Shown: positions 1 through 64,000 of the stretch, one piece after another
Layout of the letters: each line of letters starts with the position of its first letter
Position numbering within the stretch: the first letter of the stretch is position 1
Assembly: GCA_032622095.1 (NCBI GenBank)
Contig: CP136068.1
Location: forward strand, 49,160,443-49,224,442
DNA from: Siphonodentalium dalli
Taxonomy: Eukaryota; Mollusca; Scaphopoda; Gadilida; Siphonodentaliidae
Length of the DNA: 64,000 nucleotides
Direction: 5' to 3'
Translations under genes and position numbers: made by a program
The notes under the pieces: model-generated
What the model was told of the DNA's origin: nothing
Database searches by the model: none
The model's input: only the letters and a program-made list of their open reading frames with translations

Positions 1-364
1 ACACTGCGAATGCAAATACATCGTGTTCTCACAATTAAATGTCTTTAGCGTATTATTATTATATGTATCGCGATGTGTTGTTATTATAAAGCCATGCCGC
101 ATTTTACGTAGGATCTGGACACTGGAATGTTTACGATATGATAATTGTCTATTAGTATTAACTGTGCAAGTCTTCGCATATATGCAATCTTTATATGAAT
201 ATATAATATAATTTGACTATTCCGGTAACGAAAAAAAAGAGAAACACGAGCACATGTTTATATAGATAACTGACCGTAAAACCGAAATAATATACGATAA
301 TTTATTTATACATCGTGGTAGAATATACTTATTAATATATCAAAGTCTCCATCTTATTTTACAA

Positions 365-660
365 TGAACGCTCTTTATTTAGTCATGGTAAAGGAAAATT
401 GGGACTCGACTTAGAACAGTTGTCATCGTGATTATTTACTGTTTACACCAATACACGTAAATACATGCACACGAACTTGCGATATACATGCTTTATATAT
501 CCGTCAAAGTCGTAGCAATTTCCGGTTTATTAAACTCTTTTTATTCGCACCATATAAGGAATACTCTTAACATGGAACGCTCTTTATTGAGTCATAGTGA
601 AGGAAAATGGGGACTCGAGTTGTCATCGTGAATACTTTACTAAATTATTCATCAATATAC
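365..660. repeat. Imperfect direct duplication, about 205 bp apart
   Basis: A block beginning AACGCTCTTTATT and running through GGACTCGA and GTTGTCATCGTGA occurs at about 365-435 and again at about 570-635. A third AACGCTCTTTATTTGG fragment lies near 716. No coding potential was recognised in 1-747. The repeat lies downstream of the minus-strand THAP exon, so it would be intronic or intergenic for that gene. Confidence 0.5.
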
Positions 661-777
661 TCCCCACTTCACTGCAATGGTATGTATTCGTAACCATGAC
701 TGACTCGTCAAATTAAACGCTCTTTATTTGGTATATGTATTGGCTTTTTAGCGATAGGTTCGATTGGATATACTCAC

Positions 778-1148
778 GACTGGAAGCTCCGGCAAATTTA
801 TATTCTTTACGGGAGTTGACGTTTTTCTTGGGATGGCATTCTCGTCGTTGGTCCATTTGTTTAACGTGGGGGTTGCATTTCCTCTGAGTTGTCGTCGGTA
901 GCCACTGATCGGGCCAAGTGTATTCGCGTTGTGCTCAAAACACATTTTTTCGAAGTGGACGGAACAAATTCAGGACTATTTCGTTGGCAACTATACTTCA
1001 ATAGTTTCTGATTTTGAGTAACGGGTTTCCCACAGAAATCCCACCAAATGTCACGTAAACGAACGTCGTTTGGAAATGAATGCATAATTACACCTAATTG
1101 AGAGTCACTATACTGGCCACAGCCGAAAACACTGCATTTATTTGGCAT
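778..1148 (-). pseudogene. THAP-type zinc-finger exon, broken by a frame change
   Basis: THAP domains are C2CH zinc fingers that bind DNA and are shared by host regulators and P-element-like transposases. The reading starts MPNKCSVFGCG at 1148, giving the initial Met-Pro and Cys-x4-Cys, followed by a HSFP motif and a tryptophan pair. It then changes frame within a run of six A (945-950 on the complement). In the second frame it continues with CFEH, the Cys-x2-His pair, and the family-typical tail NATPTL, equivalent to AVPTL. A strong splice donor (GTC|GTGAGTA) ends the exon at 778, so further exons would lie to the left. A downstream partner such as a transposase domain was not seen. The break may be a true pseudogene lesion or a base error in the homopolymer. 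Domain identity is fairly sure; functional status is not. Confidence 0.7.
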
Positions 1149-1252
1149 TGTCACGAATGAATTGTAAATACGGGACAATCGGGGCATATATATGGAAAAT
1201 TAAAACAACATCGTGAACACGCACCCGAATAGAGTTCACATGTCGGCTCGTG

Positions 1253-1260
1253 TTTTTATA
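1253..1260 (-). promoter_or_regulatory. TATA box upstream of the THAP exon
   Basis: On the minus strand the sequence reads TATAAAAA, about 105 bp before the THAP ATG at 1148. No splice acceptor was seen between it and the ATG, so a transcript starting near 1225 could carry this ATG directly. This is inferred from spacing and motif only. Confidence 0.35.
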
Positions 1261-1488
1261 AGCTTTATTTCTGACACGAAAGTGTTATCTACCCCGCTCA
1301 ATCGGCCTTCTATATTTCTTGTCAAAACAATAACTTTCCAAGCAACACTTATGACAAATCACAAGTGAAGATAACTCACCGGGCGTTGAAAATTCACCAC
1401 GTGTACACAATGTTATTGACATGCCATGCCCCGCAGTAATTCCATTACACCCACGCGCTCGATTCCGCATTTTCCATCGCCACTCATA

Positions 1489-1563
1489 TGACGTCATATA
1501 GGTAGACACAATTAAATCCGACTCCGATTCCATGTTTTTAATTAGTTTACTCATTTGACGTCA
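1489..1563. promoter_or_regulatory. Pair of CRE palindromes (TGACGTCA)
   Basis: Two perfect TGACGTCA sites lie at 1489-1496 and 1556-1563, 67 bp apart, both in a CATATGACGTCATAT-like context. This is the CREB/ATF binding site. They are 230-410 bp upstream of the THAP ATG on the minus strand and could serve either direction. A minus-strand open stretch across 1380-1554 ends at a good donor (CCCG|GTGAGTTA) and might be an alternative first exon, but nothing in its protein sequence is recognisable. Confidence 0.4.
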
Positions 1564-1993
1564 TATGAGGATTTGCGACGGAGATAGCCGAAAACCGGTG
1601 GGGTATTATTTATTTATTTCTAGGCTTATTTATTACGCGATTGTTATGGGACTTGGATCATTGTGATCACAATAGGGGTGGCTTTCCGATAGTGTTTTGT
1701 TGTTTCATCAGGATAGTAATCCTTTAAGTCTCCTATTTATGTCTCAATATTACCATAGCTGCTGAAGGTGACATTAAACACCAAAATAACTAACTTTCAT
1801 GAAAATTCCTGTTTCGAAGTATAACTATACATGTACTAAAAAAAATTGCGAATCCCATGAATATATTTATATATAACTGTTTTGTTGTGATATCCTACTT
1901 TGGTCATGATGCTCACTTGTTTTATGTGAAGCAGTCAAGCATAGAAAATCTTCAAACATTAATAAATGCAAGTTTATATCACTAAGTCATGGC

Positions 1994-2165
1994 CAGGGTT
2001 GGGGTAATTGTAATTTGTAATTGTAATTGAATGTAATTAATTACATTTTCCCAAGTAATTGGATGTAATTTGTAATTGAAGTTTTTTTTCAATTACATGT
2101 AATTGAATGTAATTAATTACATTGAGAAAAGGGGTGTAATTTCAATTACATTTCAATTACATTCC
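1994..2165. mobile_element. Solo hAT-like terminus (CAGGGTTGGGGTAATTG)
   Basis: The terminus CAGGGTTGGGGTAATTG is followed by repeated GTAATTGAATGTAATTAATTA units. The same terminus and internal sequence bound the hAT element at 36081-37665, which supports the assignment. No opposite end and no target duplication were found here, so this is a solo or eroded end. Confidence 0.45.
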
Positions 2166-2412
2166 AAAAATACAGACTCATGGCAATATGTTTTATAATT
2201 GTTATAGATTGTTTATCTCTTCCCGGCCACAATTACATGTACAACAACAACAACATAACTTTTATACAACCCGATTTCAAGTCTACAAACTCAAAAGGAA
2301 TTATAAAGAGGTTTATTTATGATGAAATCAAGCATAATTTGCAGTGAAATCTGTTTATAGTTGCAATGAAATTGCCTTGATTTAGGGGCTAACAAGATTT
2401 CTCCCTTTTAGT

Positions 2413-2600
2413 ATGCCCCATAGGGTGTCTCGCATATATAAGAGAATGCATTGGCCTAACAATATTTACCTTGACTTTGTAAGCCAGTGCATTCTCTTAT
2501 ATATGCGAGGCTCCCTATGGGAGACTTGCATGTATAAGAGAATGCACTGGCACAGGGTCTTTAATGCTGCACCAGCACAGCTCTCGTCATGAAAGGGTAA
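2413..2600. mobile_element. TTAA-type MITE fragment with double hairpin
   Basis: Two hairpins made of GCATATATAAGAGAATGC and its complement, linked by a stretch containing CCTTGACTTTGTAAGCCAGTG. The right end reads CATGAAAGGGTAA, a mutated form of the CATGAAAGGGTTAA end seen at 18565 and 21126. The left end is missing. It is the family that I call type 4 below (ends TTAACCCTTTCATG and CATGAAAGGGTTAA). Confidence 0.6.
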
Positions 2601-3280
2601 ATGTAGGAACATATGCACTATCTTCAACATGTAATTTCTGTCCATGATTTGTGTGATGCCTGTGAATACCAGTATGGCTGCTTCTTATTAGAAGTGATGT
2701 TAAAGTATCATCTCATTCATGGATAATTCATGGGAATATATAGCTATTTTATTGATTGGAGCATTAGTACTCCGCAATTCGCTATCCAGGTATTTATATG
2801 TAGGTCAGGACATTAAAGTCTGGTCTAGGTCACCACTGTCTGGTAAAATAAAGTGTATTACCTATATATTAATATCCCTATGGCAATATAAATCAATTGC
2901 TACATTTACGTCCCCTCTCGAGTGATGATCTCGACCCTATTTTAGTTCCCTCCTCAATTGTTATTTGGATAATTTTTAAATAAACTTTTTTCTCTTGCCT
3001 TTACCAGCCTTAACCATCAAATTACGTATTATTGACCCATTAATTAGTCTATTTGGATCAAATTGGACAATCTAAATCACCTTGTATTATATAAGATAAA
3101 ATACGTACTGCTTCAATATCTCGAGTTGACCATGACCATTTATGTTTGGAAGAACAATATAAAAAATAAAATTTTCCCTCCTGTCCCATTTTTCAGAAGA
3201 AGTTGGATTTAAATCCAGAAATTTATTTATATTGACCATTCTAAAATTTTGTTTCTGTTGGGGGGGATTACTGTCAGTAA
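2601..3280. other. No recognisable feature
   Basis: AT-rich sequence with short open frames only. None has a domain signature, and no family of repeat from elsewhere in the window was recognised here. Confidence 0.4.
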
Positions 3281-3920
3281 TAACCCTTTCTTTACTAATG
3301 GATTCTTCCATTCAGTTATAAAAGTATACATTGGAATGGTCCATTATTAATTTGGAGGATTTAAGGACATATGAGCAGACGTTACCGATGTTACTGAATA
3401 TATTTGGCGACAACATTATTCGAGAGCACGATTTTATAGTGTGCAAACAGTGCAAATAAAGTTTTATTTTTAATCGTTGTATTGCGTGATCCATAACCGG
3501 AAAATCTTAATTTTATTCCCAATGATTCAGTGATTTTAGAGACACTCGGTAGTCGATGTCAAGGCCGTTAATTGTGGCAGATGCAAACCAAATGCAACAA
3601 ACAGTCTATATGACATTTAAATGAAAAATATGAAGTTTTTTCCATGATACTGACATTGAAAAAAATCTCCCTATTTTTCACTAAATCTCCCTATTTCTGA
3701 GGACAAATCTCCCTATTTCCAATTTTGAAAGTAAACAGGTCTGGACGGCACGCAGACAAAATAATATTACAAGTGCAGAAGAATTCATATTCATTGGCGG
3801 GAAATGTTCAGGTAATATGTAAATTAGATAATAACAATTATGGTTGTTTGTTGAGCTTATTATCTGGACATTTCCTAAGGGAATTACTCATCAATGAGTA
3901 TTTAGCATAGAAAGGGTTAA
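3281..3920. mobile_element. TTAA-type element, TATACTAAATGG family (type 3)
   Basis: The left end AACCCTTTCTTTACTAATGG continues into CAGTTATAAAAGTATACATTGG. The right end reads GAGTATTTAGCATAGAAAGGGTTAA. The same pair of ends bounds the elements at 39186-40531 and 53462-54550. The right TTAA is intact and the left has mutated to ATAA. The TTAA target and CCCTTT terminus suggest a piggyBac-like non-autonomous element. There is no coding content. Confidence 0.55.
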
Positions 3921-4175
3921 GGGGGTGTTTATATGGGTAACCTGGTCTGGCTAACCTATAATGGCACATGTTAAAAATTATTTGAATTTATATTAGGTGA
4001 GTCAGCTCTGTTTCAGAGACCGGACAAGCCTGTTCCCAGTCATCCGGGCAAGCATTTTCCCCATGCAAACACTTCATCCCAGACTTGATCTGATCAGTGC
4101 AGCTAATAGAGATGTACATGTAGCATAAAACATGCACTTACCACAACTTGTACAATTTAGAATGAAGGCATTATG

Positions 4176-5561
4176 CAGGGTTTCCGCCAAGAGGAAATTA
4201 ATGAGTCCGATTTGGGGAAACACATAACGCGACGGGACGACCATGGTTCGTCCCGTCGGGCGAAAACTTTTGTTATTTGACACTGAAAAGTAGCCATTTC
4301 CTTGCACCTGAGTGTCCCACAAAGCAATCCAAAGCTACGACGCAAGTCGATCATTTTCTGTGGGAGCATTAATTATGTTGATGGTATCCAGATAATTAAT
4401 CATGTAATGTAATTACGCACGTAAGACTGCCGTCTGATTGAAGACTATATCAAGCTACAAGTTACAGTGTTTAAAAATTTATAACTTACAATAACATTCC
4501 CGACAGGTATAATGAAACTAAACACTAAAAAGCATCTATGCATTGTCCAATAATACCTAGCTGGGAGAATTTCAAGTAGCTTCCGTGAAAATGAAACTGA
4601 TATATTCCATGTATTCTGTCAATCGTAAAACTATTTGTGCGCTGTGACGTCATATATACTGCAGGGTTTGTCTGCAGGAGATATTTATAGCAGCGAAATA
4701 TGAATGGTAGCCAAATCTTTCAAACTCGGAACGTGTAGCTTGTCAATAGTCTGTATTTGTCCAACAACTGACGACCGCTGCTATAGTTTTAACCAACGTG
4801 TTATAAAATATAATTGAGTTTTGGGAACATGTGCGGCGTTGTTGGTGTTTGGGGACCCAGGCGGGACAACGAAACTATTATTGACCGTACTTTGACTTTT
4901 GACTTTATCTCCATATTTGGGGGGGGGGGGGGGTATGTTTTTTGTGTTTATCCTCCATGCATGTAATATGGGTCAAATGAATGGTGTTGTCACTATGAAT
5001 TCCCGCTATAAAGACTGATTTGGGACAGGTTCCGTATTGTTATAGTACGATAGCACGGGATCTCGGAGGTAGATACCTCCTTTGGTAGGAGACCCGCCTG
5101 TTGCATGGCGTATGTTGATCCCTACTCTGCCTATCTCAGCAATTCGGCATTCTTTGATCAAATTATGTAATCGTACGATAGCACGGGATCTCCGAGCGTG
5201 AGTAGTTTCAACCACAGAAATCCCGTGCAAAATAATATCCGTACTCAGCAGTCCGACATTCTTTGATGTTACCGCGACATTTATTACGCTGTATATAACG
5301 TCGCTATTACAATGCACACTAATCATTACGTTGTAGATTTGGCGCTTTGATTTCAAAGGGTTACGCTGTACCGGTAACACACTGTGCTCAATTGACCCGC
5401 TTTTTCACCAGTACTCTGTTTAACCCCCCGAACTCCCGTTGCAGCCAGATTTTTTATGACATATTGCTGCTGACTTTTGGTACATGTATGAATAAAACAG
5501 ATCATCTGCGAGGGGAATGGGTCCGTGGGACGGACCCGCAGCCGGCCTGGCGGAAACCCTG
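4176..5561. mobile_element. DNA transposon, CAGGGTTTCCGCC termini, 7-bp target duplication
   Basis: Terminal inverted repeats CAGGGTTTCCGCCA and TGGCGGAAACCCTG are flanked on both sides by CATTATG (4169-4175 and 5562-5568), a 7-bp target duplication. A second copy lies inverted at 25547-27012. The 1386-bp body has short open frames but no transposase signature that I recognise, so it is probably non-autonomous. CAGGG termini recall hAT elements, but hAT normally makes 8-bp duplications, so the superfamily is left open. A CRE-like TGACGTCA lies inside at 4645-4652. Confidence 0.8.
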
Positions 5562-6670
5562 CATTATGACACCAAAGAAATTGGGGGGGTATACAATCCA
5601 TTCATCTTTTCTCCAGGTAATCTGGTCTGTGCTAGATTTCTTTTACCATGTAAACAACTCCTGCATTCAGCTCGGGTATCCGGGTTGGCTCTATTGGCCA
5701 GGCTAGCTTTGTTGCATAAAATAGGACCTATATAAACTATCATTGTACTGGACCTATGCTCCAGTTATCACATTAAATTTACAGTACATCAAAATATTAA
5801 AATGGTTGGAGTGTCCAGATTTACAGAGGTTTCTTGCACTTGTTATTAAGAGCTTGTTTACATTATGCAGTTCCCTGTATAAGGACTAACATTGAAGCCC
5901 CCAGCCGCCCACATATATTTTCTAACTTGAGACAGCTATTTGATATATAAATATCATTGTACTTGGTCCATGCTCTAGTTGTCACATTAACTTTACAATA
6001 CATCAAAATTAATGGTTGGAGCTGCCAGCTTTACTGAAGTTTCCTTCACATTGTTACTAAGAGCTTGTTTGCATTATGCAGTTGGGTGAAAAGGACCAAC
6101 ATTGCACTTCTGTTTAATATTGTCAAGCTGGGTTTGAGATTGCAATAAATTGGCTAAATGGATAGATGATACTGTGCAAAAGTCTCTATTGGTGAAGAGA
6201 ATTTTATATGTGGGGAAAAATTATATGACAGATAGGTTGTAAGCCATTATTTCTTTCACTATACTTATGTTGACTAACGGAAAGGCCTTAGTTGTTGTTA
6301 TTATCATTCCGGAGGGCTAGGTGTAATTTTTTGTTAACCCAGACAGATGTTAATTTCACATTGTCAGACAACCACTTACCTGTATTGGATTACCTACACA
6401 TCTAATGGGGAGAGAGATAGCCATAGCTGGGAAGTCTTCATGTCAGGAGAAAATTAGTCATGACAGTATTGGATATCTGTGGTGTCTGTTTTCAACCTGT
6501 ATTAATATGCAATGATTTTTCCATGTTAACCCTTTGGTTCATGAATCAATTTTGTTCAGGATTCATTCATTGGAGTGTTCAGATAAATTGGCAGATGACT
6601 GGCAGAGATACACTTTATATGAGTTTTATTACACTTATGTTTATTGTCAGGCTATTTTTGAGATTGTACA

Positions 6671-7062
6671 TTAACCCTTTACCCAACAAACCGGCCAAAA
6701 CCGGCCAAATAAAGCTTCAACAGCCTAAAATATCTTGGGTCTGTCTCAATAAAACCATACAAATATGGATATCATTGGAACCGGCTCCTTGACCACATTG
6801 TGATAGTTACAGTTATGCCCTGTGCCAATGCATTCTCTTATATATGCGAGTCGACCATAGGTCGCCTCGCATATATAAGAGAATGCATTGGCCTAAAAAA
6901 AATCTTTTTTTTACCATTTTTTTCTTACATTCTTTAACAATTTTATAATTTTTAATGTGTTAAGCCAATGCATTCTCTTATATATGCGAGGCGACCTATG
7001 GTCGACTCGCATATATAAGAGAATGCATTGGCACAGGGCCCTTCTGTTGGGTAAAGGGTTAA
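6671..7062. mobile_element. TTAA MITE, CCCTTTACCCAAC termini (type 1), double hairpin
   Basis: Bounded by TTAACCCTTTACCCAAC and GTTGGGTAAAGGGTTAA. Inside are GGCCAAAACCGGCC, then two near-perfect hairpins of the TGCCAATGCATTCTCTTATA module separated by an AT-rich spacer. TTAA at both ends plus CCCTTT fits piggyBac-type integration. Other copies lie at 30498-30896, 43916-44191 (reversed) and 54109-54507. Confidence 0.8.
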
Positions 7063-7324
7063 GCGACCAAAATGGATAGATTTGTTCGAAAGTCAATATG
7101 CATTGGTCACGAATTTACTTACCGGTATATTCACCACCATCGTGGTCTATAATTAAGGACTAACAACGTCATGCTGCTTGTTTCAGAAAAGTAGATATGC
7201 TTGCACTGTATATCATACCACTATCATCATTGGAGAGTATTATGAAGCAAATGTGCTGATGTATAAGCAGCATTCACCAGCATTCACAGGGAAATATCAT
7301 AAATAAATACACAAAAAACATAAT

Positions 7325-7727
7325 ATGTGACCCGCCATATCAAATCCAGTCGTAAGTCGGGATTTTTTTACCCTGTGCCAATGCATTCTCCTAATGCATT
7401 GGCCTAACAATTTTTTACAATTTTAATAATTTTTTCTTGCATTCTTTAACAATTTTATAATTTCACCCATACAGAGCCCAAGACAAACATGAGCAGACGA
7501 CACTCTTCTATATGCTTCTATATATGTGTGGGGCTCCCTACAGGGTAATGGATGTTTTTTATTTTATGTCCTAAAAATTGTAAGAAACATTTATTTAAAA
7601 AAAATGATAAAAAATTGTTAGGCCAATGCATTCTCTTATATATGCGAGGCGACCTATACAAGAGAATGCATTGGCACAGGGTAAAAAAATCCCGACTTAC
7701 GACTGGATTTGATATGGCAGGTCACAT
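7325..7727. mobile_element. Fold-back MITE with TGACCCGCCATATC termini carrying the same hairpin module
   Basis: Outer arms TGTGACCCGCCATATCAAAT (left) and its complement ending GGCAGGTCACATA (right) enclose a ...GTCGGGATTTTTTTACCCTG arm. Inside are partial copies of the CCAATGCATTCTC hairpin. The terminal sequence is unrelated to the TTAA families although the core is shared. The interior is eroded and holds a GAGCAGACGACA stretch of another repeat. Confidence 0.65.
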
Positions 7728-7949
7728 ATATTCCCATAATATATTCCCAATAAGTTGATGCACAACTTCATGGTGAAACATCACCAATGCATGTAAACGT
7801 AAACAGTTGATGTGATTATTGCTTTGCTTCTTTCTATTGTTTCAATCGTCTCTTGTGTCCATGTTATGTAGTGATGTTTTTTATTCAATCAAATTTGAAA
7901 TTTTAATTTGATTTATTTCATTATTTATTCCTATGCGATCAAAATGGTT

Positions 7950-8124
7950 GGAAACTAACAATTGTAATCAGATGTAATCAAAAAGTAATCGATTACATTT
8001 ACTAAAGTAATTGTAATCATAATCGATTACATTGAAGAAGAAAAAATCAGTAATCATAATCATGTAAATCAAAAGTAATTGTAATCGTAATCAATTACAT
8101 TGGCATGTCATCCCCCCAACCCTG
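7950..8124. mobile_element. Solo hAT-like terminus, reverse orientation
   Basis: AT-rich TAATCGATTACA and GTAATTGTAATC motifs end at ...CCCCCCAACCCTG. This mirrors the CAGGGTTGGGG terminus at 1994 but has a diverged GTAATC-type internal repeat. No target duplication pairs it with the end at 1994. Confidence 0.4.
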
Positions 8125-8400
8125 ATGGCAAGATTAAACTAGTCATCACTTTGGATATCTGTGGTGTCTGTTTTCAACCGGTAATGTGCTATGATTATTC
8201 CATGTTAACCCCTCTGGTATACATGTACGTATATGTACTGGGCAAAGCTCTTGTTGTCACATTATTTACAATACATTTAAAGAGTTTTGCCTTGCTAGCG
8301 ATGTCTGCACATATTAATAATAAGACTTGTTCTCATATTTAGTGTGCTGTATATGGACCAACAATTTCATTGCCCTGCTGTAGTTGAGAGTACGTGTGGC

Positions 8401-8636
8401 TTAACCCTTTGAGTGCCAGGGGCCGATCTCATCGGCCCTAAACCTACAAAATAAGTCTGTTAAAGAATATAAGAATAAATTATTAAAATTGTAAAAAAAA
8501 AAAAAGAAGATTGTTAGTCCAATGCATTCTCTTATATATGCGAGGCGACCTATGGTCGACTCGCATATATAAGAGAATGCATTGGCACAGGGTATATGGG
8601 TTGATACAAAAATCGACCTGGCACTCAAAGGGTTAA
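8401..8636. mobile_element. TTAA MITE, CCCTTTGAGTGCCAGG termini (type 2)
   Basis: Bounded by TTAACCCTTTGAGTGCCAGG and CCTGGCACTCAAAGGGTTAA. It contains GCCGATCTCATCGGC, an AT-rich spacer and one TGCCAATGCATTCTCTTATA hairpin. A reversed copy lies at 51281-51520. A relative with the same ends but a different core lies at 31033-31356. Confidence 0.8.
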
Positions 8637-9255
8637 ACAGACATGGCTCATTCGAGCTTTCAGAGTTTGTATTCATAATTAGGAAGGAGGTATAAGATAG
8701 GTTGATAAATACATGGAATATTGATATACCGGCTTCATATGCTCTGAATTGTATTTTTCATGACTTGAATGCATCTCTCTGGGACATATGATGCCCAAAG
8801 AAAGGTAGTTCAAGTATTTATCATCCTATTTCGATACCGGGAAAAGTTCAAAAGTGAATATTAGGTGTATTTTGGAGCGCAAACCGCCATGTGGCATTAA
8901 ATGGATAGCTTTGTGTAACAGACTCCATGAGTGAAGAGATTTGATCATCATGCAGGTTACATAACTACAATTAAACTGCTTGGTTCTGCCCATTCCATCT
9001 ATCCATTCCAGAAATAATATATGTTTGCACTACATATCATGTCTTAAGGCTAGCATCATTGTACATATTATGGAGAGGGGCGATACAATTCTAGCAAAAT
9101 CTCCTTAGCAGAATTAAATTAGTCATCACTTTGGATATCTGCAGTCAGTGCGGTGTCTGTTTACACCCTGTATTATGCAGTGATTACTCCATGTTGGAAA
9201 CGTTTTATGTACTTAAAGTCATATTGTGGACTTATTTCAGAGAATTGCATTCGAT

Positions 9256-9882
9256 CAGGCCTTTAGATTAGGCTAATTTGGGGACATTTTGGGGGACCAA
9301 AGGGGTGGGTTTGCGAGGGGGGGGGGGGTACCCCTCATGACTATTGGGGGGTACGGGGTTTCCCCCGGGGAGAATTTTTTTAAAAAGTAAGCCTAAAATG
9401 GGGGCTGTCTGGTTGGTTCTGAAGCATATGAAAGGTGAAAGAAATGTACCAATGGCCCTCATATCATTTCCAGGCAACTTGGGCTTATATCAGCATTCAG
9501 CAAGTTATGTTACTCTTATATTTTCAAGTTTTGTAGTTCACAATCTGTCATTTATTGACCACTTGGGAATATTGGATCATTTGACATCAACAAAGCCATT
9601 TTATAGATGTATGGTGCTTGAAAGTTCACCAAGCAGTCCACCAACACACTGATCATGGGTATTTCCAATTAAAATTTTATTTAATCTAACTATATGTGAA
9701 CCTGAAAACAGTTAGAAAGTTGATTTGTTGTGGTCAAATGAAGCAATATACACACACAATCAGGTCATAAAAAGAGTGATTTTGCAGTGACATTTTGTCA
9801 AATGTGCCTTCTAATTTGGGGACATTTCTATAATTTGGGGACATCGGTAAACGCTGTGAGTTGTGGGGAATATTAAGGCCTG
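9256..9882. mobile_element. Non-autonomous DNA element, CAGGCCTT termini, 7-bp duplication
   Basis: Short terminal repeats CAGGCCTT and AAGGCCTG are flanked by ATTCGAT (9249-9255 and 9883-9889). The body has G-rich tracts near 9315-9370 and repeated AATTTGGGGACAT. No transposase was recognised. The termini differ from the CAGGGTTTCC family, although the duplication length is the same. Confidence 0.55.
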
Positions 9883-10380
9883 ATTCGATCACCCCAGATT
9901 TAATGTTAACCCTTTGGTATATATAATATATATATCTGTATGTACATGTATTTGTAATGGGTCAATTCTCTAGTTGTCACATTAACGTTACAATATGCAG
10001 TCTAGAAATTGGGCCCGGCAAAAAGCAATGCCGTGGGAAACGCTGTGGTGACATTTGGAATCTAACATGCCACCGCATTAAATTTGCTGTTGGACATTTT
10101 TCCTGATTTCGAGGGCTGCAATAAATTAATCTCTTCACTACTGATTGAAGTCATTACATTGTATGCAGGGCCGTTGATGTTCTGGGCATTTTCTAGTGAA
10201 AATATATAGCGGGAATTTCGAAAAAACCTCAACACTGACTCCTTAGAAAGGCTAGATGTATTATTATTCACATTCCTGAAACACCATACACTGTTTCAAA
10301 CATCAAGATACAATGGTTCCGATGTACTAATTTCTTACTTCTAGTTATGCATAATAAGCAACCCCTAGTATTCTGAAGTA

Positions 10381-10586
10381 CAATAATGCCCTAAATAATC
10401 GACTCCTTAACCACAGCAGAATTATGGGTAACTTTTCAGGATTTATTCTGAAATATGTCTTATTAATCGGAAAGCTCTCACTGAGAGCTTTCCGATGAAT
10501 GGCAACAAGCCATATTTCCGACTAAATCCTGAAAAGTTACCCATAATTCTGCTGTGGTTAAGGAGTCGATTATTTAGAGCATTACT
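10381..10586. mobile_element. TA-flanked fold-back MITE (ATAATGCCCTAAATAATCG)
   Basis: A near-perfect palindrome. A left arm of about 100 bp (ACTCCTTAACCACAGCAGAA to GGAAAGCTCTC) is followed almost at once by its complement. Ends and TA flanks match better-preserved copies such as 11688-11900. Termini CAGTAATGCC plus TA target suggest a Tc1/mariner or pogo-type non-autonomous element. Confidence 0.75.
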
Positions 10587-11044
10587 ATATAGGTCCATAC
10601 TGACGTACTTAGTTCAGACCTGCAGCACACATCGTGACATTTTACTTCCTTACTGACGTACTCCGTTCAGACCTGTAGCACACAGCGTGACATTTTACTT
10701 TCTTACTGAGTACTGACATGCAAGAGGTTGAAGAGGTTGAAGTGGCTTGCCTTGCTAGGGATGCTAGGGATGACTGCACATTGTTACAATGACCTTATCA
10801 TACATTATGTCAATTTATACTCAGAGCATTACTGTACCTGTACCAGAAATAATATTTACTTGAATTGTTTATCATAACGCCCTGTTCTATGGCAGGATTA
10901 CCAATCTGGTTATCGGTTTTTCAACTGTAATATGCAGTGAGTATTCCAGTGATTAAAATCTTATTGTATCACTTCCAGGCCATAATTACAACAACATTTT
11001 TGTTTAAACTGGGGGGGGGGGAGAGAACACTATCTTTAATTATG

Positions 11045-11605
11045 TAGGTAGGTCATGGCATGAATCTCTACTCTGGCTACACCTGTAGAGATTGTATTCC
11101 GCTCGTTCAAAACTTTTTAATGTTCTGACCATTTCTGACGGGGAACTTTTTTTATAAAAAAAACAATAGGTAGGTAATATATTTATTAGTTAATACTTGC
11201 TCCATAATAACATATTTCACAGTAAGTGAAGATCCCAGCTCAAGATTGCATGATTTAGGCAACTTATGTGAGCTGATTTTGCTTTGCGCCATTTACAATC
11301 TTGGCATTCCTGGGTAATCAATTAAATATTCATTGCAAATTTACACACAAAACTCATGTAATCTCGTGCTGCATGGGACAATCCTTACTGTGAAATACAT
11401 TATGAATGAACAAGTATTAACTTAGAAATACATACCCGGCGTTGGTTTTTCTATGCTATAAAGATTCCCTTAATAATCTGGTCAGAACATCAAAAAGTTC
11501 CTAGGTTCTGAATGATTGTCAAAAAGTTCCTAAGTTCTGAACGGGTGGAATATGATTTTTATGGGCATATCCAGAGTAGAGATTCATGGTATGATCTATT
11601 AGTTA
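11045..11605. repeat. Large fold-back, about 560 bp
   Basis: GGTCATGGCATGAATCTCTA near 11048 and its diverged complement near 11590, both followed by CTCTGG, form outer arms. AACATATTTCACAGTAAG near 11209 and CTTACTGTGAAATACATTAT near 11384 form inner arms. Two AAAAAGTTCCTA(G/A)GTTCTGAA copies sit in the right arm. It is probably an old non-autonomous DNA element; no target duplication was resolved. Confidence 0.5.
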
Positions 11606-11687
11606 GGGTGCTCAGATAACGCATTGTGTTTGTGATATGTGCTGTGTATGCACACACTTCATTTTGTGGAATGCCACCCTATAGCTA

Positions 11688-11900
11688 CAGTAATGGCATA
11701 AATAATCGACTCCTTAACCACTGCAGAATTATGGGTAACTTTTCAGGATTTAGTCGGAAATATGGCTTGTTGCCATTCATTGGAAAGCTCTCAGTGAGAG
11801 CTTTCCGATGAATGGCAACAAGCCATATTTCCGACTATATCCTGAAAAGTTACCCATAATTCTGCTGTGGTTAAGGAGTCGATTATTTAGGGCATTACTG
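11688..11900. mobile_element. TA-flanked fold-back MITE, well-preserved copy
   Basis: Begins CAGTAATGGCATAAATAATC and ends TTAGGGCATTACTG, with TA immediately outside both ends (11686-11687, 11901-11902). The arms meet at CTCTCAGTGAGAG, so nearly the whole element folds on itself. It is the best of the copies for defining the family. Confidence 0.85.
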
Positions 11901-12265
11901 TAGTCGGTAAGCCACTATAGATATTCAATCTGGTGACGGCTAGCAAAGCATTCTCAACGACTTGGCCATTTCCGCACTAATGTTATTTCCTCAGTGAAGC
12001 GGAAATTTATGGCGGACTCGATGAGAATGCTAACAAAGATCTTATTTCATTCAACCTCACTAGAGATAAAGGAATTTATGAAACAACTACATGTATATTT
12101 CAATGCTGGACTTCATTCTTGGAATACCTCTAATTATTAATAAGGGACTGTCATGTGATTTAATGGAGTTATTGGTAAATAGTTTGCAATTTAATACATA
12201 CATGTAGGCTTTTAACAATTCCCTTCTGAATACTTATCGAGCTACCCCATTGTCATTAGATATGA

Positions 12266-12477
12266 AGTAATGCTCTAATTAATTGACTCCTTAACCACAG
12301 CAGAATTATGGGTAACTTTTCAGGATTTAGTCGGAAATATGGCTTGTTGCCATTCATCGGAAAGCTCTCGGGGAGAGCTTTCCGATGAATGGCAACAAGC
12401 CATATTTCCGACTAAATCCAGAAAAGTTACCCATAATTCTGCTGTGGTTAAGGAGTCGATTAATTAGAGCATTACTA
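12266..12477. mobile_element. TA-flanked fold-back MITE
   Basis: Same family as 11688-11900, with TAATTAATTGACTCC instead of TAAATAATCGACTCC at the left. The arms meet at CTCTCGGGGAGAG. The left terminus has lost the first C of CAGT, and the right end reads GCATTACTA. Confidence 0.75.
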
Positions 12478-12979
12478 TAGGAGAAGGATATCCACAAGGA
12501 TTAAGCTTTCTCTCTCCTGTTATGTTTGCCATGAGGAGGGTATAGAAATTAATTCAGTATGTCCATCCATATGTTCGTAACAACTTTGGAGCTCTCTATC
12601 TCATCATTTGGTTTAGAATGATCTTCGGTATGCCACGATATTCATTTGTTGCCGAGTTACATGTACATGTATTGCCCTTCGTCGGTCCGTCCATAACCAC
12701 TTTGGAGCTCTAGAGTTCTATCTCAGTCATCGTAAGTCGGATTTGTATGATCTTTGGTACAGGGGTTGCACCAGGATTTCCCCGATTCAGGGGACCACTA
12801 TCCCCCGATATGGGGGCTATAGGATCCCGGACGTTACCGCGCTGATCCACAGGGGGCTAACCCTCTCCACTGGTTCCACCCCTGCTTTGGTATGCTCATG
12901 AACCCCCATGGGTGATAACCGCATGGAAAAGATTTCATACATTCATTTGATCATCGGAATCGTGGGTCTGAGAATAAGG
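12478..12979. other. No gene seen; fragment of a GTCCATCC-type repeat
   Basis: Two loosely repeated blocks around AACAACTTTGGAGCTCT and AACCACTTTGGAGCTCT, near TCCATCCATATGTTCG and TCGGTCCGTCCATAACC, recall the GTCCGTCC repeat family at 34068. Nothing coding was recognised. Confidence 0.35.
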
Positions 12980-13465
12980 GTGCCAGACATATGCAGAATG
13001 AGGTCCTGAGAGGGATAATTTAGTGACACTACCCCACACAGTGGACTAGCATCACTAGATTCACCCTCTGTGGACCTCTTTCTGCTTAGGCCTCATCTTT
13101 GCTGGAAAGTATCTTTATTATCAAATTAATTTCTTTAAAAACTTCATCGGATAGATTCTTTTTCTTTTTTAGTTTAGTTTCTCTATATCCCCAAATTGGC
13201 AGACGACACATTGCATAATCGTGGTTTGACACATTGCATAACCGTGGTTCCCTGTGAATGGGTGCACATCACAATATTCAGCATCTGGGAACATAAATCT
13301 GAGTCTTTGTCTCCGATAGCATATGAGGCCATGCAGAATGAGGTCCCAGAGGATGAATTTGGTGATGCTAGTTCGCTGTGCGGGGTTAGCGTCACTAAAT
13401 TCACCCTCTGGGGACTTCTTCCTGCAAATGTCTGGCACCTTAAATCTCAGGCCTGACCAGAATGA
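12980..13465. repeat. Fold-back repeat with GCAGAATGAGGTCC ... ACCTCATTCTGC arms
   Basis: Hairpins formed by GCAGAATGAGGTCC(C) followed by GGTGAATTT(A/G)GTGATGCTA and their complements occur at 12991-13087 and 13333-13430. They are joined by a region containing CTTAGGCCTCATCTT and TATATCCCCAAATTGGCAGA. Other members are at 25452-27306 (split by a transposon), 27719-27877, 32342-32461 and 55303-55677. Confidence 0.65.
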
Positions 13466-13824
13466 AGACCAATGCGATAAATTATTGAAGACTACAAGTC
13501 ACTTTAAAGCTCTATAAGGCCAAAGGAAAACATATATGTGGTTGGGGTTTCCTTAACGACCATAAGTTGAACCCCCGTACCTTAAACATTTTTCCTATGG
13601 TATAACTAAAATCTCATGAAAATGTCATCACATTTAATATGTAGGCAACAAACAATAAACTGGGAAAATTCACATTCCAACGTCCAAACATCTGTTAATT
13701 TCTTAGTCCAACGTATTTGGCTTGTACTAAAAACAATGAAAACATTTCTCAGCCCAATGATATCATTAAATTTTAAGGCAGAAAAGAAAGCCATTAGAAT
13801 CAATAATGATTATAAAAAATTATT

Positions 13825-14050
13825 TTAACCCTTACCTGAAATTTTGCGAAAACCCTGTGCCAATCAATTCACTTATATATGCGAGTCTCCCATAGGGCCT
13901 AAAAATAGTTACCTTGACCTTGTAAGCCAGTGCATTCTCATATAAATGCGAGTCTCCCATTTGCAACCTCGCATATATAAGAGAATACATTGGCCTAACA
14001 ATATATACATTGACCTTGCAAGCTGCATTCTCTTATATATGCGAGGCTCA
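13825..14050. mobile_element. TTAA-type MITE fragment (type 4) just upstream of the kinase gene
   Basis: Starts TTAACCCTTACCTGAAATTT and carries two eroded copies of the ATTCTCTTATATATGCGAG hairpin with the TTGACCTTGTAAGCCAGTG linker. The right end is lost. It ends about 90 bp before the splice acceptor of the first coding exon. Confidence 0.55.
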
Positions 14051-14136
14051 TTGTTTTCTGACATGTCACCCCAACCACACATCCAATTTTCTTTGGCCTG
14101 AACAATATATCTTTAAAATTGATTCTTTATTTCCAG

Positions 14137-14355
14137 GCCATTGATTAACTAAGCAGTGCAGACGTGACTCGCTATTATGGGACTATTACCCCTCAATCAG
14201 GCACAGCGGGACAACCGTGACCTGAGCTCTTGTGACCATTTCAACAAATGTCAGAATACCACAGAGTTGATAATGGATACGCTGGTAGATACGATAGAAG
14301 GAAATGTCAGCATCATCAACAACTCATCCGAGAAAGGAAGTCTGGAGATTATTAG
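14137..14355 (+). CDS. Kinase gene exon 1 (5' UTR plus residues 1-59)
   Basis: A splice acceptor (TTTATTTCCAG) opens the exon at 14137, so at least one untranslated exon must lie upstream; I could not place it. Translation starts at the ATG at 14177: an in-frame TGA lies four codons upstream (14165), so no longer start is possible in this exon. The peptide MGLLPLNQAQRDNRD leads into a polar region with no recognised domain. The exon ends in AG|GTATAT, phase 2. The following intron holds a G-rich array (14735-15190) and a run of diverged repeats (15400-16130). Confidence 0.8.
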
Positions 14356-14968
14356 GTATATAACAATATCAATATTGAGCTTGATGAAAATTTCACCAAG
14401 TTTTTTCCATCGCCACATATGTACTAGTAGCTCTAGTGTATTTCAGAATTAAATTATTTTTTTTGACTAACAAATAACTAAATATGGCAATAGTTAGATA
14501 GATATTGACTCTGAGATCATAGTTGAATAAACAGTAAATCATTAAAAAAGCTATATATATTTTTAAAATTGCATTTCCACTGTATTTGTCTCCGACTTAC
14601 TAATTATTCCACTGGAATCTGTACAACAAATTTCATCAAATAATATTTTCTATATAAGTTTCCTAAACACCAGTTGAAGTTCAGTTGGTCAGTGAGTTGG
14701 TAAGGTGCATAATATGCAGTTTCTCAGTTGCTTTCTGGGGGGGGGGGGGGGATTTGGTGGTTTCTGGGGTGTTTGGTGGTTTCTGGGGTGTTTGGTGGTT
14801 TCTGGGGTGTTTGGTGGTTTCTGGGGGTGTCGGTGGTTTCTTGGAGGTCAGTGTTTTCTGGGGGATCTGTGGTTTCTGGGACGGTGGTTTCTGGGAGTCG
14901 GTGGGTTTCATGGGGGGGGGGGGGGGGGGGGGGGGTGTCAGTGGTTTCTGGGAGGGTTGGTGGATTCT

Positions 14969-15000
<32 letters not shown>

Positions 15001-18000
15001 GGTGGTTTCTTGGAGGTCAGTGGTTTCTGGGGTGGGGGGGGTCCATGGTTTCTTGGGGTAGGTGGTTTCTTGGGGGGTCAGATTATTGGGCGGGGATGGT
15101 ATGTCCCTTATTAGATGATCTTGTATTAACCTTTCTTGGGGGTCGGTGGTTACAGGGGGGTGGTGGTTTCTTGGAGGTTGGTGGTCATAGGAACTTATAA
15201 TCTGAACATTTCCCCACCAATGAATCTGAATATTTTTCCACTTAATATATCTATTTGTCCATCTGGCTCTCCATGTTGACTTTCTAATTTTACTTAAACA
15301 TTCAACTTTCAACACATTCCTTAATGCTCCATTGACAATAAGGTACATGTATGACATTATACCCTCTCCAAGAGATACCATGTCATTAACATTAACAACC
15401 AAGAAGTGTCACTTTGTAGACTGGTTTCTAGTTATACCCTCACTCTCGAAGCCAGTTGTCAGATCTGAATGAAATTTGGTGTGAATGTTCACTACTATGA
15501 GGGCATTCAACGGAGTGTTCGATAATTTTTTCCGGATTTTTCATCTTTGTTTATCAGGAAATGTTTTGTTTTTGTCCGTCCACGCAGATATCTCCACCAC
15601 CATTTGATGAACTCAATGAAATTTGGTATGGATGTTCACGACTATGAGTGCATTCAACAGAGTTTTCAAATGTTTTTTTTCCAGATTTTCCATTCTAGAG
15701 TTATTCATCTTTGTTTATCTGGAAATGTTGATTTTTTTGTCCATCCGAGCAAATATCTCCATCACCAGTTGACGAATCTCAATGAAATTTTGGTATGGAT
15801 GATCACTACTGCTATGAGGCCAATCAATTGAGTGTACAATCATTTTATTGAGTGTTCAATTGTTTTTTCCAGTTTTCTGTTCTAGAGTTATTCTTCTTTG
15901 TAGTGTTGGATTTTTTGTCCGTATCTCCTCCACCATTGACAGATATTAATGAACTTTGGTATGGATGTTCACTATTATGATGACAATAAATTGAGTGTTC
16001 AATAGTTTTATTCTTGTTTTCCATTCTACAGTTATTTATCTTTGTTTTTATGAAGAAAAAAAAAAATTCCCATCCAAGTAGATATCTCACCGATAATTTG
16101 TCGGTTCAAATTTGACACCGTGTGGGTATGCCAGCACCGTGGTGCAATTTTTGTTTTCATCTCTCTCTCTTTAGACTGGTTTCTATGCCTTTAGACTGGT
16201 TTCTAGCTTTCATATGTCTCTCTTTAGACTAGTTTCTATCTTTCATATACATTACATATCCCTTTACAGAAAGAACAAGATTGTGGCATTCTCACAAAAT
16301 GATGTCATCAACCAAACCAACAAAAGAAATAAAAAGTTGGAATTGGAGATGGAAAACCAAATTTCCTCAAAAGAAGAGCAAGCTCTTCAATATCTTAAAA
16401 AAAACAATCGAACAAAGAACAAAAGTGATTGTGATAAAGAAGTTAGCAAGTATGACTTAGTTTTCTTCACTAACATTAAACCGGGTGTAAAATACCTGAA
16501 TGGTGTGAAGGATTTTGGTTCTGCCTATGAAGGAACAGAGAGTCAAACCATGAAGAATGTTCCAACGACCTTCGATGAAACAAGAATGAAGGATTTCCAG
16601 GAGAATATAACAACTGATGGTTAGTTAATATAACAACTGATGGTTAGTTAATATAATGACTGATGGTTAGTTAATATAACGACTGATGGTTAGTTAATAT
16701 AACGACTGATTCTTAGTTAATATAACGACTGATAGATAGTTAATATAACAACTGATGGTTAGATAATATAACGACTGATGGTTAGTTAATATAACAACTG
16801 ATGGTTAGTTAATATAATTACTGATGGTTAGTTAATATAACGACTGATGCTTAGTTAATATAACGACTGATGGTTAGTTAATATAACGACTGATGGTTAG
16901 TTAATATAACAACTGATGGTTAGTTAATATAACGACTGATGGTTAGTTAATATAACGACTGATGGTTAGTTAATATAACGACTGATGGTTAGTTAATATA
17001 ACGACTGATGGTTAGTTAATATAACAACTGATGGTTAGTTCATATAACGACTGATGGTTAGTTAATATAACGACTGATGGTTAGTTCATATAACGACTGA
17101 TGGTTAGTTAATATAACGACTGATGGTTAGTTAATATAATGACTGATGGTTAGTTAATATAACGACTGATGGTTAGTTAATATAACGACTGATGGTTAGT
17201 TAATATAATGACTGATGGTTAGTTAATATAACGACTGATGGTTAGTTAATATAACGACTGATGTTTAGTTAATATAACGACTGATGGTTAGTTAATATAA
17301 CGACTGATGGTTAGTTAATATAACGACTGATGGTTAGTTAATATAACGACTGATGCTTAGTTAATATAATGACTGATGGTTAGTCAATATAACGACTGAT
17401 GGTTAGTTAATATAACGACTGATGGTTAGTTCATCTAATGACTGATGGTTAGTTAATATAACGACTGATGGTTAGTTAATATAACGACTGATGGTTAGTT
17501 AATATAACGACTGATGGTTAATTAATATAATGACTGATGGTTAGTTAATATAACGACTGATGGTTAGTTCATATAATGACTGATGGTTAGTTAATATAAC
17601 GACTGATGGTTAGTTAATATAATGACTGATGGTTAATTAATATAACAACTGATGGTTAGTTAATATAATGACTGATGGTTAATTAATATAACGACTGATG
17701 GTTAGTTAATATAACGACTGATGGGTTAGTTAATATAACAACCGATGGTTAGTTAATATAACAACTGATGGTTAGTTAATATAACGACTGATGGTTAGTT
17801 AATATAATGACTGATGGTTAGTTAATATAACAACTGATGGTTAGTTAATATAATGACTGATGGTTAGTTAATATAACGACTGATGGTTAGTTCATATAAT
17901 GACTGATGGTTAGTTAATATAACGACTGATGGTTAGTTAATATAATGACTGATGGTTAGTTAATATAATGACTGATGGTTAATTAATATAACAACTGATG

Positions 18001-21000
18001 GTTAGTTAATATAACGACTGATGGTTAATTAATATAACGACTGATGGTTAGTTAATATAACGACTGATGGTTAGTTAATATAACAACCGATGGTTAGTTA
18101 ATATAACAACTGATGGTTAGTTAATATAACAACTGATGGTTAATTAATATAACGACTGATGGTTAGTTAATATAACGACTGATGGTTAGTTAATATAACG
18201 ACTGATGGTTAGTTAATATAACAACTGATGGTTAGTTAATATAACAACTGATGGTTAGTTTGTTTCTGCTTTTACAGGTGTGAGGCCCACTTGATTCCCC
18301 AAAATATACTTATTAAGTCCCACATTCTCCTTGTTGACCCTTCCATGACTGGAGCTTCCTGTAATTTAGCAAAACCCTGTTAGTGCATTCTCTTATAGAT
18401 GCGAGTCTCCGATAGGGACCCTCTCATATATAAGAAAATGCATTGGCCTAACAATATTTACCTTGAACTTGTAAGCCAGTGCATTCTCTTATATATGTGA
18501 GGCTCCTTATGGGAGACTTTCATATATAAGAAAATGCACTGCAGCTCACGCCATGAAAGGGTTAAAATGTTTGTGTGAAGTAAATATATTGAGCCACACT
18601 GTTGTTTTTGTTAATAATTATCACATGAGAATGGATGGCAAGGATACCCCAATCCACTCACGGGGTATCCTTCCGCAATCTGCTCTGGTGTGGTAATCAC
18701 TAACACGAATATAGCTCTATATTTATCACATAATTTAGCCGCTAAATCCAGCCTCATATTTTTTAGTAAGATACACGTGTATTATCGGCACGCACAGTGA
18801 GTAAGAGCTTAACGCAATGATGTCGGCTGAAATATTTCAATAGATTTAACCCTTTCTATACTAAATGGATTCTCCCACTCAGTTATAAAAGTATACATTG
18901 GAATGGTCTATTATTCATCGGGAGGGGTTTTCCTGAAATTTTGCAAAAACCCTGTTCCAATGCATTCTCTATATATGCGAGTCGCCCATAGTGTGCCTCG
19001 CATATATAAGAGAATGCATTGGCCTAACAATATTTACCTTGTCCTTGTAAGTCAGTGGTTTCTCTTATATATGTGAGGCTCCCTTTGCGAGACTTGCAAA
19101 TATAAGAGAATGCGCTGCCACAGGATCTCTAATCTGCTCCAGGATGTTGCACCAGCGCAGCTCCTGTCATGAAATGGTTAAAGTGTTAATCCTTATCTTG
19201 GTTAGAATGGCACACTGAATAAGGCATTTTGTATTATTTCAGACGAAAAATTCCAAAACGATCTAGAAGAGAATGAGAAGGAAGTGGGATCATGTGATGA
19301 GGAGTATGACAAGACATTGTCTCAATTCTCATCATTACGAGTCGATTTACGACCCGAGTCACAAACCAGGGATTACACCGATATCGAAGAGCTAGATAAA
19401 CTGGTGTCATTCACGATGGATGATGAATGTCTCTCCCTCAAAGAAACCTCTCTGGTTGACTTGTCTGAGAAGGATGTATTTGAAAGCGACTCGACACAGA
19501 TTCAGGAAGAAAATCTGGTTAATCTCCCATCTAAACATGAGATTGGGACTTTTACACCAGAAAGCTGTGGCCGTGGAGATTTTTACAGCGGAAGTCTCCA
19601 GGTAGGTTGTACCATAGTCAAACATTGACCCTCAGGCTGTTCATTTTGAACATGGCAGGGGACCTGAAAACATTCCTATGATGGGCCTACATGTGCCTAA
19701 ATTTTATATGGGACATTAAATGCTGAATTTTAATAAATAATGCATAAATAGTATGTTATTGTCAAGTTTGTACGCTTTGTTATGTAAGCAAAAGCAAAAA
19801 ATTGTTATATGAACCTGTCATAAAATAAATATCACGTAAATAGTATGTTATTGTCAAGTTTGTACGCTTTGTTAAACAAAAGCCAAAAATTGTTACATGA
19901 ACCTGGCTTTTGTTTACATAATACATCATATGAACTTGACAATAACATATTATTTACACGATATTTATGATTGATTGGTATAAGAACAAAATATGTCTAT
20001 ATTTTAATATTCTTTCTGTTTTTAACAGCAATACTGACTGTGAAGGCCGTCCGTGCCGTTAAGAGAAGTTTGTCCAGTTGTGCTTATTTCTATTGTTTAC
20101 TATTAGGCTTCAATTGACTTATAAGAAGGCCCCATCACATGCAGGGCTGTTTGTGGGGTGTGGGCGCTAGGGGCACTTATGTTAATGCCCTAAATAATTG
20201 ACTCCTTAACCACAGCATAATTATGGGTAATTTTTCAGGATTTTTCAGGATATATGGGTTGTTGCCATTCATCGGAAAGCTCTCTGAGAGATTTCCAATG
20301 AATGGCAACAAGCCATATTTCCGACTAATTCCTGAAAAATTACCCACAATCCTGCTGTGGTTAAGGAGTCGATTATTTAGGGCATTACTGTATGTTGGAG
20401 ATACGATTGAAGCACTTCCTTCCATGTTGTTTTGTATCATATTTGAGCTAACTACATAGACAGAATACAACGCGAATCTTATTGGAGAATCTTTTTATCG
20501 AATCAATTGCGGACTTTGCATGGATGTATTTCAGGAATGTGGAGCTTGAGTGAAAATGTGACTATGCAACGTCAGTAAAAAGTTCGATAAAAGATTCCAG
20601 AATATGATGCAAGTTGTGTTTAAGTCTGACGAACAGCCGAAGCCATCATTGATGTACGTTATGTACGTCATTTCTCTTTGGAAACAATTTACACTGAAAG
20701 TAGTTCCGGCTTGTATTCCACTGGTGGTATACAAAGATAGGTATTACTGAAATTTTGCGAAAAACCCTGTGCCAATGCATTCTCTTACATATGCGAGTCG
20801 AATGCATTGACCCAACAAATTTTATATTATTTTCTATAATTGTTAAAGAATGTAAGAAAAAAATAAAAAATAAAAAAAATAATTAAAATTGTTAAAGAAT
20901 ATAAGAAAAAATAATAAAAATTGTTATAGAATGTAAGAAAAATGATAAGAATTGTTAAAGAATGTAAGAAAAAATTTATATAAAAAAAATGATCAAAAAA

Positions 21001-24000
21001 TTGTTAGGCCAATGCATTCTCTTATATATGCGATGTGACCTATGGTCAACTAGCATATATAAGAGAATCCATTGGCACATGGTCTTTAATGTTGCGCCAG
21101 CGCAGCTCCCATCATGAAAGGGTTAAGCAACTTGAGGTATACAACAATGTGTATTCAATGGCTCATATTCCGTTGAATACATGTCTCACGTCAACAGGTG
21201 TGGAATAAAAAAATATTCTTATTTATCAGTAATGCCCTAATTAATCGACTCCATAACCACAGCAGAATTATGGGTAATTTTTCAGGATTTAGTCGGAAAT
21301 ATGGCTTGTTGCCATTCATCGGAAAGCTCTCGCCGCTAATCACAGCAGAATTATGGGTAATTTTTCAGGATTTAGTCGGAAATATGGCTTGTTGCCATTC
21401 ATCGGAAAGCTCTCGGCAACAAGCCATATTTCCGACTAAATCCTGAAAAATTACCCATAATTCTGCTGTGGTTATGGAGTCGATTAATTAGGGCATTACT
21501 GTATCCTCACTCGATATCACCATAATTTATTAACTACTTTCTTTACCCAATGGATTCTCATTCATCTGGTGGAATGTTCAGGAAATATAAGCAAAGTACA
21601 GATATACGGCGCTCGAATTCAAAACTGAGTGAAAAATTATACTGCGAGATATTAAATACGATTATTTGGAGCATATTAACACCCAACTTCATGTCCGTAT
21701 TAAGCCATTGTAATTATTACTATGAATATTTGGAGCATACCTTGTATATTCACCCAACTTCATGTCCGTATTAATCCATTGTAATTATTACTATGAATAT
21801 TTGCAGCATACCTTGTATATGCACCCATCTTCATGTCCATATTAAGCCATTCTAATAATTACTATGAATTCTTGGACCATACCTTGTATATACACCCATC
21901 TTCATGTCCATATTAAGCCATTCTTATAATTACTATGAATTCTTGGACCATACCTTGTATATACACCCATCTTCATGTCCATATTAAGCCATTAAATACG
22001 ATTACGGTATGCAATCAGTAATTAGGATTGTTTTCCCATATCGGTACATCACTCCTCAACTCCTCGATTCAGGCTGTTAACCAGGAGACAAGCAGCTTCA
22101 ACGAATCAGAGAATGAGTATAAGAAGAATGTTGACTTAAAGCAGTGGAGGTCTCGATATGCATTCGAGTTGATTGGTATGTGATATATAGTTTTACTTAA
22201 ATTTGGCACAAAAAAGGGCCCTGTGCCAATGCATTCTCTTATATATGCGAGTCGACCATAGGTCGCCTCGCATATATAAGAGAATGCATTGGCTTAACAC
22301 ATTAAAAATTATAAAATTGTTAAAGAATGTAAGAAAAAATGGTAAAAAGTGTTAAAAAAAGATTTTTTTTAGGCCAATGCATTCTCTTATATATGCGAGG
22401 CGACCTATGGTCGACTCGCATATATAAGAGAATGCATTGGCACAGGGCATGACTGTAACCATCACAATGTGGTCAATGAGCCGGTTCCATATATATAAAT
22501 CAGCATGAGAACTTGCGGATCTACATCTTTTGTATTCCATCATTTTCTAGTAAATTAAAAAAAAACTTGGTACAGATGTCAACCATCATGGGAATCTTGG
22601 CACCTGCAATTTTGTGTTCAGTCGGAGTCATTTTGGCGGATTTATTGCCATTTTTCGACTTAGAAATGTCTTATGTTTATTATTTTAGAGTTATTGACCC
22701 TTTCTCGACACATTGAAGATGTGGAATATATTTAATGAATATGCACTTTGTATCATATTGGTGTAATCAATTCCTCCTACATTTTGGAGTAAAAGATCTG
22801 AAACCCATAAATCCTTCAAACCTGCCACTTCATCCGGGGACATTTTGGAGCGACCTTTTTTTCTGAAGGTCAGGTATTGACTTTCAAAAGGGGAGGTTTT
22901 AACATGTTTTTAATTTTTGTTAGTCTAGTAAGCATTCCAATGAATGTCTCTGATAACCTCTTCATGACGGGAGCTGCGCTGGTGCAGCTTCGAAGACCCT
23001 CTGCCAGTGCATTCTCTTATATATGCGAGTCTCCCATAGGGAGCCTCGCATATATAACATAGTCGTATAAGAGCAACATATTTTATCCCAAAGGGTTAAC
23101 CAGGTGTGTGAATTTAAGCCAAAATTGTGTTTGGTAGCGAGATCACTACACCCTAACGCATGGCATTTCAGATAAATAGCTATACACTGATGTTGCAAAG
23201 TACTTAGACAAAATTAAAACATAATTATAAAGTACAGGAATTTTGGCAGTAATGCTATTTAGTTTGCAAATTGGAATAATTCGCCGAGCAGAATCGTGGG
23301 AACTATATTTTTTGCCGGAAGGGATGCGCGAAGTGGTTGTGTTAACTTTCTTTCCAATAAATTGACCTGTGAAGCCGGTCGCTAATTTTGAAAACCCTCC
23401 CTCCCCTTTTTTATTTGTTTAGGAATAAACACTTGATTGATGTCTGCCTTTTTGGTTTACATCTATATGCGGTTATTGTGCCTAAAAAAATTGTCATTCA
23501 CATGTTTGTATTTGTTACTACTACATTTTTGATATCAGCTTCCTGTAAATAATTATGTTTTTCTAAACAGGTAGCTATTTGACGCATTCTAGTTGTTGCC
23601 TTTCACTTTAACCCTATGGGATAAAAGAAAATACACTGTCTTACAAGATCAAGTAAAATCGGTAAAACTTGGCTCAAATCGAATATAGTGCACTTAATAA
23701 ATAATATTTTTATAGAATTGCTACTCATTAGAGTTCTTCCATATAACCAGCTTACACTAGTGTTGTTTTCTTTCATCAGATACAGGCATTGTTCTGCAGA
23801 ACACAAGGAATTATATTGAAGGACTTTTGAAGAAAGGTTTGTATAAAAAATGCTATTGTTTTTACTATATCAAAATTTAATCGTAAGCTGTTGATTCACA
23901 GAAAACTGTAAAACAATTGGTTTGCACTTAATTAGTAATAGGTTATTTTTCGATGACCTTCATCATGATCGATTGATAGTCACTCTTCCATAAAGCACAA

Positions 24001-27000
24001 ATGTATCCGGACAGCAACTCACACATGTTAGGAAATATGCCAGCCTCGTTAATTTCAATTGACTGACCAATGTAGTGATAATAAATATAGCAAATGTCAC
24101 TTTTTAAAGAGGGACTGTATGCTAAATCCGGCCATTTATGGGACCATCTCCTTTTATACTAAACAGAATATATGCAAAAAATGAATGAATTTGAGCCATG
24201 GATTAGTGCAAAATACACTTGTGTGCTCCAAGAACGATGGAAACAACATGGTAATTATAAAGAAAACAAATTTAATACTCGTGTATTTTGCACTCATCCG
24301 TGGTTCAAATTCATTCATTTGTTGCATATATTCTGTTGAGTATAAAAGGAGATGGTCCCTTGTACAGTACCCCTTTAAAAGAAACCACATTTGTGACAAT
24401 TTAATCACATAAACAAATGTAACAGGTCCTTAATAGTTAGAGCAATTGTTTAAATGCATGCACATTCTCCAACATATAAGATGGTGGTATGACATTGGAT
24501 CAAACTGTTGCTTTCATCGGATCAAACTTAACAAGAACAATGAACTATAATGGTATTTTCAGAAGACAAAACAATAGTCCACCAAATTAGAGGTAAACCT
24601 GCACCGGATCTTCTGTCAATAGGAAAAATATTATTTCCCCAATTTGGCACTTGACAGAACATGTTGCTATTTTAAAAGTGTTTTTTTTTTTTCCCATTGA
24701 AAATCTATTTTGAATATTTTTGAGAGAAATACAGTAATGCCCTAATTAATCGACTCCATAACCACAGCAGAATTATGGGTAACTTTTCAGGATTTAGTCG
24801 GAAATATAGCTTGTTGCCATTCATCGGAAAGCTCTCAGGGAGACTAAATCCTGAAAAGTTACCCATAATTCTGCTGTGGTTATGGAGTCGATTAATTAGG
24901 GCATTACTATATATGTAAATCCAGCTGTTTCCTTTGTGCTTGTTGGGATTAATTATGCAAACCTTCAAATCAACAGCCCTTGAAATTGGCATTCTTCTAC
25001 GGCATTGATTTATAATTGCATGATATTCTATATTGGCTTCTGCAGTTTTTTACAGCATTGCCTTTTGAAGGCTGAATCCAAACTCCATACAGCGCCCTCT
25101 ACGCTATCACTACGATATAGCACTGCCACAATGATGGTGCTTTGCAGACGATAAATCTATTTTTACATATCGTTGCAGAACTGTATTAAGTCACCTATTA
25201 TCTTGTTTTGACCACCAAATTTTTTTTTAAGTTTGCAATAATGGTAATTCTTCCGGTATTGATAAGAACAATATGAACTGAGCCAGACATAGACAATTTT
25301 TATCCTTAAACATAAGAACTAAAAACACGTAAGAATTCCTTACCAATTAATGTCATTATGGCAGTGGTATCTCAGCGGAGCGATGGGAGATAACTCTGCC
25401 TGGAGTTTGGGCTGAATCAAGTTTCCTAAAATATTTTTGTTGTAAGTGGTCAAGCCTGAGTTTAGTGTGTCTGTCATTTGCAGAATGATGTCCCCAGCGG
25501 GCTAGCATCACTAAATTCACCCTCTATGGACCTCATTCTGCTTAGGCAGGGTTTCCGCCAGGCCGGCTGTGGGTCCATCCTACGGACCCATTTCCCCCCC
25601 CCCCCTTTTCAGTCTTGTCTGTGTCGACAGGCTATATATCTACACTTATTTTCATTAATATTGACAAAATGAAATTGACACAGTCCATCTCCCGAAAAAA
25701 CAATAAGAAAGAGCGTGTCAAATAGCGACATTAGATACAGCGTAATACATGTCGCGGTAACATCAAAGAATGCCGGACCGTTGAGTGCGGATATTTTTGT
25801 GCACAGGATTCCATGGATGAAACTATTCACGCTCGAAGACACCGTGCTATCGTACGATTACATAATTGGATCAAAGAACACCCAATTACTGAGTCGGGGA
25901 TATTTTTATTATGCACGGGATTTTCGTGGATGAAACTACTCAATGTTGATCATTTATCTTATTGCTGTATTATCATTTGTTTTGAGTTCGATGTACCGGT
26001 AAGTGAAGTTCTTGAAAAATACATGTAATTCTCTACGTGTGTTGATTATTATGCGTATATTGCCATGCATACTTAACAAAATCCCAAAGTGATTTATTTC
26101 ACAATAATACGGAACCTGTCCCAAATCAGTCTTTATAGCGGGAATTCATAGTGAGAACACCATTCATTTGAGCCATATTACATGCATGGAGGATAAACAC
26201 GAACACATACCACCCCACCCCCAATATGGAGATTTTGTCAAAGTACGGTCAATAATAGTAACGTTGTCCCGCCTGGGTCCCCAAGTGCTCACAATAATCA
26301 ACTACGTACATGTTCACATTTCCCACCAAAAACTCAATTATATTTTATAACACGTTGGCTAAAACTCTGTTCTATAGCTGCAGTCATCAGTTGTTGGACT
26401 AATACAGACTATTGAACAAGCTACGCGTTCCGGGTGAAAGATTTCGCTACCATTCGTATTTCGCCGCTATAAATATCTCCTGCAGAAGAACCTTGCAGTA
26501 TGACGTCACCGCACACAAATAGTTTTACGATTGACAGAATATATAATCCTGTCAGTTTCATTTTCACTGACGCTACTTGAAATTTTAAGAAATACTTTAT
26601 TCAATTCTCCTTGCTAGGTATTATTGGTCAATGCGTAGATTATTTTTAGTGTTTAGATTCATTATACCTGTTGGAATCTTATTGTAAGTTATAAATTTGT
26701 AAACAGTTAACACTATTAAACTTGTAGCTCATTCATTTATATATATAGTCTTCAATCAGACGGCAGTCTTACGTACGTAATTAAATGACTAACTACATTG
26801 TATTTGGATACCATCAACAGAATTAATGCACCCACGGAAATGATTGACTTGCATAATATACGTACGGTAGCTTTGGATTGCTTTGTGGGACACTCGGGTG
26901 CAAGGAAATGGCTTCTTTTCAGTGTCAACTAACAAAATTTTCGCCCGACAGGACGAACCATGGTGTGTTTCCCCAATACGGACTCATTAATTCTCCCCTG

Positions 27001-30000
27001 GCGGAAACCCTGGCTTAGGCCTCATCTTCTCTGTAAAGTTTCTTTATTATAAAATTTCACATAGATTCTATTTTTATTTAATTTAGTTTCTCTATATCCC
27101 CAAATTGACAGATGACACATTGCATAATCGAGGTTTCCCAGAATGTCGAATCCGGTCCATGATATTATATTTTGATATTTTGTAATTTATGTTATTGTAT
27201 TATTCATGGAATAAATACTGTTTAAACCAATGTGGGATAGCATCACTAAATTCACCCTCTGTGGAACTCATTCTGCAAATGACAGGCACACTAAACTCAG
27301 GCTTGTAAGTGGTGCCAGGAAAAGATATAAATTTAGCTAACCATTATTTATTTTCTTCTGACCTTTGACCTATAACTGTTTCAGCAAGAGAATTTATTAA
27401 GCTTCTGGACCCGATTGAAGAAGATGATCACATAAAAGAAGATAAACCTCAGGCAATCAGAAGTAAATGGCCGTATGTGTGGGATGAATCATTCAAGAAA
27501 ATGCTACATGGTAAAGGCACACATCGCCACACCCATAAATCCATAAATTGGGGCAATTTCCGCGCTTATGACTAGTCATCGATCCACACCGTTAAATTAA
27601 TGTTTAGTCTGCACGCAAGGAAATGGGGTATGTTGAATTGACATTCGGCATTTTCGTTGTTTATGTATAGCTATTTTTTAGCTACATTTTGTGTACAAAT
27701 AATATGTAAGCAATTTAGGCAAGCCTTGAAATAGTGTGTCTGTCATTTGCAGAATGAGGTCCCCAGAGGGTGAATTTAGTGATGCTACCCCGCATAGCAT
27801 AGCGGGCTAGCATCACCAAATTCACCCTCTGGGGACCTCATTCTGCAAATGACAGACACACTATTTCAAGGCTTGAATTTAGGCATTGTGCTTGAACTTA
27901 CTTTTTACTGAATATTAATTATACGCACTAAACAAATTTGGTATATCAAAATATTGAAATCTAATGAACAGGAGTTTTAATAATCACTTTAAATCTCACT
28001 TGATCATAATATTTAGTTTATATAACTTGTATGTACTTTCCAGATGATGGAGAGCAAGATTTGTCAACTTACTCCAATGGTAAATCCTCTCTACCATCTG
28101 GTAACTTCAAATGTCGACAAACGCCAGGAGGATCATCATCCAATCAAACCAAGGGTGGGGGAGATAACTCCGGTAACAGCGGATCGAGTAACCAGGCTAA
28201 CTCATCGAATGTAAGAATAGATAAATCATACGACTTACTTATCATTATTCACATTTTTGTAGACTTGTTATATGCCCATTTGGAAAAACGGTCATATTAT
28301 ATTATAACAATTATACGGAAAAAATAATTTCAATGTGACAAACTTATTATAGCCCCACTTTCGAAGAAAATGGGGGGTATACTGAATTGACTGCATCCGT
28401 CCGTCGTTCCGTCGTGCCGTCCGTCATAAATATAAGCGGGGAAAAACATATTTCAGCTAGTATAGTATTTATACTTGATCTTGTGCTCTTTTTGTAGTGA
28501 TGTAGTAATTTAGTGAAAATGTATCGTGTTTCAACTCCTTCCAAGAAATGTAAGATTCTTACTGAACACATGGTGACAGTTCTAGAAAAATTGCTATAGA
28601 CTTTGGTGTTGATAAAACTCAAATTCAGTCCATTGTGAAGGACAAGGATATGATCAAACACGAGTGGGAGAATGGTCATCAGGCGAATCGAAAGTATCTG
28701 AAGCCTATAGGCGAACAACATACGGCGACCTCAACGAGCGAGTCTGGAAGTCGTTTTGTGTTGCGTGCAGCAAAAATGTTCCTATGACCGGTCCACTGAT
28801 ACAGAATGCTGCCATCAAAGCCTCCCTTGAGATGAATCATGATGATTTCATGGCTTCTAACGGCTGGTTGGAGAGTTTCCGGAATCATTATAACATTATG
28901 TGGTCTGTTTTAAGCGGGGAAGGTGCGGCTGTAACGAATCTACAGTCGACAATTGGAAACAACGCCTTCCAGCAATCACTGCTGGATATGACCCAAAGGA
29001 CATCTTCATTGCCGACGGGACGGGCCTCTTCTACCGAGGACTTCCAAATTGTTCCCTGGTTCATAAAGCTACTGATAGCAAGAAAGTTATTAAGCAAGCC
29101 AAAGAACGTTTGACAGTGCTCCTTGCTTGTAATGCGGATGGAGAAAAACTGGACCCAGTTATCATCGTTAAATCGTCGAATCTGCGATGTTTCCGTGGTG
29201 TACATGTATCTACTCTGGGAAGTGTTAAGGAAGCCACGATTCAAAAATGTTACGAGAAATGTGGGTTCAGTGTTAAGTTGTGTAACCGAGGACGACGACG
29301 TGCACGAAACAGACAACGAAAAGTTCAAAGAAGTGCTGAATGGAATGACAATGACCGAATATGCCAACATTGACAAGGACTTACCGCAATGTGACGATTC
29401 ATCTAACCCAAATTGGAAAGATAACATTTTGTTGGGCAAAAATGAAACAGATGCACAAGACAGTGACGATGAGTGTGCCGTTGGAGATAGCTGTTCAGAT
29501 TCTGCGGATCCAAATATAAACATTCCATCGCACGGCGAGGTTCTAGATATGTTAGAAAAACTTAAATCATACAGTCTTCACCATCGTTTAGGAGATGTAC
29601 TGCAGTTTGCAGCAGCCACTGAATCGGCGATAGAGAGTAAACAATTAGACAATAAGTTGGCATGTCAGTCAAAACTTGAACGATTCTTTAGTTCAAAGTG
29701 ATTGTACTTCGAATGGCATTCAACGAATTGAACATGCAAACACTTTGAACTAAACTGAAATTGACTTGCCAACTTATTGTAAATGACCATGCTGACAGTC
29801 CAAGGGCAATAACTCTATTATACCTTTGATAAACATTTTTTCATATAAATCACCCAGTGAGACCCCCAATTATGATCACCCATGTGCCGACTAAATGGCC
29901 TTGACATTGTTTCTTTTTTTTAAAACAATCAGCTCATTTTTTAGGTTAATTTGCACGTTCTTCAAGAGATAACTTTTACTGTTCATTTCCATATTGGGGA

Positions 30001-33000
30001 TAAGCTTAATGATACACCTCAATCACACATGCAGGCAATATTTAATCTTGTTTACTCCAGCATAAGAATGATTTATTGTAGAATTACACCTGTGAAACTT
30101 GTTGCCGGTGACTCGAAAGCATGGTCAGCATAAATTTATAAATCTATGTTTTACCTATTGATTTACATCAGCCTTACCTGTTGCTTCTTGTATAAATGTC
30201 TATTAAATTTATTGTTATAATTGTTAATAACTTGTTTTTAGATTTTTATTTGAGAATAAACATATTAAGTAAAAAAGAATAATACATCTTAATTATTTTT
30301 TTTTCACTCAAAATCAAAGTATTGAACAAAGGAATCTGCTCAAAATTTACTCTCGCCGACCACCTGTCATGAACGACTATTTTTCCTTGGCAAAATGTGT
30401 GGTCCCTCATAACAGGTTTCACTGTAAATGAATTCTCCCACCCAGTTATAAAAGTATATATTGGAATGGTATATTATTCATCTGGAGGGGTGTTCAGTTA
30501 ACCCTTTACCCAACAAACCGGCCAAAACGGCCAAATAAAGCTTCAACAGCCTAAAATATCTTCGGTCTGTCTCAATAGAACCATACAAATATGGATATCA
30601 TTGGAACCGGCTCCTTGACCACATTGTGATAGTTACAGTTATGCCCTGTGCCAATGCATTCTCTTATATATGCGAGTCGACCATAGGTCGCCTCGCATAT
30701 ATAAGAGAATGCATTGGCCTAAAAAAAATCTTTTTTTAACACTTTTTACCATTTTTTCTTACATTCTTTAACAATTTTATAATTTTTAATGTGTTAAGCC
30801 AATGCATTCTCTTATATATGCGAGGCGACCTATGGTCGACTCGCATATATAAGAGAATGCATTGGCACAGGGCCGTTCTGTTGGGTAAAGGGTTAATAAA
30901 AGCAGACAACAGTCATCAAAAAGATAACACAAGAGCAGAATGATTCATATCAAAATAACTTATTATCTGAATATTTGAATCATTGAGTATTTAGTTAACT
31001 GGTTAACATTTTCAAGCACTGGTTAACATTGTTTAACCCTTTCAGTGCCAAGACGATTTTTGTATCAACCCAAGCATGTTGATATCAGACATGCATGTAG
31101 AGTTCCGTTGAATGTCAAAGCAACAGATCTATAAGTAAACAAAGCCATGTTTCCAGAGAAATTTGATTTGTCGCGCTATCAGAAAATGTATGTAAACAAT
31201 ACATTAAACGATCGTATAATAATGTGGTACATTGATGGAAAGAGCTCTAAGAGCTCTTTCCATCAATGTATCACATTATTATAATCAATAAATTTGAAAA
31301 ATGATAAAAGAAATATGGGTTGATACAAAAATCGGACTTGGCACTCAAAGGGTTAAGCACTGGCATGTTGCAGAGCCGTGCAAATGTCATCTATTAATTT
31401 TATGACGTTCTTGATCTGAATTTTTAATAACAATAATAATTTGATTGAATATTTGTTTCATTCCAGGCCAGGGGCCTTGATGGTGGTTCTCAACGAGGTC
31501 AGAGAAGACAGGTGAGTGCTGTTTAACCCTTACTTTACCAAATGGATTATCCCATTCAGTTATAAATGTATATGGTGGAATGGTCTATTATTCATCTGGA
31601 GGGGTGTAACAGGGAAAGTGAACAGACGACAGACAGATAAAGGACTCATATCCACTTGTGGGAAATGTTGAGATAATAAGTTCAACAAATTTTCTTAAGG
31701 AACCACTCTTCAATGAGATTTACTAAAGAAATGGTTAAACATGAATTCATATGGCAATATTCTGTTATCAGATACATACTCCCACCGAGACCAAGTCTTC
31801 TCGTTCCAAAAACAGCTTGGGATATCAGTTTAGTTGATGCTGTTTTGGACTGAGTCCCATCCCATTACTCTACTCTAACAGGCTTTCATTGAATAGATGT
31901 ACTACATTTACAAGTGGAGCTCGGGCATTCACATGAAATCCTGCATGTGATTAATCAGCTGACATGCCCGCATTTAATCTGCCTTCAAAATATGTGATAG
32001 AAAAAGGTAAAGTAATGATAGGATAGTTTAATGTATTCTTTACATACATTTTCTGATAACTCTACAAATCAAATTTCTCTGGAAACATGGCTTTGTTTAC
32101 TTATAAATCTGATGCTTTGACATTCAACGGAACTCAACATGCATGTTTGATATCACCATGCTTGGGAAATGCTGCCCTCTATGTTCATATGTGCAAAGTG
32201 TCTATTTGACCTAATCCGAAGACATACAAGCAAGATTACTCCTGTCCATGATTCTGGGTGTAAAGTCCGTTATAGAAGAGTAACGTTCTGGGACTCGGTC
32301 CAAAACAGCATCAAATATCTCAAGCTGTTTTGGGCCGAGAACAAGCCTTGAATAAGTGTGTCTGTCATTTGCAGAATGAGGTTCCCAGAGGGCTAGCATC
32401 ACCAAATTTACCCTCTGTGGACCTCATTCTGCAAATGACATACGCTATTTCAAGGCTTGAACTGTGGTTATACTTTCAAGCAAATTATCTTGCTTTCGGA
32501 TTAGGTCAATTGGACAATTTTCACACATGAACTTAATGTAGCCACCACACTGGAGGGGTTAAAATCTTAAGGTAAACATCACAATGGAGGGGTTACAATC
32601 TTAAGGTGATTGGTAGTTGGCTTATGGCTATCATAATTATACCCCCACTTTTCTAAGAAAATGGATGGTGTACTAGATTGGCTTTGTCTGTCTGTCTGTC
32701 TGTCCATCCGTTTGGGCACATATGTCAGTCGTGATCTGAATGAGAGGGCAAATTACATTGTTAGCATTTTCTCATTATAGAGTTATCCTGTTTTGTTTAT
32801 CTAGAAATCTTCAATTTATTTTTACCGTCCCTGCAGATATCTTATTCATGGGTTATCAGATCAGAATAAATTTTGTTATGGCTGTTCACTTTTCTAGAGT
32901 TATCTTTCTTTGTTTATTTTAAATTTGGGTTCCGTCCTGCTCATGTTATTGTTATTGACCCCTTTCTCGACACATTGAATATGTGTAATATATTTAGTGA

Positions 33001-36000
33001 ATATGCACTTTGTATCATATTGGTGTTATCAAGTCCTCCTGCAGTTTGTAATATAGGGATCTGAAAACTTCCACCTTCGTCGGGGGACATTTTGGTCAGC
33101 GACCTTTTATTTTCTCTACTCAGTCTGGAGGTGATGGTGAAGGTGATGACGATGATGAAAGAAAGCCTCGACGGAAAAGTGATGACTTCAGTAACGATCC
33201 TCCAGATGACTATAAATCTTACAGAAAGAAACACGCTAAAGTGTCTGTGTCTCAACTACCAGAGCTTCTTGGGACACTGGTGAGTTTAGTACCACAGTAA
33301 AACCTCTCCAAACTGGACCCTCTATAAACCAAATCACTTTCCATATGGACCAAATTGTTCTGTCCCGAATTCCCCCAAGTGCATTCTCACTAAAAATCAC
33401 CTCTGTAAAACGGAAACTCTCTATTACAGACATCGAACAGCTTTTCTAGTCCAAAAGTGAACAAATACATAAATATTTACCTCCGAAATCCGAACGCGGA
33501 AAGCGATACCAACCGAACGCACATGCAGTAAATTTGACATACTTGATGCTTAGCTCGTGTTGGCTCTATTGTAGACTGGGGATCCTTTCTAAGTTTAAAT
33601 TTCTGGTCTATACATTCAACTCGTGAATGGTCTTGATGGCTCATTCATTTTGACAGGTTGATTAAAACTTTATTGGTGACAATACACTACCATCTTGTAC
33701 TTTTAGCTAATTAGTGTTTAGTTTGGACAGTGGTCGTAACAATAAGAGGCCAGTTCAGCTCAGTGATGGATGTAAAAACCTAGTGTCAGCGCTGTATTAT
33801 CTGTGAAGTCACCATTGTTCACTCAAAGTGTTAAATAAGCATACAGTTATCTAATCAGACAGCTGCCATTATCATCCGGTTCAAAGCAATCGCCGAACAA
33901 AACACCGCTAATTAAATTGGTACGAATATTCAATAGTACAAAACTACTATACTAATGATGTGACATTTTTTAGCGACATTAAAATCACCGTAAAATTTAC
34001 CCTTTCCATGTTTCCTGTCTTATGATATCTATACATGCATTACATCTTATTAGACCATGTTTTAATTATACCCCCAATTTCGAAGAAAATGGGGGGGTAT
34101 ACTGGATTGACTGCGTCCGTCCGTCACGATTTCTCCCTCCGTATGTCCGTCCGTCCATCCATCCGACCTCATAACTCGAACAACTATGAACCGATTTCAA
34201 TAAGTTTTTGTATGCAATCTCCTTAGGACTGCCTCTCCGCATAATGCTAATTGCGGTTCAGTCCGACTTTTTGTCCCCCGAAAAATTTATTTTTGGGGGA
34301 CTATAGAAACGGGCTCCGTCCGTCCGTTCGTCCGTCCGTCCGTCACACTTTTGAGTACCTTCATGGTGTAATCATCTCCTCCTACAGATTTCATCCCAGA
34401 GATTTGAAACTTCAGAATATTGTTGCCCATATATTGAAGATGTGCAACATGTATATAGATGACGGAAAAATTATTTTTTGACTGAGTTATTAACCCTTTT
34501 CGACTTAGAAAATTTCAACCTTTTTTTATAATTGTCTGTACGAGGGTACCTCGTGGTGTAATCAACTCCTCCTACAGTTTTCATCCTAGAGATTTGTAAC
34601 TTCAGAATATTGTTGCCCATATATTGAAGATGTGCAACATGTATATAGATGACGGAAAAATTATTTTTTGACAAGAGTTATTAACCCTTTTTGACTTAGA
34701 AAATTTCAACATTTTTTATAATTTTCTGTATGAGGGTACCTTCGTGATGTAATCAACTCCTCCTACAGTTTTCATGCTAGAGATTTGTAACTTCAGAATA
34801 TTGTTGCCCATACATTGAAGATGTGCAACATGTATATAGATGACGGAAAAATTATTTTTTGACAAGAGTTATTAACCCTTTTCGACTTAGAAAATTTCAA
34901 CATTTTTTATAATTGTCTGTATGAGGGTACCTTCGTGGTGTAATCAACTCCTCCTACAGTTTTGATCTTAGATATTTGAAACTTCAGAGTATTGTTACCC
35001 ACATATTGGAGATGTGCAACATGTATATAGATGACGGAAAAATTATTTTTTTACGGAGTTATTATTATTAACCCTTTTCAACTTAGAAAATTTCAACATT
35101 TTTTTTTTTAAATTTCTTCAACAAAGCGGCATCGACTTGCCACCTTTTCGGGGGACACTGTGGTCTGCTGACCTTTTATTGTTTTTAAGTTACGCCTCAT
35201 TTACGACTTATTTTGACTTAGAAAATTCTGTCAGACTTAATAACTTTAACAAATATGAACCGATTTCAATAATTTTATGTATGCAATCTCCTTAGGACTG
35301 CCTCTCCGCATGATGCTAATTGCGGTTCGGTCCGACTTCTTTTTTTAAAGTTACGCCTCATTTTCGACTTATTTTGACTTAATAACTTTAACAAATATGA
35401 ACCGATTTCAATAATTTTTGGTATACATGCTTCTCACAATACCCTCTCTACATGATGCAGCTAGGGATTGGCTCAGACTGTTTTTCGTAATATTACACTT
35501 CATTTTCGACTTATTTTGACTTAGAAAATTCTGTCAGACTTAATAACTTCAACAAATATGAACCAATTTGAATAATTTTTTCTGTACAAGCTTCTTGTGA
35601 CACCATATCGATATATTATTAGTCCGAATTTTTCTTTAAAGTTAAAAATCTTTTTTGTTGGGTTTACGGATAATGCGGGTTGAATTTGCCACGGTGGGGG
35701 TATGCTAGCACTCGAGTGCACACCTCTTGTTATATTACATGTTTTATATATTGTTATATATATTAGTTGGTACTTTATTGAATGCAGTTTAATTAATCAA
35801 TAATGAGTTGGTTGTACTTCTTGGATTTTACTCTTTGCATTACTAAATCATTTGACACACCCTACAGACCACATCGTTATATGATTGTCACCAAACTTCA
35901 TATGGATCTCTTGAGTGACCATTAGATGAAAGCCATCTGAATGTCTTTGAAAAACATGGCCACGACCATCTTGGATTTTACTCTTTGTATTACTTAATCC

Positions 36001-39000
36001 ATTGGCACAGCCTACATACATTACTCGTCAGACCATCACTAAACTTAATATGGGTCTTCCGGATGACCTCTAGATGGGAGCAGGCTTGGGGCAATTACTT
36101 GTGAATGTAATTAATTACAATTACAATTACTTCAACATTTTTCAATTACAATTACAATTCCCATTACATCTATTTCACAATGTAATTAATTACAATTACA
36201 ATTACTTTGAAATGTAATTCAATTACAATTACATTTCAGCACAACATTGAAATAGGAACACTTTTTATTTATATAAACTCTATTTGATAACAAAACATAA
36301 ATTTAATACAAGCAAGATGAAATACACAGTGAAGCACACTTGGTACAGAGCAGCCAATGTACTGAGTCCAGTATAGGGGTTCGTAGAACTGAGCGAATCA
36401 TGATTTATAGCTGGTAATTCCAGCGTGTTGCATTGACAGCTTGTAGTCGGGGTTGATCTTCTAGAAATTGGAATGATATCAGAGATTTATAAACTTTGCT
36501 AACTATTTTCAATGCTTTGGCATTCTTGACCGATGTTTTTGCATACTGAAAGATACTAGTAGGTTGTTGATCACTTGCTGATGGTGATTGTGTGACTGTG
36601 GATTCATAGACATCTTGATGCTTTCGCTATAAATTGAAAATAATAGAGTATTTTAGTAACACACATGTATCCATCATATAATTATTAAGGGAATAAGACT
36701 ATCTCAGTAAGCCAGACACACAGCCAGGCCAATTGTAAAGGACAATGAGATAATCAACACTCTGATTGTTGAGTCATAAACTTAATTAGCCTTTGTGGCC
36801 ACCAGCTTACTGGTAACACAATGCCTCCACTAGACAGTGCTAATTGGGGGATTATTGAGGCAGATATTTGTCCCCACTTTGTCATTCAGTTGCAAATTAG
36901 AAGGGACAAGAAACAATGCATATACCAATACCACCATATGACTGACGTTATATGTCAATGGAATTAAACAAAACTAATACATAGAAATGGAAACTTACCT
37001 TCAGATGTGTCACAAAATTGGAGGTAACTTTTTTGGAACTGGATATTGTAGTTGGGCAAAGTTTGCACTTCGCTTTCATAGGACACGATGTGTCTTTCGC
37101 CAAATTAAAATGCTGCCCGATTTTTTGTAGACATTAGCAATGGTTGGTATGAATTTCTACCATAGCATATATACCATAACAGATGGAGATAATGAAACAT
37201 GATCATAAGAGTGATATATTATAGTGATCTATTGTCAATTATTTGAAGTTGGTTTCTCATTGTATTTATCAAAACAAGCCTTCTACCTCAAAGGTTAACC
37301 AATGCTTAAGCAAACAAACAGGAGGTGTCAACAGAATTCACCATTGAGACAGTGGATAAAAACTCAGTGTTGTGACAACATAGTGATAGCCAGTCACCAG
37401 TCTAACACTTTGAAATTTGGAAAAAAACATTTGAAGAAACCATTGGATGAATCAAGAAAGAGAACTTTGAGAAGAAACAAGTACCTGTGATTTTGAAGTA
37501 ATTGAAATTAGACCCTAATTACAATTACAATTACATCCTAACCAATTACAATTGCAATTACATGTAATTGAGAATAAACTCAATTACCAATTACATGCAA
37601 TTACTTGGAAAAATGTAATTAATTACAATCAATTACAATTACAAATTACAATTACCCCATCCCTGGATGGGAGTCATAAAATTTTCATAAATTTTGTTTA
37701 AAAATATGGCCAGCTGCAGTCATCTTGGATTTTACTCTTTGCATGACTAAATCCTTTGGGACACCCAACAGACCACATCCCTCACCCGATGTCACCAAAC
37801 TATGTATGGATTTTCGGGTTGACCACTAGATGGTAGCCATACAATTTTTCCAAATTTTGTTGAAAAAAATGGCCTACAGCGGTCATTTTGAATTTAATTT
37901 ATATATATCTCTTCATGTTCACATCTAGTATTACTTAGACATTTCAACTTTTCGCATTCAAAATCACTCCATTGACTGTAACACATGAAATGATCCCCTC
38001 TCCAAGTTGAGCTACAGTGTCATTGACACTTTCATTAAAACATTCAGCCACTGTCTTATTTGGTCACAAACAGCATGAACACTGCTTGGCAGTTTAACAC
38101 TTTTATGTGTTATGCAGTGAAACACTAAAATAAGTCCACAATTTTCTTCAAATTTGTTGAGTCATTGTATCAAACAATTAATGAAGGCCAATGCTGATTT
38201 TGCAGGTAGTCCCAGATTTCACCATTGAGAAGATGTTGGAACACAAGGACTTTCTGGAAATCCTCAACTGTCTGCTGATTTGTGCATTGAATTTCGACTA
38301 CGGATCTGACGAGGATGATGGAAACTGCTTTGTCTGTGTTATGCTGGAGCAATTACTGCGACATTTTGCCAAATGCTTCGATTCACAACAGGACTGTCAT
38401 CTTTGCAAGCAGGTTACCATGCTGACGCTGGGTCATGTTGAAATTTGCTTCGCCGAAGTTGACTCCAGATGTCCGGCTAAATTATGCAGGCGAATTCGGC
38501 ATGCAGTATCCAATCAAATTTCAGTCCTTAGAAGCAAACCTCAGACCGTGATTAGAAGATTGAAAACATATCTACAAGACTGCTTCGGCATCGACATTGT
38601 AGATGTAGAAAGCGTTGTAGAGCCTGATCGTGAATCGGAGGTTCAGTTAGGAGGAATTATTTCATCAATCCTCGGAATAAAGCAACCGGAAGATAGCGGA
38701 GCTATTCTGAGACGACCAACACGCAAGCTGTCAATTAGAAAATCACGGCTGACAAGCATAGTAGAACAGCCAGAAGTCAGCCGCGAACCCAGACTTGAAA
38801 CCGATCCTGCTGAAGTTATATACGAACGAGAACAGGCTTCTATTCGTGAAGAAGTCAAAGAAATTGGATCACTGGCGCAAATCCAAGAAACGGAAACAAA
38901 ACGTCGAGAGATATCTGTTAAGATATATGGCACTGATAGATATACAAGCTTGCCAATGAGGAAACATAACCAAATGATGAGTCCTAATCAGCTGTTGTCG

Positions 39001-42000
39001 CTCACGGATAGACCGACTGGGGTGCCCGGAATCGGGGATATGGTTTACGGTTTCCGTCGGCAGCTGAATAAGGTGGGAGAGCACTGGGTCTTGTTGAAGC
39101 AATACCATGAGGAGGGGCAGGATATCAGGGAGCCCCGTGAGGAGGGAGTCATCCTCTCTGATTACAAGGTATATATCTTCCTAATTTAACCCTTTCTATA
39201 CTAAATCGATTCTCCCATCAGTTATAAATATATACATTGGAATGGTCTATTATTCATTTGGAGGGGTGTTGTAATAAAAGCAGACAGACAGAATTACAAA
39301 ATGATAATAAAAGGGCAAAATAATAAGCTTAGCAAACGACCTTTGAACTTATTTTTATATCCCCCATTCAAAAGATGGGGTGGTATGCTGTATTAAATGT
39401 GTCCGTCCATCCATCCGTTCATTCGTCCGTCCGTCCGCTCATATATCTCAACCGTTGGTTATCGGATTTTGATGAAATTTGGTATGCAGGTTTGGCATCA
39501 GGAGGACTTTCAAAAGAGGGTTCATTGACGTCGTTCACATTTTCCATTCAAGTGTTATCCCAGGTTGATTAAAACCAGATTTTCCATTACCATCAGCAAA
39601 TATTACGTCAGTGTCAACCAATCACAACATCTATCAGCAAAGCGATGCAGCCATTCAGGCGATTGTCGGAATTCCTACACAGCAGTGGATTCAGAACATA
39701 TCTAAAAATAGCTCAATAAATATTCTGTCAAACTTCTATTTGTGTGCTGTGATGTCATACTTGATGGATCGCATGTAGAAGTTATTTATAATGACGGTAA
39801 TGTGACACAGAACTCAATTCGCCAAACACAGTACTACGAAGCTGGTTCGAGTCTGGTTTTAATCAGACTGAAGTTATCTCTCTTTGTTTATCTGAAAATG
39901 TTGAATTTCCCTCCGTTCGCTCATATATCTCAACCATGGGTTATCGGATCGCGATCATATTCGGTTTGCAGGTTTGGCACCAGGAGTGCTTTCAAAAGAG
40001 TGTTCATTGACATTGTTCACATTTCTGTTTGCGAGTTATCCCTCTTTGTTCATCTGAAAATGTTGAATTTCCCTCCGTTCGCTCATATATCTCAACCATG
40101 TGTTATCGGATCACGATCAAATTCGGTTTGCAGGTTTGGCACCAGGAGTGCTTTCAAAAGAGTGTTCATTGACATTGTTCACATTTCTGTTTGAGAGTTA
40201 TCCCTCTTTGTTCATCTGAAAATGTTGAATTTCCGTACTTTTGCTCATATATCTTAGCCATGGGTTATTGGATTCTGTTGAAATTTGGTATGGAGGTTTG
40301 AATGAAGGTTCAGTTATGTTATTATCATTTTCCATTCAAGATTTATCCCTCTTTGTTCATAATAAAATGTTGAATTTGTGTCCCTCCGCTCACATATCTT
40401 TTTAAATTTGGTTTCGGTTCTGCCCATGTTTCAATTGGCACCATGGGGGTATGCCAGCACCCAAGGTGCATCTTCAGAACATTTCATATGGTAACTACTC
40501 GTCAAGGAGTATTTAATATAGAAAGGGTTAAACATAAGCAGTCAATCCACGAAATATTGTACAACAATTAGTTCTCAGTTAATGATCCATTACGGTTATT
40601 TCTAGATAACCTTAATCTGTGTCAGTCACACTTCTAGAAAGCTCACGTGAATGCGGACTGTTTGTCAAGATGCCAGTATTGTTGATTGCAACCAACACTG
40701 TGATAAAAAATTAACTTATTGAGGACCATAATTGTGATAACAATACACAGACCTGGCTGTTTTTCGAACTCGAAAAACTCAACCAAAAATAGGCCAGTCA
40801 GTTAAACATTCATTAGAGGTGCCACAATTATTGATTTTGATAGTCGATAATCGGTCGTCAATAATCGACTATAATCGATTAATCGTAGCTGGTACCTAAT
40901 ATTAATAACATCAGTGGAAGTATTCCGTAATATGGCCTATTGGCCGGGTTCTGGTCAACTGCTGTCGCTGGTTGTTTCAAGCTTTGGCTGATGTAATTGT
41001 TAGATTAATAAAGTGGATCATAAACCACCGGTGATGACTAATGAGCACAATGTATTCAATACCAGCACAGTTATTTTGGTGATGTCATGGTTTGTGAATT
41101 CATTAGGACGAAAGTAGCAATTAATTTCAGTGTTATGAATAATCAAACATACAAACAATAATGCACGACGGACCACCGGCAGTTCCTAAAAAAGGGAATC
41201 TAATGTTACGGAAACTATAAGTTTCAGCAAACTTCCAGAGCATTGATAACAATCACAAAGTTGGGCCCCACCCGCAAATTTCAGGACTGAGAACAAGATA
41301 TGTATTTGATAATAGTGAGATTCATTTGCTAGTCACCACATGATAATCAATAGCCTGTACTAGTAACATATAAATATACGCAAACAAAGTATACTCGCAA
41401 ATGACATCGCGGAGAACACCGCTGATTAAAATGCCATTCATGTATATGTTTCGGATATCTTGTAATTATGAGGAAGTATTGCTGAAGAATTATTAAAGGG
41501 ATACAGTTCAGTTGCATTTGGGATCATCAATATGATATATATGAACAATGTCAATCAACTCCACATTGGTCTAATCTAGGGCGAGTGCATTCAGTTCGCT
41601 GAACACGATGACATTAGGCACATTTTGAAGATATAGTGCCGCCTTTCTTGTAGAAATATACAACGACGTCGCCATAAGTCCAAGGCTTCTGTGCCGACCA
41701 TTTATAGAATATACGACCCGAAGAGTAACCACGTCACATCATCAAATGAACTGCCGACTGTTTGCAACATATTAGTAGTACTCATATTGTCCGAATCTCT
41801 TTGATACGCGAACAAATGTTGTTAACATCTTGGTTGTAGATTAAACTGTGTAAAACAAACACGGTATTCAATAATACCTGTTTTTTACCCGAGATTAATC
41901 GACGACGGAAATGGTAATCGATTATCGGCTTTATCAACGGTTCATCGATTATACGATTAATCGTGGTACCTCTAACATTCATGATATTAAAATATATTTT

Positions 42001-45000
42001 TGGTCAAGTTTTTCAAAGGTTTTTGAGTTCGAAAACTGGCCAGGTTCATGTATTGTTGTCACAATTATGGTCATCAATAAGTTATTTTTCGTGATTTTGA
42101 TCCCGATAGCACGATAACTTGAACAAATATCAACTGATTTTGTGAATATTCGATATTTGAGACTTGGTGAACAATTTTCGTGATTTTGATCCCGATAGTA
42201 TGATAACTTGAATAAATATCAACTGATTTTGTGGATATTGGATATTTGAGACTTGCTCCACAATGTATGTCAGACTTCCTCAACAGTCTTGTGCATGATA
42301 CCCAGTTACGATTAATTAATTTTCAATACAAGCCCATGTTTCACGTTGCTACCGCAACTCGACCCCACATCTCTGTTGAGAATTCTCTGTTTGTTTTTTA
42401 GAATGATATGCTGATATCCAAGACGAGATACCAGCTGGATGTTCAGTGGCAGAAATCTATTCACCTTGGGAACGGAATGTCAGGGAAGTGCTTTCTTGCT
42501 ACCGATATGGACACCGAATATCAGTTCTGTGTCAAAGTGGTTAGTTTAAGCTTCATATGTTCAAGAAGGCGAAGATCTGGCTAATTCTCCATTGATATTA
42601 TTACAAATGTTTTCATAACTTATTATTCAAGAAATTCAAGAAATTAAGTTACATCTTGAAACACATAAGGCATAATGTGCAGGGATTCCACTGGAGAGGC
42701 AGTTGGTCCCTTTCCCCTACCCCAAATTTCCTCTCCGACACATTCCCCTACCTGATCCACAGATTTATACCTATATGACGTGCACAGTAATGCCATAAAT
42801 AATCGACTCCTTATCCACAGCATAATTATGGGTAATTTTTCAGGATTTAGTCGGAAATATGGCTTGTTGCCATTCATCGGAAATCTCAGTAACAAGCCAT
42901 ATTTCTAGACATGGCCAATTAGTTTTATTTAGTGGCAGATACAGTAATGCCCTAAATAATTGACTCCTTAATCACAGCAAAATTATGGGGAACTTTTCAG
43001 GATTTAGTCGGAAATATGGCTTGTTACTGAGATTTCCGATGAATGGCAACAAGCCATATTTCCGACTAAATCCTGAAAAGTTACCCATAATTCTGCTGTG
43101 ATTAAGGAGTCGATTATTTAGGGCATTACTGTATCTCCCACTAAATAAACCAATTGGAATGATATATGTAGCTAATGCTGACCACTAGTTAACCATTTTA
43201 CTTTTAAAATATTTTCAAGAATACACATATTAAACATTTATTGCATTGTTTCGAGGTTGACATGAGGATTTATCAACCCAAGGAAGTTAATATTCACCGA
43301 GGCCACATGTGCGGAAATTACTGAATAGTCATCGGAATGCCATTGCCCGTACAGTTGGTCCTAATTTCATGCCCCCTCATGATTAGAGACACCATTAGAA
43401 TCCATGGTTGACAGTCCTTCCTCGTCGCTGATCGAAATGATCTATCTAATGATAAAGGGATGTTATTTTACATTGCACCAGAAACGTTTCATCTTGACAA
43501 CATCTGCTTTAAAATCAAGCTAACTTGATATGTTGCTGTCCCGATTTGTGCTAATTATGTAGACGAGATATCAGCGATTTAAGGTTTCTCAGTTCTAGGT
43601 ATATGTTCTAATATATTTCACCTCACCCAGAAAATGTCGCCTTCTGATTGGCTGAGAGCTGTGTCCTATATGGTGTAGTATTGTGCTAAATTTAGCACAC
43701 TACTATACTTGTTTAGTGTTGTACTAAATTTAGCATACTACTATACCAAACGCACATGTAAAAAGTAATGAGCAGAGGCAACAATCTCAAGAACAGATAT
43801 ATGCAAATGAGAACAACAATTTACTAAGGCGTTTCCAAATGGAACAACGTCAACTTGCGAAGTGGTAAACATTCAGTTGAATTCACCTTGTGGTACAGTT
43901 TCAGGTTTTCGTTCATTAACCCTTTACCCAACAGAATGGCCCTGTGCCAATGCATTCTCTTATTTTTTAGGCCAATGCATTCTCTTATATATGCGAGGCG
44001 ACCTATGGTCGACTCGCATATATAAGAGAATGCATTGGCACAGGGCTAACTGTAACTATCACAATGTGGTCAAGGAGCCGGTTCCAATGATATCCTTATT
44101 TGTATGGTTCTATTGAGACAGACCGAAGATATTTTAGGCTGTTAAAGCTTTATTTGGCCGGTTTTGGCCGTTTTGTTGGGTAAAGGGTTAAAAAAATCTA
44201 AATAATGCATGTCTCGGTTTATTGAACTAGACATAAACACATCTTTGTGACGATTATGTCTCTCGTAAACTGTTTATTGGTAAGTGGATAATCATATTTG
44301 TTCTTTGAGTAGTATGTTCTATTAACATGCTATGAAGGGAATTTAACAGTCCCTCAGTTAGTGTTGGTAGAATACAGTTATGAAGTATACATGCTTCAAG
44401 TTCGAATTGTTCAGTGAAATATAATGAATAGAGAATGTCTTGTCATTGACTACAGTAATGCCCTAAGTAATCGACTCCTTAAACACAGCAGAATTATGGG
44501 TAACTTTTCAGGATTTAGTCGGAAATATGGCTTGTTTCCATTCATCGGAAAGCTCTCCCCGATGAATGGCAACAAGCCATATTTCCGACTAAATCCTGAA
44601 AAGTTACCCATAATTCTGCTGTGTTTAAGGAGTCTATTACTTAGGGCATAACTGTACGTGTCTATTGTGCCCAGTGGAGTGGGTATAGTTCAATCCGCTT
44701 CATGTCGGGAACTATACCCACCCCACTGGGCACTAGACCCATATAGTCAAATCCAAGGCATGCTCTATTGAATATAAAACATTCTTGGTTTTTCTTTAAA
44801 TTATCGTTTTTAAATATTTCAGGTTCATATCAGCAATTTTGAAGTTGGGGAGTTGGAAATTTGCAGTGACATGAATCATATCAATATAGTGAAGATGTAT
44901 GGGGCACTTAGAGATGGCGAGCACATCTACATGTTCATGGAATTTGTTGATGGTTTGTACACAATTTGGTTTTTTATATGCCCATTTTATTTTTGTCATA

Positions 45001-48000
45001 TTAAGTAATCAGTCTGTCCGTCCATCTGTCCATCCATCTGTTAAATTTAACTTGATAACTCCGGTTTGGATTATTAGATAAGAAGAAAAGTTAACTAGCA
45101 TGTTTCTAATAGACAAAAGTACAGCCCAAGTTCAAATGTGGGTTCCATCCAATTATTTTTACATGAAATGGGGTTCTTTTTTAGCTCAACTTTACTTTGT
45201 AAAGTTTGAGCTATTGCCATGGCTTTGTCGTCCGTCGTCCGTGTGTGCGTAAGGCGTCAACAATGCAGGCTACAGGTCGTTCCTTTGGTCGGATCATTAT
45301 GAAATTTGTCATGAATGTTAATAATGACATGTAGATGGGAACGAGTCATTTTGGGGTCATTCGGCCAAAAAACATGGCCGCCAGCAGCCATCTTTGATTT
45401 TACTCTTTGTATGACTAAATCCTTTAGCACGGGCTACAGGTCGTACCTTTAGTCTGATCATCATAAAATTTGTCATGGTTGTTGAAATTGGAATGTAGAT
45501 GGGAACGAGTCATTTTGGGGTCATTCGGACAAAAAACATGGCCACCAGCGGCCATCTTGGATTTCAAAATTTAATCCATTAGCACAGGCCACAGGTCGTA
45601 CTGTTCGTCTGATCATCATGAAATTTGTCATGGATGTTAATAATGACATTTAGATGGGAACGAGTCATTTTGGGGTCATTCGGCCAAAAAACATGGCCGT
45701 CAGCAGCCATCTTGGATTTTACTCTTTGTATGACTAAATCCTTTAGCACGGGCTACAGGTCGTACTTTTAGTATGATCATCATAAAATTGTCAAGAATGT
45801 TAATAATGACATGTAGATGGGAACGAGTCATTTTGGGGTCATTCGGCCAAAAAACATGGCCGCCAGCAGCCATCTTGGATTTTACTCTTTGTATGACTAA
45901 ATCCTTAAGCACGAGCTACAGGTCGTACCTTTTGTCTGATCGTCATGGATGTTAACGATGACATGTAGATCGGAACGACTCATTTTGGGGTCATTCGGCC
46001 AAAAACATGCCATCTTGGATTTTACTTTTCTCTTCATGTCTATAAACTAGTATTAGACATTCAACTTTCCACATTCCTAATCGCTCCATTGACTGTAATA
46101 CATTAAATTATTCCCTTTCCATGTTGAGCTACAGTGTCATTGACACTTTCATTTACTTATAATTTGCCCAATTTCATAACATTTTAGCTTCCGACTGATA
46201 ACTCCAGTTTCCATTATTTAATAAGAACCACAGTTGATATGTGTGTTTCATAGGGTCCAATTATTTTTTTTAAATTAATTTAATTAAATTTTTGTATTTA
46301 TGATGAAGATTATGTAATATTATGAGCTTCTATTTATGTTTATTTGATGAAGATATATACCGAAACAAAAGAGTAATGAAAACAGAGTTCTATACAGCTA
46401 ATGTGAGATACATGCATAAAATAATACAACACTTTTAACAGCTGAATAATAGTGGCTGTATTTGAGCACGCAGACTATAGCCAGCTGTAGCCTGCCGGCT
46501 GTGGCTTATAAGACATGAGCAGTAGAAAGCTACAGGTGCCATGGAAATAAACACATCCTGTGAAAAATATAGAGTTTCCCTCCCCTTCTATTGTTTACAT
46601 TGTCTTGTCAGTCATTTTTCACTTATGCAGTCACCTGTGAAGTGTCCATGTTTATACAGCATTTTCACACATCATGACACAATCATGGCTTTGGGAGAGT
46701 ATGAAAATCAATTAATGTTGTCACCCTGCAATCAAAGTGCATCTTCATCTGTCCATTTTACTGAGGAAAATTTGGATGTATTTATTGGGGGCACATACGG
46801 GAGAAATTGGTGCTTATTCATATTTTGGGGTTTTTCACTATGGCAATCCGGGAGTCTCACGAACAATCTGTGAAACTTAACAGCTCTGATGGGAGCCGTC
46901 AAATTATTTCCGAATTTAAAAAAAAAAAACATGGCCACCAGCAGCCATCTTGGATTTTACTCTTTGTATGACGAAATACTTTGGCACACCCTACAGACCA
47001 CATCCCTCATCCGATCGTCATCAAACTAAATTTGGATCTTTGGAGTGACCACTAGATGGGAGCTATCACTTTCTTTTCAATTTCATTGGAAAACATGGCT
47101 GCCAGTGACCATCTTGGAATTTACTTTATATATATATCTCTTCATGTTGACATATGGTATTACTTTATATATATATCTCTTCATGTTGACATATGGTATT
47201 ACTTTATATATATATATCTCTTCATGTTGACATATGGTATTACTTAGACACTTCAACTTTCTGCATTCCTAGTCGCTCCATTAACTTTAACACATGAAAT
47301 TATCCCCACTGCAAATTGAGCTACAGTGTCACTGACACTTTCATTACGACCCTCATTCAGTTGATTTAATAATAATTTATAAGCAAACTAATGGGTGTGT
47401 CTAGCCACGCCCCAGTGATTCTCTTGTTTCATAATAAGCTGCAGTAAAATATTACATATATGTTTTCGAACATTGATCATTTCTCCTGCCACGTTTATCT
47501 AACCACATGTGAGCTTCTTTTAGCCAATCAGAATTTTGTTTAGTCACATTTTTTGTGAGTTGGATTTTATAATAATTCAGGTGGTTAATTAAAGTGATAT
47601 GACACACTCCGGCAGGGTGATAAAATAGAAATGGAGAATAATATTCACAAATATTATATCCAAATTGACAGCCCACACCGTCATTTTTATATATTAATTA
47701 CATGCAGTGAACTTTGATGGCGAAATCGTTTTCATTAGTATATCACTAATAGTTGCATCCCGAATTGAGATGTAAATATTTACAATTGAGTGTAGTTTCG
47801 ACGATGTTTTCTATGGAGTGGTACGGTCGATTTGCTTGAGATTTTCGGCAATGTTAGTAGAATACTATATTCATCCAGTTGGCATAGCATCTGAATACTA
47901 ACTTAGCAGTTTCATGGCACCTGAACAAGTCCATAATATACCTTTAATATTAACCCTTTCGTAGCTGAATTATCACTGATGTGTAGTTGCTTGATTCAGG

Positions 48001-51000
48001 GTATCCAGAATTGTGTATATCGACCTCCTACATGTTTGTACTAAGATGTCAAAGGTCGAGGAGTCCAGAGAGGAATGCTCCTATGTACTCTACTTATGAT
48101 GTAAATGTTATGATATTTCAGGTGGGTGCCTTACGGAGCATATAAATAACCAGAAAGCACTGGGCAGACGTTTCAGCCAACGGACTGCAATGCATTATCT
48201 AAAACAGCTACTCAATGTACTCATCTATTTTAGAAATAAAGGGATCATACACGAGGATCTGAAAGGTAAGCCTCATATACCGGGGATTTAACCCTGTCAT
48301 GGCGGGAGCTGCGCTGGTGCAGCATTAATGACCCTGTTCCAGTGCATTATATTATATATACAAGTCTCTCATAGGGAGCCTCTCATATATAAGAAAATGT
48401 ACTGGCTTGCAAGGTCAAGGTAAATATTGTTAGGCCAGTGCATTCTCTTATATATGCGAGACGCCCTATGGGTGACTCGCATATATAAGAGAATGCATTG
48501 GCACAGGGTTTTTGCAAAAAATCAGGAAGCTCCAGCCATGAAAGGGTTACGGGATCATTCATGAGGGCCTGAACTTACCGGTAAGCCTCATATGATAGGG
48601 ATTTAGGGGGTCATATATGAGGATCTTAAAGGTAAGCCATCATGTTCTGCCGATTTAAGGGATAATTTGAGGGAGGTATGAAACAGTATATGATATTCAA
48701 GGATTGTTTATGATTTTAGCTTTCTGTTGGCTTTAACAGGAATATCGTGAACCCTAAAACTGACTCCAATCCAGTCAGCTTTAGAGTTTTCATGATATTT
48801 TCTTTAAATGTTTTCTCCTAGTCAGAGGATCAAATCACATTGAAGTATTTTAGATTACAATAATGAAAACGTTCTTAAAAATGGTTTACCCAGACCTCGA
48901 AAAATTTCCTTAAAGAAGCATAATCAGAATTAACACTCGCAAATTACTATTTCCTTGACTTCAGGGGTAAAAAATATATGATTCGAGGCGAGAAACCCAC
49001 CCATCAAAGCTCAGAGTGGTCAAATATCGATGTTTGACATCTATTATTTTGTACCACCGATAATTTTTAAGTGGCCCAGTAAACTGTCGACGAGAAGAGG
49101 GTATCGGACCAAGTTGCAGATGAAGATGGATAACTCTAAAATCAAGTGGCTTTTTTTGTGTCAGATATTTGACAAACCAGCAAAATTTCGTTTAACAAAA
49201 TGTTCATAAATAACAGGTTTTTGGGCAATTTTATACTATAGCTGACTGTGGTTAGCGTTATGTTTGGCCAATTACTTGCTTCTGATAACTGAAGCAGCAT
49301 TTCAAAAAATTTTGTTGTTGTTGTAATCTGATGATATGGGGACCATCAAATTGGATTGAGTACCTTTAAAAGTTTTTTAATCTGATTCGCATAGAGTGAA
49401 CCGTGACCTGTACAATAGATTGTGAACCGTGACCTGTATAATAGATTTTGAACCCTGACCTGTATAATAGATTTTGAACCCTGATCTGTATAATACATTG
49501 TGAACCCTGACCTGTATAATAGATTGTGAACCCTGACCTGTATAATAGATTTTGAACCCTGACCTATCCTATGTGAACCCTGACCTGTATAATAGATTTT
49601 GAACCCTGACCTGTATAAAATATTGTGAACCCTGATCTGTATAATAGATTGTGAACCCTGACCTGTATAATAGATTGTGAACCCTGACCTGTATAATAGA
49701 TTGTGAACCCTGACTTATCCTATTTGATCCACAGGTGACAACATCCTCCTGGTAAGAGGTTCAAATCATATTAAAGTGTGTGACTTCGGACTCGCCAGAC
49801 ACGTTGAGATGGGTCTAAGTCTCAAGAAGCTCTCACCCGTCGGGACCCAGACACAGTGGAGTCCAGAGAAGGCTGCGAGTGAGGGCTACAGCTTCCCTGC
49901 CGAGTTGTGGGCTGTAAACTGCACAATCGTACACATACTCAGCACCTATCCTCCTTGGGTCAAGAGATTCCCATTTGCCAAGCTTCTACACTTTGTGGTG
50001 AGTACTCATTCATTTAACTGGATGTGGCTTGTTTGAACGTCAACAATTATTTATATGTAATCAGGTCATTATATGTAGAAATATTCGCGAAACACCAGAC
50101 GTTGACGTTTATACACAGATAAAAATTAGGGATATGGCTTGAGGGTGTCTATTTTGAAGTTTCCAACTGCACCTCCTCCTTTGCACTTGACCAAACTCCC
50201 AATTATTGTTTGCACTGTCCCCCAATCCACCTGTGTTGGAACATTCCAACTGGTACCTCAAGCTATGTAACTGTTCGTTTTTACCAAAAGTAGAAAGTAT
50301 GTTAAATTCCCCCACTAATTAATGGTTGTAAAATCTAACAATTTGAACAATTGCAACCATTATATGGTGTAAAAATTGAACGAGTGTTGTGTCAGGCATG
50401 AAATTTTCAGCTGTTGTAAATTATAACCAAAGTTGGGGGGGCTTTTCCTCCTGGTAAAAATATTGCCGAGGTCGCAGGCTGGAGGTCGTAGCAATTTGCA
50501 AATTTTTACAAACGCTCTTTATTTATACAATATCATGAAGATATGAGAAGGTATATCCTGCCAGCAATCAAGGACTTAATCATTATTTATATATCTTTCA
50601 GATATATGACAAGTCACCTCCCTTGGAAGATGTTCCGAAGGATATTCTACCCATCATTAAGGATTTAATAACGAGAGGCTTCACTGTTGATCCAGATAAG
50701 AGGCCGACACCATTTGATTTGCTTCGTCATCAAGCATTCAACCTTATTGGTATGTACAATGTGCCATATTAGCTAGGAGTCCTGTGAATATTAGAAATAT
50801 TAATTCGATATCCATATCGGTCAATATTATTTTAATTCACAAAAAGAGATAAGCAAAAAGGTGCCAACTGGATTTCATAAAATAGGCATGCACAATTCCT
50901 TGCTTCACATAACTGCAGAACTGCAATATCTACGGATCTGTGACAACAAAAATCTGTAATGAGTAGGCCAGATGTGCAAAATCAGAGAGGAAACGGAATA

Positions 51001-54000
51001 AATTAACACTACCTGCTTTGATGTATCCGAGTGGCGATTTGATGTGATGATTCAATTCAGGGCATAATTGCCGATTCGCAGGACACTAATATTAACAACA
51101 CTTACAGGGTTCTATTTGTTCGGTTGTACATTGCAATTCCCATAACATTTCATGGCAGTTTACAAATAATTTCAGGGCATCTATTCCATTGACTATTTAC
51201 TGAACATATCGTGAATTTAGGAATTTTGTGTTTATGTTATCAGTACATACCTACCAATGGGAAACAGTTCATTCCGATGTTTAACCCTTTGAGTGCCAGG
51301 TCCGATTTTTGTATCAACCCATATACCCTGTGCCAATGCATTCTCTTATATATGCGAGTCGACCATAGGTCGCCTCGCATATATAAGAGAATGCATTGGC
51401 CTAACATTTTTTTTTTTTACAATTTTTTACAATTTTAATAATTTATTCTTATATTCTTAAACAGACTTATTTTGTAGGTTTAGGGCCGATGAGATCGGCC
51501 CCTGGCACTCAAAGGGTTAATAATTTTCTAACTGAATGATCATATGAATTGATTCAATTCGATGTGATTCAGCATGTTTTAGTGTAAGTTTTGTTAATTT
51601 GCTGGCCGATTTAAATGTTATCGAATCATTTGCTCCAGGTGCTTTCACACGCTGCCAATGATTCAAAATGCTTTTGCGTGCATAACACTAACAAAATTAT
51701 TGAACGACACAAACAGATCAGAATTGACCTATAGATAGAAATATTGCAAGAATGATGTAATTGCACCAACTAATTACACCAGAAACTTCCATACCCAACT
51801 GTCATGTCCAAGAAAATCATCTGGGAATATATCACAAACAAGTCTGCAAATCACTGTTTAAGTCTGATGATAAGTATGTCTTTACAACTACCGACAGACA
51901 CTCCCTATCTTCCGTCACATCCACATCCCGAGCTTCAGCTAGCTGCATAAATGCTCCTCGTAGTGGCTGTAGGGCTACACTAAATTGGTTGGATAAACAT
52001 AAGAACTAGTCAAATATGTCATATTTATATACTAAGTATATATATATATATCTCACTCTCTGATAAATGTGTTTTCCATCTATATGCTCGATGCAACGAT
52101 TTGATTGGGGATTCAATTCAAACTGAAGGAGAAATTTCAACCAGAAATTGATGGGATGAACTAATTTTAATTTCAGAGCCCGGCGTTAATGAAAACTACT
52201 ACAGCACTTTCGCAGGCAGCGACTCTTCGATGGAAAAGGACAGATCATTGCCGAATCGACAGAACGAAACTGAAGGTGCATCTGCAGAAATGACAGTGGA
52301 TTCTAAAACAGAAACATCTCAGGAGAGTAGAAATATCACTGAAACTGTCGTTCAACAACCTCGCAAAACCAGCTCAAATATGCCAGCTACTGTCGATGAC
52401 ATGAGCGCAAACGAGAGTACAAATGTCACAGAAACTGTCATCCCAGCTACTGTTGACGACATGAGCTCAAAACATCTTGAGAATATACTCGCTTCTCTGC
52501 AAATTGAGTCAAATGATGAAAGAATACCTGCTAATGAAGAAGTAGCAGAAGTGGGTACCAGAAAGGAGGAGAGCCTAGATCTAGATACGGTAACCATAAG
52601 AGATCCTGCAGATCACCCTCTGTCCACCCCTTGTCTGCCTGCAGATCACCCACCGTCCACCCCTTGTCTGCCATTACTGCCAATCTTTCTTAATGAAGTA
52701 CAATTCACATCTGAGTGTTCGGCATCAACTGTTTGCAGCTCGACAGAAGATGTGGACAGAGTTAACAGTGACGAGCTATTTGAGAGTCGTGAGAGTAGTG
52801 ACGGAAGTAGCCACATGATGTTTGCAGCGTCGGGAGACTCGAAGAAGAATTCCGGAGAAAGCGCGCCAAAACTTTGGTTGGATACGAGTAAGCAGGTTAA
52901 GCACACATTAGCACGAAGCCAGACTTTCCCAACTTCTGCAGAGGGAGCTGAATTTGCTGAAAATTTCAGAATTCCCAGGAATTCATCATTCATAAACACT
53001 TTGAAGTCAGTCGTTTCTGGGAATACAGTCATTTCTAGCAGTAGCACGTCATCAGGCATCTGGTCGACTCCCCCATCAGCTAATGCTTTTGGACCGACTC
53101 CTTCGTCGTCTAGCAGTAGACCACGGAATTATAGTACAGAATCAGGGTTCTATCCAGGTACACCGAACACTGGAAAATCGGCCAATAAACAAGCTGAAGA
53201 AGCCATAAAATGGTGTGAGTATTAACCTTTTAAATGGTGTGAGTATTAACCTTTTAAATGGTGTGAGTATTAACCTTTTAAATGGTGTGAGTATTAACCT
53301 TTTAAATGGTGTGAGTATTAACCTTTTAAATGGTGTGAGTATTAACCTTTTAAATGGTGTGAGTATTAACCTTTTAAATGGTGTGAGTATTAACCTTTTA
53401 AATGGTGTGAGTATTAACCTTTTAAATGGTGTGAGTATTAACCTTTTAAATGGTGTGAGTATTAACCTTTTCTATACTAAGTGGATTCTCCCACTCTGTT
53501 ATTAAAGTATACATTGGAATGGTCTATAATTCATCTGGAGAGGGGTTTTCAGAAAAAATAAGCGGACGACAGATCATACAAGTGCAGAAGGAGTCCTATT
53601 TGTTGAGGAAATGATTCAGTGTTGAACTAAACCCTTTAATGACTGGAGCTTCCTGAAATGTTGCGAAAACCATGTGCCAATGCATTCTCTTATATATGCC
53701 GTGTCGTCCATAGGGCGCCTCACATATATAAGAGAATGTATTGGCCTAACACCATTTAACCTAATCTTGTAAGCCATGTGAGGCTCTCTATGGGAGACTC
53801 ACATATATAAGAGAATGCATTGGCCTAACAATATTTAACTTGATCTTGTAAGCCATGCGAGGCTCCCTATGGGAAAATCACATATATAAGAGAATGCATT
53901 GGCCTAACAATATTTAACTTGATCTTGTAAGCCATGCGAGGCTCCCTATGGGAAAATCACATATATAAGAGAATGCATTGGCCTAACAATATTTAACTTG

Positions 54001-57000
54001 ATCTTGTAAGCCATGCGAGGCTCCCTATATGTCCGAGAATGCACTGGCACAGAATCTTAATGATGCGACATCGCAGCTACCGTCATGAAACGGTTAATAT
54101 CTGAACATTTAACCCTTTACCCAACAGAAGGACCCTGTGCCAATGCATTCTCTTATATATGCGAGTCGACCATAGGTCGCCTCGCATATATAAGAGAATG
54201 CATTGGCTTAACACATTAAAAATTATAAAATTGTTAAAGAATGTAAGAAAAAATTGTAAAAAGTGTTAAAAAAAGATTTTTTTTAGGCCAATGCATTCTC
54301 TTATATATGCGAGGCGACCTATGGTCGACTCGCATATATAAGAGAATGCATTGGCACAGGGCTAACTGTAACTATCACAATGTGGTCAAGGAGCCGGTTC
54401 CAATGATACCCATATTTGTATGGTTCTATTGAGACAGACCGAAGATATTTTAGGCTGTTGAAGCTTTACTTGGCCGGTTTTGGCCGGTTTGTTGGGTAAA
54501 GGGTTAAGAAGGGAATAACTCGTCTATGAGTATTTAGTATAGAAAGGGTCAAAGTTGCATAATCCGATTAAGCGCCCCTCAATTACTATTTGTTTGGATT
54601 CTGGGGTAAAAAATATTTGATTCAAGTCGAGGAACCCACCTATCAAAGCTCAGAATTATTAGATATCGATTTTTGAAATCTATTAATAGTGACCCAGTAA
54701 ACAGACGACGAGCCGATGGTCTTGGACCAAATTGCAGATGAAGATGGATAACTCTAAAATCAAGAGGGTTTCTGTTGATAATAAGGCCAAATTTCGTCGA
54801 ACAACATGTTGATAAATAACACGTTGGGTAATTTTATACTATAGTTGACAGTGGTTAGCATTATTTTTGGGCAATTAATCGTTTATGATAACTGAAGCAG
54901 CATTTCTCAAAATGTTATTGTTGTTGGAATCTGATTATACGGGGACCATCGAATCGGATTGAGTACCTTTAATGGTACCACTTTAACCCATTATTGACCG
55001 AATGGATTCTCCCATTCAGTTATACATTTATACTTTTATAGAGTGTATTCTTATTTAAGTGGAGGGATGTTAAGATATATGAGTAGATGAAAGTCAGACG
55101 AATAGATAATATAAGTGTTTAAGGATTCCTTATTCATATGGAGGAATTGTTAAGATAATAAGTTATTGTCATATGGCCAAACAGAATCATCTGGCAATCT
55201 TTCACTAAATGTTGACAACCTCGTTGAACAAACCAAAATTATTATTTCTTCAAAGAATTACTTTTATATGACTTAAAAATTTTAACTTTTTATGGGTAAG
55301 AGCAAACCTGGAAATAATATGTCTGTCATTTGAAGAATGAGGTCCCCAGAGGTATCCCAGATGCTAGCATCACCATGATTCAACTGCTATGGGAGACCTA
55401 GGATCAGATTCAAGTTCCTCAATTGGTGATGTTCACCTTGATTATGCATTTTATCTTCTGCAAATTAGGGGATATATAGACTTCTCTGAAGGGAAAAAAT
55501 AACTAAAAACAACGTTAATTTGAGACTATAGATACTTCCCAGAAGATGAGGCCTAAGCAGAATAAGGTTCCCAGAGGGTGAATTTGGTGATGCTAGCCAA
55601 CTGAGCGGGATAGCATCACTAAATATACCCTCAGGGGACCTCATTCTGTAAATGACAGACGCTTTTTGCAGGCTTGGGTAATAGTGACCAAGAACATATT
55701 TTGTAGTAATTTTGGAATGGTATAGTCTGTTCAGACTTCCAAGTGACTGGTCATTCTCCAGTATATGATGAGTAGCTCAACATTTATTGGTCTTTTCGGT
55801 ATATTGCAAATTGTGATATATAATTTTGGTATTTTAACAGATCTGAGTCAGACACCACCAGACGTTGAACAACAGCAGGTGAGTATAGTGTTCGTTGTAA
55901 CTATGGGAGTGGGGGGTACCAGTAAGTAATTTCTGCATGTGTCCCCTAATTCCAAATGCCTGATATTTGTATAATATTGAGGTGCGTAAATATGTCTAAA
56001 TTATGGGAACATCTCCTTTTATACTCCAAAGAATACAGGCAACAAATGAATGAATTTGAGCCATGGATTAGTGTAAAATACTCTCATGTTCTCTATGAAT
56101 GATGCAAACAACATGGTAATTATAATGAAAATTAATTTATGACTCCAGACATTTATTCATTCTCATTATAATTACCATGTTGTTTGTATCATTCTTAGAG
56201 CGCATGAGAGTATTTTGATCTAATCCATGGCTCAAATTCACTCATTTGTTGGATATATTCTGTTGAGTATAAAAGGAGATGGTCCCATAAATGGCCAGAT
56301 TTAGTCTACAGTACCCCTTTAAACTATTGTAAATATTTAAAAGTCCCTAAATTATTAATTCAGAGGCCATGTGCTTCTGACGTGAAATCACGCAGTTCGT
56401 GAAAGTCTATAACAATTAGTCAGACCGACTACTTATGTGGGTGTGTAGTTAACTTGGAATCGTTTGTTACACCAGAAGAAAGGACATCAATAGCGAATTA
56501 TGAAATTCTATATTGGATTCTATGGCTTTTTCTATGGCATTGCTGTTAGGCCAAAAAAAAAAACCTCTTTGTTTCTGATACCCTGCCTGGCTGAGATTTT
56601 CTTGCCTGCCTCAATTTTTTTCTTCAACTTTGCTCCAGAAGGCTAGTCTATAGTTACCTGTTAGATTGTCAATGTGAATATTTATCGTTTTTCTCAATCC
56701 CAAAAGCAAAACAAGTTGGTTATTAAGCTCTAACGTTGGTAGAGATCTTACTCCAGAGTGAATGAATTGAAGGGACAGCATGTTTTTATCAAATGCTTGG
56801 CTCATATTCAATACAAATTGATCTACCATATTCCATGGGACCGTGATCACTACACTATTAAATCGCTCACAGCTGAAAGGTTTTATAAAAAAAAATTGTG
56901 AAAATAAAAACATCCCTGCCTGCCTGTCTGGAAAATTATCCCAATGTTATTGGAAAAAGAGAAGTTTTTTGTTTTGGTCTTATCCGTAGTTAATATCAAA

Positions 57001-60000
57001 GGCTGCGAATAAAATGTTTCGGGACCATGCACGCGGGCCTGAGAAACAGGATATTGATTTTTCTTGGTTTTATTCACACTTTGTATAATTTGCAGTTACT
57101 CGAGATACCAGAGAGCAAGATAAATGAACTAATGATTAGTCAGCATCTGGGTGAACTTCAGCAAGGCATGCAACCGTCAGGTTAGTGCTAATTAAATGTC
57201 ACCCCCATCATGGTCACTTATATTCCCTCTAACCCCATCATGGTAACTTATGTCCCTCAGGGGATGAATTGGCCCCATCATGGTCACTTATATTCTCTCT
57301 AACCCCATCATGGTAACTTATGTCCCTCGGGGGATGAATTGACCCCATCATGGTCACGTATATTCCCTCTAACCCCATCATGGTCACTTATATTCCCTCT
57401 AACCCCATCACGGTCACTTATATCCCTCGGGGGATGAATTTACCCCATCATGGTCACTTATATTCCCTCTAACCCTATCATGGTCACTTATATTCCCCCT
57501 AACCCCATCATGGTCACTTATATTCCCCCTAACCCCATCATGGTCACTTATATTTCCTCTGAGGATGAATTGGCCCCATCACGGTCACTTATATTCCCTC
57601 CGAGAATGAATTGGCCCCATCACCGTCACTTATATTCCCTCTAACCCCATCACGGTCACTTATATTCCCTCAGAGGATGAATTGGCCCCATCATGGTCAC
57701 TTATATTCCCTCCGAGGATGAATTGGCCCCAAAACGGTCACTTATATCCCTCGGGGGATGAATTGGCCCCATTATGGTCACTTATATTCCCTCTAACCCC
57801 ATCACGGTCACTTATATTCCCTCCGAGGATGAATTGGTCCCATCACGGTCACTTATATTCCCTCTGAGGATGAATTGGCCCCATCACAGTCACTTATATT
57901 CCCTCCGAGGATGAATTGGCCCCATCATGGTCACTTATTTTCCCTCTAACCCCATCACGGTCACTTATATTCCCTCTGAGGATGAATTGGCCCCCATCAT
58001 GGTCACTTATATTCCCTCCGAGGATGAATTGGCCCCATCATGGTCACTTATATTCCCTCTAACCAATCACGGTCACTTATATTCCCTCTGAGGATGAATT
58101 GGCCCCCATCATGGTCACTTATATTCCCTCTGAGGATGAATTGGCCCCATGACGGTCACTTACATTGTATATTCCCTCTGAGGATGAATTGGCCCCATCA
58201 TGGTCACTTATATTCCCTCTGAGGATGAATTGGCCCCATCATGGTCACTTATATTCCCTCCAAGGATCAATTGGCCCCATCACGGTCACTTATATCCCCT
58301 CCGAGGATCAATTGGCCCCATCATGGTCACTTATATTTCCTCTAACCCCATCATGGCCTCTTATATTCCCTCTAACCCCATCATGGTCACTTATATTCCC
58401 TCTAACCCCATCATGGTCACTTATATTCCCTCTAACCCCATCATGGTAACTTATATTCCCTCTAACCCCATCATGGTCACTTATATTCCCTCTAACCCCA
58501 TCATGGTCACTTATATTCCCTCTAACCCCATCATGGTCACTTATGTTCCCTCTCACCCCATCATGGTCACTTATATTCCCTCTAACCCCATCATGGTTAC
58601 TTATATTCCCTCTAACCCCATCATGGTCACTTATATTCTCTCTAACCCCATCATGGTCACTTATATTCCCTCTAACCCCATCATGGTTACTTATATTCCC
58701 TCTAACCCCATCATGGTCACTTATATTCCCTCTAACCCCATCATGGTCACTTATATTCCCTCTAACCCCATCATGGTCACTTATATTCCCTCTAACCCCA
58801 TCATGGTCACTTATATTCCCTCTAACCCCGTCACAGTCACTTATATTCCCTCTAACCCCATCATGGTCACTTATATTCCCTCTAACCCCATCATGGTCAC
58901 TTATATTCCCTCTAGCCCCATCATGGTCACTTATATTCCCTCTAACCCCGTCACAGTCACTTATGTTCCCTCTCACCCCATCATGGTCACTTATATTCCC
59001 TCTAACCCCATCATGGTCACTTATATTCCCTCTAGCCCCATCATGGTCACTTATATTCCCTCTAACCCCGTCACAGTCACTTATGTTCCCTCTCACCCCA
59101 TCATGGTCACTTATATTCCCTCTAACCCCATCATGGTTACTTATATTCCCTCTAGCCCCATCATGGTCACTTATATTCCCTCTAGCCCCATCATGGTCAC
59201 TTATATTCCCTCTAACCCCATCATGGTCACTTATATTCCCTCTAACCCCATCATGGTCGCTTATATTCCCTCTATCCCCATCATGGTCACTTATATTCCC
59301 TCTAACCCCATCATGGTTACTTATATTCCCTCTCACCCCATCATGGTCGCTTATGTTCCCTCTAACCCCATCATGGTCACTTATATTCCCTCTAACCCCA
59401 TCATAGTCACTTATATTCCCTATACCCCATCATGGTCACTTATATTCCCTCTTACCCCATCATGGTCTCTTATATTCCCTCTAACCCCATCATGGTCGCT
59501 TATATTCCCTCTAACCCCATCATGGTCTCTTATATTCCCTCTCACCCCATCATGGTCACTTATATTCCCTCTCACCCCATCATGGTTACTTATATTCCCT
59601 CTCACCCCATCATGGTCACTTATATTCCCTCTAACCCCATCATGATCAGTTATATTCCCTCTAACCCCATCATGGTCTCTTATATTCCCTCTAACCCCAT
59701 CATGGTCACTTATATTCCCTCTAACCCCATCATGGTCACTTATATTCCCTCTCACCCCATCATGGTCACTTATATTCCCTCTAACCCCATCATGGTCACT
59801 TATATTCCCTCTAACCCCATCATGGTCACTTATATTCCATCTAACCCCATCATGGTCACTTATATTCCCTCTGAGGATGAATTGGCCACTTCTATAATTG
59901 TATAAATGAGTTAGAGATTATTCCGGGTTCCATATTAATTTTTATGAAATCTAATTTACTTTTTATTTAAAGGCCCACTTTAATTTTGATTATTTTTTGT

Positions 60001-62491: not shown

Positions 62492-62695
62492 GTAACTATT
62501 CAATTCAATCCCTGATTAATTGTCTAAAGATTGGGCTGAAATTATGACCAGCTGGGCAGCAATGAAGACAACTACTCAGTTCAACCCCTTAACAATTGTC
62601 CAAATTATCACTGGCCTTACAGCTACTAAGGTAAATACTCATTTCAGTCCCTGATGAATTGTCTCTAAAGATTGGGCTGAATTTATCACCGTTTT
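62444..62695. repeat. Three to four tandem copies of the exon 20 end plus donor
   Basis: Copy 1 is the exon end (GTCTAAAGATTGGGCTGAAA). Copy 2 near 62521 repeats it but has lost the donor (AATGAAGACAACT). Copy 3 near 62594 has ATTATCACTGGCCTTACAGC then TACTAAG|GTAAAT, an intact donor. Copy 4 near 62660 is a stub. The unit is about 75 bp. Confidence 0.85.
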
Positions 62696-63099
62696 ATACA
62701 TAAATGCACGCCAGTCTCGATCCGCGGGAGATTGAAATGTTGTCGAAAATAATTTTCATCTGCATAAATTTTTTAAGTATTTTCTTCTGATACTGGCAGA
62801 CCTTTTCATCATTTTAGTGAATATTCCCTAAAGTTGGTCATTGGTCACACATTGACCTTAACATTAAATGAGGACTAAAAGAACTGGTAGATTAGATCGA
62901 CGAGCGGATGTGGCTGAACTTACAAAAATGAATGACACGTGTGCATTTCTGTATAAAACACTACAACAACGACCATTGTCACGTGACATACAAAACTGCT
63001 TTCAGATGAAGGGCAAATAATGTTTTTTGTGTTTCTGTTCTAGAGTAATCCTATGTTTATCTCGAAATCTTGGTTTTTTTTAAACCCCCCCCCCCCCCC

Positions 63100-63640
63100 C
63101 CCCTAGTCATTTTTAATCATTTTCGTTGAAACTTGACACAGATATCAACCACCATGGGAACCTGTGTACCTGTGATTATGATGTCTGTCAGCCTTTTTTT
63201 GGTGGAGTTATCCCACTTTTTCAACTTAGAAATTTTTTTGCAACATGTATAATTTTGTCCGAGCTTTTATTCACAAATTGTTAGGTCAATATTTTTAAAA
63301 ACTTGGCACAGATATTTAGTACTATGAGAACCTGTGCACCTGCGATTATGACGTCTGTCCAACTTTTTTTGGTGGAGTTATTCCCCCTTTATTGACTTAG
63401 AGAATTTTCGCAACATGTATATTCTTGTCCGAGCTTTAATTCCTACATTTTTAGGTCAATTCTTTTGAAACTTGGCGCATATATTTAGTACCATGTGAGC
63501 ATGTGCACCTGCGATTATGACGTCTGTCCGACTTTTTTTGGTGGAGTTATCCTCATTTTTGGACATAGAAAATATTTTGCAACATGCATAATTTTGTCCG
63601 AGCTTTTATTCCTACATTTTTCGGTCAATAGGTTATGAAT
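63100..63640. repeat. Tandem array, about 180-bp unit, 3 copies
   Basis: Units contain TTTTTTTGGTGGAGTTATCC, AACATGTATAATTTTGTCCG, AACTTGGCACAGATATTTAG and CACCTGCGATTATGACGTCTG. A diverged copy lies at 61900-62060. A C17-type homopolymer at about 63087-63103 precedes it. 63720-64000 is the start of another GTCCATCC-type repeat. Confidence 0.7.
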
Positions 63641-64000
63641 TGGAGTTAGGGTTGTGCACCTGCAATGGGAATCTGTTATTTTATTATTTTAACTTAATGT
63701 TTACTGACATGTGAAACATCTTAGTGTTTTAAAAGCACGGGGGTATCCTTAGATCCATTGGGACAGACACCTCTAGTTTTTGTCCATCCATGCAGATATC
63801 TCAGCTATATATAGTTCATCAGATCTGAATGAAAAATAGTATGGAGGTTCGGCATCATGACTGCTTTCAAAAGAGTGCCCAATATTGTTGTTTGCATTTT
63901 CCATTTATCATTCTTTGTATATCTTAAATTTGGTTTCTGACATGACCATGTTTCAATTTGGCACCATGGGCAAATTCCAGCAGCCGAGGTGAAATCTCTT

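Follow-up and report, generated by a model that had tools for sequence, protein, structure and literature searches.

Organization of the locus

In the window, i.e. the 64,000 nucleotides of Siphonodentalium dalli contig CP136068.1 that we analysed (49,160,443 to 49,224,442), a candidate gene lies on the + strand, whose single product appears, from its sequence, to combine a NIK/Tpl2-type kinase, of the kind active in immune signalling, with a TAZ2-type zinc domain. A sequence-only reading of the same DNA had proposed that a TAZ-type finger and a Tpl2/NIK-type kinase belong to one polypeptide; at the level of predicted coding sequence, this observation is confirmed.

The centre of the gene is exon 11 (38206..39168, 963 bp, phase 0 at both ends), which encodes a TAZ2-like domain, a linker and a NIK-like segment preceding the kinase; its borders are ag/GTAGTC...TACAAG/gtatat and it is open in a single frame only. 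The kinase is distributed on five exons: exon 12 (42402..42539) carries the glycine loop and the VAIK-type lysine, both recognized by eye, exon 13 (44823..44952) extends from the helix C glutamate to the hinge, exon 14 (48122..48265) holds the non-RD catalytic loop HEDLKG, exon 15 (49735..49997) the DFG, activation segment and SPE, and exon 16 (50602..50749) the end of the C-lobe (PPLEDVP...). Exon 17 (52177..53214), which is supported by an uninterrupted frame, by its codon and splice score and by phase, encodes a long Ser/Thr-rich C-terminal region. Further downstream, probable exons 18 (55841..55878) and 19 (57096..57180) were called from codon and splice score and phase, with no homology, and probable exon 20 (62367..62491) from score and phase; a probable last exon falls just outside the window (64020-64202), its end at 64202 being found in one of three gene-finder runs, that with the highest penalty. 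From exon 11 to the stop, the ten introns that separate these 11 exons are all GT-AG and phase-consistent.

Upstream of exon 11, three probable exons, also on the + strand, were called on no other grounds than their phase and their codon and splice scores: 33124..33279, which joins exon 11 in phase 0 and starts at 33057 in two of three gene-finder runs; 19243..19601, present in all three runs; and 16270..16619, whose start codon is uncertain and which starts at 16274 in one run of three.

The gene finder, run at three penalties, was not consistent. Its three chains all included transposase-derived ORFs, to which the lowest penalty added minisatellite ORFs; exon 13 was never chosen, exon 14 was lost at the highest penalty, and some upstream exons were read in differing frames. 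Because of these inconsistencies, exons 12 to 16 rest on homology and phase (for exon 13, homology to MAP3K8/14; exons 15 and 16 were also found by the gene finder), and the support for exons lying before 38206 or beyond 53214 comes from score and phase. Searched against Pfam at E ≤ 1, the C-terminus and 19245-19601 gave nothing, and 16274-16618 gave only DUF2553 at the chance level (E 0.13).

The kinase domain

Judged by sequence comparison, the kinase domain is nearest MAP3K8/MAP3K14: its closest PDB matches are MAP3K8 (5e-37, 130.8 bits) and MAP3K14 (4e-34, 121.1 bits), and the next kinase is MAP3K2 (1.5e-29, 106.2 bits). This bears out the family assignment made from the letters alone. The HRD arginine is missing, as in MAP3K8 and MAP3K14, and the PDB-match alignments place HED in the catalytic loop where NIK has HGD and Tpl2 HHD; the catalytic Asp, Lys and Asn and the DFG are retained (IIHEDLKGDN and CDFG, from the alignments and by eye). 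The kinase shares with MAP3K8 (Tpl2/COT), the top PDB match of the whole domain, the motifs PPWVKR(Y/F)P and PPLED, and with MAP3K14 (NIK) a pre-kinase segment, EEGVILSD here and NEGVLLTE in NIK. A search of the genome with a human NIK kinase stretch returned 127 matches, among which the window is found a single time, low in the list (exon 15, E 0.0013), but this search is uninformative, as kinases split by introns cannot compete in it. The remaining matches come mostly from copies of the C2 kinase array.

Regarding the C-terminus, the tail of Tpl2 is short and that of NIK is long; with about 490 residues the tail found here differs from the former and is like the latter. By eye, 62367-64202 resembles the NIK C-terminal domain. 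By BLASTP this region gave no significant match. Compared with the human NIK C-terminus, it gave a Z of -0.08 in an alignment with free ends, which allow most of both sequences to be skipped, while an anchored global alignment gave a Z of 2.8, reached by 38 of 5000 shuffles. The predicted C-terminus thus resembles that of NIK at best weakly, and we do not claim a NIK C-terminal domain. As regards a TRAF3-binding N-terminus like that of NIK, the counts of TRAF-type motifs from exon 11 onward are 4, 1 and 0, versus 2.9, 1.1 and 0.2 in shuffles. PAEVIY fits the TRAF6 consensus, but as a TRAF6 site it is meaningless, shuffles containing on average 1.06 such motifs.

A TAZ2-like domain in exon 11

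Two fingers of exon 11 (residues numbered within the exon) align to TAZ2 and display HCCC ligands with the TAZ2-type spacing, exactly as had been described: finger 2 (38362..38406), H53-x3-C57-x6-C64-x2-C67, and finger 3 (38434..38487), H77-x3-C81-x7-C89-x4-C94. No pattern of this type arose in 200,000 shuffles of residues 1-126. These motifs follow those of CBP/p300 TAZ2 (CH3), namely H-x3-C-x(6-7)-C-x2-C then H-x3-C-x(4-7)-C-x4-C with CxxCKQ, and the domain is uninterrupted by introns, like the CBP-type TAZ2 of this genome. The loop of finger 3 is three residues longer than in CBP-type TAZ2.

Finger 1 (38269..38337) departs further from CBP/p300 TAZ2. As the earlier reading stated, it has no His; it shows instead four cysteines, C22-x3-C26-x14-C41-x2-C44, as possible substitutes, and its 14-residue loop is acidic (DYGSDEDDG). 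While the positions of these cysteines are directly seen, their use as a CCCC zinc site would be a prediction. Automatic alignments left C22 and C26 unpaired with the H-x3-C of TAZ2, the pairing being made by eye. The proposal that the domain binds two zincs rather than three is disfavoured: C-x3-C and C-x2-C occupy the place of finger 1, and we set the two-zinc reading aside because these four cysteines could fill it. Ten of the eleven cysteines of exon 11, together with two histidines, would so form three possible ligand sets (CCCC, HCCC and HCCC), and the domain is probably a three-zinc module.

The earlier reading had proposed a profile search against the zf-TAZ family as a check. zf-TAZ (PF02135) matched a 123-aa piece of exon 11 at E 1.2e-4 (22.9 bits) and the whole exon at E 0.0012 (19.7 bits), both scores lying below the curated Pfam gathering score of 25 bits. 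A genome-wide zf-TAZ search at E ≤ 1 did not place the window among the 8 places listed, hence the match must be regarded as divergent. One may then consider that the Cys/His-rich segment is an unrelated zinc module, a zinc-binding regulatory region that converged on a TAZ-like spacing and contains no TAZ domain. The score under the cut-off would agree with this, as would the low identity to the CBP-type TAZ2 of this genome (25%) and the modest E value of 0.059 for the best p300 match in the PDB (phmmer). On the other hand zf-TAZ is the sole Pfam family reported for exon 11 at E ≤ 10. In favour of a TAZ2-type domain, each of the eight PDB sequences that matched with an E of 10 or less is a chain of p300 TAZ2 or a fusion containing it.

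The likeness to TAZ2 moreover extends past the ligands. The profile score of the domain was matched by none of 20,000 shuffles, and when Cys and His were kept in place only 2 of 20,000 equalled it, which indicates that the non-ligand residues also fit TAZ2. Aligned by hhalign with the TAZ2 copies of its own genome, the domain gave E 5.5e-6 and a probability of 85.7, versus a probability of 0.1 for another exon of the same gene used as control. It scored 25.3 bits with a TAZ2 profile and 4.6 with a TAZ1 profile, so that a TAZ1-type identity is rejected. These TAZ2 profiles are thin, since they come from three loci of this genome, two of which are 94% identical. Taken with the zf-TAZ match, these results uphold the TAZ2-type identity and leave convergence a quite unlikely explanation. 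Besides, no relative of exon 11 residues 1-126 was found in the viral contigs scanned, and the prokaryote-oriented NCBIfam gave no match for exon 11 or the C-terminus.

The junction between zinc domain and kinase

Could exon 11 stem from another transcript, and its junction with the kinase be an artefact of the gene model? There is a precedent: the title of one paper (PMC2823696) puts the "novel architectures" described for kinases of the chimp down to artefacts of gene prediction. Here, however, exon 11 joins 42402-42539 from phase 0 to phase 0 with GT-AG borders, as formerly noted, and has no match in the genome at E ≤ 10 besides itself. Moreover its own 3' end encodes the segment EEGVILSDYK (39139..39168), aligned by phmmer with NEGVLLTE of NIK, in line with the claim that this exon also provides the lead-in to the kinase. 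Compared with the NIK pre-kinase region, the exon 11 tail reached a Z of 3.2, equalled by 34 of 5000 shuffles; for the ten residues alone the figure was 299 of 20,000, a moderate significance only. An artefact is therefore very improbable, and phase, borders and pre-kinase segment together make the predicted TAZ-kinase fusion well supported.

Three points are thus demonstrated: the sequence signature of TAZ2 type, the family to which the kinase belongs, and the reading frame common to both. The best reading of the sequence is that of a known kinase family in a new domain architecture; vertebrate MAP3K8 and MAP3K14 are not known to have a TAZ domain, and no description of a TAZ-kinase fusion was found in the titles and abstract openings among the papers listed. 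More precisely, we consider it rather probable that the gene encodes a non-RD kinase of NIK/Tpl2 type (MAP3K14/MAP3K8) whose N-terminal part bears a divergent, probably three-zinc, TAZ2-type domain.

A possible docking function

It is plausible, from this architecture, that the kinase bears its own docking module. The TAZ2-like domain would then be a peptide-docking and regulatory module recruiting an adaptor or transcription-factor partner, and this docking would set the place and time of kinase action, the kinase, like NIK, being probably active without phosphorylation of its activation loop. Vertebrate NIK and Tpl2 have partner-binding regions, of which the TAZ2-like domain may be, by analogy, the counterpart.

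As a special case of docking, the domain might bind acidic Rel/STAT transactivation peptides, the kinase phosphorylating its target or riding with it. TAZ2 of the transcriptional co-activators CBP/p300 binds such peptides of Rel/STAT-type factors, this genome contains two Rel-homology loci, and a basic segment is visible by eye after finger 3. At the opposite, the domain is nearly neutral, with a net charge of -2 over 126 aa and +4 over its 73-aa core, versus +19 over 100 aa for the CBP-type TAZ2 of this genome, and the loop of finger 1 is acidic. Since the domain is not strongly basic like TAZ2, its binding to acidic activation domains is a conjecture, slightly disfavoured by the charge, and we hold the Rel/STAT case to be rather unlikely. 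For the docking module in general, the partner would not need to be an acidic activation domain. We only tentatively suggest that in a pro-orthologue of NIK and Tpl2 the TAZ2-type domain directly binds the kinase's own transcription-factor or adaptor target, and that the vertebrate copies lost this link and adopted separate adaptors.

The main proteins known to carry TAZ domains are CBP/p300 and, in plants, those of the BTB-TAZ type; in a NIK/Tpl2-type kinase, such a domain could directly bridge NF-kB/MAPK signalling and the docking of a transcription factor or adaptor. In vertebrates kinases of this type are controlled through the TRAF3 and p105 arrangements, and the present architecture would offer a way to ask how the kinase was controlled before these arose. 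An InterProScan survey of Aplysia was unable to identify orthologues of MAP3K14 or MAP3K8 (PMC9334734), which suggests that invertebrate members of this family may be overlooked.

Zinc domain of exon 11

Exon 11 (38206-39168, 963 bp) is flanked by ttttgcag on its 5' side and by gtatat on its 3' side, has a single open reading frame and is in phase 0 at both ends. By hmmscan (E <= 10) its sole Pfam family is zf-TAZ, at E 1.2e-4 (22.9 bits) for a 123-aa piece and E 0.0012 (19.7 bits) for the entire exon. Both scores stay below the curated Pfam value of 25 bits. In the PDB, phmmer (E <= 10) retrieves eight distinct sequences, each a p300 TAZ2 chain or fusion, the best at E 0.059. A TAZ2 profile made of a p300 piece and three S. 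dalli loci—thin, two of the three being 94% identical, which counts against the TAZ2 reading—gives residues 1-126 a score of 25.3 bits, attained by none of 20,000 shuffles, and by 2 of 20,000 with Cys and His fixed; a TAZ1 profile from two S. dalli loci gives 4.6 bits. By hhalign, residues 27-104 align with the three own-genome TAZ2 sequences (probability 85.7; E 5.5e-6, single comparison); for exon 17 (52177-53214), the control from the same gene, the probability is 0.1. Also counting against TAZ2, the window is absent among the eight places found at E <= 1 by a genome-wide zf-TAZ search.

We observe that 10 of the 11 cysteines of the exon fall within residues 22-94. Fingers 2 (H53-x3-C57-x6-C64-x2-C67) and 3 (H77-x3-C81-x7-C89-x4-C94) are as initially described, and no such pattern arose when residues 1-126 were shuffled 200,000 times. 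Finger 1 (C22-x3-C26-x14-C41-x2-C44), previously considered incomplete, might rather carry a C-x3-C replacing the H-x3-C of TAZ2, with a 14-residue acidic loop; this pairing is by eye, and automatic alignments (hhalign and others) do not pair C22 and C26 with the H-x3-C.

The host assembly totals 2.23 Gb over 9 contigs, and the window lies at C8:49160443-49224442. Queried with exon 11, it returns the self-match alone at E <= 10 (6 candidates scored). A CBP-type gene lies on contig C5 at 70.65-70.70 Mb (L001, L003, L007). More loci encode TAZ1 or TAZ2, at C3:92.3 Mb (L002), C1:141.2 Mb (L004, L008), C1:37.2 Mb (L005, with a clearly divergent TAZ2) and C3:37.5 Mb (L006), all apparently CBP-like duplicates.

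Kinase identity

The spliced kinase matches Pfam Pkinase at 4.8e-45. Its best PDB matches, for a query missing one Val at an exon join, are MAP3K8 (5e-37, 130.8 bits), MAP3K14 (4.4e-34, 121.1 bits) and MAP3K2 (1.5e-29, 106.2 bits); for its N-terminal part alone, MAP3K14 (1.1e-10) comes ahead of MAP3K8 (5.6e-9). The catalytic loop reads IIHEDLKGDN, aligned with ILHGDVKADN in NIK and VIHHDIKPSN in Tpl2, so that the HRD arginine is absent from all three; by eye, the catalytic Asp, Lys, Asn, DFG and glycine loop are retained. By sequence match we call it a NIK/Tpl2-type kinase, with no choice between the two.

When the kinase queries its own genome (196 candidates, 141 scored, 141 matches), five places of its own gene rank first and other kinases reach at most 62.1 bits. 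The three of these examined resemble other kinases—L015 SIK3, TSSK6 and MARK by best PDB matches, L020 MAP3K1 and L021 MAP3K2/3 by eye—so that no second NIK/Tpl2-type gene was seen in this search, in which intron-split kinases are easily missed. L015 belongs to a tandem array (G000, C2:149.82-150.59 Mb) of dozens of equal-scoring kinase ORFs, mostly 281-aa frames spaced mostly about 2-3 kb apart.

Fusion and gene model

The strongest argument for the putative fusion is the NIK-like 3' end of exon 11: EEGVILSDYK aligns with NEGVLLTE, which in NIK directly precedes the kinase, and the alignment runs on into exon 12 (42402-42539, phase 0-0). When shuffling is confined to the last 35 residues of exon 11, the real score is matched in 34 of 5000 trials (Z 3.2); EEGVILSDYK alone, ungapped, is equalled by 299 of 20,000 shuffles. 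From exon 11 to the stop codon, 11 exons in phase, with 10 GT-AG introns, encode 1084 aa. The final one falls immediately outside the window (64020-64202), its end at 64202 coming from one of three gene-finder runs; exons upstream of 38206 are no more than probable. As far as sequence goes, the identities of zinc domain and kinase and their shared frame are established. Exon 11 being symmetrical (0-0), its skipping would preserve the frame and could yield a protein form devoid of the zinc domain.

Proposed function

As the window kinase is non-RD like NIK, its control probably depends on partners and abundance rather than on activation-loop phosphorylation, in keeping with what is known of NIK and Tpl2, and the TAZ2-like domain would be its docking and regulatory module. 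Acidic activation domains, proposed earlier, are possible ligands. However, the net charge is -2 across the 126 aa of the domain and +4 across its 73-aa core, whereas the CBP-type TAZ2 in this genome has +19 across 100 aa, so that the acidic-peptide surface is not obviously retained. An NF-kB partner is available, given the Rel-homology matches at C5:176.25-176.26 Mb (three) and C6:207.58 Mb (four).

A search of 5.39 million open-access papers yielded nothing joining a TAZ zinc finger with MAP3K14, or zf-TAZ with Pkinase, nothing on non-canonical NF-kappa B and NIK in Crassostrea gigas, and, by title or abstract start among the matches listed, no TAZ-kinase fusion. In the Aplysia immunome study, MAP3K14 and MAP3K8 orthologues are reported as not identifiable by InterProScan (PMC9334734); a mussel (PMC11299980) and an anemone study (PMC7654579) name MAP3K14 genes, in passages devoid of domain detail. 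Known here from S. dalli alone, the architecture may be widespread in one or another group of invertebrates.

Repeats and transposon pieces

Eleven perfect 24-bp repeats (53208-53471) start at the final bases of exon 17 and duplicate its splice donor region (ATGGTGTGAGT); the exon 17 frame meets a stop inside the first unit. A 30-bp minisatellite (58316-59872; 52 copies, 94% matches), with frames open on both strands (NPIMVTYIPS and others), is probably non-coding. Transposase-derived ORFs at 28616-29701, with HTH_Tnp_Tc5 (1.6e-8) and DDE_1 (1.3e-5) in differing frames, probably sit in an intron.
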